From Akebia trifoliata (lineage: Eukaryota; Streptophyta; Magnoliopsida; Ranunculales; Lardizabalaceae), in the NCBI GenBank assembly GCA_017979445.1, contig CM030713.1:24535163-24599162 (forward strand): DNA of 64,000 bases, given 5' to 3'. The position numbers were made by a program, and so were the translations under genes. Positions 1 to 64,000 of the stretch are shown here, piece by piece. Within the stretch, counting starts at the first letter, position 1; every line of letters begins with the position of its first letter. The notes beneath the pieces were generated by a model that made no database searches, was not told the origin of the DNA, and worked only from the letters and a program-made list of their open reading frames with translations.

Positions 1-344
1 AGGTCTTAGTTGTTTTTTATTTTTTTAAGCCTCTGTAGGCTTGACTCCCAAGATTATTTGGTTGTTCTTACTTTTTCTTCTGTCAATAAAGATTTATACC
101 TGACCAACAAAAAGAAGAAGAAAACTAGTGATGATAATAAATCTTTTTAGTTATATAATGGTGGAACTTCTTCAAATATGTTCCTGTTTTCTGTCAGATT
201 TTATCGATAAGAAAGAATTTTGGCTAAGGTTTTGTGGATTCTTGAGGCCTTTGAATTCGTTCTTGTCTCATGTTTGGAATAGCATGCTTCCTGTGGTATT
301 CCAGGACGAAACTAACCAGTCTCTTGAACTGCTCTATATCACAG

Positions 345-3300
345 ATTTAGAAGAAACTGCATTTCCACTGGACCAGTATGCTTCTTTACGTGAATTTTTC
401 ATTCGGACACTTGAAGAAGGTTCCAGGCCTATCGATCCCAGTCCGCATTGTCTGGTAACTGGTAACCAGCTGTTGCTTCTAAATTTTCATCTTTTTTGTG
501 TTGAAAATCTATAATGTCGCTGAATGGTACATAATACACATACATTATGATTAATCATTGAAATAGGTCAGTCCTGTGGATGGTACAATTTTGAGATTTG
601 GGGAACTGAAAGAATCAGGGGCTATGATTGAACAAGTCAAAGGTTTCTCCTATTCGGCTGCTTCTCTTCTTGGTGCAAGTTCTTTCCTTACGGTAGTCCA
701 GGATGATGCATGTGGAGAATATGATAAACAAGAGAAAACTGCAAAAGACGCAAGTAAGAATTCATGGTGGCGAATTTCATTGGCTTCACCTAAAGTGCGG
801 GACCCAATCCCAGTGCGGTATGTTAGTGTTTTTTATATCTACCTCCGAATTTGATGTTGTACTTGCTTTTTTTTTTTGGCCCTAGTAAAAAAATTGAGAC
901 CTTATCTTTGAAGTTTTGTATTTAGAATCAGATGGGATCTTCTGATTTGAGAGGATCCGCAGCTCTCAATGTTTTTGTTGTTCTTTATTTTGTGATTTTT
1001 TTTAATACCATTGTTCTTGCAGGTCTCCTGACCTCCTGTATGTAACTATTTCTCCTATTGGTTGATGAATTTTGAAAAAAAAAAATGTGACTTTCAAGTG
1101 GAGTATCCTTTCAAAGCAAGAATTAGAAAGGAGAGCTTCCTCAAAGGAGAATAGTCAAAATTTTCACCGGATTATAGTTGTCAGAAGCATAGTAACAAAG
1201 AATGATGTTTTTTCCAAAGAAAAAAAAACTCGTTTAAAACACATCTTGTACCTCTGGTGATTAAAACAATAAAAAATGCATTTTTTTTTTAAAAAGGTGA
1301 CATTTTTTTCCCCCATTTTGAATGCGTTTTTTATGTTTTAAACAAGTTTTTTCCTAAAAAAAAAAAAAAACTAAACATTTTCTTTGTGGTCTTGTAGTTG
1401 TTGTGATTTTATTCATGTATGTTTTTGAATGTGGGATTTGATACATAATAGAATTTGGTGATTCATAATATAGAAATATGGGATTTGATGATCATACCTT
1501 GATGTTATGGTATTTCATTTTTTCAATAGTGTATTATTTGGAACAAAAGATATGTCGATGAGTAACTTTTTTTTGGCATCATAACAAGTATAATTATGTT
1601 TGAGAACATGTTATGTTGAAACATAGAATAAATTAAAATAAACCTCTTATGTATTATTAGATATATACATTTTTCATATATATATATATATTATATATAT
1701 ATATATTTTATGTTTTAGCGTTTCTCTCTCTTTTTCTACGTTTTTTCCGAAGTTTTCTCTTGCCGTATTAAACCCGTATTCCGACTTTGTGACTATGGTT
1801 AGAAGTTCCATGATGGTTAAAAAGATGGGGTTATGACTACAAATTTTCTGTCAGATTACATTTCCTTCATTAATTTGGAAGGGGAGACAGTTGAGGATGG
1901 CAGAAATCAAAGAATTTGTGGTAGATGAATAATTCAAGCCTTACTATGAGGAAGTCATCACTATTCTGTTTTGTATAGGCTTGATTTGGCCAGTGTTTTC
2001 AAATAGTATATGCAGCCATATGCGATTGCATGTGCCAGATCGCATATATGTGGTGGCATATGCAACTACTAAAAAAAATGATTAAAAAATTAGAAAAAAT
2101 AAAAATAAAAATCAGAAAAATTGAAAAACAACAAAATATATATTGATAAACTTAGAAATGATGTCCAAAAATACATAGATACCAAAAAACACAAGAATGC
2201 AGCATTAATCCCAATATAAAATAGGGAGATGACCGCAAAGACCTATTTTTTGAAAATATGTACCAAAAAGTCCCATCTAAAAACATATGGAGCTTTAGTA
2301 CTCACTTCATCAATTATTAGTCTGTGAAGGATTTTTGAAACAAAAATGTCTTAATTACCCTTTCAAAAGCTTTTGATGTTTGAAGAAATGTGTTTATTTG
2401 AGAATATTTGAGGTACTCATATGTTTTAAAATTAATGGCATGCTCCTTGACAAAGGTCATCTCTTATAGATTAATGAAAAGAGATCTAAATGACAAAAAA
2501 AAAAAAAAAAACCTTATTTTCTCTTCGTCAAAAATTAGTATCTTTAACTCACATAGATAATGACAATGACTACAACAATGGTGATGACGATGATGGAAAT
2601 GAGTATGGTCATCATCATCAAACTTATTTGGTCTATTTATATTAGATTTACTAACATATATAAATAATTTTAAATAATTAAAACATAATTTTAAACCTCG
2701 ACTTGAATGTCCACCGAATTAATTCAACTCAAAAAATCGCAAGTGAACTCAAATAAGTCCAATAAAATTATATTAAATTTATGAATAGTTCAAAAATAAC
2801 TTTTAATAAATAAAAATATTTATTTTTATATTTCACATAAATATTATTTATCAAAAAAATTGGACAAGGGGCATTTCATTTTTTTATTTATTTATAACAT
2901 AAGGGTGTCTCAAATATTTACCAAAACGTAGAGTGGTCATCTCTCAGGCAAACCACGATTCCCTTGAACTTTGTAAAGTTGTTAAAGGGTATTTCAGGTA
3001 TTTTTCTTAAAAAAATCTTTAAAAGATCCTTAGTAGACTAATATTTTACTTAGTGGGTCTTAAATGTACCTTATTTTTTTACTAGGGGACTATTCGGTAC
3101 ATATTCTCCATAGAGATTCCTTCGGAGTCATTGTCCCTATAAAATCTTTAATACAAGTCATACACATAGAAATTGGAAATATTCAAAGTACATAACAAAT
3201 GAACAACTAATTCTGTTGACGATAATTCGCCATATACTCCACACAATCATCCCTAATCCATTGTGGCACATCTCCGGCGTCATCACCTCCATTATCGTCG

Positions 3301-6300
3301 TTGTCGTCACTGCCATTCCTGCCATTATCTGAATCATCACCTTCTTCATCCTATTCTTCATCTTTGTCAATTTCATCTTCATTTGATCTCACCAAAACTT
3401 CATCCACATCCAAAGACTCTTGGCCTTCATTTTTCCCTTGTGTTTCATCTTCTTCATCAAGTAGTTGTTGACTTGATCAGTCACCTCTTCTTCTTTGGTT
3501 TGAGCTCTCCCCAAGTGCCGGTGCAAAAGCAGCACTCTTACGCCTAAGTGAGATCTTCTCCTTCAAGCACTAGCTCATCTATTACATCGGAAATCCATGT
3601 ATGATCTCCATTAAGTTCAGCAAGGGAGATGGGGTCTTAGAACTTCGGTTGCTCTTTCCTCTGTAAAAATCTTTTGCGCAATCATTGATTGTATTGCATG
3701 AACACTAAGTCATTGAGCTTTTTCTGCTCAAGTTGATTCATCTTATTGGTGTGAATTTGTTATTTCAATTCAAATAAACACAAATCAATTAAAAAGTTGT
3801 TAAATTAAGAAAATAAAGTAAAACATTTAAAATTTAAAATTCAAAATATATATCAAAATAAAATCAAATTACCATCTCAAATGTATTTCAATTGCGCTCG
3901 CATCCGGATGCAGAACACGTTAGGCCAAGAATTCTTACGACCAATTTCTTCAAACTTGGATCCTTTGAAATTGGATCCACTCAATATTTTGCCCACCAAT
4001 CAGCCATAATATTTAATTTAAAAATATTTTTGTAATTTGAATTTAAAAACTTGGAATGAATTTAAATAAACCATATTAAATATTATTTTTTACTTGGAGT
4101 CTTTGTTCTGTGTCCGATGATGATCTCCCTCCTGAAGATTCTTTCACTGTTCTTGTACCGATCCAATTGTGACGATATCTTGTCTTATTCATCTTTCATT
4201 GGAACAATTTGTTCTAAAACATCAAGGAACCCAATCATGTGTGTCGAATCCGCTTCATCACGATCAACGGCTTGAAAGTCAAGGTTGGATTGAGAATGTA
4301 TGCAACTGAATACAAGGCAGGCGACATTTGATTCCTCCATTTCTTGTTTATAATGTCAATTATAGGCTTATAATTTCTTTGTCTAAATGTATGATTTTCT
4401 ATTATTTTTAATTTGACATTTTCCATATAATCAGAAATGTAACCCATTGGTGGTTTTTCATCACCATCCACCAATCTTAGGACATTAATTAGTTCTTGTA
4501 CCGATCCAATTGCGACGATATTTTGTCTTGTTTATCTTTCATTGGAACCATTTATTCTAAAACATCAAGGAATCCAATCATGTGTGTCGAATCCGCTTCA
4601 TCACGATCAACGGCTTGAAAGTCACAGTTGGATTGAGAATGTACGCAGCCGAATACAAGACAGGCGACATTTGGTTCCGCCATCTCTTGTTATAATGTCA
4701 ATTACAGGCTTATAACTTCTTTATCCAAATGCAAGATTTTTCATTATTTTTAATTTGACATTTTCCATATAATCATAAATGTAACCCATTGGTGGTTCTT
4801 CATCACCATCCACCAATCTTAGGACATTAATTAGTAGTCCGACATTTCTTAAGGCCTTGCAAACATTAGTCCAATTCTTTTGAGAAAGAATGATTTTGAC
4901 AATTAGTTTCCCTTCGGTCTTCTTTGATCAAGGCCCATTATTCCATTTGACTGACACTGCAAAGCTTCTAAGTTCACTTTTCTTTCCATACAAGTTTTGT
5001 AGTGTCAAAAAAGCTGTTGCAAATCGGGTAATAGTCGATCTAAGTAAGTTTCCACCAATGTGTTTTCTCATTCTTTGCAACAATAAAGCATGCTTATACA
5101 TAAAAATAATAATTTTTCTAGCTCTAGCAAGAATTTTAATTTGTAACTTACCAATACCTTATAAAATAAGATCAATACAATGTGTCACACAAAGTGACTA
5201 ATACAAACAATGTCTTGACCATTAGCAAGCAACCTGCAACCACATATGTAGTAGTTGCATTGTTTGTGACCACTTGGACAACATTTTCTTCTCCGATTTC
5301 ATCAATTTTACCCTCTAGTAATTTAAAAAGATATTTGGCTGTGTGGGAATAGACTGATGCAGCGAAAAATTTATGAAACATGGTTACAACTGGACAATTA
5401 ACTAAAAAGTTAATTAATGTTCGGCTGCATCTATCAGTCCATCCATCAGCCATTAAAGTACACCCATAGATCTTCCATTTTTCTCGATATTGATTGAGTA
5501 AACCTTGAGTGACCTCTACTTTTTTCTTTAGACGCAGCTCCCTAGTTTCATGATAAGATGGTGCCTTAAGTTCCGGTCCAAATTGTTATATGGCTTCAAC
5601 GACCTTAAAACCTTTCAATTTAATAGTATTAAAGGTAATACCTGCTTGGTAAAGTCATTTTACTATGTATTGGATAATAGTTTTTATATCCTTTACACTG
5701 CTCTCGATTGTGGTTTGTACGGGGTTTTTTCCTTTTTCTCTTTGGGTAACCACATCTTCGGGATGTGGCCTAGACCACCTATCTAGTGGACCACACGCTC
5801 TTTTAGAGACTCTTCTTAATGGTGCAATAGGTGGTCTAGAACGTCCGGTTGTGGGGGGAGTATCATCTACATAAATTTCATCATCATTCTCATCAATCTC
5901 ACCACTACCTTCACCCTCCATGTAATTTTCTTATATGGCGGCATCATCTCGTTCTTTCCTAGAGGTCTTGTCTAAATATTCCATTATTTCCCATTTGATT
6001 TCGGGACTAACTTTTGGGCATTCCCTAGCATTTGACCCTGGCATGTGAGCAAGGTGCTGCTTATTGCTTGTGATTTCTCTTTGGCTTATGTAGGCACACA
6101 ATTCACACACTATTTGGTTTTTTTCGGTGGTACTTCGGTAATGACCGTATTTTCAACCGGGCTCATTCGATTTGGGCTTAAGGGAGGAGTTGGTCGATGA
6201 AGAAGCCACATTTTTCAAATGTCAAACAAAAAAGTAAGTAAAATAATTTTATAAATACCTCAAGTCCAAGCTTATTGATTATTTATTCTGGAATGATTCT

Positions 6301-9300
6301 TGATATTTGATCTTGAATGATTCTTTAATCTTGAAGCTTGATCTTGAGTCTTGAAAAGCTTGATTCTTTATAGATTCTTGAGTCTTGAATTTGATCTTGA
6401 TTCTTGAAGCTTAGAGTCTTGCTCTTGAATCTTCTTGAATTTAGAAGAATAAAAAAAAATGTAGAGACTAGAGACTATAGAGTAGAGGTTCTAGAGAATA
6501 GAGAGGAGAAATGGAGAATGTAGAATTTTTTATCTTGATTCTTGAATATTGAATATGATTTTGATTCTAGACTTGTAGAATGCTTGTATTTTATTTGAAG
6601 AAGAATGGAGGAGGGATGTAAGAGTAGGCTATTTATAACCTAGTAGGAAGGCAATTTAAAAGAAAAATAAAAATTAAGTTGCTGTTCAACGGCTATTTTT
6701 TTAGCCGTTGGGACACATGCCATCGCATATTATGCCTTTGTATACTGTGCAGACCCCTCAATTTTCGCATATACCTCGATCGTATATGCGATTTAGCCTT
6801 TAGATTTCGCATATGCGCATATGTGGTCGCATTTGACAACAGTGGATTTGGCCATCATGTTGTTGGATGCCAAGGATGGCAGCCCATTGAAGTAAAAGAA
6901 AATGTGCAGATTATTCGGATTTTGAGCTGAATAAGCTCCAAGCCTCAATAGTACTCCTTGGTTGTTTTTTCCTTCTTTTTTTGAAAATTGTATAACCAGC
7001 CTTTAGTTTGAATTTATGGGAGTCAATAAGGTGTTTCAACAGGCCAATCTTGATTTCCAGCCTTTGATTATGAAGAAAACAGGAGTGGGGCAGTTGAAAG
7101 ACTACCAAAAAAGCATAGATATTTTAAATTACAACAGTTTTACAGAGTAAATGCCAACCAACCTTAGAAATGCTATGTTTTTATTTTTGCATAGAAGTCT
7201 TGAGTCTCGCCGAACTACTTCTCATCAACGATGACATTATTCTGAGAATTTAGAAAGCGAGAGAGATTACTTATTACACCTCTCTAATTATCCCAATTGA
7301 ACAGAGATATTGGGATAATTAGAGACCAATTGGTGCAACACGGTTTTTTTTTACTTTTTTTTTTGCCTGATAGGCATCAAAGAGTTGAATAAAACAAAGT
7401 ACGTTTGCCTACTTCTATTGACTCTACTAGTATATTACTGAACAGTGGTAACTCCATAATTAATTAGTCTTAAGTGTAGATATATCCCATTTTAGCAACA
7501 TTGATCCAGATTGAACTACATCCATTCCATAATTTATTGCATTTGGAGTGCATCAAAATCCAGAAGTTAATTCATGTTAATTGGAATGTTTTGTTGCAGT
7601 CCCATGAAAGGCATGTTTTACTGTGTGTTATATCTCAAGCCGGGTGACTATCATCGTGTACACTCTCCTGTTGATTGGCATATTTTACTACGCCGCCATT
7701 TTTCAGGTATCTTTACTTGTTTATTTGTTTGTTGGGAAACATCACATATGGTGAAAACATTGATGTACATAAATGCAATGAGGAACAATTCATTGTGTGT
7801 GTCATTCTATACATGCAAGAGTGGCAAATGAATCACTCTTGTAGATTAGCCACTTTCACAGTGACATAAAAATAGTTTTCTCTGCCATCACATTCTATCA
7901 TATATTTGGTGGATATCACTTTGTTAAAATTTGTATCATTGCAGGTCGACTTTTTCCTGTGAATGAGCGTGCTACACGAACTATCAGGAACCTCTATGTG
8001 GAGAATGAAAGGGTAATTCTTATTATAATTATAGATCATATAAGAGATTTTTCATTCATGTGAAAGATCTTTAGAATTGTTTTCATTAGGTATTGTTGCT
8101 GTTCTTATAATATTTTGAATGATAAGATATCCTACATAATGTGTTATAGTATCAAAACGTTCTGTTTCTTCATCAACTATCTGGATAAAAAAATTATTGA
8201 AAGGAACGAGAAGGTTTAAACATTTACAATGGGAGGAATGTGGTCCTAGAGAATTGGATTATTGCTCCTGTTGCCTCATTTATGATTCTTATCAGGTTTT
8301 TATATTAGCCTGAGTGAGAGGTTCTAGAGGTACATCAGTTGGTGGACCTCTTGTTTTTCGATGTGTAGTCTACAAGGGGATGGATGGACCATCTAACCCT
8401 TTGATACATTTAGTAAGTATTATTGGTAATCATTTTTTTTCTCCTAAAAATGTTGGTCAGTTTGGGTGTTAGGAGTCCCAGAGCCATGGATGTTCTTCAA
8501 GGTAAATTACTTCGGAGGTTCGGTGTTGGTTTTTCGTGGTTGGTTGGGAAGCCTATTGGTCTCTGGAGGTTGATTTTCTATTCTTTTATGGGTGCAGTGT
8601 TTGCAGAGGCATCTCCAATTCTTTCTTTGAGCATAGTATACATATTGACTATAAGATGGCAAAGTGTGGTTTTGGGAGGTTTTTGTGGTAGATGAGGTTC
8701 TTAAGAAAGCATATGCACTTCTGTTCTCCTTATTTGATCAGGACCAATTGTTGGATTGTTTTTATTGGATGGGAAGGGATTTGTTGAGTTTGTGCCTCAA
8801 GAATCTTAATGACTAGGAGATAAGAATTAGTCTCTTGCTTGCTTTTTGGCATTGATGGTGTGCACATTTCCACTAATCGGGCTGCAGTTTGGGTGAGACT
8901 ATCATAGATAAATTGCAAACAGATTGTCATAGATTTTTTGCTGCACGTGCTAGGCAAGCAGTGAACCCGTGAAATATCTCCACCTTCCCCGTGCTTTGGC
9001 TAGGGAAGTTAGGAATTCTTTTTTTTTTTTTTCTCTTTTTGAGATTTCTTGGATAATGTTAAGGATCAATTCAAGTACTTGTTGGAGTTGGTTTTCAGAC
9101 TAGCTTTTGGTTGATCTCGAATCTCATGGTTGTTTTCAATCGTTGGGGACTGATCACCGGTTGGATTGGTCAACCACTTAAAACTATGGGTGTCGCTTGT
9201 ATACTCCAGAAAGGCAAGTGGAAAGTTGAAAAAGATGTTTATTGGGGTTGAAAAGATTTGTAGAGCACACTTTAACTATTTGCATGGCTCTTGATATAGC

Positions 9301-12033
9301 TCCAAACAATACTCGTTATATATTTTTGTAGAGGAAAATGCTGAAGTAACATTGAAATTGTCATTGTTTCAAACATTGCTGACGTCAATGTGTTTTCTGA
9401 ACCATAGATGCTTTTCATCGAGATACGGAAGCATCTATTGTTCCCCGTGCTTTGGCTAGGGAAGTTAGGAATTCTTTTTTTTTTTTTTTTTTTCTTTTTT
9501 TGAGATTTCTTGGATAATGTTAAGGATCAATTCAAGTACTTTTGGAGTTGGTTTTCAGACTAGCTTTTGGTTGATCTCGAATCTCATGGTTGTTTTCAAT
9601 CGTTGGGGACTGATCACCGGTTGGATTGGTCAACCACTTAAAACTATGGGTGTCGCTTGTAGACTCCAGAAAGGCAAGTGGAAAGTTGAAAAAGATGTTT
9701 ATTGGGGTTGAAAAGATTTGTAGAGCACACTTTAACTATTTGCATGGCTCTTGATATAGCTCCAAACAATACTCGTTATATATTTTTGTAGAGGAAAATG
9801 CTGAAGTAACATTGAAATTTTCATTGTTTCAAACATTGCTGACGTCAATGTGTTTTCTGAACCATAGATGCTTTTCATCGAGATACGGAAGCATCTATTG
9901 TTCCCCGTGCTTTGGCTAGGGAAGTTAGGAATTCTTTTTTTTTTTTTTTTTTTTTTTTTTCTTTTTTTGAGATTTCTTGGATAATGTTAAGGATCAATTC
10001 AAGTACTTTTGGAGTTGGTTTTCAGACTAGCTTTTGGTTGATCTCGAATCTCATGGTTGTTTTCAATCGTTGGGGACTGATCACCGGTTGGATTGGTCAA
10101 CCACTTAAAACTATGGGTGTCGCTTGTAGACTCCAGAAAGGCAAGTGGAAAGTTGAAAAAGATGTTTATTGGGGTTGAAAAGATTTGTAGAGCACACTTT
10201 AACTATTTGCATGGCTCTTGATATAGCTCCAAACAATACTCGTTATATATTTTTGTAGAGGAAAATGCTGAAGTAACATTGAAATTGTCATCGTTTCAAA
10301 CATTGCTGACGTCAATGTGTTTTCTGAACCATAGATGCTTTCATCGAGATACGGAAGCATCTATTGTTCTGTGCACACCAATGTGTGAAACGATGTCAAT
10401 TTCAATGTTACTCCAGCACGACTCTTTGGTATATGATATATTTTTTTTCTTTTGTGGTTTGAAAGGTGTATTTCTTCTCATTTTCCTCCATTGAATAAGA
10501 ATGTTCAGTGGATGGTCCTTATTTAGATGATTTATTTCACTGTGATACATCTAGATGACCCTTCCTTTGGGTATCTTTTGTAGTTATACCAGTATTTAGA
10601 AATTTGGGAATTCCATAAAGTCATCTTGGTTGAATTGATTCTAATTTACAGATATCACTTTTTTCATTGAAAATCATGGGCTTCATAGATGCTATTTGTC
10701 TTTCATATCCCTAGGTTGTTCTCGAAGGTCAATGGGCAGAAGGATTTATGGCACTTGCGGCGATCGGTGCAACAAATATTGGATCCATTGAGGTTAATTG
10801 TTTGTCTTTTCAAATTTTAGTTCTTCCTTTATTATCGATGTTGCACTCTTACAGGATTTATGGATAATCAGTCTAAAGTGTTTATTTAGATGACTTTATG
10901 TGTACTTGAATCAAGTTTGTTTTGATATGAAAGCATAACTATTTTTATGTTCTATGGAAATCTTAAAGGAATTCTTTTTAAGATTATAGACCATGTAAAA
11001 GTTGTTTCATTGTCTGCACACTTCCATGTGTAGCCCAAAGAAGTCACATTTATTTGAGAAAATTCCATGCATGATTGCTGAAATATTTATTATTTTGTTG
11101 GACAAAAGCCCTTCCTCTCCAATCTTCTATCTTGGAGGCACACGTCTTCGTTACTTGGTTGGATTTGATGGTCCTCTAGTTGTTGATTTTGATCCAAACT
11201 TGCACTTTGGCAGCTTTTCATTGAACCAGAGCTTCGGACAAACAAGCCAAAGAAGTTACTGCACTCAGAACGTCCTGACGAGCGTGTCTATGAACCTGAA
11301 GGTGTCGGTGTGATGCTCAAGAAGGGTGAAGAGGTAAGGAAAGCTTTTAAAACATGTTTTGTCAGAACCCAACTGAACTTAACTTCTCTGACATTTCGGA
11401 AAACAAATTTGTGGTGAAAAAAAAAAAGGAAAAAACATTTCCTTTTACTTTCTCTTTTGAGCATCTATTTTTATATTTGTGAAAACCAAAATTCCCCTTT
11501 ATCTTCTGTTCATTTTTTAAAGGGTTCAGGTTGTAGGCATCATCAATACGAGATTTACCACATTGCTTTGTATGAAATACAACACTTCTATCATATATAT
11601 ATATATATATAGTTGCATTGATACATTATGAATGTTTTTTCAATAAAAGAGTGCTTTTGGTTCTTTCCTCATTAATCAACCAATACAATTTTATTCAACC
11701 ATGGGACGGTAATTGCTCGAATCTCTCTCAGATTCAGGTTTGGGTCTTTAATTAAATTGTATATGCTTCCATTCTCATTGTTTCTCTGTACTGCTTCTTA
11801 TTGTTAAAGTTGTGAATTCTTACATTTGGTTTAGCAGAAGTTTATTAATAAGCATGGATTATCTATCTCAGGTAGCAGCATTCAACATGGGATCAACTGT
11901 CGTGCTTGTTTTCCAAGCACCTGTATCAAAATCACTCAGAAAAGATGGCTCCTCGTCTGATTTCAAGTTTTGCATTCAGCGTGGGGATAGAATCCACATG
12001 GGAGAAGCATTGGGTAGGTGGGGTGATACATGA
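345..12033 (+). CDS. PSD1: Phosphatidylserine decarboxylase, mitochondrial type (3' seven exons; 5' end outside window)
   Basis: This enzyme decarboxylates phosphatidylserine to phosphatidylethanolamine; the plant PSD1 type acts at the inner mitochondrial membrane. Exons read in phase with GT-AG borders: 345-454, 567-817, 7600-7706, 7945-8012, 10715-10792, 11214-11333 and 11872-12033 (stop TGA). Family landmarks follow in order: [90 protein letters not shown] and [11 protein letters not shown]. The GST of the last motif is the self-cleavage site, where serine becomes the pyruvoyl cofactor. The C-terminus ALGRWGDT is typical. The first exon begins inside a codon at 345 after a CACAG acceptor, so at least one upstream exon, with start codon and transit peptide, is missing. 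No coding disruption was seen. Two introns are enlarged by a hAT element and by a triplication. The family identity is firm; the symbol is by resemblance. Confidence 0.93.
455..566 (+). other. Short PSD intron
   Basis: This 112-bp intron has donor GTAACT at 455 and acceptor ATAG ending at 566. It lies between codons CTG and GTC of the PSD reading frame. Confidence 0.85.
818..1982 (+). other. PSD intron, part upstream of the hAT insertion
   Basis: Donor GTATGT at 818. The stretch is AT-rich, with poly-A and poly-T runs and a (TA)n tract at about 1678-1706. I see no gene in it. Confidence 0.7.
1983..1990 (+). repeat. Left 8-bp target-site duplication of the hAT element
   Basis: GATTTGGC here is repeated exactly at 6845-6852, directly outside the element ends. 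Eight-base duplications are diagnostic of the hAT superfamily. Confidence 0.93.
3160..6230 (-). pseudogene. hAT transposase (BED zinc finger, DUF659), broken
   Basis: Read on the minus strand, the N-terminal region at about 6130-5930 resembles a BED zinc finger: a Cys-x2-Cys-like IVCELC, then [11 protein letters not shown] and a Cys in NARECP. At 5453-5172 is the DUF659 hallmark [19 protein letters not shown], followed by [12 protein letters not shown] later part, [24 protein letters not shown] with [11 protein letters not shown] (about 4480-4260), occurs twice because of an internal tandem duplication. The C-terminal tail (about 3470-3200) is rich in Asp and Glu. Stops and frameshifts separate these blocks, so no full-length protein is possible. 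It would have cut and pasted the element and related short copies. Confidence 0.88.
4152..4834 (+). repeat. 341-bp tandem duplication inside the hAT transposase
   Basis: 4152-4492 and 4493-4834 are near-identical, both beginning TTCTTGTACCGATCCAATTG and ending GGACATTAATTAG. The second copy has small indels. The duplication lies in transposase coding sequence and would itself disrupt the protein. Confidence 0.9.
6853..7599 (+). other. PSD intron, part downstream of the hAT insertion
   Basis: AT-rich, ending in acceptor TTGTTGCAG at 7599. It includes a short palindromic stretch near 7280-7330, where AATTATCCCAAT recurs inverted. I see no gene. Confidence 0.6.
8985..10373 (+). repeat. Three-copy tandem repeat (456-460 bp unit) in a PSD intron
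   Basis: Copies start at 8985, 9441 and 9901, each with TTCCCCGTGCTTTGGCTAGG. They differ by few substitutions and by poly-T length (about 13 to 28 T). Each ends in the left half of a MITE, but only the last copy is followed by the right half (10266-10418). The apparent small ORFs inside the copies are repeats of one another and match no family I know. Confidence 0.93.
10266..10418 (+). mobile_element. Foldback MITE, about 153 bp
   Basis: The end TGCTGAAGTAACATTGAAAT is mirrored by TGCTGGAGTAACATTGAAAT on the other strand, about 30 bp of terminal inverted repeat. The centre is a second hairpin whose loop holds TCGAGATACG (10344-10353). Left halves recur at about 9344-9440 and 9800-9900 within the tandem triplication. 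No target duplication is clear. Confidence 0.82.
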
Positions 12034-13210
12034 CATTAGTGCACTTTGTGGATCGTGGATGCAAATGATTTGTACTGTAATTTCGATTTTTTTTTCTACA
12101 CTAGTTTAAAAAAAGGTGCCATTTGATGGCCTTAAAACTCATAATCTGATGCATTAATATAATTGAAAAGTGGCTGGGAATTGGCTTTCTTGGATAACAT
12201 TGTTTATGTCAACTCAAGAACACTTCACCATAATGTCACTGAAAGATTCATTCCCCATCAGTGATTTCTGCTGAGGTTCAGAGGGAAGAATTTTGAAAAT
12301 ATTCTGGTTATGATTTAAGCATGTTTTGGCCTGTAAACCAGTTATCTGAAAAATGTATCCTTATAGTTTACAACTTATCAAAAAAAGAGTTACAAAATTT
12401 TGTACAGAATTAATTTTCGATTGTTTCGGGTGTCAACTATATCGATAATGGCATTTATATCATAAAAATGATCTAGCAAATTCTTTTATCTATCACTAAT
12501 TTAAAAACTAAGAAAAGGATCATTATTCATACAAAAAATAATAATTTTGGCTAAACATCCTGAAGAAGTATTTGTTTCGTAAAACTTTAGACCAAAAATC
12601 TTTCTGGCGTCTTGTTCGTGGATAGGGTATTGAGATGGTTTGCCTTGGTCGGTGGTCTGTGGCCATGACCCACCACGAAATCGTAAAATTGATAATATTA
12701 TGCAAGGCTTCACTGCATGACATTTACTGCCAATTGCTAAAACAACATTACTGCATACCAAATGGGATCATAGATTTGTAATCTTATCACTCAATTGTAT
12801 AAATTTTGGATTAAGGAGACTAGGGGGTGACTAGTCTAATGTCCATTTTGAACAGGAGATAGCTTTGTGAACGAATAAACGCCACTGCATCAGCTTCTCT
12901 TAGTTATTAGGATTACACCAATCCAGAATCAATGCAAAGCTATCAAGGAGCTAACTAAAGGGAGACTGATGGTTATTAAAGAAAATTTGACAATATCTTT
13001 GCAAAAAAAAAAAAAAAAGGCAAGTCTAGTCTACATGTGTATATAATACTATAAAATAAGTACTCAATAGATGAGTTTTTTTTTTGTTTGGGTGTTATAT
13101 TCCTCAAAATTCCACAATTAAATCAATTTCTAAATGTAAATATAATTCAAAATTTCAATAACCCAGATGGAACAGCAGCCCATGAAGAATAGATCAAGAT
13201 CTCTTCAGCA
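12034..13210. other. Tail-to-tail intergenic region between PSD and TyrRS
   Basis: Both neighbours end here, so it must contain two 3' UTRs. AATAAA-like hexamers are present, for example near 12876, but none is decisive. The rest is AT-rich with poly-A runs. I see no coding or RNA gene. Confidence 0.6.
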
Positions 13211-16200
13211 TCACCTGGTAACTCTGTACGCCTACAAAACCAAAACAAGTTACTTGTCATGAAGTGATCCATCACTAATGAAGCCAGGGAGGTTCAGGTG
13301 TCAACTGAAAGTTTGCTATTGAAATGAGACGAGATGAAAAGTAAACTGAACATTAGGTATGATTTTAAGCATAAGTCACACCTTGACTCTTTTCAATAGG
13401 TCTTTGGCATTGGGGTCCCTTGTAAAGTGATCTCGAACAGGCTGCAAAGCATAAAAGAAGCCCAAGATTCAACTTGCAGATCAATAATAAAATAATAAAT
13501 TACTTATGTGTTGGATCATGGGTCCTGATTGAGTGTAGAAGGATGGAAAATATTAAATGGCACGTAGAATTCTACATTCAAAATGAATATTTGGTTTAGA
13601 AAGTCAGGGGGATATAAGGGATACTCAGTTTGAGAAAACACTGATTGATTTTAGAAATGATTACTCGTACATGTGATACTAATGAAAGCGAGAAAATTCA
13701 GTATTAGATGTGTCCCACTTGTTATTCTCCAAGAACAAGTATCAGCCAATTGGACATTCCCATCTGTCTAGTAGACATGTTCTACTGAACTGCTTGCCAT
13801 AGTTTTTCAGACCCATCAAAATAATACTAAAGATTTTATCATAATCATTCAATCAGGTCCACTTTTGGGGTCTCCTGTGTAGACTTTGGGATCCATCTCC
13901 TGAAAGTACACCATGTGATTGACTACACCATTTGCATGCTGTGTTTGTGCTTTATATATGATTTCAAACTTAAATTTTAGAATCTCTTGTGCCCCCACTT
14001 CTATAAAATGACTATGCTGACTGTTTTCACAGGTATGCAAAATATTTTCGATTGGCTCAGACCCATAGCTCAGTTGGTTGAAAAATTACTATGCAACTTC
14101 AAGGTTGTGCATGCAAGTCCAGCGTACTCATAAAAAAAAATACCAGTTACTGGTCCGAGTACTAGAAATCCCAGCTGGGAAGTAAATGTAGAGTAAAATT
14201 AGACAGTTTACCTTCAGTATCTTATTTAATGCTTTTGATAAAGCTGGTTTGAGGTCTGCAGGATGTAATTCCTCGCTTTCATAGTCCGCAATTAGTTCTT
14301 CAAAACTTTTAAAGGTCCTGGAAAGGGAAATTTAAAATAAAAAAAAACAATGGACCACAACATATTACACTTAAGAGTTTCAACAAAAATAATACTAGTA
14401 GTGTAAGGTTGCGTGGATGAGATGCTATGATTCAGAGATGCAAGAAAAGAAGAAATTTAGTTGACTGATAGAGGAGGTGAAGAAAACTCACTTGTTCCCG
14501 CCATTCTCTTCACGTCGCTCTACCAGAAACTCCCCAAACCATGGGAAAATAATATATTTGATGTATTCCAAGCAGGGATTTCCTTGCACAATCTTTGGAG
14601 GACAGTAAGCCTTCTTTATCTTCAAATTCACTTCTGCCTGTAATATCCAACAGCAAAAAATATCAGAACTACAATTATGAAAAGGGCCAGACTATTTGCA
14701 CCCACCATTTGTGCTCACCGCACCCATCTAAAGCACCTTCTGGGGTGGGATGTATAGAAGAAAGTGGGTGCACTGAGCATTAAGGTGGGTTCAAATAGAA
14801 CAGCCCTTATGAAAATGGAAACTCAATTTCTTGACAAAACTTTTCCAAGTCTAATCCCTACCAGATATTTCTGTGTCATATGAAGGATAAAAAATTTGTT
14901 CTCTTTGAAGACGATTTCTCGTTGAAATTCACCTAAAAATGCAAAACACTTACCTCCTCATCCTCCATGTAGATGGCAGATGATGGGTCACTTTTTGACA
15001 TCTTCTCCTGCCCTTGTTGTAAACCAGGTAGCATGTCTGCAAGAAACAAGTAAAAAAATTAATGGTAGAAAATAACATAGGAATCCAAGTGTAGTGGGTA
15101 TATAGAAGAATACGATGTGACAAAATGATGGGTTTGTTCTTCCTCTTAATATCGTCACAGTACTCTCTTGCAAGTACATTCACTTTCCTTTGATCCATGC
15201 CCAGCTGGCAGATATCAGCCTGTTAAAACAAATGATGCACACAACTGAAATGATGAACACATCCATTCAATAACGAAAATTATTCTTTTATCAACCTCCG
15301 AAAGATAAAAGCTGATAAAGAAAGGGAAAAAAAGAAGAAGAAAAAGACAGACTATATGCAGATGAAATCATCCAAGATTTTTTCATTTTTTTCCTTGATC
15401 GATAGGAATCATCAAAGATTTTATCTTACGTAGAATGTAAGACAATACTACATAGTTGTGGCAAGGTTACAGACCACTAAAGATGTGGATACGACATTTG
15501 CACTTATAAATTGAAACATCCAGAACAGATGTAGCACCCCCTTTCAAATTATCTGGGTAAAATAATCCTAAGCATGGGGCATGGATAGCACTTGATCTCC
15601 TACTACAGCATAAAATGGGTCGGATTTTATCCAAAATCTGAATTAGCAGGTTTGGGTCCTTGGAGTAGATCCGAATAAAATAAAGGGTCGACCATGGTTT
15701 GATGTCACATGATCCGAGTTCAATCCATCCATACATCCACCTAGATCTGACATAAATTCTTATAAAATAAAATGACTATAATGGTAAAATAGAATGGTAT
15801 AGCAATTACCAAACAAGTATAAGAAAAAATGTTGAATGATTTGGATCCAGATAAATAAATTCGGATCTGAATATGGATATACTCAGATCCGGCCCAAATC
15901 CAATCCATTTTAAGCCCTATCTCCTGCACCAACCAGCTGGTCTTGCTTCTTGACCATAATCATCTGATATATCAGAGTTTTCAAGACTATTCACAATGCA
16001 ATTACTACCTTACAAGAGAATACAAAGTAATTGTTGTTTGTTGTGACAATTATTCTCATATGATATCTCTCAGGAGTACCTATTTAACTAGTAGAACCCA
16101 CTAAATAAGGTTTTTAAGATGGAAAAATATATATCCTTAAGAAACATACCAATGGACTGTGTGGCAGAGATTGTAACTTTAGGATGTGCACTTTAAGCAC

Positions 16201-19200
16201 TATTGAGTCAGGAAAAGTACATCTATAAATGTTATGGGAAATTAAAACGGGTAAATACCTTCAGGAAAAATATATCAGCACACTGCATGCATGGGTAGAA
16301 AATCTGGGCTGCTGTCAACTCTTCCTGATCACTGCGACCCATGATTTGACAACACCTACAAAATAGAGCAAGACAATGTCATTATCAAGTTTTAAAGAAA
16401 CAAATGTTATAGTCGACAACCACATTCAAGGTCTATTCATGTACCTCGTTATCCTCGGAAGCTTGTTTCTTCGAGCTATATCCATTACAATAGGCCAGTA
16501 CTCATGCGCTCGCGAATTAATTTCTTCGGAAGACCACAAAAATTCCACCTTATCAAGATTTCTCATCCCCACAGCTTTCCAAATCTCAATAAGATATTTT
16601 CCAACAGTTTGGATTTTCTTCAAGTCGCCACCCATCTTATTGTTTAGCTGTGCAAACCAATCTGCGACCCATATTTTCATTCTGCACCCAGCATCTGTCA
16701 TTTTGTTCACACTTATCGCCTTCATAACACCCTGGCCAGCAATGTAAAGAGAAAGAGGTCATTCAGAATCTGAGCTTTACCATAAAACATTCTACAAATG
16801 TAGGAAACAGACAATAGATTCCCATCCAAGATTACATAAAGAGCTAAAAAATGAGATATAGATGAGCGATTAAGGGGCACAATCTGGTTAACATGTTTAC
16901 ACATATTCTTCTTGTAGGTGCCCTTTGATTTTGATAAACAATTCAGATGGCCTTCGCAGAATTTTTTCCCTACACCATTTTCTCACTAAAGGTAAAATCA
17001 GAAATAGCCCCAATAGGTTATAAACTAAGGGAGAGACAATTAACATGGTAACAGTCGTGGTTACAAAAGGGTGTGAATCCTAGGTAAGAAGAACAGATTT
17101 GAAGAAATCTAGTAAAAGGTAATATGACCTTAGGTTGAAATGAAAGGAGGAACAAGATTGACCCCCATGATGATGGCCAATTTCTAATTAACAAAATTGA
17201 AAAATTAAAGTAATAGATTTTAACACTGTAAAAAAAATCAACGATTTGCTGATTAATTGCCGAATTGTTTACTCCTCCCCACAGGCTTCAACTGTATTTT
17301 TATAAAACAAAATCCTCCAAACTCTATCTACCTTGTCTTTCTGAAATCCTCTTTGCCAAATTGTTTATAGGTCTTTTTTTGCAACCTTGATTTTTTTTTC
17401 CTAAAAATGCATCATCTTCAACCCCAGTGTTGACAAATGCGGTCACATATTCACATATGCTATTTTCAAAGGGAAAATTGCATATGCTACAGTCGCATAC
17501 CCCAAATTATGCCATCTACCAATATGCGATGGCATATTTTTGTGTGCGATAGCATATGCGAAGTGTGTGATGGCATATGCAATGTATGCAATGACATATG
17601 CGATTTGTGTGATGGCATATGCAATGGTATATTTTTCTGCAATTTTTTTTGCAGCATATGCTGATCGCACATAGTCGCATATGCTTTTTAACAACATTGT
17701 TCAACCCTCTATTCTAAAATCTTTACCCTTCAACCTCAAGATTCTATCTTCTTCAACCATTAAATCTCAAGAACAAGATAAGGATTTTAGGGATGTTGAA
17801 GATGGATGGGCTTTGGGGAAGAGACAAAAAAAATCATTTTTATAATCTCGGGAATTTTCTCAATTATTTTCTGCAACTTTCCTGGATTTATCTTAAAAAA
17901 ACCGAACTGACTCCCCAATAAATACTTGTTGAATCTGACCTTGGCTACTATGGCCGTAATTTGTTGGAATCTTCATAAAATACACTTATCTGTATTCAAA
18001 TTCAAATTGAATGAGTATTCACAATTCTATGGTTGAACGTTCAAGCCTATTAACTTCTACTTTCTTTAGGAATAAACACATTTACCTCATAAAGTAAGGT
18101 CTAGGTCTGCAAGACATATGTGCTCTCGCACATGATTAATTACCCAGTTTACACTTCAGTCCATTTTGATAGGGTTTGCCATTCTTCGTAAAACAAAATT
18201 AGGAGACAAATAATCTGAATGGCCAATTAGTTTGCAAAACTGGTTCAACGGCAAGTTGTCATATTTAACAGCCCACTTGGAAATAAGTATTAACCATGTC
18301 ACATTCAGATCATATGGTGATTTGAGGAGTAGGAAACTCTCAATCGAATCTAAGGACCAGCCTAAAAAATTCCCTAAATTTTTCAACAAAAAAAAAAAAA
18401 AATGGTAAAAAATCTCTTAGTAAGGGATTGGTCGATTAAATCGGTGAATCAACGAATTAATCGCTGAATATGGTAACATTTCCACCCTTCAAATATCAAG
18501 AACAAGATACAGTCTTTAGGGGCATTGAAGATGATCAAAGGACCAGCCCGGACCATAGTCACAAAGTTCCCTAAATTTGTCCAAAATAAAAATCATAAAA
18601 AACTCTGAATAAGGATCAGCTGATTAAATTGGTGAATTGATGAAATAACGGCAATCTATCGATTAATTGCTGAATAGGGTAACATTTTGACCCTTCAAAT
18701 CTCAAGCACAAGGTACGGTTTTTGTAGAGACCCAAAAACATCATTTATATAATCCCCAAATTTTTTTCCCATTTTTTTAACAATTTTTTTTCCAAACGTG
18801 GTTACCATGGTTTCGACTGCCATTTTTGCAGCTAATAATGAAACCCAAATGTGGGAATTTAGGGAAATTTCATAAAAGGGCAAAATATGAAGAAATAAAA
18901 ATAAAAATAAAAATAAAAACAAAAACTAGTTGAATTAAATTGAACTCGACGAAATAGAACTAAATTCAATGAAGGCGACTCACTTGAGCAATGTGCATGC
19001 GCCCCGAGGGCTCAAAGCCATCATAGCATATAGGTTCAGGTTTCTTCGCGAGCAGATTCAACAACTCGTCCTCCTGTATACATTCTTCACCGATGCTCCT
19101 TATCATCTTAAATCTCTCCTCTAATGTCAAACTGAAATCAATCGATCAATCAGAGAAAAAAAAAACACTAAAAAACTCAAGAATTGAACTTTGAAATTAC

Positions 19201-19407
19201 AAATCTTAACTGCTTTAAATTGCGATTCCGAGGAGAGATTCAGCAAAAAAAACAAAAAATCTTTTCTTTATTTAAAGTTTCCTACCCATTGAAGCTCGAT
19301 GGATTTGAATCCGTAGATGATGAGGCATCTTCTTGAGCTTGCGAATTGAGGGATAAGGATTGAACCATTTCTTGAGGGAGGACTTGCTCTGATGATTCTT
19401 CAGCCAT
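13211..19407 (-). CDS. Cytosolic tyrosyl-tRNA synthetase, complete, ten exons
   Basis: It charges tRNA-Tyr with tyrosine. Exons, 5' to 3' on the minus strand: 19407-19286, 19131-18984, 16731-16445, 16355-16259, 15219-15114, 15036-14954, 14637-14492, 14317-14212, 13441-13382 and 13231-13211. All have GT-AG borders and join in phase to 391 residues, the usual size of the eukaryotic/archaeal type. Class I signatures are visible: the HIGH-equivalent PSGRMHIAQ (about residues 82-90) and KMSKS in exon 6. Tyrosine-pocket and tRNA motifs include YDGFEPSG, WFAQLNNKMGGDL, CCQIMGRSD and ADICQLGMDQRKVN. The start is the first ATG, with MAEESSEQ before a Ser/Gln-rich 40-residue leader; nothing suggests a transit peptide. 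The protein ends KRVKAYRVTR. A plant-specific cytosolic identity is inferred from overall resemblance. Confidence 0.95.
14058..14152 (+). mobile_element. tRNA-derived SINE or tRNA pseudogene in a TyrRS intron
   Basis: A box-A-like TAGCTCAGTTGG (14066-14077) and a box-B-like segment GGTTGTGCATGCAAGTCC (14103-14120) are spaced as in a tRNA, followed by an A-rich tail. Box B is degenerate and the stems pair poorly, so a functional tRNA is unlikely. Confidence 0.6.
17425..17699. mobile_element. 275-bp non-autonomous hAT element in a TyrRS intron
   Basis: Its ends CAGTGTTGACAAATGCGG and, inverted, CAATGTTGTTAAA match those of the 4.85-kb hAT element at 1991-6844. It is flanked by perfect 8-bp duplications TTCAACCC at 17417-17424 and 17700-17707. 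The interior is almost entirely GCATATGCGAT-type repeats in both orientations, the same motif found near the ends of the larger element. The short ORFs through it are a by-product of this repeat. Confidence 0.92.
17720..18730. repeat. Diverged tandem copies in a TyrRS intron
   Basis: Segments starting near 17720, 18345 and 18540 share blocks such as CCCTTCAAATCTCAAG, AACAAGATA and CGATTAATTGCTGAATA. The best pair, 18345-18540 and 18540-18725, is a roughly 190-bp tandem duplication. There is no coding content. Confidence 0.65.
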
Positions 19408-19643
19408 TAAATCTCTCGAAGGATGTCAAAAAACTCTCTTTTTTATAGTTGATGAAAACAGAGAGAGAAACGATGACGTTGGACAGCAACTAAGAACAAC
19501 GGAGGCGCTACTAAGATGTTCGTTTCTTCTTTTACTTCCTAGTGGCAACCCAAAGCCAAACTCCAAACCCTATATTACCCAATATTTTTAAGGGACAATT
19601 ACGTAAATGACCCTGGTGCTGGAGGGACTTTTTTAAAGGATTG
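19408..19643. promoter_or_regulatory. Upstream region of TyrRS
   Basis: This is the first 236 bp upstream of the TyrRS start codon and must hold its 5' UTR and probably the core promoter. A TATA-like TTTTATAG (plus strand, 19440-19447) sits close to the ATG. No confident promoter element can be assigned from sequence alone. Confidence 0.35.
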
Positions 19644-19982
19644 GGATCCGTTGACTCTGAGAATGACTCTAAAAAAAAAAAAAAAAAACACGATTCCAAC
19701 CCTTTAAATACAAAAAAGATTAACGTTAGACATCTTAACGTGGTGGTGCGCGTGCCCATAGATGTGTATCTCTAAGATATGACTAAAATGCATCTACAAA
19801 CATCTACGCGCCACCACGTCAAGTTTTTTCCTGTGTGTCCTTCGCTGAGATCACTACAACACCAATCCATACGAAATCCAATGGTTGACATTTATGAGTG
19901 ATAAAACAAATCTTAGAGTTATTATTTAAAGGATTGGGATCATATGTTTTTTTCATGAGTTATTCTTAGGAGTTAACGATCC
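19644..19982. mobile_element. MITE with about 27-bp inverted ends, holding a second foldback
   Basis: GGATCCGTTGACTC followed by GAGAATGACTC at the left is mirrored on the other strand by GGATCGTTAACTCC and AGAATAACTC at the right. Inside, 19738-19819 is its own foldback: ACGTGGTGGTGCGCGT against ACGTGGTGGCGCGT. This second MITE is probably nested and carries a GAGATAC motif (minus strand) at its centre. Confidence 0.75.
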
Positions 19983-20068
19983 TGACTCTTTTTTAAAATA
20001 GTCCCCAAGTCATGAGATAGTCCCATTTAGCAAGCTTTTCTTTTATTAATAGTCGTTTTAAAGGAAAA

Positions 20069-20212
20069 TGCTGAAGCAACATTGAAATTGACATCGTTTC
20101 AAACATTGAGACGTGGATGTGTATAACTTTCTATGAGATACGAATAAAAATCATTTATGGTTCTGTGCACACCAGTGTGTGAAATGATGTCAATTTCAAT
20201 GTTATTCTAACA
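20069..20212 (+). mobile_element. Second copy of the TGCTGAAG MITE
   Basis: The end TGCTGAAGCAACATTGAAAT and the inverted right end with CAACATTGAAATTGACATC-type sequence match the 10266-10418 element over most of both arms. The central hairpin is more diverged but keeps ATGAGATACG at the loop. Confidence 0.8.
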
Positions 20213-21142
20213 TGACTCCCTTTTTAAATACTCGAACTACCTTGCTCACATCTTCTTCACATAGTTAGGTTTAGGTTTTATAATTGTGATTACCATCATT
20301 TTCGATAATTTTTTAAATTGTGAATTACGAATGGAAAATGACATACTCCTGATTTGAATCTTTAGATGTATTTTTTAATTTATTTTAACGATTTGTCAAA
20401 AAAAATTGAAGAACAAGGTTGAGATTTTATTGTTAAACTTTTGATTTAAGTTTCTATTTCGCAACTACGATACATACATTTTAGGTATTTCAAGGAACTT
20501 TACACATCATCGAGGTCAAAAAATTGAAGAAAAAAAAATCTAAATTACATTTACAGTATAGAATTCACCACTTTTTATTATCGAGTTTGACAATTTTTTT
20601 TTGAAATATTGTTGAACTCAAATGTAATTAAGCATGCATTATAAGCATTGAGTTCATCAATAATATAATCAATATCATCGAGTTCCATAATCTTAATATA
20701 ATTTTTTTAATTTATTCTATTTATTGTTTTTTACTTTATCGATATTTTTGCCAACTTTTTCTGAAGCTATCTTTAGCCAATTTATTCCGGAACCTCGACT
20801 TTGTTACTATGCAACCATTGAAAGGGGGTGAGGGGCATTAAGAAATAAAAAAAATTATTGTACGATCAAGTTACGGTCTAGGGGGTATTCAGAAAGAAAT
20901 CTCTTCATCAGGGTTCTATAAATAATTTCCCCTTTTAAAAATTATTTAGATAGTAATTACCATTTTTTCAGATTATTGTGGTCTGATAATATTATTAAGA
21001 AACACCCGTCCAAAATTTTGGAATATTACCACTATTCTCATTTTGCTTGAATCACTATTTACTTTGTACATGTTCTCTAAAAATAATTCTTTTTAATCAC
21101 CTAGATACTATATGTTGTTGTAGGAATGAGACACTGGTCTGG
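20213..21142. other. AT-rich intergenic DNA
   Basis: No open frame with family resemblance and no RNA gene seen. It is mainly A- and T-rich with poly-A runs. Confidence 0.6.
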
Positions 21143-21150
21143 ATCGCGAC

Positions 21151-21374
21151 CAGGGTCGGATTTACAGTGAGTGAAGGATGTGGGGGCACTTGCCTCCCAC
21201 AAGAATTTTCGAAGTCTATGGATTAGTGAGTTATTGTGGCATATTTTAGTGGTGGATAAAAAAAATCTGCCATTGTTACCCTCACAATTTTTTTTTTTCA
21301 CTTTTAGTTATCCTTATAAGATTTTTTCTACCCTCAATTGCCCCCACATGGGCAAAATCCTGGTTCCACCACTG
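21151..21374. mobile_element. Short non-autonomous hAT-like element
   Basis: The left end CAGGGTCGGATTTACAGTG and inverted right end CAGTGGTGGAACCAGGATTT are the familiar plant hAT-type termini. Flanks ATCGCGAC (21143-21150) and ATTGTGAC (21375-21382) form an 8-bp target duplication differing by two C-to-T changes at former CpG sites, as expected from cytosine methylation decay. Confidence 0.75.
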
Positions 21375-22057
21375 ATTGTGACTCTTCCCAAAATTCAATA
21401 CATTCCAATCTATCTGGAGATATTTACGAAAATGTGATCAATTTTGGTCAAATTTACGATTCCAACTCACTATTCATTTAATTACCAAAACATGAACGGG
21501 TAACGATTTTGGAGGTTTTAAAGTGACTACTTTGCAAATTTAAAGTGATAATTTCACAGATTAAAATAAATAGTGAGCTGGAATCATAAATTCGTCAAAA
21601 GTTGATCATGAAATAATAATTTACCCATAAATATGTGTTGGATCAAGGATACGGGTTTCCATAAGGACCCAAATCCAATTTTTATGGGGATTTGGATCTA
21701 ATAAATTTCTAATCAAATTGGTACCAATTTAGTACGAATCAGATCCACAATTGATCGACTATCCTACCATGCAACAAGATTATTATTCCTTTCTCCTAAC
21801 CAACATGCAACATTTATCTAATCTATATACGCTATATAATAAGAGGGGCTTGCAGCAGGGAGGAGCTGGTGGAGCAATTCCCCCAGAGAACTTTGAGACA
21901 CTCCTATATTTTTAATTAATTACATGTCCCATTTGTCCCCACTCCCTCACTTCTCTCCCCATTTGGCCCCACACCCTCGCCCCCTTCAGATTTTTTCTTT
22001 TTTTTTTTCATGTTTCTTCCTTACACGTGTCTTGCATTAAATTTTTTTTTTGAATTC

Positions 22058-22283
22058 GTGATATTCTGACTGCCACACATGGCAAATTCAATTGACTACC
22101 TTGACGTGACAAGTTTGGAAATCATAGATCTGTACTCCTAGGAATACACAGCTGCACTTCCCCAAAAAAAATGTATCCCGAGGGAACTGTGTATCCTGAA
22201 GAGCAAAAATCTACAGTTCCCAACTTGTCACGTCATGTAATCGATTGAGTATGCCACGTTGGGTAGTCTGATTATTATCATGA
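22058..22283. mobile_element. Foldback MITE, about 226 bp
   Basis: Arms are imperfectly inverted over about 90 bp: GTGATATTCTGACTGCC against GTCATGATAATAATCAGAC, then CTTGACGTGACAAGTTTGG against CATGACGTGACAAGTTGGG. The centre is a hairpin with TCGGGATACA on the minus strand. Confidence 0.75.
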
Positions 22284-22911
22284 CTCTTTTTTGTTTTGTT
22301 TTGCAGGTTTCGTCTTTACATGTGTCTTGCACCACATCAGCAACTACTTTCCGATCATCTAAAATGAAACAATGACAATTACTAAAATATCCTCATTTTC
22401 ACTGCATGGTTTCGATTTACTAAAATCTCCTCGTCTTCGATGTAAGGGGTTTACAGCACCAGCTCAATAATCTTTTTTTTTTCTCCCAAACCAGTCACCT
22501 TAATCTTCAACGATCTTTTTAAAAATCAAAATGCATTGAGAAAATCAATGAATTAAAATCTTGTTTAACATATTTTATTGTTTTTTTTTTAATACATGCA
22601 TTGAGGATCGAAGTACATAGAATCTTAATGTTGAAGATGCAAATTTTGGATAAAAAGACTAGTGTTGGAGAACTGGTTTTGAGGAAAGAATGAGAAAAAA
22701 AAACAGAAGATTTTCTCGATGAGTTGAAGATGAGAGTACTGTTGTCCATTTAATTTGAAAATGAGGATTTTTCGTTCACCTCCACTTGTGTATAATTTAT
22801 ATTCAATTTTGCTTCTTTTAACTCCGCTTCCACCTTCAATGTACTCAACCTCTAGATGTATAGTTGTAGAGGCCTCTCTTCTCTTATAATGTCTTGATAT
22901 ATCTATCCACC

Positions 22912-23055
22912 GGGGCCTAGCTGAGATGGTAATGAGGGATTGGATGTGCTTCCCAGGTCTTGATTTTGAATCTCTATATGTCTTTTCACAAGACTATATT
23001 TAAATACCTGCACAGTACATAGTGGTGGTACGTGTGGCCCGCCAAAGCAAAAAAT
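22912..23055 (+). mobile_element. tRNA-derived SINE
   Basis: Box-A-like TAGCTGAGATGGTAATGAGG and box-B-like GGTCTTGATTTTGAATC are followed by a unique body containing CATAGTGGTGGTACGTG and an A-rich 3' end. A second member lies on the minus strand at about 31130-31285. Confidence 0.75.
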
Positions 23056-23977
23056 AAATAATTGAATGGTAGAAGAAATAAATTCCTCTTTTAAAATAGC
23101 AAATTTGTTCCATTTTATTGCTATTTGAGGTATTGGATTATGGTTTGATATAGTCAGTTTGCTTTTTATTCCTTTTTCTCAAATATTTACAAATTTCTTT
23201 TTAATGGGAATCTTTTGATTAGTTTTCTAAGGTTTCAATGTCAAATTTGGTTTTCTTTCTTAAATAGTTTATTTTTGTAGTGGGTATCTTTCAATTTACC
23301 TTTATGGGTGTCAGTTTTTTATTGCAATATTCACTTGGTTTTCTTGCATGTATTGCTTTGCTTTGCTTTGTAATGTGAACCTTCTGATTACCATTTCAGG
23401 GTTTTAGTGCCAAACTTGTCTTTTTTCTTTCCTTGTTATGTTGGGTACTTTTAATAACTATTTCAGTGTTGTTATTTATTTTGATATAAATTGGTTTTCT
23501 TGCATTTATTTGCTTTACTTTTGTGTTTCTGGTTTCTTTATGAACTTGGTGCTTCATGCTCCAATTGCTTATTTTATTCAGGTGGTTTTTGGTTTGAGTA
23601 CCCATTATTATATTTTGTTTATAATAGATTAGTAGTAATGAAATTGAACTTTTGTTATTTCTTGGTTATTCATTTGGGTTTTTATATTGCTTGTTACACT
23701 ACTTGGTGTTTTGGGTATTTTGATAGCTCAGTTTTCATGATTTGAGTACCATTTCAGTTTTTTTTTTCACATTTTGATGTTATTCTTCGGGATAAGGCTT
23801 CGATAACTATGATAATGGTGTTACTTGTGTTCTGTTACCACCTCTGGTTAGATTTCTATCTGTCATTAAATTTTTCATCCAATTTGATTTTGTTAATTTT
23901 TCTTTTACTAATGGGAAAAAATAAGCAACTAAGCAGAGTTTAAGAACACCTATTGACCTATTAAGGGAAATAATAAT
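23056..23977. other. T-rich intergenic DNA
   Basis: Strongly T-rich on the plus strand. The ORFs are low-complexity, Phe/Leu-rich shadows. No gene seen. Confidence 0.6.
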
Positions 23978-24081
23978 GCTGAAGTGACCGTAGATGCTTT
24001 TCATCGAGATACGAGTGAAAAAGCATCTATGATTCCTATCCACTTTCACATCAAAAAATGCAACATGAGGTCACTCTAGCA
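23978..24081 (+). mobile_element. Small MITE (104 bp) with GAGATACG loop
   Basis: The left end TGCTGAAGTGACC and inverted right end TGCTAGAGTGACC are terminal repeats. The centre is a hairpin, GTAGATGCTTTTC against GAAAAAGCATCTAT, with TCGAGATACG in the loop (24004-24013). Confidence 0.8.
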
Positions 24082-24083
24082 TA

Positions 24084-24358
24084 TGTTTGGATGGAGAAAA
24101 GAGAAGAGAAAATAAATGAGTTTCTCTCCATTTCTCTTGCTTGAATTGTTAAGTGGGAAGAGAATAGGAAAAAAAAAAAAAAAAGTAAAAAAACTCTTTT
24201 AAATTATTTTTATAATTTCAACTCTGCCCTATATCTCTTTTTAAGATATTTTAATATTTCAAAGTTGTCCCAAGTTTTCTCCTGTCAACTCAGAGAGGGT
24301 AAAGAGAAATTGAGTTTCTCTTCTCTTTCCTTCTCTCCACTTCTCTCAATCCAAACAT
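24084..24358. mobile_element. MITE with TGTTTGGAT ends
   Basis: TGTTTGGATGGAGAAAAGAG at the left is mirrored by TGTTTGGATTGAGAGAAGTG from the right, with GA-rich subterminal arms extending the inversion to about 60 bp. It abuts the preceding MITE by two bases, so one probably inserted beside the other. Confidence 0.72.
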
Positions 24359-26679
24359 GACCTTAAGGGAAATAATGGATTACCAACAACAAACACTATA
24401 TCCTTCAATATGCTTCAAATAACATATTCATTTACTTAATCACCAAGAAATAAATATTCATTTGCTTAATCACCAAGAAATTAGGGACAGAGAAACTTTC
24501 CAACTACATTTATTTTGGATCGAATCATTCAACTTTAGAATTAGACTTGTCAAGTAATCTTTACTATTATAATGAGAGAAGGTGGAGTAGAAGTCGTTTG
24601 AAAAAAAAGAAAAAAAATATATTGCAATCTATGTACACGTCACTTAGTTTTCAAAATTAAAAAACTACCCTTTTACGATGTGATCTTTAAAAACTCACCC
24701 TTTAATCAACGTTTTAAATTACGAATAAACCCCTATGATACATGATCCATTCTTGTAACAACCTATCTAGGATGCATATTAATTATTCTTGAATATGCTT
24801 CAAATAAAACATTCATTTGCTTTATCCCTACAAAACTAGGGGCAGAGGAACTCTCCCAACTACATAACCATTAGTTTGTTCAGCATTATAGCCAAATTTT
24901 GGATGGATTTTTTATGGGCTATGATACAATACGTTCACATTAAACCCAAAAAAAATAAAAAAACTAAATATTTTTACTTATTTTTTATAAGAATGCTAAA
25001 ATAGTCAAGGATGGTAGATAATCTTGATGTATTTTAAAGATTAAAAGGAAAAATACTGGTAGGATTTCAGTTCATCTTTTTCCAGCTTTCATACTTTGTT
25101 CAACATGTGGTGAGAAGGTTATTTTGCTCACTTTGAAAAGAGAAAGAGAACATCTAAAACATAAAAGCAAAAAATTACCGAGGTAGAGGAGACCAGCTAC
25201 CAACAATACACGAAGAGTCCGGAAACCAAATAAATGAAAAGAAAATCACTTCATCTCCCTCAACAGCGAAGACTCCCAAAAGAATAATATAAGATCCTAG
25301 AAGAATGAAACTTACTTGTCTTGATATTTAGGATACTATTACTTCGTTTTTGATATCTAGGATGACATTAGTCACACCTCTTTCCTTCAAATGCTTTAGT
25401 GTTCCTGTTTCTCTCCAAATGCACCACAAGATATCGAATGAGAAAAATAAGTTCGAACAAATGGATCTAACAAGGGGGCAAATGAATCAGAAGATGATTA
25501 ACGATTTTTCAAGCATTTTCCATATAGGCTTGTAGGAGTGTTGGCAATGCAAACTGCGGCAAGGTTTTCTAAGGATTCTGTTCTTGATCAGAGTGGTGGG
25601 ATCATAGGGATGGTGCCATGAGTTGAGGCAAGTAAATCGAGATAGAATGAGACAGAGGGGATGATGGTTTTTTGAGGTGAGAGAAAGCACAAGAGGCCTC
25701 CCAATTTCTATTTGTAACAGCTTCCTGAGCTTCCATACTATTCCCATAATTAAAAAGCATCACTTATTGGGTTCAAACATAGAAACTAAAATGCTCCAAC
25801 TCTATGTCCCTAAGCTTCCTGAGCTTCCATGATATTTCACTGTTTTAGTTATCACCCGAAGGGCTTCATAGGCAGTATGACAACCATATTATGTCACATG
25901 ATAGACTTCACAGGCTATGTGCCTGCTATGCATCCAAGATGCTTTGAATAATCAAAATTGTGGCCCATCCTATCACTGTACAAATCCCAACTGACTCATA
26001 ACTTGAAATTTGTTTTTTTAATCTGTTTTGTTGTCTTTTCATTATCTGTTGAATGAAAGAACTTGGTAACTCCAAGTAGCCTGATTCAGTAATTGCAACG
26101 TATCTCTCTTATGACGCCTGGCAGAATTACACCTGCCCAGCAATGGAAGAAATGTAATGACCGTCAACGCAAGCAATCTCTGAAGGAAGGTAGCCCTATC
26201 TTTTCTGGGGGAGGATAGTTTGATCCTTGAATATTAACCTTAAAAACATTTGGAAACAAAAACGGTAGTTCTTCAGATAAATCAGCCCAGACATAAAGAT
26301 GCTCAATGGAAGTTCGCAAGTCTTTTTCACATCAAACTGCAGCGTAGCGGTTAATCATCTGAACTACTCTCGATCCATCTTCTCTAACACCATATGATGA
26401 AAATAGGCAGTTAAAATTCTTGCTTCTCTCCCCAAATAACATCTATATCCTTGTGAAGTGCTATGAGATCTTGTGTGACTCTATCTAATCTCCAATAATT
26501 ATTTGATTAACTAATTCAGTAATATACAATCTGAACCACCGAAAAAAAACAAGCAACTACCAGTTGAATATAGTGCCACTCTTATTAATCACAAGGCTTT
26601 CTTTACTATCCAACTCCGCAACAATTCATCAAGGGGTCCACAGGAAATCATTAACAACATGCGTCTTCCTATAATGAAA
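24359..26679. other. Intergenic DNA without a confident gene
   Basis: AT-rich. Two weakly coding-like minus-strand stretches (about 25490-25747 and 26150-26390) match no family I can name and are interrupted. Two ATTCATTTGCTT-type segments near 24430-24480 are a short local duplication. Confidence 0.5.
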
Positions 26680-26867
26680 CCCTCAATTTAAGAAGCCTAA
26701 TAAACATAGAAGACATGGGTTAGACAAAAGACATGGCTTTAGAAAGACTTGAATGGTGGAACATGATTCGCTCAATGACCCAAAATGTTTGAAATAAGGT
26801 TTTGATGATGATAATGTGGATAGACAACATTGATGGAGACCATACTACCAATTACTGAACAAAATGT

Positions 26868-26894
26868 GTGGGTGGGGGGGAGGGGGTGGGGGGA
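26868..26894 (+). repeat. G-rich tract, candidate G-quadruplex
   Basis: At least four runs of three or more G, up to six long, lie within 27 bases (GTGGGTGGGGGGAGGGGGTG and on). It lies inside copy 1 of the duplicated unit and is absent from copy 2. Confidence 0.6.
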
Positions 26895-27229
26895 GATGCC
26901 AATTTTATATATGTAAAATGGTCTAATTCAACACCACCAACACAAGCATCTCCCATAAAAACTAGAATATGGAAATACTTGCAAAAAATAAATAAATGAA
27001 ACCAAATATGTAAGAAGCCTAATTAGGATAGAAGACAGCTTTAAAATAATGTAATGGCTTTAGACAAAATTGAATGGAGGAGCGTGATTCATTCAGTAAC
27101 ACCCCAAATATTTAGAATAAAGCCTGATAATGATCAACGTAGTTAGAGATCATTGACAACGACCATACTCAACATTTTTTTAACAATATTCACATTCTTA
27201 AGGGGTATTTCAAGTGCAGTTTGGACTAG

Positions 27230-28515
27230 TGCCCATCTTCTTATTTGGGTCTTCCCCTTGGGCTGCATATAAAAGCAAAAGTTTATGGGACCCCATTGTT
27301 GAAAGAGTAGGGAAACATCTAGGATCTTGAAAGACCAAATACCTTTCCAAAGGGTGGAACAGGACTCTAATCAAAAGTATCCTAGAAAATAATAAGAAAA
27401 CAAAACTTTCACTAAGTCAATTGAAAACTGATTTGTTCTTTACAAAGAATGAGGTTTGGGATGACCAAGAAAGCCTCTGGAAGTCAATTATCAAGTCTAA
27501 GTATAGGGTTAGGTTCTCAAGGTGGGAAACTAATGAGGTGAAAACTTCCTTTGGATGTAGCATATCGAAAGAAATAGATAAAATTATACTGGAATTTCAG
27601 AGTAGAATAATCTTTAAGAGTAGGAAGGGGGAATAGGGTGAGACTTTGGCAGGATCATCGGTGTGGAGCAACACTCCTTCACTTGAAGTTCCCCTTAATA
27701 TTTTGCTTGAAGGATTTACCAATTGCAAAAAAAATAAAAAAAAATTGTGCAAGCTGGGACTAAGCCTTTGAGGGATTTTGGCTTTAGAAGTGATAGAATT
27801 AGGTGGTAGAAATTGGTACAACTTAGTAGACTCTGGTTACTTCATTCAACCACTCTCTCATGCTAATTTCTACCAGAGTATTCCCTAATATTGCTATGGG
27901 GGGAGGGCAAACTTTTTATATTTTTTTGATAGATAAAAATCTCCTTTGTATGATCATGGCCTTAGGTAAGATGCTAAGTTTATATAACCTAATTTTCTGG
28001 AGATTACTTATGGTTAACTTTTGCTTGCTATATAAACCAAATGGGGATTCAATTAATCGTTTGCTTATTCATTGCTCATCTATAGGGGAAATATGTTTCA
28101 TTTTCTATCCATGTTTCATGTATTTTGGTGTTTTCTAGGTTCAATCCTTCAGTTGTTTCAAAGTTGGTGGACCCTATACTTTTTTCCTTAGCGAAAAATA
28201 TATTGTGATCTTTTAATTTGTTTGTGGTGTGCTAGGGTGTTTGGAAGGAAAGTAATAACAAGAAATTGGATGGGAGGGAACACTCACTTCAAGAAGTCAT
28301 CATTTATATCTTAGGACTATTATATTTTTGGTGTGATTTATTTGGGGAGAAACTCATATAAGTCTTTTTTAAGATTTTTTTATAGATGGGATGCAATGTG
28401 CTAGACTCTGTAATAGTGTAGGATCTTATTGAAATATCTTCTATGGTCTCCATCTCAGCCTCCTCCTACCCTTTTTCTTATTTAATAAATTCCGTTTACC
28501 TATGAGAAAAAAAAG
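27230..28515 (+). pseudogene. LINE (non-LTR retrotransposon) 3' fragment, broken
   Basis: Translated fragments at about 27440-27660 (ESLWKSIIKSKYR, GCSISKEIDKI, then RVRLWQD one frame over) resemble the region after the reverse transcriptase in plant L1-like LINEs, where W-K-I-KYG and RFW-D-W are conserved. Further in-order fragments to about 28480 look like the degraded C-terminal zinc-binding segment. The element ends in AATAAATTCC and a short A-run near 28513. It is truncated at the 5' end with many stops and frameshifts. AGTGCC flanking both ends (about 27221 and 28515) may be a remnant target duplication. Confidence 0.7.
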
Positions 28516-28954
28516 TGCCTAATGCAAAACCAACAACACAAACATCTCCCATAAAATCTTGAAAGTGGAAGTACAAGCAAAAAAAAGCTAAAAATAGAGC
28601 CTATTTGGATCACCATCAAGACATATTTTTCATTTTCAAGCAATATTTTTCAAAAATATCTTTTGGTACAATGATGGTGATTCATTCAGCCTCTCACATT
28701 TTTTCCACACAGAAGAAAAATAAATAAGATAGGCAAATCCTAATTCATTCAACAAACAAAGAGGCAATTACAAGGTATTGCGGTAACTTCCAATGAAATT
28801 CTTTGAAAAGAGAAAGGAAGAGATCACCGCCACATATTTCATCTTAAAGAGATAGCATTAAAATTATATCAAAACCAAATATATCCTAATTGAAGTTCAA
28901 TACAATCACATAAGCACTATACAGATCACTTAGGAGTTTCTCTTGTTCTTCATC

Positions 28955-29930
28955 TTAGATCAATCAAACTCGGGATAAACCATCCGCCTTCAAAATTTCT
29001 CTAGATCAAACCCTTATTCCTGGAAACCCAATACAAATTTCAGCCCAAATTGCTATAATACAGAAAAAATTTAGTAAAAGAAAAAGAATTAAAGTGAAAA
29101 AATTGAAACTTCTAAAGGGAAAAAAAGGGAGGAAACCGTCCATCCCCAAAATTTCTCTACATCAAACCTTTATTCTTGAAGACCCAATTAAGATTTCAAC
29201 CCAAATTGCTCTAATCATGGACATTTTTTAGTTAAAGAAAAATAATAAAAGAGAAAATTTCTCCGGATTTTCGTTCGAGGACTTTGTTTTTAGATGGGAT
29301 GGCTTATGTAACTAGCAAGCTCTTGTTTTTGTCTTTCCTGTTTTTTTCTCTCATTCCCGGAGGCTCTCTCCGCCCCCTTTGTACTTTCCTTATTTTGATA
29401 TTTATAAAATCTTTATACTTATAATAAAAAATAAAAAAAATTCAAATTTTTAAGGAAAAATAAAAAAAGGCGGAAACCATCCATCCTCAAAATTTATCAA
29501 AATCAAACCTTTACTCCTGAAAACCCTATTCAGATTTCAGCCTAAGTTTCTCTAATCCGGAAATATATTTAGTAAAAGAACAAGAATTAAATATAACAAA
29601 TTCAAACTAAAGGGAGGAAATCATCCATCCTCAAAATTTCTCTAGATCAAACCTTTTTTCTTGAAAATCAAATTCAGAGCTCAGCTCAAATTGCTCTAAT
29701 CCGGGAAATTTTTAGTAAGATAAATTATTAAAGAGAAAAAATTCGAACTTATAAGGGGAAAATGGGAGGAAACCTTCCATCCCCAAAATTTCTCAAGATA
29801 AAACCATTTTTCCTGAAAACCCAATTCAGATTTCAGCCCAAAATGCTCTAATCGGGAAAAAATAGGGTAAAAAAGCAAGAATTAAACAGAATAAAATATT
29901 GAAACTTTAAGGGGAGAAAAAAAAAAGGAA
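28955..29930 (-). repeat. About 150-bp tandem array, five copies plus a partial, containing the terminal exon
   Basis: Units begin near 28955, 29112, 29458, 29608 and 29752, with a sixth start at 29908. Each has ATCCCCAAAATTTCTCTAGA-like and AGATTTCAGCCCAAATTGCT-like blocks. On the minus strand each unit holds a pyrimidine-rich stretch, an AG acceptor and a relative of the last coding exon of the small membrane-protein gene. Only the distal copy (29019-29001) keeps the family-like NKGLI ending with its stop in phase. A LINE-like 3' fragment (about 29265-29440) splits copy 2 from copy 3. Confidence 0.85.
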
Positions 29931-30201
29931 ATTTTAAAGCACACCTACGTCTGTTTGGAGTATGAGGAGGAGGATGACACACGCTTGTTGCGGAACATCA
30001 TGTATCCAACGGGTAGAACGACTCCGATCATCATGATTGCTGCACCGATTATGTATCGAAGTGGGCTCGGTGGTTCTACTTCTAATGACTTCTGAAGCTA
30101 CACCACATTCAAACAACTTTCGCAGATTAGATGAAATAAATCAGGAAACCCTAACCCTAAACTTCTTTAATCTACAGAAAGAGAGAGCGACTTACAGGCA
30201 T
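29001..30201 (-). CDS. Small conserved plant single-pass membrane protein (55 aa), three exons
   Basis: Exon 1 is only ATG CCT before GTAAGT (30201-30196). Exon 2 (30091-29949) encodes KSLEVEPPSPLRYIIGAA, one hydrophobic helix (about residues 16-35, GAAIMMIGVVLPVGYMM), then RNKRV and a Ser-rich tail SSSSSYSKQ. Exon 3 (29019-29001) adds NKGLI and TAG. I know this as an uncharacterised short protein family in plants, ending in a similar NKxLI; its function is unknown. If the second donor (GTAGGT at 29948) is not used, the in-frame TAG inside it stops the protein at 50 residues (29945). The start is fixed by the family N-terminus and the donor. Upstream is a GA microsatellite; no promoter was identified. 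Confidence 0.8.
29265..29440 (+). mobile_element. Short LINE-like 3' fragment
   Basis: Pyrimidine-rich sequence ends CCCCCTTTGTACTTTCC, then ATAAAATC and an A-rich tail, typical of the 3' ends of plant L1-like LINEs. It interrupts the 150-bp tandem array. Too short for coding evidence. Confidence 0.45.
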
Positions 30202-30218
30202 CTTCAGCTCAGCCGCTT

Positions 30219-30238
30219 GAGAGAGAGAGAGAGAGAGA
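30219..30238 (+). repeat. GA microsatellite upstream of the small membrane-protein gene
   Basis: About ten GA units lie just upstream of the ATG at 30201, reading as a CT tract in the gene's direction. Such tracts are common in plant 5' UTRs and core promoters. Confidence 0.75.
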
Positions 30239-30284
30239 TCAAAAGAATGGATTCCTCTCTCTACTGCAACTCAGGGCCTGTGTG

Positions 30285-30505
30285 GATACACCTCTCCGTG
30301 CAAGAGCAAAAGCTCAATCACTCCCCGCAAGAGCAAAGAACCTCTCCGCGGAAGAGCAGGTCTTTGAAGCTTCTCCACAAAGAGCAAAAAATCTCTCCCC
30401 GCAATAGCAAAAACCTCTCCACGCCAAAGCAAAAATCTATCCAAACGTTTGCTAGCTCCCGCAAGAGCAGAAGTCTTCAAGAAGCTCTATCCAAACGCAG
30501 TGTCA
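30285..30505 (+). repeat. Imperfect minisatellite (about 27-bp units)
   Basis: Units resembling CTCTCCGCAAGAGCAAAA repeat about eight times with variation. The Lys/Ser/Arg-rich plus-strand ORF covering it (30037-30534) is explained by this repeat and by lying antisense to the membrane-protein gene, so I do not call it a gene. Confidence 0.65.
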
Positions 30506-30539
30506 ATCTACAAATTAAAAAAGTTTTCAATTAGGGAAG

Positions 30540-31124
30540 GAAATGGAACAAATCTTAGCAAATTGGATCTGGACCCGACCCAATGATTTATTGGATTTGG
30601 ATCCAATGACCTAATTTAATTTTGTTTATTTTCTCATGTATTATATCATTGGTCTTTATCATATCATGAAATGGTTAAATCCAAAATCGGCCAGATCAGC
30701 TACCATATCAAAAGTGTGGGAAAATTTTCGGATTTCCCACTCAATGAGATCCGTACGATAAATTAATGCAACTCTTCGGTCTTTTTCTCCGATGATCCTT
30801 TGCATTTTTGGTGAACCTTTTTTTTCTAAATAGTCTTCTTTGTTCGTTTTTACCTGAAAAGATACTTATGTGATGTCGGTTAAAGAGCTTCTAATGATCA
30901 AATTAGTACTTGATGAAAATTGTAAAGCATGAGAATTGTACGTAGTTTGTGCCTTGGGACTTAAGTGAGCTAATTTTTTTTTTATTTATAGAGTAAACTA
31001 ATTAATAGGGGGTGGTAACTCAATTCTAACCACTACCCCATATTGTCAAGCATTTATGATAAAAAATGCATATGATGCATTGATGTTAATGAAGACTCAT
31101 TCCTTATGATTTTTGTAATTTTTT
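30540..31124. other. AT-rich intergenic DNA
   Basis: Includes a short palindromic GGATCTGGACCC / GGATTTGGATCC stretch near 30566-30605. No gene seen. Confidence 0.5.
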
Positions 31125-31129
31125 TTTTT

Positions 31130-31285
31130 TTTGATAGGCCGCATATACCACCCCACTCGGCACGTGTACAACAGATAAATAACCACATTTTTTGTGGAGG
31201 GGTATATAATGATTCAAATTCATGATTTGGGGAGCAAACCCAATCATTTTTGTCATTTCGGCTAATCCCTAATGGGTTTGTTCTT
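31130..31285 (-). mobile_element. tRNA-derived SINE, minus strand
   Basis: On the minus strand, box-A-like TTAGCCGAAATG is followed by GCTCCCCAAATCATGAATTT and then GTGGGGTGGTATATGCGG, ending in poly-A. The layout and 3' block match the SINE at 22912-23055. Confidence 0.65.
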
Positions 31286-31732
31286 GTAATCTACATGAGA
31301 AGTGGACTTAAATATGTATGTAACTGTTCCAACTCGATGACAATTTAATTTCTCAAGTTGACTCAATCGAGTTATGTGTCTATAATTCTTTTGGGCACCA
31401 TGTGTATTTTACCTTAGCGTTAGAGCATGTTGTAATGACCTTTGCTACTTGGATAGCTTTATGATGACTAGTTATAATACTTTGATATGTTGTTATTCGA
31501 GTAGTTTTACACAATTCCCTAAATGTATCAATCTCCATAGAATAATTACCAAAAATAAGAGGAAGAGTAATACTAGTAGCATCATCTATTGAGTAGGAGT
31601 AAGACAATAAGAAGTGGTAGCATCAACTACTGAGCAGGAACAGGAGAAGAAGAAATAGTAATAGCTACTACTATTGACAGAACTTGGTCAAATCACTTTA
31701 GTGTTTGAAAAAACGGTTAGATGATGTAGTAA

Positions 31733-32425
31733 TAAGTTGACTCATTGGGGAGGCTGAACCTCTTTCGGATGAAATAACAAGGGGTCAACTCCTTAAGGAG
31801 GTCGAACCTCCTTTAGACAAAATAGCAAGGGGTCAACTCTTTAAAGAGGTTGAACCTCATCTGGACAAAATAGCAAGGGGTCAACTCCTTGAGGAGGCTG
31901 AACTTCCTTCAGATGAAAATAACAAGGGGTTAGCTCATTGAAGAGCCGAACTTCTTTCCTCCTTAGGATTTAATACCAAGGGGTTGACTTTTTCAAGAAG
32001 TCAAACCTCTTTTGGATGAAAATAACAAGGGGTCAACTCATTGAAAAAACTGAACGTCCTTCAAACGAAAATAATAAGGGGTTGACTCCTTGAGGAGGTC
32101 AAATCTCCTTGGGACGAAAATAACAAGGAGTCGACTCCTTGAGGAGGTTGAACCTCCCTGGGATGAAAACAATAAGGGGTTGACTCCTTTCGATTGTAAT
32201 AATAAGGGTCAGTTCCTTGAGGAGGCCAAACCTCTTTTGGATGAAATAGCAAGGGGCCAGACTTAGTAGCTGGACCTCTTGGAGTTGCATTGTAAGGTCG
32301 GACGGATTAAGAGACTAAACCTCATGGTGACACATTATAAAGAGGGACGGACTAGGAGGCCAAGTCTTTTAGCAATGCATTATAAGAAGGGACAAACTAA
32401 ATAGGCCAAACCTCTACTTGCCTCT
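31733..32425 (+). repeat. Minisatellite of about 49-bp units, roughly 14 copies
   Basis: Units run GGGGTCAACTCCTTGAGGAG, then GTCGAACCTCC, then GATGAAAATAACAA. Each central unit has the small inverted repeat CTCCTTGAGGAG. Copies in the middle are most alike; those after about 32250 are shorter and diverged. The short minus-strand ORFs across it are repeats of one another. Confidence 0.9.
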
Positions 32426-33204
32426 TTTTTTTATATCGAATCCTTAGGGTAGTATTTGCTTATCTTGATTTGGTAACATTGGTAATCCCTAGGAAGGAAT
32501 ATTTTTAGTTTTTACAATGCCCTGTCTCAAAACCTTGGATCTTGATAAGATCCAAGGTTTTGAGAATAACTTTCATTCTTTGGGATTAGTAAATGGTATA
32601 TTTAGCATTTTATTGATCTTTTGGAGATAAGAGTTGCCCCCACACAACTCATTTAAGATAAAGTTTGAATCCTTAATCGTTGACTTATTGTCAACCCTTT
32701 GAATTAGGAATTTCCTCAACAAAATTTGATTAATGTAAAGCATCGGCCCTTAGTCGTAGACTTAACACTATGTCTACTATTCAAGTAAGGAAGGGGTGTC
32801 CTATGCAACTCAGATAAGAGTGGAATTCAAATTCTTGATCGTACACTAGGCATCATGCTGACTCTTTGAGTAGGGAGTTGATGGTTTTATGCAACTTGAT
32901 TTAGAGTAAGATCTCTAAGTCATAGACTCGTCGTCGTGTTGACTCTTCAAGTTGGGAGTCGACAACTTAATGCAATTCATAAAGCTTTTTTTAGTCCCAA
33001 GATGATGATTTATATGTTTTGAATATCATTTTCCTAGTAGAGTGTAGTTTGTAAGATTTATTTACGTTGAATATCTCATCCAAGCTTCAAAAACACATCT
33101 AGTGATAAATAAAAATCTTTAGAATATTCGTCCATCATCGAAAATAGCTATAATCAGGTTTACAAGTTGATTAATCAAGAGAGTGGAAAAATAGGGTGTC
33201 TACA
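32426..33204 (-). mobile_element. Possible LTR end (minus orientation)
   Basis: The stretch ends GGGTGTCTACA (33194-33204), the reverse of the common Gypsy LTR start TGTAGACACCC. No opposite end or target duplication was found, so the extent, which may include the minisatellite upstream, is uncertain. Confidence 0.35.
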
Positions 33205-33253
33205 CTTAGTTTATATTGAGGTGTAATTGGTGGCATTATTTTTATAGAGGACT

Positions 33254-33361
33254 ATTATTGCCACACCAACATTTACTAGTACCACACCTACTATGTGTAA
33301 GTCTTTGGTGATTTACATAGGAATTAGTGTGGCATTAGTAAAAGTTGGTATGGCAATAACA
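33254..33361. mobile_element. Foldback MITE, about 108 bp
   Basis: ATTATTGCCACACCAACATT at the left is mirrored by GTTATTGCCATACCAACTTT from the right. The arms pair over nearly the whole element. Confidence 0.75.
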
Positions 33362-33799
33362 ACTCTATTTTTATATTGCAATGCATATTAAATATGTCAC
33401 AAAATCCTTTTAAATTTGGGTCAAATAGAAACATGAATGGGGATCCAAAACGGTGTCCCATGTTTAAGCATACATTAGACACATGGCTTTTGACTATTGC
33501 GTTTTAAAATCATTGGACTGCTAACCAAGCCATATAAATTCATTTTTTAATTATTAAAATTAAAAAACAAAAATAGAAATAAAAACCATGTTCTTTCCTT
33601 CTTTTCTATCAAAACCCTCACATCTCTTCTATATCTTTTATTTAATCTCGAACCCTCAAAAAGAAAGGATTTTGTTTGCATCTTCTTTCCTATTTCTTCT
33701 TTGTGGAATATGTAAGTCTACCTTTTTTAAGGTTTTATTTGATTTTATGATTTTAAGCTAGAGTCCTTTATTCTAGGGTTTGATAATTTTAGTTATGCA

Positions 33800-35548
33800 A
33801 TTTTCGAGTTTGGAACATCAACACTATATGGATTGGAGTGACCACCACCATTATTTTTTTTAAAAGGGTGTGAATGGCCAGTAGAAAATTAGTTTTGAAA
33901 ATTGATTTTTTTTGTTGTAGTGACTTTCATTTGATATAATCCCAATCTACCTAAGATCTAAGTAAATGGTTCGATTAGAGATAAAAAAAGGTGTTAACAC
34001 CCCTTTCTCTCCACAAAAGGATGGTAACCTTTAAAAACATAGCCATTTTAAGAAAATATAAAAAGAAAAGGAAAATTCGAGAAAACAACGATTTTGTGCC
34101 CTTAAACATAAGGAACTTTAATGTCAACTTAGATCATGAGGATCACTTCATTGAGAGGGAAACCCTAACAATGTCCTGTCTTAAGAGCATAAATTTTGAA
34201 AAGTGTTGACTTTGTTATCATGGGCCCTTCTCATTCAGTCATTATGGGCCCACTCTCTTAGAATGAGAGTAGGGAAGGTTGTTCATTGCATCCTAAGATT
34301 TTTAAACCAAAATTAAAGAAAGGAAAGAAAAATATACGAGGAGGGGATAAAAAGGGGGGATGATTAAATAATTTAAAAAACATATTTTAACCCACCTTGA
34401 AGTTTTGACTTCTTTCTTCTTCTTAAATCTTTGATAATGTAATATTAATTCCCTTTTTAAAAGGAAAAAAGAGAGAAAGAGATGAGTAAGAATTTCATTA
34501 TACTTTTTACATTGAAGAGGAGGCTTGATAGCATTGAATTTATCATAGGAGAGGGGACTTTTATAAAGGTTTGGGGGTTATTTTTAGTGTTAAAAATATC
34601 AATAGTAAAAAATGGTGGAGAAAGACATGGTTTAGGCAAAAAATATTTTAAATTTGAAGTTATGAAGGGGTAAATGTGATAAAGAGGGCAAATGGGTTGC
34701 TTTTGACGAATATTCATGGAGAAAATCCAAATGGATTGATTAGACAACTCATACCCTAGATTAAGTGATGGTTAAATTAAAAGGTGTGGGTGTTTAGTTG
34801 AGAGAATGATTCATATAAGGGGTTAGGTGGTTAAATTTTGGGGGGTGGGAGTTGTGATGACATGTGGCAAAAGAGTATGGAGGTGTATGGGTGACTTGAT
34901 TAAGGAGGAGTGTGGGGATGACTTACGATGGAAGTTTTAGAGAAAGTGATGGGGTTTGGTAATGACATGTGCTATGGTAGAATAGTGGGTTGTAGCTTTT
35001 AAGGGTGATGATGGGGTTAGATAGATTGGATTTGGGATTTTAGTTGTGGTGATGGAATGTGTCCCTTTTTATGAGCATGAGCTTTTGATGTTGTGTGGAC
35101 CTTGACCTTGGTCAAGTGGGCATTAATTGAGTTTTAAGTTTAGATAATGGATATGAGTATGGTTTAAAAGGATTTTTGTAGGTTGATTTTTGGTTAGGAA
35201 ATTAATTAGATTTGGCTTAAGTTAAGGTTAAGCTTAGGTTAGAAATTGATTTAGAATGGGGTTTACAGGGGATTTAGGGTGGCTTATAAGTGGTGGATTT
35301 AGACATTCTTGGAAATGGGCTTAAGATTTGATTTTACGATTGGGTTCGGTTTGATTTAGATGAGTTTAGAATGTGGTGAGTAGGCACGGATTCATAAGAA
35401 AAATATTTGTAAGCCCATGGGCCAATTAAAAGGCTTTGGGTTATTTTATTATGAAAGTTTCAAAATTAGGCCCTTAGGCCTTTGATTGTAAAAAATACAT
35501 TTTTATGGGATTTTTCAAAAGGGACTCATACAAATTGGGGTATCTACA
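33800..35548 (-). mobile_element. Gypsy-type LTR remnant, reverse orientation
   Basis: The plus-strand right edge CAAATTGGGGTATCTACA is the reversed start of an LTR related to the one at 45518-47535. Homologous blocks follow in reverse order: AGGCCCTTAGGCC-like near the start and a GTGACCACCACCA segment near 33840, matching the end of that LTR. The left border is approximate and no target duplication is clear, so the copy is old. The ORFs at 34457-34747 and 33991-34209 are not recognisable. Confidence 0.65.
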
Positions 35549-36118
35549 ATAATTTTGTAAGATTTATGTATTCCAATAAACAATTATAAATTATGTGGCC
35601 TCTAAAGTATACTTGAACTGAGGAGGACTAGACAATTATAAATTTCTCTTCCCAATAGAGTTCCAACAACATTAGTAACTAATAGAAGTTCCCTTAAAGC
35701 TTAAACTCATTTATGGTTGATGTATTTGGATTGAATGTTAGCATAGTTCAATCTGGATGGTTCAACAAAGAGTTGTCTCAACTCATATCATTGAGGGTAT
35801 ACATGTGAATTTGCCAAAATCCCAAAATAAATGTTAGCTAGTTGTGTTATTGATGGAGTTGGTTGTATTCGGCAGCAATGAATTCTGTTAGATATCACTA
35901 GAAAATTTTTAGTTTAAACTCATTTTGGGGAGGTTATGATCACCCTTATTTGTATTTGAATTGTAACGAACTAATACAATAGCTTGTTTTTTTATATATT
36001 ATGTCTTTGATATTTGATTACATTCATTTTGACTATAATGTTTATCAGTGATTTTGAATGCATTATTGTGGATATAATCATTTTTTTTCTACCTTGGGTA
36101 TTTGGGCCTCTTAAAACA

Positions 36119-36495
36119 CCCACTATCATAGGGCACATATGTCATCCCATCCACAAGTACAAGGTATATTTGAATAAATCCCAAGGGGTGGACATGATGA
36201 GTTATTTCTAATGTCAAATTCCTTGTTGACGTAAAATATTATAGAACACTCACATCATGGGGCACATATGTCATCCCATCCATAAGTACAAGGTATATTT
36301 GAATAAATCCCAAGGGGTGGACATGATGAGTTATTTCTAATGTCAAATTCCTTGTTGATGTAAAATATTATAGAACACTCACATCATGGGGCACATATGT
36401 CATCTCATCAACAAGTACAAGGTGTATTTAAATAAATCTCAAGGGGTGGACATAATGAGTTATTTCTAATGTTAAATTCCTTCTTGATGTAAAAT
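36119..36495 (+). repeat. 129-bp tandem repeat, about 2.9 copies
   Basis: GGGCACATATGTCATC recurs at 36131, 36260 and 36389 with 129-bp spacing. The first two copies are nearly identical; the third carries more changes. No coding content. Confidence 0.92.
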
Positions 36496-36499
36496 ATTG

Positions 36500-39400
36500 T
36501 ATGCTAAACATGGATCTTGCCAAAGAAATACAAGTTGTTTGTTACAGTGCTATGTCATTCACAGGTATTATTTATTCTTATCAATAAATAAAACTATCAA
36601 ATAAAAGTACAAAAATTCATATTTTGAGGAACAAAAGAAAATATTGATATTGAACAAAAATTCTTATTTAAATATTTGTAACATGTAATTTTGGACTTCT
36701 AGCACAAAAACATATTATTTGTCCATTTGATCTTTAAACTCTTTTGGGATATCTACTTTAAAATATTTTTTTATGCAATCAAATATATGATTAATAAATT
36801 TTCTTCATCATTTGAAAGGACCTTAGGAAGAGAAATTATATTACATAATAGTCGTGGGGCTCATTTAGACTTTGTCCAAAATCTTGCTGAAGTCTACCAT
36901 GTTTGGTGCGGATTATCAATAAAAAATAAAGGAGAATAAAATAAATAAAAACATTGGCAAGTAAGTGTTGATCTACAGAGACATTGTTGATCCAACAATT
37001 TTTGACCTTGATCATAGTTCAAAATCTTAAAGAAAATTGAAATAAAAATAATCTAAGATAAACAAGCATAGGAATCACAATGTAAAGAGCTAGATCAGTC
37101 AAATCCATCAAAACAATTCATCTTATTCATTTATTTGTTTACTTATTATCTTGATCCAATCATCAAAGCTAATGTTATTGGATTGGAAGGTGAAAGTTGT
37201 TAATCTAAATACTATGATGATATTTAATAAGACGAAATCAAAAAGTTAAATATCAAATCTCTAACAGAATATAGTTTAACTTGAACTTATCTAAGATTAA
37301 ACTATCAAAATCATGATAATAAATATTATATCTAATAATCACTATTTAATAAATTGGTATCAAAATATAGAATTGAAGAATGATTATAAACAAATAAAAT
37401 TATCTAAGATAATCTTGCTTAGACTTTATCGACCTCTCTAACAGAGGTATAGCAACAAATCATAACAGAATAATAAAAATTAAACATAAAAGAGATTAGG
37501 AAGAAAGTGATGCTCCTTTTATTAATCTTGGCTTGAAATTGGTAGAATACTCATTTTGTTTACAAAACTTAAATAAAAAGTAGACTATAACAAATCTGAA
37601 AAAGAAAAAAGATAATAAGAGAAGATGATCTTAAGCACTTGTCTGGTCTCTTATTTATAGGGGATAGATTAGGATTTCTTTAAAATTCGGAACACTTTCA
37701 TATTTTACAAGGACTCTGAACCTTAACTTATTACATTATAAATCACACCGCCTCAATATTGCACGGATCTAGAGATAAAGTTTAGTGACATTAACGAGCC
37801 GCCTAAGGTGTTCACCTCACCGTAGTGCTTGTGAGTCTGTTGACTTTGGTCTTCAGTCCATGGTCTTGTCTTAGGTCTTGAATCATAATATATGTCTTTT
37901 AATTGTCTTAGTTCATCATTTTGAATCTTGTGACTTTGACTTATAAAAAATAAATAACCATAATTAGTCCAAAAATTTATAAATAATTAAAAAACAATAA
38001 TAAACATAGACTATTAACGTATTATGGTTATTTAGGGGATTTTATATATTATTCTACCTTAAAGTCTCTGCAAATAGGGCCCTAGAAACAACTTCTAGGC
38101 CCTGATCATACTACTTTACATATGGGTTTAAAGTTGCAAAGATAAATGGCATTACATGACAATTTTTACTATCACGTTGTTAGATGCAAATACAATTTGG
38201 CCATCTACTCACAGTTACCATTTCAAATGAGAAAACAAGTGAAAGTTAATGACTGATCTGGAGTGATTAATTTATTTAATTGTATGAAATTAAAATTTTC
38301 AACTTGGGAATCAATTATGCTTTAAGTGACTATGTGCCTTGTTTTTACTGACATTGAGCTAGTAAATGGTAGCCATCATTAAACATATATTTAATCATTC
38401 AAATACCATGTTCCTCCACAAACTAACATCCCAAATCCCTCAGTTTTTTTATTTTACTAGACATTTTGTCTGACTTGTGGTCGCCAACCATAACTGTTAG
38501 TTCCATATGTATTAGCATTTTTTCCATGTTGTCAAACTTGACTTTGAAAATACAGATCCAATGCAATCAAAATTTGAATTTCTTATTTTCCTTATTTTCT
38601 TTTCTTTAAACAAAGAACACAAATGCTTTTGTTTCATTATTATTCCTTCTTGACATGATCCCACCATGTGTGCACCAACACCCGGCAGATAATGATCGCT
38701 ATGTGAAGAATTGTTGAAATGGTAAATCACCCAAAGAGACAAGATGGTGGTTTCAAGACAACAAAGTGGAATACAACATGATTAATAACAAATGCATCTT
38801 CTAGTGGAGTTGGTCAACAAGATAGTTATATTGCTACCTCTTTTTAAAGGAATAAAGGAGGAAAGAAATGCATTCCAGTGCCATCCAGCAAAGTCGGGTT
38901 TGGAGTATGTGATGTAATGAGCTTCAGTAAATTTGCATGCTTGGTATTTGTGAAAGAAGAGTATTTTATTTTTTAGAAAATATGTAATGACCAAACAAGT
39001 TGGTTGGTGCCTATGGGTAGATTGGGTAAAGATAATTTGTGCATTTTAAATTTATGTAAAATCACATAACTAGAAATGACTAGTTATGAGGTTCTCATAA
39101 AAATCTGTATAATATATCTTGGAACAACATAATTCAGAGAACTTTACTACATACTTTGGTTGAACATTTTATTTCATTTATTTTAAAGATATGAATCTAT
39201 CTTCTAACAAAGATAGAATATATGATAGATAAAATATGCTAACCCCAATAAATTGGATAAAGTGTAGACAGACGTGATGATTTTAATTTAAAAGGTGGTG
39301 TGATATTATAAGATATATATAGATGGTGATAGTTATGATTTTGTTCGACAAAGGTATTGTGATATATGAGTAAAAATTGATATGATTGGTGATACTAAAG

Positions 39401-40978
39401 TATATTGAAAAGGAAATACTTCAAATATAATTCTGACAAAGAAAGACAACAACCATAAAATTAGATGGGTGATACTAAAATAAATTGAAAAAATGTTCAG
39501 GAAAACAAGAAAGTTAAACTAGAAAATCTATATCATTGTTTAGTTCTAATGGATTGATATGAGCTTCCATTGGAAGATCAACATCTCAGTGGGTACATAT
39601 GGTGCATCTAGAATAACATCTCTGCATCACTTCGTTGCTTTTCCTTAGAATATGAATTCACATATTTTCTTATAATCTAAACTAAGAATGTAGTATTTGA
39701 AGCAATACATCCCTACAAAATAACAAATATTTTATAATATAATAAGATAAAATATACAATAAAAATCAAACTAGAACATTATGTCACACCTAATTAAATT
39801 GATGAAATCCAATAGAAGAAGTATCATAATCATTTTGTTGTAGGTAAAAGAGTTGTTCATCAATTGCATAGTAATCACAAGGCTTTCCTGGACAATTTAT
39901 GTTCCGTAATTATATTAAATAAAGAACATTGAAAAGCAGAAAATATAACAAAGAAATTTTAAAGTATACCTAATTCAAACTATTAGTTTGATTGTCAAAT
40001 ACAATTGTCTAATATGGCCTAATACTAAACATAAAAGAACCTTGACCTAAATGGTTTAGTTGAGTATGGTTAAGCAAATTTGTCATATAACCTTACAAAT
40101 TTAGAAGAAAAAAAATATAAATTATGACTTTAATGATTAGAATGTCAAAATCTAATTCAAAATAACCAAATTCAAAAAAATTTAGATTTTACATGGTGGG
40201 AAAGATATGTGCTAAAATATCAACCGGTTTAGATCACCTAAATCATTAAACATTTCATTTATTAAGATGAAGAAAATAAAGAAATAATTTTAGAAAAATA
40301 AAATAATAAAATTATATTGACACTTCTTTGTGGATGTTCCGTTTCTTATGAGTTCGTGGATCAACATCAAGAAAAACATAGTGAGAATCTTACCAATCTA
40401 AAATTATAATTATTTAATATAATTATATTTTTAATAACGAAAATTCATGCATTACCTTCATAAAAAGGAAAAACCAAAAGATTAATGTCTTGCCTACTTC
40501 CATATCTTGTCTACTTTGATGTTGGACAGTCATGTTTTATTTTTTCTCTCAAGTTTGCTTCCTTTGTGGTTTTTTTCCAAAAAAAATTTCATTCTACTAG
40601 GCCACCCTTTATTTTTAACAATTGGAGGATCATGAATTAAAATTCATTTTTGGAACTATGAACTATGAACTTCGATCGCTTTAGTTGTATCATCATTTTT
40701 TCCTCTCATACCTTCAAGAGATGTTCTTTTCAACGTATTTTCTACTTCCTTTAATGTCTTCTATAACCAATGTTTTGTCATTTTCTACACATCTACTGAT
40801 AACGTGCCCTTGGATGCAATGTCCATTATTTGATGGCAAAGGTTATTATGTCTTGAAGATAAATGCTTTTGGCAATCCACTTATATTTGTTCCCTTTCTT
40901 CCTTTATAACAAGTCCACATTTTGCATTTCTTGTTTACCTTTTTAAGATATATAGTAGAGGAGTTTTGACAACATTAA
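36500..40978. other. 4.5 kb of AT-rich DNA without a recognisable gene
   Basis: Very AT-rich, with many short frames that match nothing I know. The stretch 36940-38060 could be worn-out retroelement DNA, but no LTR ends or domains could be identified. Confidence 0.5.
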
Positions 40979-42210
40979 TTATACCTTATGCCTTCGAAAT
41001 GTGGCTGCATAAGATGCATGTATACTTAAAATTCTGACAAGTACACTTGGCACTTGAATCATTAGAAGAAAGTTTGATATTGCCTTATTATGAAGCTGGC
41101 ACTTAAAAATGGACGTGGTCTCATAATTTTCAACATTTTCAGACTTGAATTGAAGGCTTAAAAACAACTCATCTTGAAAATTTTCAAACCCAAACTTTGG
41201 GTAAGTCTTCTTTGCATCTTCTTCTATCTGCATGGATACCTTAAGGCATGAAAATACATAATTTCCATGAAAATCAACTCTAAGCTCTTTTTCATGTCGA
41301 TGCACATGTGCTTTATCAATTGCCATCAGAAACTCTTGAAATGTCATATCTCTTTCCAAGAAATCTTTAAAAAACTTATTTATACTCTCGTTTTATTGTG
41401 TTGTTGTCATGTCAGCACAAAATATATCTTTCGAGTAAATTAATACAAATTGTTGACGCTTAGCATAAAGCTTTTCTATCTAACCATTTTCACCCAAATT
41501 ATGTCTTGCAAGTAAACTTTCCCAACTTGCTTCAAACTTTTCAATAGTCTTATTATTGTAGATGCAGTGAATGAGCAATTTTGCCTGTAAAATTGTCCCA
41601 AATGCTTGTGGGCATCTTGAAAAATGTGTCATAAACAATAGCGTTGATGAGTATTCGGAAAAACTTGTGCAATCGCTCCTGACATGGTTGAATCTTGATT
41701 AGTGAGAATGATTTTTAGATGTTTTCCCTTCGTTGTCCTCATCCATGTTTCTAATACCCATATATACGAAGTTTCTGTTTCATTCAAAATTATCATAGCC
41801 CCAAAATAAGTGGTTTGCAAATGATGATTTACTTCGACAATTGGAACAAATGTCATCTTGTACTTATTTGTTTCATATATTGCATCAAAACAAACAACAT
41901 CTCCAAAATAATTATAATCCATCATTGATATTGCATAGTCTAGAAGAAACTTGTCGATTGCAATTTGAATCAAGTTGGATTGCATAAAACAAATTAGGAT
42001 TTGTAACTTGCATTTCATTGAAGCAATATAAGATACCTCGTGGATCTTCCTTCTTAAAATCCATTCTTCTTACAGAGAGCATGTGATTCCATACATCTCA
42101 ATCAATAAATCCAAAATATCTACTTTCACCAACTTCTTCAAATAAGTAGTTCATTAAGAGATTTGATCTAATGCTCGCTTTATTCATATTTTGAATCAAA
42201 TCCCCTTGAC
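40979..42210 (-). pseudogene. FAR1/MULE-like transposase-derived gene, 3' part
   Basis: On the minus strand, 42018-41629 gives DYAISMMDYNYFGDVVCFDA, IYETNKYKMTFVPIVEVNHH and IILTNQDSTMSGAIAQVFPN, the MULE-type DDE core of FAR1/FHY3-family proteins (YFGDVV-FDTTYRTNKY, TDQD). Here the first catalytic Asp is present, but the usual TDQD reads TNQD. 41359-40979 continues with a helical segment (EFLMAIDKAHVHRHEKELRVD) typical of the part before the SWIM zinc finger. Stops and frame changes between blocks show it is broken. Its 5' part lies at 49987-50600 beyond the CACTA insertion. FAR1-like proteins can be transposases or domesticated transcription factors; which this was cannot be told. Confidence 0.85.
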
Positions 42211-42213
42211 TTC
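42211..42213 (+). repeat. Left 3-bp target duplication (TTC) of the CACTA element
   Basis: TTC here and at 49987-49989 flank the CACTA ends. Three-base duplications are characteristic of En/Spm transposons. Confidence 0.85.
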
Positions 42214-43351
42214 CACTATGTGAAAAAAGCCCATATTTGACGGTCTTAGCCCGTCAAATATGCCTGTCAAATATTTTCCTGTAGAATTTTTTTTTTACTA
42301 CCCTAGACTATCAAATTATTAGAGAATAAACTTCAAAAAAAAAAAAAATCCATAGAGTATGGCTGTCGAATTTGGAGGTTTAACAAATAATAACACGGTC
42401 CTCTAATTCACTAATCACAATAAACGAAATAATAATAAAAAAAATCAGAAAAAAAAAAATTAAAAAAAAAATCATAAAACAAGCTCCAAATTAAGTTAAA
42501 CAACTCAAAATTCATATTATATATTGAAATTCCATTATTAAACAAGTTCTAATATAAGCAATTGGGCACTAACAAATGAAATTGAGTCACATAATTGCTT
42601 AGAAATAAAACACAATAAAAAACAAATGGTTGTGATGCATTTCATCTGTTCTGGCTCTCTCCGCTCTATCGTGTCCTTTTATTTTTCTCAAGGTTTGGAT
42701 TTCTCTTACATTGTCACTGTTTCCTAGATCAGATACTCCTTATTGGTTCGATTTTGAGATGGTTGAAGACTTCACCGTCGTGTCAAAAGTTTCTTATGTA
42801 ATGTATGCTCAAAATTTCGAGCTCAAATATCATGCCACGTGGAATCAATCACCATATATAAACCACTAATACCATCAAACAACGAAAGAGAGTTCCACAT
42901 TCTCCCATGCCTCATGAACACAGAACATGATTACTAAGATATCACTTCATACCATCAATATCAAAAGTTCATCAATAAAAGTATGACGTTTTTCTGATTT
43001 CAATGCCGGAGTCAAAACAATAAGCAGAAGAAGAAATCAATGATTATACCGAAGATGGAATACAGACAAACCATGTTGTGTAGTTAATTAAAAAGATCGA
43101 ATAATAATAAATTCAAACACACTCAATTGACGTGGAATGTGCACAGAACCATAGTGCTTGAGTCACGTATTATGCCCATCCTATAATGCTTGAGTCACCT
43201 AGGGATAGATGGGGCTTGAACTTAAGTTGTGTTTTTTTTTTTCACTTATTTCTCTTCCCATCTGGGTTTTGTGACTAATGGAGAAGGTTGTTTACTGTAT
43301 AGCAGTTATGAAAATGCATATAAACAGATTAAAGGGCATCAAGACAAATAC

Positions 43352-43466
43352 CTCAAGAGTGGATGTGAGGCCAACTCTAATATCTCCACAATACTCTTGG
43401 TCCTTGACCACATTGTAAGGAGTTGGTGGCAAATTTCCCTCCATAAACAGTGAATCAAGAGAAATG
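43352..43466 (-). pseudogene. Captured exon of a plant C2-domain protein
   Basis: After the acceptor TTTTTACAG it reads 38 codons without a stop, ISLDSLFMEGNLPPTPYNVV then KDQEYCGDIRVGLTSTLE, ending at donor GTATTT. This matches the C-terminal part of small plant calcium-dependent lipid-binding C2 proteins (pattern PLEPVF-EG-PPTAYNVVKDEEY-GEI-V-L-F). Retained splice sites show capture at the DNA level rather than from mRNA. No other exon of this gene was found, so it cannot make a C2 domain. Confidence 0.8.
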
Positions 43467-44093
43467 CTGTAAAAATCATAAAATAAAAATTTGAATAACT
43501 TCACTTCAAGTATGATGATAATACATAAAAGGGTAACAATTTGAATAACTTCACATTAAGTCTGAAGAGTGGTTTTGATCCTCCATTTGTGGTATTACCA
43601 CATAAAGACTTCTCACCAAGTTGGCACCTATTCCAACAAAATTTTGGATATTGAACTATAAACACAAGTACAAATATCGATCAAGCATGCTACACTTCAC
43701 AAAATTACATCCCTAAAATTTACTTTTTAATAGACCAATCGTAGCTACAGCCCCTTGATCGTAGTAAAAAAAAAATGGTGGCAATTTTTTTTAAAGTCGG
43801 ATTTTAAAAAATTCATTTTTTAGGGAAAAACAAGTGAAAAACAATAAAACAAGTGTACTTCTAGCAATAAAACAAGTGAAAAACACATTAAAAAAAATAC
43901 ATTTTTTGTGGCTTGTGGTTAGTTTTTGTAGCCTTATGGTTGTTAGTGATTTGGCTCATTACTCCAACTTGGTGACAATTCCCTTGAACTGAGAGGAAAA
44001 CATTGATCTTTAGCTAAAATTTATGAAAGAGATGAAAAGGGGATCTGTAAAATAAAGGCATTAAAAAGAAAAAGAAAAACTTTTGGTTTGCAC

Positions 44094-45413
44094 CTCTTTT
44101 GCAGTGACCCCAAAATGATCTAGCAACATTCTTACTCCACTTCCTTTCGAAGTCCCAGAAGGGACAATTTCAAGTATATCTGGCATAGCTTGGACAACGC
44201 CCGCATGCCCTTTTGTTGCCTCTGACTAATATGGTCGTAATGTAGTAGTTACCTCCTTAGTTATGCCAAAAAAATAGAAGTTTTTGCAAATCCAAATAAT
44301 TTGTGTTATCATGAGAATAGATTAGCCAAGTAACCACCACAATAGGAGATCATAGTAATTGGGCGTGTGCCCATCAAGTGAGGCCAACTGGCTGGGCATA
44401 CATTGGCATTTTGCCCAATCTTATCTACTATAAAATATTTCTTAAAAATACTTTTATGACGTAATCAAAAGAATAAAACAGCCAAACAACAACAATATAA
44501 GATTGTATTGATTGGCTATTTGCACATGCGCCCAATGAGATCAACTGGCAGGGTCAACATTGGCATTTTCGAAATATATTGTAACTCTTGCGCAAGAAAA
44601 CTCTAAGTTGATAAGACGTGTAGAGTGTTGTTCCCACTTCCTAGGTTTAAACCCCATCAGGAGAATGGAAAATCAAACACACAGAAGCATCCAAATATAT
44701 GAAAAATTTTAAGAAATTAAAGCATTCAAATAACACATAAAAAGAGAGAAAAAAAAAAAATTGGTGGGTACATCAATGCTTGCACTCCCAAATTATAATA
44801 AATGCACTAGAAATTAAAAAATCAATGCTTGCACTCCCAAATTTTTTGAATACAAATAAATGCATTAAAAATTAAAATATCCATGCTTGGACTCCCAAAT
44901 GATCTCAATCAAAAACAAACCAAGAACTTGGTACATGCATGGTCACTTGCAATCCCGGAAGTTTATCATGGAACCATCCATTTAAGTGACAAGCTCAACT
45001 CTAAAATTTTCATCATTATTACTTTAATAGCTTTTGCATTTTCTAGATTTACTTATTTACAAAACATATAGATTAGAGATAAAAGTTACACAATTTTTTT
45101 CATGACTTTGGTGTTAAATTACGGTTAGGTCGATATAATGTCTACTTTGCACAATAACATACCGGTATGTCAGCAGCAGCTAAGAGGTGCTCAATCGAAG
45201 GTATGACTTCTGCTTGCAGAAAACTCCCAAATCCCAATATCAAACAAACTTCAAATATTGAGGAATAAATAATCCAAGAGTGCAGCTAGGTACCTTTGGC
45301 TCGTGATATACAAAATAAAGTGAGTCAACCAATAGGTGGTCTATTAGTGTTAAGCACCGGTCCTGGCTAAATGCAATGAGAAGAACCTTGTGTTCCTAAG
45401 AGTACATAAATGC
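44094..45413 (-). pseudogene. Captured three-exon fragment of a Cof-type HAD-superfamily phosphatase
   Basis: Exon 45413-45294 encodes 40 codons ending LLVDSLYFVYHEPK, with AFMYS then a stop where relatives have Leu. Exon 45213-45163 continues AEVIPSIEHLLAAADIP. Exon about 44290-44094 gives TTTLRPY, stop (Trp in relatives), SEATKGHAGVVQAMPDILEI and VPSGTSKGSGVRMLLDHFG, ending at donor GTGCAA. GTSKG with the Lys is the substrate-lysine motif of Cof-type HAD hydrolases. The exon with the final Asp motif (GDGEND in relatives) is absent. The middle exon's acceptor appears mutated (TGCAA where TGCAG is expected). Introns are retained, so capture was from genomic DNA. Two in-frame stops make it non-coding. 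Confidence 0.85.
44770..44905 (+). repeat. Short tandem repeat, three copies
   Basis: ATGCTTGCACTCCCAAAT-type units start near 44777, 44825 and 44882, about 50-57 bp apart, inside the captured HAD intron. Confidence 0.7.
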
Positions 45414-45517
45414 CTGCAAATCAAAATATAGGATTATGTCAATGACCGGAGTCAATCTCTCATGCAATTTCAATATATGAATCCAAAATAAACACCACCA
45501 TTGGTCATATTGCTAAC

Positions 45518-47535
45518 TGTAGACACCCCAATTTGAACGGGCCACTACTCGAAAAGGCCCAAAAATACAGATTTTCCAAATAAATGGGCCAACGGGCCTT
45601 AAGGGCCCAAGTCATTGAAAAGTGACATTTTGACCAAACTGAGGCCCCTAAGACCTCTCAATGGTTTAGGAGGCCCACCAAAAGGACTCGGCCAACCTTA
45701 CGCTTTCCCAATATTCACCGCTCCGCTTCCAAAAATTAAAAATGCCAAATTTTCGATAAATTTCACCAACGGGCCTAAAAAGCCTGATTCGCCAACACGT
45801 GGCATTTTTTATCAAACTAATGATTGCAAAAATCTAAAAAAAATTAAAAAATTAAAAATGTGAGACTTGGGATGCCTACCCCTCCTCTACTACCACCGCT
45901 CCGCCTCCGAATCCGCAAAAAACCATAGGCCCACCTAAGGCCCATGAGCCCTCAACACTTTCCTAAATCGATTTCTCATCTTACCCTTAGCCTAAAATCA
46001 ATCCCACATCACCTAAAATCTAAAACCAACCTATACCCTCAAAATCCATTCCAAAATAACCCTCAACCAAACCCTAAAACCCAAAACCATTTCTAAAACC
46101 CAAGCCCAACACTACAAAGCCCACAAATCATTAACCATATCCAATTCATTATCCAACCCACAACCCTAACCCATAAACCACAATCCACATCAACCAATCA
46201 CTCTTTTATCATCAAAAGATGACACATGTCATCACCCCATCTCACCTCCCTCACCCAACTACCTACCCTATTAATTTGCTTTAAATCCCATCTACCCACA
46301 CATCAACCCATCACCTTTTCTCTCAAATCAAACACATCTACCCACACCCCTAACCTATACCTCCCCTAATCTACCCTCATCATTCCCTACAAAACCCACA
46401 TCTATAACATAAACCTACACCATCCTCTCAAGTCAAACACTCAACCTCTCCCATCAACCTATCTCAACCCTTCATTTCCACCCACTTTAACACATGGCAT
46501 CATCTCCCTCACCCTCCCAAAATATCATCAACTACCTCTTTAAATCCTCCATTCTCTTAAATCAAATATCATTTAATCTCAACCACCAACTTAAACTCAC
46601 CTCACCAAACACTCCACCCAAATGGGTTGGGTAGGATCCAAACCATTTGGGTCAAAACTCACCCATTTAACCCCCCTTCCTTAAATACCCTCCAATCTCC
46701 TCTAAATTACACCCATTTCTCTCTCAAACTCATAACCATTCTACCATTTTTCTTCACTTCACCCCATTATATCCCTAAAATAACTCTTCAACATCTATAA
46801 ATACCCTCCTCCTCTTCCCAAAAATGGCCCCCAACTTTCACTACAAAATTATCTCCAACTCTCACTACTAACAACCATCACCAATCCTCCTCAAGTCTCA
46901 TATACAAAAAAAAAAATATTATACTCCACTCATCTCTCTCATCATTTCTTCTCTACTCCTTCAACCATACAAGAATTGTATTTTCATAAAATACTAAGGA
47001 CTCAAGAAGAAGAAAAGAAGAAAGAAGATACAAGGTGGGTTCAAGGCAATCCCCCCCCCCTCTCTCTTCTACACCCTCTCCTCCTCCCTTTTCTATCACC
47101 ATCTCCCCTTCATTTTATTTTTTAGGATGAATGGACCCCAAGGCTAAAGGTCTATAAGGGTCATTTCCATCAATGGAATGACCCTATGATCAAGCCGAAA
47201 ATGAACCCCTATCTAGGGTACAAATGCACAACACGTGGCACATCGTTTTTCGTATTTTTTTTAATCAAAATAATCGAGTTGAGTTGAGGTTACCACTATC
47301 TAGTGGGGAGAAAATGGTGCCTAACACCTTCCCTTTTCTCCAATCGAGCCGCTTACCCGAATCTCAAGGGTTGATTCATCTTTATCCATCGAGAGTCACC
47401 AAATACCAAAAATGTCACATTTTCTAAAAAAAATGCACATCGGGTGACCATTCACACCCACTTACAAAAATGAATGGTGGCGACTCCAAACCATTGTAGA
47501 TGTGGTCATCGTAATGGCGAAATCACGTGTCTACA
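45518..47535 (+). mobile_element. Solo LTR, Gypsy type, 2,018 bp, nested in the CACTA element
   Basis: It begins TGTAGACACCCC and ends GTGTCTACA, so the terminal nine bases are perfectly inverted. Perfect 5-bp duplications CTAAC flank it (45513-45517 and 47536-47540). No internal retroelement sequence or second LTR is attached, so it arose by LTR-LTR recombination. The plus strand is poor in G and rich in CCAAC/CCTCA runs (about 45880-46900). TATA-like ATAAATACCC occurs near 46796-46805 and a C10 run follows at about 47050. The block GGCGACTCCAAACC near the 3' end is typical of this plant LTR group. Confidence 0.93.
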
Positions 47536-47685
47536 CTAACCATAGTGCTTACATACAATACACATAAATTTAAATAGAAGATTATGCAACAAAGAAACAA
47601 TACTATGAGATTAAACAAATCTTAAAAATGTTTTAATGTGAATATATTTCTTTTCTCATTTTTATTTTACGTAACAAACTACTAA

Positions 47686-47719
<34 letters not shown>

Positions 47720-47736
47720 CGTGTGTGTGTGTGTGC
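47686..47736 (+). repeat. Compound (TA)n(TG)n microsatellite in the CACTA element
   Basis: About 13 TA units lead into GTGTGCGTGTGTGTGTGTGTG. The short Cys/Val ORF across it is an artefact of the repeat. Confidence 0.85.
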
Positions 47737-48335
47737 ACGTCTATGCTTCTCAAAGGCATCATGTATCCAAGTGCATGTGCTGCAAGATCTCCACAAACTA
47801 TTAAATACATGTTCGATGGGGTCAGATTTCTCCTAGTGGAGGAAAATGATACAGAACCATATTGTCACTTTAAGTTAAAGCAATATTTGGGTTAAAGAAT
47901 ACAAATGCAACAACTTGGAAATCTTGTCTATAGAGAGAGAGAGACGTGGAATGTACGTTTCTGAATTTCACATCATTGGCTTGCAAGGATAGCTCTAAAT
48001 TTAAAGGAAAGATTTCATACCACTCCCACAAGCATTTAAGAAATGCAAATCATTTGAGCACTGCAAAGAATAATTCCCTTGCATCCAATTGAAAAAGAAG
48101 ATTATAGAGAATATTGAAGTTTCTCCTGTTGTCTTTCATGCCCAAACAAGCAGTGAATATTGAAGTTTCTCAAGCATATAAATGATAGTCAAATAGGTGC
48201 CTGTGTTTTGGGGTTCAATTGTTAGACTAGTGTAGCATGATCTTTGCATAATATTATATATGTGTCTGTGCATGTCTACACCATCGAATCTTAAAGTGTA
48301 GAAAAAATAAGGGAAATGGAAGTGAAGAGCAAAAC

Positions 48336-48521
48336 CTCCAGTATAAGAAGGCAAGGTGGTCACTTGGTTCATCATGTCCTTGAAAATCATTTCAGATGGT
48401 TCAACAACCACGACTCCTGAATTCAACCTCTCAGAATGCTTCAAATTAGTACAGAACTTCCTACATTTAAAGAGATCCTCAATACTCTTCACCACAATAG
48501 TGTCCGCCTCGAGATATACAA
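48336..48521 (-). pseudogene. Captured exon of a GT8 glucuronosyltransferase (IPUT1/PGSIP6-like)
   Basis: After acceptor TGTGTAG the frame reads VVYLEADTIVVKSIEDLFKC, then KHSERLNSGVVVVEPSE and MMNQVTTLPSYTGG, ending at GGAG-GTTTTG. Plant GUX/PGSIP-type GT8 proteins have VYLDADT-VV-IEDLF, NSGV-VVEPS and SYTGGDQGFLN in the same order; the sphingolipid glucuronosyltransferase IPUT1 is the closest pattern I recall. The DAD metal-binding motif reads EAD here, so the catalytic first Asp is lost. The following exon (DQGFLN) is absent and the frame runs into intron. There is no in-frame stop in the 186-bp exon itself. Confidence 0.85.
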
Positions 48522-48639
48522 CTACACAAAACAATTTATTTCAAATATAATAAACGTGACCAAATGAGAAATCAACCCAAACCACTATAGGATTAAGTAC
48601 TGATTATCAAGACTAGTCACATAGCATCAAAATTGTGAA

Positions 48640-48830
48640 GCTCAGTCCAAGTATGGTGGTCCATTGTAGATGTAAGGAATTAGGTTGACGCATCTCCTGA
48701 TATCTTCATTAAACCCATCTATATCTTTCCACATGCCATGATTTGGTCTTAGTTGGTTGAAAGTCTCAAATGCACTTCATATTTTACTAAGGTTGGCACA
48801 CGTACATTCTCAAATGATACTTCTGCAACA
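48640..48830 (-). other. Unidentified coding-like segment in the CACTA element
   Basis: On the minus strand a short frame reads DIRRCVNLIPYIYNGPPYLD before a stop near 48645. It looks like real protein sequence and may be a fourth captured fragment, but I do not recognise the family. Confidence 0.3.
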
Positions 48831-49559
48831 ATACAAATATTGACATCTCTGATTTAAATTCAGTTTTTTCTCCTAGATGCGCAATATCCTCAAATGGACT
48901 ACTACTATAAAATGATAAAAGTTTACACTGAGGCTGCTTGTTTTGCTAAGGCATCTGCTACTGAATTTATTTCCCTAATAATAGTCTGTAATGCAATTCA
49001 TTTTCCAACAGTTCTTTTTATTCTCTTTTATCCATGAAACCAGGCAAATTATACACTTTGATGAAACCTATATCAAAAGTTCAATCTACAATTTACATGG
49101 CTATGATTTCTCAAGAATCTGACCATCTAATTTAACATTTGAAAACCAATTTCACAGAAACAAAAAATAGAACGAAACCGATTGCTTTAGAAGATTAACA
49201 AACACCTAAAAACACTAAAAGATGTTCATTGTACGACAAAAATTAACCAAAAACCCAACTTTCCACCTCATATATCTTCAAAACCTCAACAAAACAGAAT
49301 AATCTCACAATTTCATATCCAAACCCTCATAGAATCCACCATTAAAACATTAAAATAATACAAAATAAATCACTAAAAGAATCGAAGATATATTTAATTG
49401 TAAGACGCACTAGTAAACCACAAATCATCATCGAATTTACAGTCGATTCTCTTCAAATCAAGATTTACAGTCGATCATACCTTGAAAAGTGAAAACACCT
49501 TAATAGAAACCCAGCTTCCAATCTAAGACGATAAATTGTGACAGAGATCGAAACCTTAG

Positions 49560-49890
49560 AGAGTTCAATCCGATTGCGTGAGAGAAATTGAAATCCTAGA
49601 GACTTCAAATCCGATTGCGATTGCATCAATGAGATATGGAAGTGAGAGAGATCTATCGAGGGAGACAGATCGAAAAAGAGATCGATCAAATAAAGTGGGA
49701 GATGAGAACTATCGAGGGAGACAGATCGATCAAGGGATAGACTGTGAGAGAGAGAGATGGAGAGGTCGATCGATCAAGAGAGCGACTGTGAGAAAGAGAT
49801 GAAGAGGTCGATCGATTGATGACTGTGAGAGAGAGAGAGATGAGCTCGAGAGACAAATAGTGAAAGTGGATGAGATCGAGCGAGAGATGG
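49560..49890 (+). repeat. GA/GATC-rich degenerate repeat near the CACTA right end
   Basis: Variants of GATCGATC, GAGGGAGACAGATCG and GAGAGAGAG alternate for about 330 bp. The overlapping Arg/Glu-rich and Ser/Leu-rich ORFs on both strands reflect this composition. Confidence 0.7.
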
Positions 49891-49986
49891 GAAATGTGGT
49901 CCGAAAGTCGTAGAACTTTGGTATTAAAAATTGACGAGCTAGGCTCATCAATTTTTTTGGTTAAAATTTGGAATTTTCACGTAGTG

Positions 49987-50600
49987 TTCGACTAATCTTT
50001 TGATGTGATCTTAGTAAATGACGCTTCTTCAATTTCTTAAATTTGTGATTGTGTTCTTCTTAAAAGATCTGCTTTATTCATATTTTGAATCAAATCCCTT
50101 TACTTCTATCAATCTTTTGATGTGATCTTAGTAAATGACATTTCTTCGATGTCTCACATTTGTGAGTGTTTTTTCTTAAAAGGCCGTAACAACCCATGCA
50201 CCATATTCACTTTGTAACTTAACCACACACTTTGTTGGGCATCCTATTGTTGTATCACTATGATGCTTAACGTTGGTTACATCATCTTTTTTGTACTCTT
50301 CACGAAGCCACCCTTCTTTGTTGCAAATAATTATCGCCATATGATAGCATTAGTTTTTCTGGATCTACGAGAACTTCCGTTCCATATGCTGAATCCCAGC
50401 TTACTTGCATACTTATTATAATATTGGCATGCATCATTTACCGAATCAAATATCATACCAATATGAGATTTTTCTACTTTACCCACTTCATAATCTTTTT
50501 TTCTCCATTTATCATATGTTCTGTTTCCTCTCAATCATCATCTGTAAAGTGTTTGTCTGTGTTCTCTCGTCATCATAGATTTCTTCTCCTTCAACATTTC
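49987..50600 (-). pseudogene. FAR1-like gene, 5' part (DNA-binding domain)
   Basis: On the minus strand, 50534-50331 reads KSHIGMIFDSVNDACQYYNK then YASKLGFSIWNGSSRRSRK, the start of the FAR1 domain (P-IGM-FDS-DEAY-FYN-YA---GFSIR----R-SRK). The remainder follows across stops and a frame change to QASVWLSYK-like sequence near 50240. It is separated from the MULE-like core (40979-42210) by the CACTA insertion. Two tandem copies of about 108 bp (49990-50095 and 50098-50200, with GATGTGATCTTAGTAAATGA in each) lie between the domain and the breakpoint. Confidence 0.82.
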
Positions 50601-50619
50601 TTATGGATTTAGATTCATG

Positions 50620-51271
50620 CCATTGACTTCACATGGTTGAACTTTCCCCTTCCATGAGCTAAGGTTAACTATTCAAATAACAATTCTTATGGGAAATAAG
50701 AAACATGTTCTAATGTAATACAAACAGTTTATGAAAGACGTCCTTAGTTTAAATAAATATTGACATGCAATATTTATATAATTTCCAACTTTCAAAATAG
50801 TACAAATAATTATAGTTATTTAACATTTGCTTCTTAAGAAATAAAAAAAATTATAATTTTTTATGTTGTAAAATAATTGATTTGCTTCGATTTAAACCCC
50901 ATTTAATGATTTTTTACAAGTAACTAAAAAAATCAAAATAAGAAAAGAAAAATTGAATGATGAATTGGAATTATCCTTTTGTTATTTCAAATATAATATA
51001 GGTTGATAACGAGAATATTCAACTTGAAACAAGGCCGAAGGAGCAATTGATTATTTGAAAACAAAGGAGTATCTCAAATAATTCCCTAATTTGATAGTGC
51101 GGTGTCTAAATCACCAAAAAAAAATTTCCAACACTTTCCTTACTTAGTAAGTCTTCAAATCTTACTGAGGGTTGTTGAGCTCAAATGGATTACCAAATTG
51201 GAAATCCAACACCACAATCCTCTAGATTTAATGGAAAAACTCCTATCCAAAAAAAAATCCCACATATATAT
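50620..51271. other. AT-rich DNA between the FAR1 remnant and the MITE cluster
   Basis: No gene or clear repeat seen beyond homopolymer runs. Confidence 0.5.
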
Positions 51272-51594
51272 GGTGTTCGGAGGCCCAGAAGAGAGCCAAA
51301 CATTTTTTCAATGCAAGGGTTAGAAGTTTCAGAACTGGCTGATTTTTTTAAGGATAATCTCTATGATGAGGAGATCATCCTCACAAAAAATAGCCCATTC
51401 TTAAACTTCTAACCTCATCAAAAGTTGTTTACAAAAAACGGACGGTCCACGGTCTTTAACTTGTAAATAGGGGTAGAAGTTTCGAAATGAGCTGATTTTT
51501 GGTGAGGATGATCTCTTCACAAAAAATCAGCCCATTTTGAAATTGTAACCCCTATTTTGAAAATGTTTGGCTCTCTTTAGGGCCTCCGAACGCC
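51272..51594. mobile_element. Hairpin MITE copy 1 (323 bp)
   Basis: The ends GGTGTTCGGAGGCCC and inverted GGCGTTCGGAGGCCC extend to about 40 bp (with GAGAGCCAAACATTTT on both). Left flank is a TA tract, right flank a (TC)n tract. Inside are two GCTGATTTTT...AGGAT-type hairpin modules. Confidence 0.85.
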
Positions 51595-51633
51595 TCTCTC
51601 TCTCTCTCTCTTTCTCTCTATGTATATATATAT

Positions 51634-51963
51634 GACAAAATCTATGACAATGATTTTTGTCTTAGATGAGTTAGAAGTTTCTGTATTGGCTGATTTTTGG
51701 TAAGGATGATCTCATCACCATGGAGATCATCCTCACCAAAAATTAGTTCATTCCTAAGCTTCTAACTCCATCAAAACTAGTTTACAAAAAAAATTATGAT
51801 TCACGATTCTTCAACTTAGGGTTGGAAGTTTCAAAATGGGATGATTATTAGTGAGGATGATCTCCTCACCATAGAGATCATTCTCACCAAAATTTAGCCC
51901 ATTCCAAAACTACTAAACCCATCAAAAGTGATTTACAAAAATTCATTGTCATAAATTTTGTCA
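51634..51963. mobile_element. Hairpin MITE copy 2
   Basis: GACAAAATCTATGACAATGA at the left matches inverted GACAAAATTTATGACAATGA at the right. The ends differ from copy 1, but the interior has the same two modules, such as GAGGATGATCTCCTCACCAT. The left flank is TATATATATAT. Confidence 0.82.
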
Positions 51964-52517
51964 CAATTATTGTCCCATGAACCGTCCCCTATATAAATGG
52001 GCTTGATCCAAAGTTTTGAAAATGGATGGCTACCGAACTTCTAAACTTAAAATTAAAATTTAATGATGAAAAATAATCTTCTTTTTTTTTTTTAAAGTTC
52101 ATAGAATTTTTCCTCTAGATCCCTGTGGCATTGTATCATTTTTTTTATGCCACACGATGAGTTAAGGGGGAATGTCTGGCGATTGAAAACATAGGTGGGA
52201 TATCTCCAATATTTACCAAATTATAGTGTCAAATGTCTAAATCGCCTAAATGTTCAAGGGGTATGATTGTTGGAGAACAATCCCTCCTCCAGGACACTTC
52301 TTTGCATTAGTGTAACATGTAAAATGGAAATCGAAAGTAAAAAATCAAATAATTAGAGTAAGACAAGTAACATTGAGACTCTCTATTGCATGTTATCATA
52401 TTTTATTTTCAAACCCCTGTATATGTAATTGAGTTGTAAGCATTGAGACTCTTTGTGAATTAGGTCATATAAAATCCTAGAAGATTGAGACTTTTTGTTA
52501 CATATTTTCTATACTGT

Positions 52518-52552
<35 letters not shown>

Positions 52553-52860
52553 CTTACTTTTCCAACCGAGAAGATGAAAAAATAAAAATAAAAAATCATA
52601 TTTTTTGAGGGTAGAGATCAAATAGAGAAGAGGAAATAGATCGATGCGGATTTTGAGGTTTAGACAGAGAATAAAGAAGAAGAAAAGACGCAATAACTTT
52701 TAAAGCTCAATAGTCAAACGCCATATAGACACCAAATGAATGTTAAAAATGGGATATCATTCTAGATCCCCAATCTAGAAACATTACATGTGTCAGTAAT
52801 GCACAAGAAAATATAAAAATATGCTATGACGAGATTATGTCGTTCTAAATTGATTGTTTT
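51964..52860. other. AT-rich DNA with a (GA)n microsatellite
   Basis: A GA tract lies at about 52520-52548. The minus-strand ORF over it is low-complexity. No gene seen. Confidence 0.55.
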
Positions 52861-52992
52861 CAATGCTACATTGACATCATGGTGTCCCTAGAACAATAGA
52901 ATTTTTCCTCGAGATACAAGGAGAAAAATCTATAGTTCTAGACACATTGCCACAACAACACAGCGTTGATGAGTGTAGTGTCAAGCACAATC
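52861..52992. mobile_element. Foldback MITE with TCGAGATACA loop
   Basis: GTGTCCCTAGAACAATAGA is mirrored by GTGTCTAGAACTATAGA, closing on the loop TCGAGATACA (52909-52918). Outer arms are weaker, TGCTACATTGACA-like. Confidence 0.7.
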
Positions 52993-52998
52993 ACTCAA

Positions 52999-53000
<2 letters not shown>

Positions 53001-53048
<48 letters not shown>
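53001..53048 (+). repeat. (TA)n microsatellite, about 24 units
   Basis: Uninterrupted TA repeats end directly at the left end of hairpin MITE copy 3. Confidence 0.95.
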
Positions 53049-53049
<1 letters not shown>

Positions 53050-53052
<3 letters not shown>

Positions 53053-53420
53053 GAGCGTTCGGAGGCCCTAAAGTGAGACAAACAGTGTGTCAAACATTTT
53101 TGAAAACATGGGTTAGAAGCTTCAGAATGGGCCGAAGAGATCATCATCACAAAAAATCAACCCATTCTGAAGCTTCTAACCCTAGTTTACAAGTTGAAGA
53201 ATTGTGGATCGTCAAGTTTTTGTAAATCACTTTTGATGGGATTAGAAATTTTGGAATGGGCTGATTTTTTGTGAGGATGATCTCCTGATTTTTTGTGAGG
53301 ATGATCTCCTCATCATAGAGATCATCCTCATAAAAACTTAGTCCATTCCGAAACTTCTTACCATGTTTTGAAAAATGTTTGGCACAATGTTTGACTCACT
53401 TTAGGGCCTTAGCACGCCAC
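53050..53420. mobile_element. Hairpin MITE copy 3
   Basis: GGGAGCGTTCGGAGGCCCTA and inverted GGGTGGCGTGCTAAGGCCCT are the ends, with AAAGTGAG and TCAAACA shared further in. It sits between the 53001-53048 TA tract and a (CCCA)n(CA)n(TA)n tract at 53417-53459. Both hairpin modules are present, the second with a short local duplication. Confidence 0.85.
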
Positions 53421-53459
53421 CCACCCACCCACCCACACACACACACACACATATATATA

Positions 53460-53775
53460 GACAACGTGTTTTGTCTTATATGGGCAAAAAGGTTCGGAAT
53501 GAGCCGATTTTTGTGAGGATGATCTCTATGGTGAGGGAATCATCCTTGCAAAAAAGCAGCCCATTCTGAAATTGCTAGTCCCAGTTTGCAAGTTAAAGAA
53601 TAGTGGACCGTTTATTTTAACCGTTAATTTGTAACCACTTTTCATAGGGTTAGAAGTTTTAGAATCAGATGATTTTTTGTGAGGATGATCTACTGACCAT
53701 AAAGATCATCCTCACAAAAAATCTGCCAAATCCGAAAACTGTTGTCCTATATTATTATGTAGTTAAATCACACAC
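53460..53775. mobile_element. Hairpin MITE copy 4
   Basis: It begins after TATATATA with ACAACGTGTTTTGTCTTATA, the subterminal block of copy 6, and contains both GTGAGGATGATCT modules. The right end is diverged (GTTGTCCTATATTATTATG). Confidence 0.7.
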
Positions 53776-54090
53776 TCCTATTGTTTCAAGGCCTTATCTA
53801 AAGGTGGACAAAAAAAAAATTAGGATTGAGGTTAAATTTCGTGCAGATAATTGAATACATGTTTTTTTTTTTTTTTAATATTAAAATTTTAAAAGAAAAA
53901 AAAAAGTTTTTTGTCTTACCTACTAGGATAATGAGGTATATAACTATATATGTGACATTCATCCCTTGAATTAAAAAAGAAGAAGAAATAGAATACCACC
54001 TCAAGCCTTTGATATAATATGTAAATGAAATAATCCTTGTCTATAACATTTGATATTGGGAGAGATAATTGAAAGCACATCGACATTTTT
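53776..54090. other. AT-rich DNA without a gene
   Basis: Poly-A and poly-T runs only. Confidence 0.5.
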
Positions 54091-54099
54091 TAAAATAAA

Positions 54100-54500
54100 T
54101 AAAAAGTGAAGTGAATTGAGAGATTTTTGAGGGATAGAGGAGTCGTCACCTAATTTAGATCTTGGAACTAAAAATTTACTAATGAGTCTACGAATTAGAG
54201 AAAATAGGCAAGGGATCAAGGTACGAGTTTTGGAAGGTATTAGGCACTAAACCCACCCGATCGAGGTCATCGGTCTCTACTAAGATCCAAGATTATCCTA
54301 TAATCAATAATTAAAGACTAATATCAAGCTAGTATCCTTGGGTCAAAAATAGGGAGTCCTAAATCGAGGTGAATGATACTAGCTTGACATTAGTCTTTAA
54401 TTTATATTGAATTAGCCAATCAAATTATCGATATTTTATATCGAGCTGGCTAATCGAATCTTATGGTTACGATTTCCCTAAATTACAAAAAGAAACATTC
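54100..54500 (+). mobile_element. Possible LTR fragment
   Basis: The block GAGTCGTCACCTAATTTAGA resembles the GAGTCGCCACC motif common near the 3' end of plant Gypsy LTRs and is followed by AGGCACTAAACCCACCCGAT. ACTAGCTTGACATTAGTCTT also occurs inverted at about 54318-54400. No ends found. Confidence 0.35.
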
Positions 54501-54629
54501 TTTCCACATTTTGAATTTTAAGAATCTTGAAAAAGTCATATTTTCAAATAATTTTAAAAAGCTCCACGTAGCATGTATCAATAGATCAATTAGCGAGTTA
54601 AGGCACTTAAATTGGTGAATTTTGAAAAA

Positions 54630-55095
54630 AATGAAAATCAATTTAAGCATCAAGTGCGCAAAGATTAATGATTCAACTCACTTGCCATCCTTTGAAAAAA
54701 AAAATCAATTTACATATCGCACACACAAAAATCATTGAATCAACTCATTGGCCATATTTTGGAAAGAACAAAATCACTTGAGGTACCACGTGCACAAAAA
54801 TCAATTAGTTGACTCGAGTACATTTTATAAAATAAATTTTAAAAAAATATTTTCTTTAACTTCTCCACGTGCTACAAAAACTCACTGAGTTAACTTGGTA
54901 AAGAATGACACAAACTCGACCTCCATGTCAGCAAAACATTTAAAAGGCAGTGGGTTTACTCTGTGACCTCTTTTACCACAAAAGAAAAAAAAAAGCAATT
55001 TTACACAATATGCACATGAAATCATTGAGTCAACTCAGTGATCATATTTTTAAAAAAAAAATCAATTTTCACACCATGTGCACGTGAAAATGAGC
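54630..55095 (+). repeat. Degenerate 75-90 bp tandem repeat
   Basis: CGTGCACAAAAATCA, TGAGTCAACTCA and GGCCATATTTT recur about five times in this order with heavy divergence. Confidence 0.6.
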
Positions 55096-56739
55096 TTCAA
55101 TCACATAAATCCAATTTGATAATGCAAACAAATAATCCCCAATCGTCATCATCATTGTATCAAGCATTAACATAAAAACAGTCCAAATAATGTCATCAAG
55201 ACAATAATACAAAACACTTGCTCGAGATAACAAATAAATTATCCCAAACCATGTGTTCAATCTTGTGATCAAACGAGTGAAAGCATCATACTAATAATCC
55301 CAAATTCATCACAAGGTTATATGCGATTAACCATATATTTTCATATGCAAATCATCCTACCTTTGAACAGTTCAAAAAAAAAAAAAAATACACAAATCGA
55401 TTTAGAGTGGTCAATGTGTCAAAGCCAGTCAAAGGAACATTATGGTTAACATACCAACTAGGGAAGCATGGCCGCGACTTTCATAGAGATGTTGACAGAA
55501 AAGTTTATGGATGATTAAGAAGATGGGTGACATCATGAAGGAGAGAACATTAGACTTAATACCCATGAAATCATGACTTAAATAAAAAAGATATGGAATA
55601 CTCCCCGTTTGATTCAGCTACCTGAATCTGCTGTCAGAAGCTGAAACACTGAAAAGCTTGTTTGATAGAGCTTTGTAAAAGTGTTGTGTTGTTGACTAGA
55701 ATCTAGTAATTATTATTTGATACAGCTTCTAGAATCTGTTGTTTAGGGTAAAATGACCAGAATACCCTTAAGTTGATAAAACACTCAAAATGCATGAAAA
55801 ATTACCATAATACCCTTATAAATATATAATTACACTAAATATATATATAAATATAATAAAATTATATAAAAAATTTAAAAAATAATTGTATTAATTTTAA
55901 TATATTTATAATTGAAAAAAAAAATTATAGAAAAATTTATAATTCTACAGAAATTTCGGCAGCATCTCCTATTAAAAATGAACATATGAAATTTTCCTGA
56001 TAAACAAAATACCTGCATAATACGCAATTCAATATTCACATTACATCATATATACATAAAATATCCACATCACATCATATATACATAACACATCGACATA
56101 ACTTCTAATTTACATTCTGACATCATTTAAACATAATAATCATAGTTAATATAATAAGTTAAATTGAAATAAATAAAAACATAAAAAATATACATCCAAC
56201 AAATGCATACAAAATATATTTTTCATTATTCTTATTTGACACCGTTACTTTATCTTGAGGAACATTATCATTGATAATGTCAACTTCATCTGCCCACACA
56301 AAAACCCTGTCTCTATAAAATAAAATAACACATGAATTAATATCAATCCCATCAAACATAAATATACACCCAACATTAATATCAAATATCATATTACCTA
56401 CCAAGATGGATACCTATAAAACATCCTCCCATAATTTTCTTTTGTTTTAACTGTGATTAATGTCATCACTCGACCACATGTACAACATGATGGATACGTA
56501 TAATTTGCCATCAATGCTATTTATCATACACAAAGAACATAAATAAATAAGTATAGAATCTTCAAAATATAATTAAAAATAATATAATATTTATTCCAAC
56601 ATCGAATAATAGTATTTATCATTACAATACAAAGTAAAAAAATTTAATATGAAAATGCATCAATGATTGCCAGTAAAAATGACATCAACTATTGAATACC
56701 TATGCATTTTCATTATTTGTTGACTCTGACGACCTACTG

Positions 56740-57860
56740 ATGGGGGAACTGAATACTCTTGATCAGTGATCCCATCTTCTTCATCTTTCATTGCCCCTTC
56801 TTCGAATCGAATAAATTATTCATCGACAATGGAATATTTTCTGATAAAATTGTGCAATGCCATGCAGGCCACAACAATGTTTCGTTGTTTGTCCAAATTA
56901 TATGAACGCATCATCTTCAAGATAGGTCATTTTGCCTTCAAAACCTTAAAGGTTCGTTCGATCACATTCCGAAGTGAAAAATGTAAATGATTGAACATTT
57001 CTTGTCGACCATTTGCCCGTGACCTCTTATAGTCTTGTAGATGGTATCGAACACCTCGGTAATGTGCGAGATAACCTTCCATGAGAGAGTACCCAGCATC
57101 TACCAGATAGTATTTACCTATTATTCAAAAAAAAATTATTTGTTTAATTGAATATAAATATATATAATTGACAAACTTTTAAATACAGACCTGGTGGAGG
57201 ATATGAAAATTTTATATTGAGAGTATTCAATGTCTCAAAGAAGACCCGTGAATAATTAGCCGACCCTTCCCAACCAACCACCACATAAGTGAACAACATG
57301 TCAAACGAACATATTACCATTATATTTTGTGTGAGTCCCTTATGTCCTCGATATTGCATTTGGTCTGCTATTGGTATAAATGCACTAACATGTGTTCCGT
57401 CTATAGTTCTAATACAACCCTACATATTTTTTAATTATATTAATCTATAAACATTAATAAAATAAATATATTTAAAGTGTATGTATATAAGAAAATACCT
57501 TAAAATATGATAAAAAATGAGGATTGTTACGGATATGCGGAGAGACTTCATTGAGGTCGGAAGGTACAATTAAGGACATTGACAAGTTCACAATCGTCAA
57601 AAGAACTATGTTGAATTACTTGCTAACCGTTTCAAGTGATGAACAAAACGATCTGTAATTACTCTTTGTCATTGATTATGTCCTATTATCAATAGGAATA
57701 TCGCTAGTTGTTCTTGAATAGTAATATATCGTTGCATCTTTAGTAGACCCCATTCATTTAAAATGGAACATAGATTCACAAATACATGACTTTCCATTCT
57801 AAATAATGAGTGGCACATCGTATTATGATTCAGTGTTTTTCGCACAAAATCAATCCCCTT
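56740..57860 (-). pseudogene. PIF/Harbinger DDE transposase, broken
   Basis: The frame after an acceptor near 57416 reads GCIRTIDGTHVSAFIP (first catalytic Asp), then YRGHKGLTQNIM. After an intron near 57190-57120 come KYYLVDAGYSLMEGYL (second Asp), NGRQEMFNHLHFSLRNVIER (catalytic Glu) and VVACMALHNFIRK. The three acidic residues are all kept. One in-frame TAA follows at about 56814 (IVDE, stop, FIRF), and the upstream segment at 57860-57600 (THNTMCHSLF-like, MQRYITIQEQLAIFL) has several more stops. Confidence 0.85.
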
Positions 57861-58389
57861 GAACGGACAATTACTATGTTCCTCCCTATCTAAGATATTC
57901 TAACAATAAAATAAAGAACCTAAGATGACTCCTCTCGTGACTATATTTAAAACACTTGACTCAACAGTATTATTGGTATCATCATTTGAATCAATGGTAT
58001 CAGTCGTATCAACAGTATTTGTGGTATCAACATCTGAATCCATTTGACCTGTTTATGGATCCATATTAGTTGTATATACACCCAACTTACAATACACAAT
58101 AAAATGATATCCACCACATACAACAAAATTCATTATCCATAATATTAATTACAATAAACATATAATAGTGTAAATAATATCCATCTAACAAAAAATATAA
58201 TATACGTCTAACAAAAATTAACATATCCATCTAACAGAGTATATTACATTAATTAATGCAAAAAGTAACCAATATATATTGCACCCTATAGGTGCATCAT
58301 CAAACCAACATAAATATAAAAGTAACCAAGTATATTGCACCTTATAGGTGCATCCCAAAATCAACATAATATAAAAATAACATGAAAAA

Positions 58390-59430
58390 ATATCTAAGAA
58401 TCTCTTCCAGCCAGATAATCAGTCATCTCGTTCTCCAACCACCTAAGACCAATATCTGTTGATCGTAACCCACAAAAAATCTCTTTGAATTGATTATTTT
58501 TCATAAACATCTTCAAGGCAAAATGATAGAGATCACTGTTGGGGGTTACATCTGTTAGCTGGTCTAAGAGGTCGATTGACTCTTGAATAGTACCTTTCTT
58601 AACAAGAGTAAGATTGATAGAAACAGATGTCTGATTGTTAACTGCATCTACGAGCTTCTCCAATGACTAGCCAATTCGCATAGCAGTAGTCATCTTTTGC
58701 CTACAACCCTGAGGTTGTAGAGTATCGCCACTTCTACGTCAAACAAGATCTGTGGGTGGGGGTACAGTAACGGTAGCATCATCCCCTAACTCATCAGCAT
58801 TATCAGGAGTAAAGTCTAGAGGTGTTTGAGACTCCGGGGGTAAGGTCTCCATGACATCTTCTAGATCATCCGCATCAAGATTATCTGGTTGATTTATTAA
58901 TGTAGATGGCATTGTACCAGATGCAGGCGACCACATCCGGCTACCAGTAGCATATGTGCCTCCAAAGATTACATCTAATTGTTTCACAAACATCAAAGGC
59001 TTCGATCGAAATATTGCATATTTTGGATAATGCTTTAAAAAATAAAAATTCTAAATTATATATAAAAATAAATAAATAAAATAAAGAAGTAATAAAAAAA
59101 ATACCTCTAACCACCCATCCCACCACTCCTCACTTGCATCTAATATACCAGTCTTAACATCATAAGAGACGTCAGTATTTGTCCAAATCTTATTCCAACG
59201 TCCCCAAAGTCATTTTTGTTTATCCCTCTTATTTTTCATTTATCCTTTATCATAGTAAACGCTAGTTATTCTTTTAAACTCCTTCACCAATATTTTATAT
59301 CCGAACTTATCAAGTACTTTATGTGGTCTCCTCCCCTTTTTAACTAATTCATAGCATATCTCGACCCAAACTTCATGTTGTTTGGGTGTCCAATCTGTTT
59401 TCACACTTTTTGAATTGTTATCTTCCATCT
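58390..59430 (-). pseudogene. Harbinger Myb/SANT-like accessory protein, broken
   Basis: 59428-59240 starts MEDNNSKSVKTDWTPKQHEV followed by WVEICYELVKKGRR, the tryptophan-based Myb/SANT-like domain found in plant PIF/Harbinger ORF1 proteins and some host relatives. The protein continues over a stop near 59210 to WNKIWTN and EEWWDGWLE-like sequence, an intron near 59100-59040, then an acidic linker (58996-58739, DADDLEDVMETLPPESQTP) and the C-terminal part (58663-58394, ending LRWLENEMTDYLAGRDS). In this family ORF1 assists the transposase in DNA binding and nuclear import. Confidence 0.75.
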
Positions 59431-60221
59431 GTCAATGATAATAATAGTAGTGCATGGAACAAAACATGTCATATTCTACTTCAATCTCATCATCAATCTT
59501 TTGTAAAATCTTTAGTTCACAAATAAAAAAATAACGAAATAAGTAAGAATAATAAAAATATTGTTCTCAATCCCACGGTTAGGGATCCATGTGTTTTTTA
59601 TCTTTGACTATACAGAGTATAGTAATTGACGTGTGTGTGCGTGTGTAAGTTAAAGAGAAACACAATATATATTTTAATTTTTGCACAATGTGTAATCAAA
59701 GAGAGAAACCATGAGGCAATGTCAGGCTATCCTATAGAAAGTCGGAAGAACGCACAGTTCTCAGTCCCACGGTGAGGGATCCTTGTGTTCTCAATCTTTG
59801 ACTGTACAGAGTACAGTAATTGATGTGTGTGTTTGCGTGTGTAAGATAAAGAAAAACATTCATGATTCAAACACAAACGACACCACCAAAAAACACAAAC
59901 ATCAAACAAACATGATTTAGTTTAAACTTAAAAAAAAAACATCACAATTCTACAACATCCAACAAATATGATTCAAATATTCAAACTTTAAAACTTGGTG
60001 AGACTGCCACTAAGGACTCTTTTGCTTAAAGCTAAAATCCAGTCCTTACTCGAGCAAACCTTACATTATAAATCATGCTACCATTATGAATCCAGCCCTT
60101 ATTGAAATTTCAGAAACTTTTGAAACTAACCATTGTAATGCATGACTATTTAATTCAACCATGAATATGTAAATAATAAACACACCCACATAATAAACCC
60201 TTAAGAAACCCAAACCCTACA

Positions 60222-61330
60222 ATTGAGAAAAAAAATTCTTTAATTTGCTTAAATAACAAAACTATAATCACGTAGACCCTAAATTGATAAAAAAAATTCT
60301 TAAATTTCTATGTTTATAGGGTCAGAAAAATCAAACCAAATTAAATAAAATTGATAAAAAAAAAAAATTGAAATTTCCATGTTTATAGGGTTAGAAAAAT
60401 CAAACCAAATTAAATAAAATTGATAAAAAAATAATTTTGAAATTTGCTTAAATAACAAAACTATAATCACGTAAACCCTAAAATTGATTAAAAAAAAAAA
60501 TTCTGAAATTTCCATGTTTATAGGGTTAGAAAAATCAAACCAAATTAAATAAAATTGATAAAAAAAACAATTCTGAAATTTGCTTAAATAACAAAATTAT
60601 AATCACGTAAACCCTAAAATTGATAAAAAAAAATTCTGAAATTTCCATGTTTATAAGGTTAGAGAAATCAAACCAAATTAAATAAAATTGATAAAAAAAA
60701 AAAAAATTGAAATTTGCACAAAACTATAATCAATTAGACCCTAAAATTGATAAAAATAAAATTATGAAATTTTCATGTTTAGTGGAGATCAGAAAATCGA
60801 ACCAAATTGATAAAAAAATTCTGAAATTTGCTTAAATAACAAAACTATAATCACGTAGACCCTAAAATTGATAAAAAATTCTGAAATTTCCATGTTTATA
60901 CGGTTAGAAAAATCAAACAAAATTAAATAAAATTGATAAAAAAAAATTCTGAAATTTGCACAAAACTATAATCAATTAGACCCTAAAATTGATTAAAAAA
61001 AAATTCTAATCCATGTTTAGATGTTTAGAAAAATCTAACCAAATTGAATAAAATTGATAAAAAAAAAATTATGAAATTTGCTTAAATAACAAAATTATAA
61101 TCAACTAGACCATAAAATTGGAAAAAAAAAATTCAGAAATTTTCATGTTTATAGGGTTATAAAAATGGAACCAAAAATCTCGTTTGATTCAACTGTTTGT
61201 CGAGAGAGAAGAGATGAAATTTGCACAAAATTATAATCAACAAAATAATAATTACAACTATAATCAAAGTAGACCCTAAAACTTTAAAAAAATCTGAAAC
61301 TTCCATGTTTATAGGGTTAGAAAAATTGAA
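60222..61330 (+). repeat. Two-part tandem array inside the Harbinger element
   Basis: Two modules alternate: one with GAAATTTCCATGTTTATAGG and AAATCAAACCAAATTAAAT, the other with GAAATTTGCTTAAATAACAA and AACTATAATCACGTAGACCC. Together they make about 130-180 bp higher-order units, with roughly seven to nine copies. Poly-A length varies between copies. Confidence 0.85.
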
Positions 61331-61409
61331 CCACAAATCCCGTTTGATTCCGCTGTTTGTCGAGAGAGAAGAGACGAAGTGGAACTCCAGCTACACTCAG
61401 ATCTATGCG

Positions 61410-61610
61410 TGGCTCGACAGAGAGAGAGAGCGCTTCGCGACGGAGAGATCTGTGCAAGATTGAGACCGAACAGCTCTGCGCAGCTGTGTGAGAGGCTTCT
61501 TGACAGAGAAGAAACGAATATAGACAGAGAGAAAGACCATGAGATAGAGAGAGAGGTGTGATAGAGAAAGAGAGAGAGAGGTGAGATCGAGAGAGAAATG
61601 TGAGATCTGT
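61410..61610 (+). repeat. GA-rich low-complexity stretch
   Basis: GAGAGAGAG-type sequence with interspersed GATC. The Ser/Leu-rich minus-strand ORFs of 114 and 116 codons are two frames of the same low-complexity DNA and are not called genes. Confidence 0.7.
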
Positions 61611-62215
61611 GAAAGCTTCTGTCGAAGAAAATAGAGTAAAGGGGCAGGGGCAAAATCGTTTTTTCACTTCAACCGTTTATTCGGTGTTTTATTCCCCCGC
61701 AAACGCGATTAAAAAAGCGTCTCAATCAAGCTTCTCCATTTTGCGTTTCAAAACGCAATTACAAACCACAGATTTTTAACGCTGTTTTTATCAAACGGTA
61801 GTTACGAGTGGAACCGCAGCTTTTCACCGCAAACGCAGTGAAAGCCGCGTTTTGAAGCGGTAACAAACAGGCGCTTATCATCTATGTAGTATACTCGGTC
61901 AAGGATAGACATGATCAAACCTATAGATTGGATGTTCTCCTTTCGAGAATGTATTAGAAATGATGTCAAGAATGAAGAAAGTATTAAATCCCAATTTTAA
62001 TCGATGATGACGTTGGTTGTGGTGATGATCCCTTTAGAGTTTGCAAAACACAAGAAGCAAACTAATCATTAAAACATGAAGGCTCTGGAAGAGAGCCAAT
62101 TGTCAGTCCACACGACAAAACAGAAGAATCTAATCAAATGATTAAGCCTGTGATATAATGCCGGGTTCCTTGATCCTCAATGATGGCTAGTGGTGAGCTC
62201 TATCATATATATATA

Positions 62216-62660
62216 GGGTGGCGTTCAAGGGCCAACTTTTTGGCAAAACATTTTTCAAAACATGGGTTAGAGGTTTTGGAATGGGCTGATTTTTGGTGAG
62301 GATGATCTCTACGGTGAAGAGATCATCCTCACCAAAAATCAGCCCATTCCAAAACTTCTAACCCATGTTTACAAGTTAAAAAATCGTGGACCGTCCATTT
62401 TTTATAAACTGTTTTTGACGTAGAGATCATCCTCATCAAAAATCAGCCCATTCCAAAACTTCTAACCCATGTTTACAAGTTGAAAAATCGTGGACCGTCC
62501 ATTTTTTATAAATTGTTTTTGATGGGGTTAGAAGTTTTGGAATGGGCTGATTTTTGGTGAAGATGATCTCCTCACCGTAAAGATCATCCTCACCAAAAAT
62601 CAGCCCATTCCAAAACTTCTAACTCATGTTCTGAAAAATGTTTTGCCATTGAACGCTACC
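62216..62660. mobile_element. Hairpin MITE copy 5 (445 bp)
   Basis: The ends GGGTGGCGTTCAAGGGCCAA and inverted GGTAGCGTTCAATGGCAAAA share AAACATTTTTCA further in. TATATATATA borders it on both sides. The interior has near-perfect hairpins, TTTTGGAATGGGCTGATTTT pairing with its inverse, and one extra half-module, making three arms. Confidence 0.9.
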
Positions 62661-62675
62661 TATATATATATATTA

Positions 62676-63038
62676 GGATCCGTATACACATAAAGCTACT
62701 CATAAAGCTACAACGCATTTTGTCTTATATGGGCAAAAATGTTTGGAATAAGCTGATTTTTTGTGAAGATGATCTTTATGGTGAGGAGATCATCCTTGCC
62801 GAAAATCAGCCCATTATGAAACTTCTAGCCCCATGTTTACACGTTGAGAAATTTTAGACCGTCCAATTTTTATAAATCACTTTTGATGGGGTTAGAAGTT
62901 TTGGAATGGAATGATTTTTTGCAAGGATGATCCCCTCACCACAGAGATCATCCTCACAAAAAAATCAGCCCATTCCGAATCTTTTTAACCATATAAGACA
63001 AACACGTTGTAGCTTTATGTGTCTACGGAACCCCACCC
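62676..63038. mobile_element. Hairpin MITE copy 6
   Basis: GGATCCGTATACACATAAAG and inverted GGTTCCGTAGACACATAAAG are the ends, continuing into GCTACAACG and GTCTTATATGG on both. TA tracts lie on both sides. A 16-bp local duplication (CATAAAGCTAC) sits at the left end. Confidence 0.88.
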
Positions 63039-63117
63039 ATATATATATGGAAAATGTTGTATGGACCAAGAGACCAGGTAGAGCATAGATTGAGGTTAAC
63101 ATATGGGTAGTGTTTGG

Positions 63118-63459
63118 CTGACAATCTTAGGTTGACAACGTTGGTTAATAAAATTTATCTTATATGATTTAAAAGTTTCGTATTTGACTGATTTTTTGTG
63201 AGGAAAATCTTTACTGTAAGGAGCCAATCTAAATCTTCTAACCCCATCAAAAGTGATTTTCAAAATTGAAGAATTATGGATCATAAATTTTTATTATAAA
63301 TTTGTAAGTCACTTTTGATAGGGTTAAAAATTTAGATTGAGCTGATTTTTTGTGAGAATGGTGAGGAGATCATTCTCACAACAAATTAGTCCAATCCAAA
63401 ACTTTGAAGTCATATAAGACAAATATTATTAATCAACATTGTTGGGCTAAGATTGTCAG
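63118..63459. mobile_element. Hairpin MITE copy 7
   Basis: CTGACAATCTTAGGTTGACA and inverted CTGACAATCTTAGCCCAACA are the ends, followed by AATAA and CTTATATG on both. The interior modules are present but more diverged. Confidence 0.85.
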
Positions 63460-63917
63460 TCGAGAGAGATAGAGATGAGGTTAGGAGAGAATATGAAGCG
63501 TGAAAGAGGGACGTCCAAGACAGAAGAGACGTGTGGGAGAGGGGTAGAGATAGAAGAAAGGGTTCTCTCCCTTCTAAATGGGACGACCATGGGGCTTTAT
63601 AAGCTTTTAAAGATATTAATTTTTCAGAAAGTTCCCCTTTTGTTAGATTTGTTTGGTGCCCTCGTAGCATATGTCCATGGCATTTCTTAAAAGAATTTGA
63701 TTTTTATTTCTTTCTTTCTTTGTTGGATATTTTATTTGATTTGATTTTCCTTTTTTTAAATATCTTTTAGTGATTTGTGGGCCCATGGTGAGTGGGACGA
63801 CTACCAACATTTTCTAGTTTTTGTTGTTTGGGTTTTAGCAACATTTTTTCTTTTTTTCTTACATTTAATTGTGTGGGACCCTCCATACGAGTCGCTTAAC
63901 TTGATTTTTTTAGTAAG

Positions 63918-64000
63918 GTGCTGTTTGTTAAACTGAAAAAAATAAGTGCTGAATAGCATTAAGCGCTGAAACTTATAAGCGCTGAATATAAGTGCTGAAA
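63918..64000 (+). mobile_element. Possible transposon end cut by the window edge
   Basis: GGTGCTGTTTGTTAAACTGA followed by repeats of AAGCGCTGAA or AAGTGCTGAA resembles the subterminal region of a plant DNA transposon. The rest lies outside the window. Confidence 0.4.

Follow-up and report, generated by a model that had tools for sequence, protein, structure and literature searches.

The 64-kb window, meaning the whole stretch of DNA analysed here, contains a CACTA-type element at 42214-49986, which spans 7773 bp including a nested insertion and lies within FAR1-like sequence (Table 1). Between its termini the element holds exons of three host genes. On the minus strand, read from the right end inwards, these are an exon of IPUT1 (glycosyltransferase family GT8), three exons of a HAD gene and a single exon from a C2 protein gene.

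Table 1. Features of the CACTA-type element, its cargo and the flanking target sequence
Feature	Position	Strand	Remarks
FAR1-like target, downstream half	40998-42213	-	MULE domain ~41617-41898; SWIM ~40998-41060, below Pfam cut-off
Target-site duplication TTC, left copy	42211-42213	.	adjoins left terminus
CACTA terminal inverted repeat, left	42214-42226	+	CACTATGTGAAAA
Subterminal YCGTCAAWT, left inverted pair	42235-42243 and 42251-42259	- and +	exact motif matches
Captured exon, elicitor-responsive-type C2 protein	43352-43466	-	115 bp; open frame; AG and GT
Captured HAD exon C	44094-44283	-	donor GT; acceptor position CAA; frame break near start; TAG
Captured HAD exon B	45163-45213	-	donor GT; acceptor position CAA
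Captured HAD exon A	45294-45413	-	AG and GT present; one in-frame TAG
CTAAC 5-bp duplication around nested insertion	45513-45517 and 47536-47540		
Nested solo-LTR-like insertion	45518-47535	.	2018 bp; 9-bp inverted ends TGTAGACAC/GTGTCTACA; TG...CA
Captured IPUT1 exon (GT8, inositol phosphorylceramide glucuronosyltransferase 1)	48336-48521	-	186 bp; open frame; acceptor AG and donor GT
CpG-rich right end	49500-49986	.	40- and 44-bp tandem repeats; CpG observed/expected 1.29
Subterminal YCGTCAAWT, right copy	49929-49937	-	exact motif match
CACTA terminal inverted repeat, right	49974-49986	-	reads CACTACGTGAAAA on minus strand
Target-site duplication TTC, right copy	49987-49989	.	adjoins right terminus
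FAR1-like target, upstream half	49990-50426	-	FAR1 DNA-binding domain ~50286-50426, 29.9 bits (cut-off 28.1)
Neighbouring repeat copy (empty insertion site)	50071-50180	.	local repeat in flanking DNA

Termini, insertion site and nested insertion

The CACTA ends with 13-bp inverted repeats and the TTC duplications described in the first-pass annotation were both recovered: the repeats are identical in 12 of 13 bp and TTC is present on both sides of the element. When both strands of the 64 kb were searched, CACTAYGTGAAAA matched only at the two termini, and first-order Markov simulations gave a mean of 0.0 matches (60 runs). A literature text search with the letters of the 13-base repeat retrieved an 11-base form and no 13-base one, and none of the listed titles concerned a CACTA element.

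The local repeat in the flanking DNA provided an uninterrupted copy of the insertion site. After the flanks had been joined with one TTC, 98 of 110 aligned bases were identical to this neighbouring copy, with 2 gaps and with the alignment crossing the junction; the right flank was ended at 50064, which kept the compared copy out. The joined flanks scored 150 vs 62 for the left and 95 for the right flank alone, and the maximum of 300 shuffles was 33. Since the neighbouring copy runs through the position of the junction with a single TTC, the interval is absent there, and 42214-49986 is bounded as one insertion. An origin of the two ends from unrelated CACTA elements, the case which the first-pass annotation had set against its own reading, was rejected, as the empty neighbouring copy speaks against it.

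On the minus strand of the joined flanks, a FAR1-like protein stretch reads through the insertion junction; the linker across it is presumably FAR1-like as well. Because the domains of this target lie in different frames with stops between them, the FAR1-like sequence split by the element looks like a pseudogene. A local duplication is found beside the insertion in the FAR1-like sequence.

The nested insertion makes up 26% of the 7773-bp span; subtracting it together with one CTAAC copy leaves 5750 bp for the CACTA element proper. Neither this insertion nor the FAR1-like target nor the lesions of the captured exons had been mentioned in the first-pass annotation. When six read-through frames of the insertion were searched, no Pfam family passed the cut-off, and one Ninjurin match was sub-threshold. 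Together with the TG...CA ends and the CTAAC duplication, this makes 45518-47535 look like a solo LTR, which would have been reduced to that form after its arrival. Elsewhere in the window, its part 47287-47494 has a relative of about 200 bp at 33828-34030, which matches it at 69% in inverted orientation.

Exact YCGTCAAWT matches numbered three in the 64 kb, where about 1.7 are expected by chance, and all of them are located at most 60 bp from the ends of the element. Of 1271 segments, each 486 bp long, 7 reached the CpG ratio of the right end (3 at the right end, 4 elsewhere). This CpG-rich end is possibly the promoter end of the element, in which case the cargo would be transcribed in sense. 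For 42214-45517 and 47541-49986, six read-through frames were compared with Pfam, and no transposase family was found at E<=1.

Several features were observed elsewhere in the window. A 467-bp unit occurs three times in tandem at 8985-10369 (97% matches), and a many-copy family of direct and inverted repeats occupies 51295-51943, 53015-53751 and 62243-63423, with a 104-bp tandem at 62318-62522 as part of it. On the minus strand, 5172-5585 encodes a fragment of DUF659 (E 5.2e-35), a domain frequent in hAT-like transposases, and an open stretch at 16426-16758 matches class I Trp/Tyr tRNA synthetases (PF00579, E 8.9e-10); the latter may be an exon, or a further piece that was captured. Rfam gave 0 matches at the gathering threshold over the 64 kb.

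The captured exons

The first-pass annotation had the element enclosing exon-intron fragments of C2, HAD and GT8 genes, all in the same orientation. Both statements held, with the fragments matched to three plant protein families and all of them on the minus strand. These matches also mark the window as DNA of a plant. Five parent-type proteins (P0121, P0123, P0126, P0146 and P0150) were compared with the whole window by tblastn, and matches at E<=0.1 were confined to the element; a further tblastn of seven GT8 proteins covered 42001-50100. Pfam searches of single ORFs gave no call for the GT8 or the C2 piece.

For the GT8 exon, 436 of 443 candidate proteins matched, with 76-87% identity among the 120 listed, many of which carry the label inositol phosphorylceramide glucuronosyltransferase 1; the best identity to the relatives compared was 55/63. 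The DAD motif reads EAD in the captured exon, and D was found in 117/117 fragments compared, i.e. the 120 listed of the 436 matches minus three rows from Capsicum. Two more residues of the exon were absent from all 117 fragments. One match (P0077) is labelled ‘monocation-induced [Ca2+]i increases 1’, which we take to be MOCA1, a salt sensor. The three Capsicum proteins (P0001-P0003) were considered as better parents and rejected, their high scores coming from an IPUT1 exon that is held twice, whole or in part. They look like independent shuffling of the IPUT1 gene, and in two of these predicted proteins (P0002 and P0003) the doubled exon adjoins an unrelated N-terminal stretch.

The HAD exons matched 29 of 395 candidates with a best E of 1.4e-48, and were aligned well enough to be counted in 28/29 (exon A), 28/29 (exon B) and 25/29 (exon C) of the matches. 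PF02130, which we take to be the YbeY family, is also present in 15/29 matching proteins, and 6/29 are labelled endoribonuclease YBEY; judged by these matches, exons A-C resemble the HAD portion of YBEY-HAD proteins from plants. The best protein identities to relatives were 33/40, 15/17 and 42/54 for exons A, B and C, respectively. In total, the HAD exons bear two in-frame TAG codons and one frame break, and the position of the TAG in exon C is occupied by W in 25/25 aligned relatives. The open piece of exon C matched Pfam Hydrolase_3 with 22.1 bits (cut-off 20.9), vs 17.2 bits, i.e. under the cut-off, for the longer read-through frame.

The C2 exon showed 81% identity to a C2 protein from Liquidambar (1 match of 1 candidate) and 75% over 40 residues in another alignment; 1wfj (‘putative elicitor-responsive gene’) was matched with E 1.8e-7. 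Further captured genes were sought and rejected, as beyond HAD the read-through Pfam search returned only Prolamin_like, Thy1 and YcbB below cut-off, and single ORFs only S6PP, Aida_C2, GlnR_1st and PTHB1_pf, likewise below cut-off.

With exon edges placed from protein alignments, GT was found at 5/5 donors and AG at 3/5 acceptors. Hence the earlier statement that splice sites were retained is right for the donors and only partly so for the acceptors, with HAD exons B and C reading CAA. Capture from genomic DNA, as proposed in the first-pass annotation, is well supported by the presence of intron borders within one bounded insertion. The last codon of the GT8 exon is cut after its first base, HAD exon A opens with a complete codon and the C2 exon has a single base ahead of its first complete codon; since these phases do not fit, GT8 joins neither HAD exon A nor C2 in frame. 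Present coding function of the cargo appears unlikely because of the stops and frame break in HAD, EAD in GT8 and the frame mismatch of GT8 with the others.

Origin of the element and alternative explanations

Altogether, we consider it highly probable (about 0.93) that the locus represents a Pack-CACTA-like, non-autonomous CACTA (En/Spm) element with genomic segments of IPUT1, YBEY-HAD-like and C2 genes, which was moved in trans, inserted in FAR1-like sequence, split by an LTR element and then decayed. The segments of the three host genes would have been captured separately, one after another; the Arabidopsis homologues of the three parents are presumably located on different chromosomes. Capture may have proceeded, for instance, by fusion of neighbouring insertions, as in the published Pack-CACTA model, in which neighbouring insertions fuse and are re-mobilised with the intervening DNA (PMC13317346, PMC8903248). 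The resulting element of about 5.75 kb was probably mobilised by a transposase from elsewhere and inserted in the FAR1-like sequence with duplication of the 3-bp TTC. It was later split by the nested insertion, probably an LTR retrotransposon that would then have been reduced to the solo LTR, so that the probable order is capture, FAR1-like insertion, LTR insertion and solo form, with decay of the element. Against the Pack-CACTA-like reading stand the HAD Pfam match, which drops under the cut-off once the longer read-through frame is taken, and the sparse subterminal repeats: the 3 exact copies, with about 1.7 expected per 64 kb, compare with 28 in Tgmt*, a putatively autonomous soybean CACTA of 20.5 kb that encodes a transposase, unlike the present element, in which none was found.

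The short inverted repeats of just 13 bp and the few subterminal motifs would also suit an accidental arrangement, in which pseudogene remains of ordinary intergenic DNA happen to lie between CACTA ends that are unrelated, but the empty neighbouring copy crosses the junction with one TTC and the simulated sequences (60) gave a mean of 0.0 matches to the terminal repeat, which makes this explanation extremely improbable. In another reading, transcription along the minus strand, begun at the FAR1-like locus or at the CpG-rich right end, would splice the captured exons as cassette exons into chimeric transcripts: exons and target share the minus strand, AG and GT are both kept in 3/5 exons, the right end is CpG-rich, and chimeric splicing is documented for Tgm-Express1 (PMC1947982). 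Such an exon trap is nevertheless unlikely, given the stops and the domains in different frames of the FAR1-like target, the CAA at two HAD acceptors and the frame mismatch of GT8 with both HAD exon A and C2.

The first-pass annotation had suggested that minus-strand transcripts could act as antisense on the parents. This has the strands the wrong way round: all three pieces are encoded on the minus strand, thus transcripts of that strand would be in sense with the parents and antisense would need plus-strand RNA. Captured sequences are described as siRNA reservoirs for maize Helitrons, Pack-MULEs and Sireviruses (PMC13317346), but it is very doubtful that the present element gives rise to small RNAs silencing any of the parents (IPUT1, YBEY-HAD or C2), as this would require plus-strand RNA or the action of an RNA-dependent polymerase and the protein identity to relatives is at most 55/63 (GT8) and 33/40, 15/17 and 42/54 (HAD A, B and C). 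A chimeric minus-strand unit, driven by the element's own right end or by the FAR1-like locus, that splices the intact IPUT1 and C2 exons together and whose RNA or double-stranded form modulates IPUT1, is a long shot.

Relation to known elements and significance

Tgm-Express1 of the soybean wp allele is a 5.7-kb CACTA element, inserted in a gene, whose cargo comprises parts of introns and exons from five host genes unrelated to each other; its transcription has been shown (PMC1947982). The present element is similar in its size of about 5.75 kb (CACTA proper), in several host-gene pieces with introns and in its insertion in gene-like sequence. It differs from Tgm-Express1 in that it carries pieces of three and different genes, has a FAR1-like target and contains a nested LTR. 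The triple co-oriented capture, which had been regarded as notable, loses weight: shared orientation of three fragments has a probability of 1/4 by chance (simple arithmetic), and multi-gene capture is already in print (PMC1947982).

Pack-CACTA and related Pack-TYPE elements of Arabidopsis, rice and maize are non-autonomous, have ends of the CACTA type and contain coding DNA of the host (PMC8903248). In maize, Pack-TYPE elements often combine several source loci, Pack-CACTA most of all; among those of rice, only Pack-Mariners did so significantly (PMC8903248). Like Pack-CACTA, the element described here has CACTA-type ends, no transposase found and host coding DNA, in this case with introns.

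The element is thus a fresh example of a documented type, and ordinary for that type. Its interest lies in a legible stack of events, i.e. capture, FAR1-like insertion, LTR nesting and decay, with the empty site preserved in the same window, and it can serve as an instructive case of how CACTA elements shuffle exons. Its importance would be greater only if it were true that the minus-strand exons are spliced or feed small RNAs against IPUT1.
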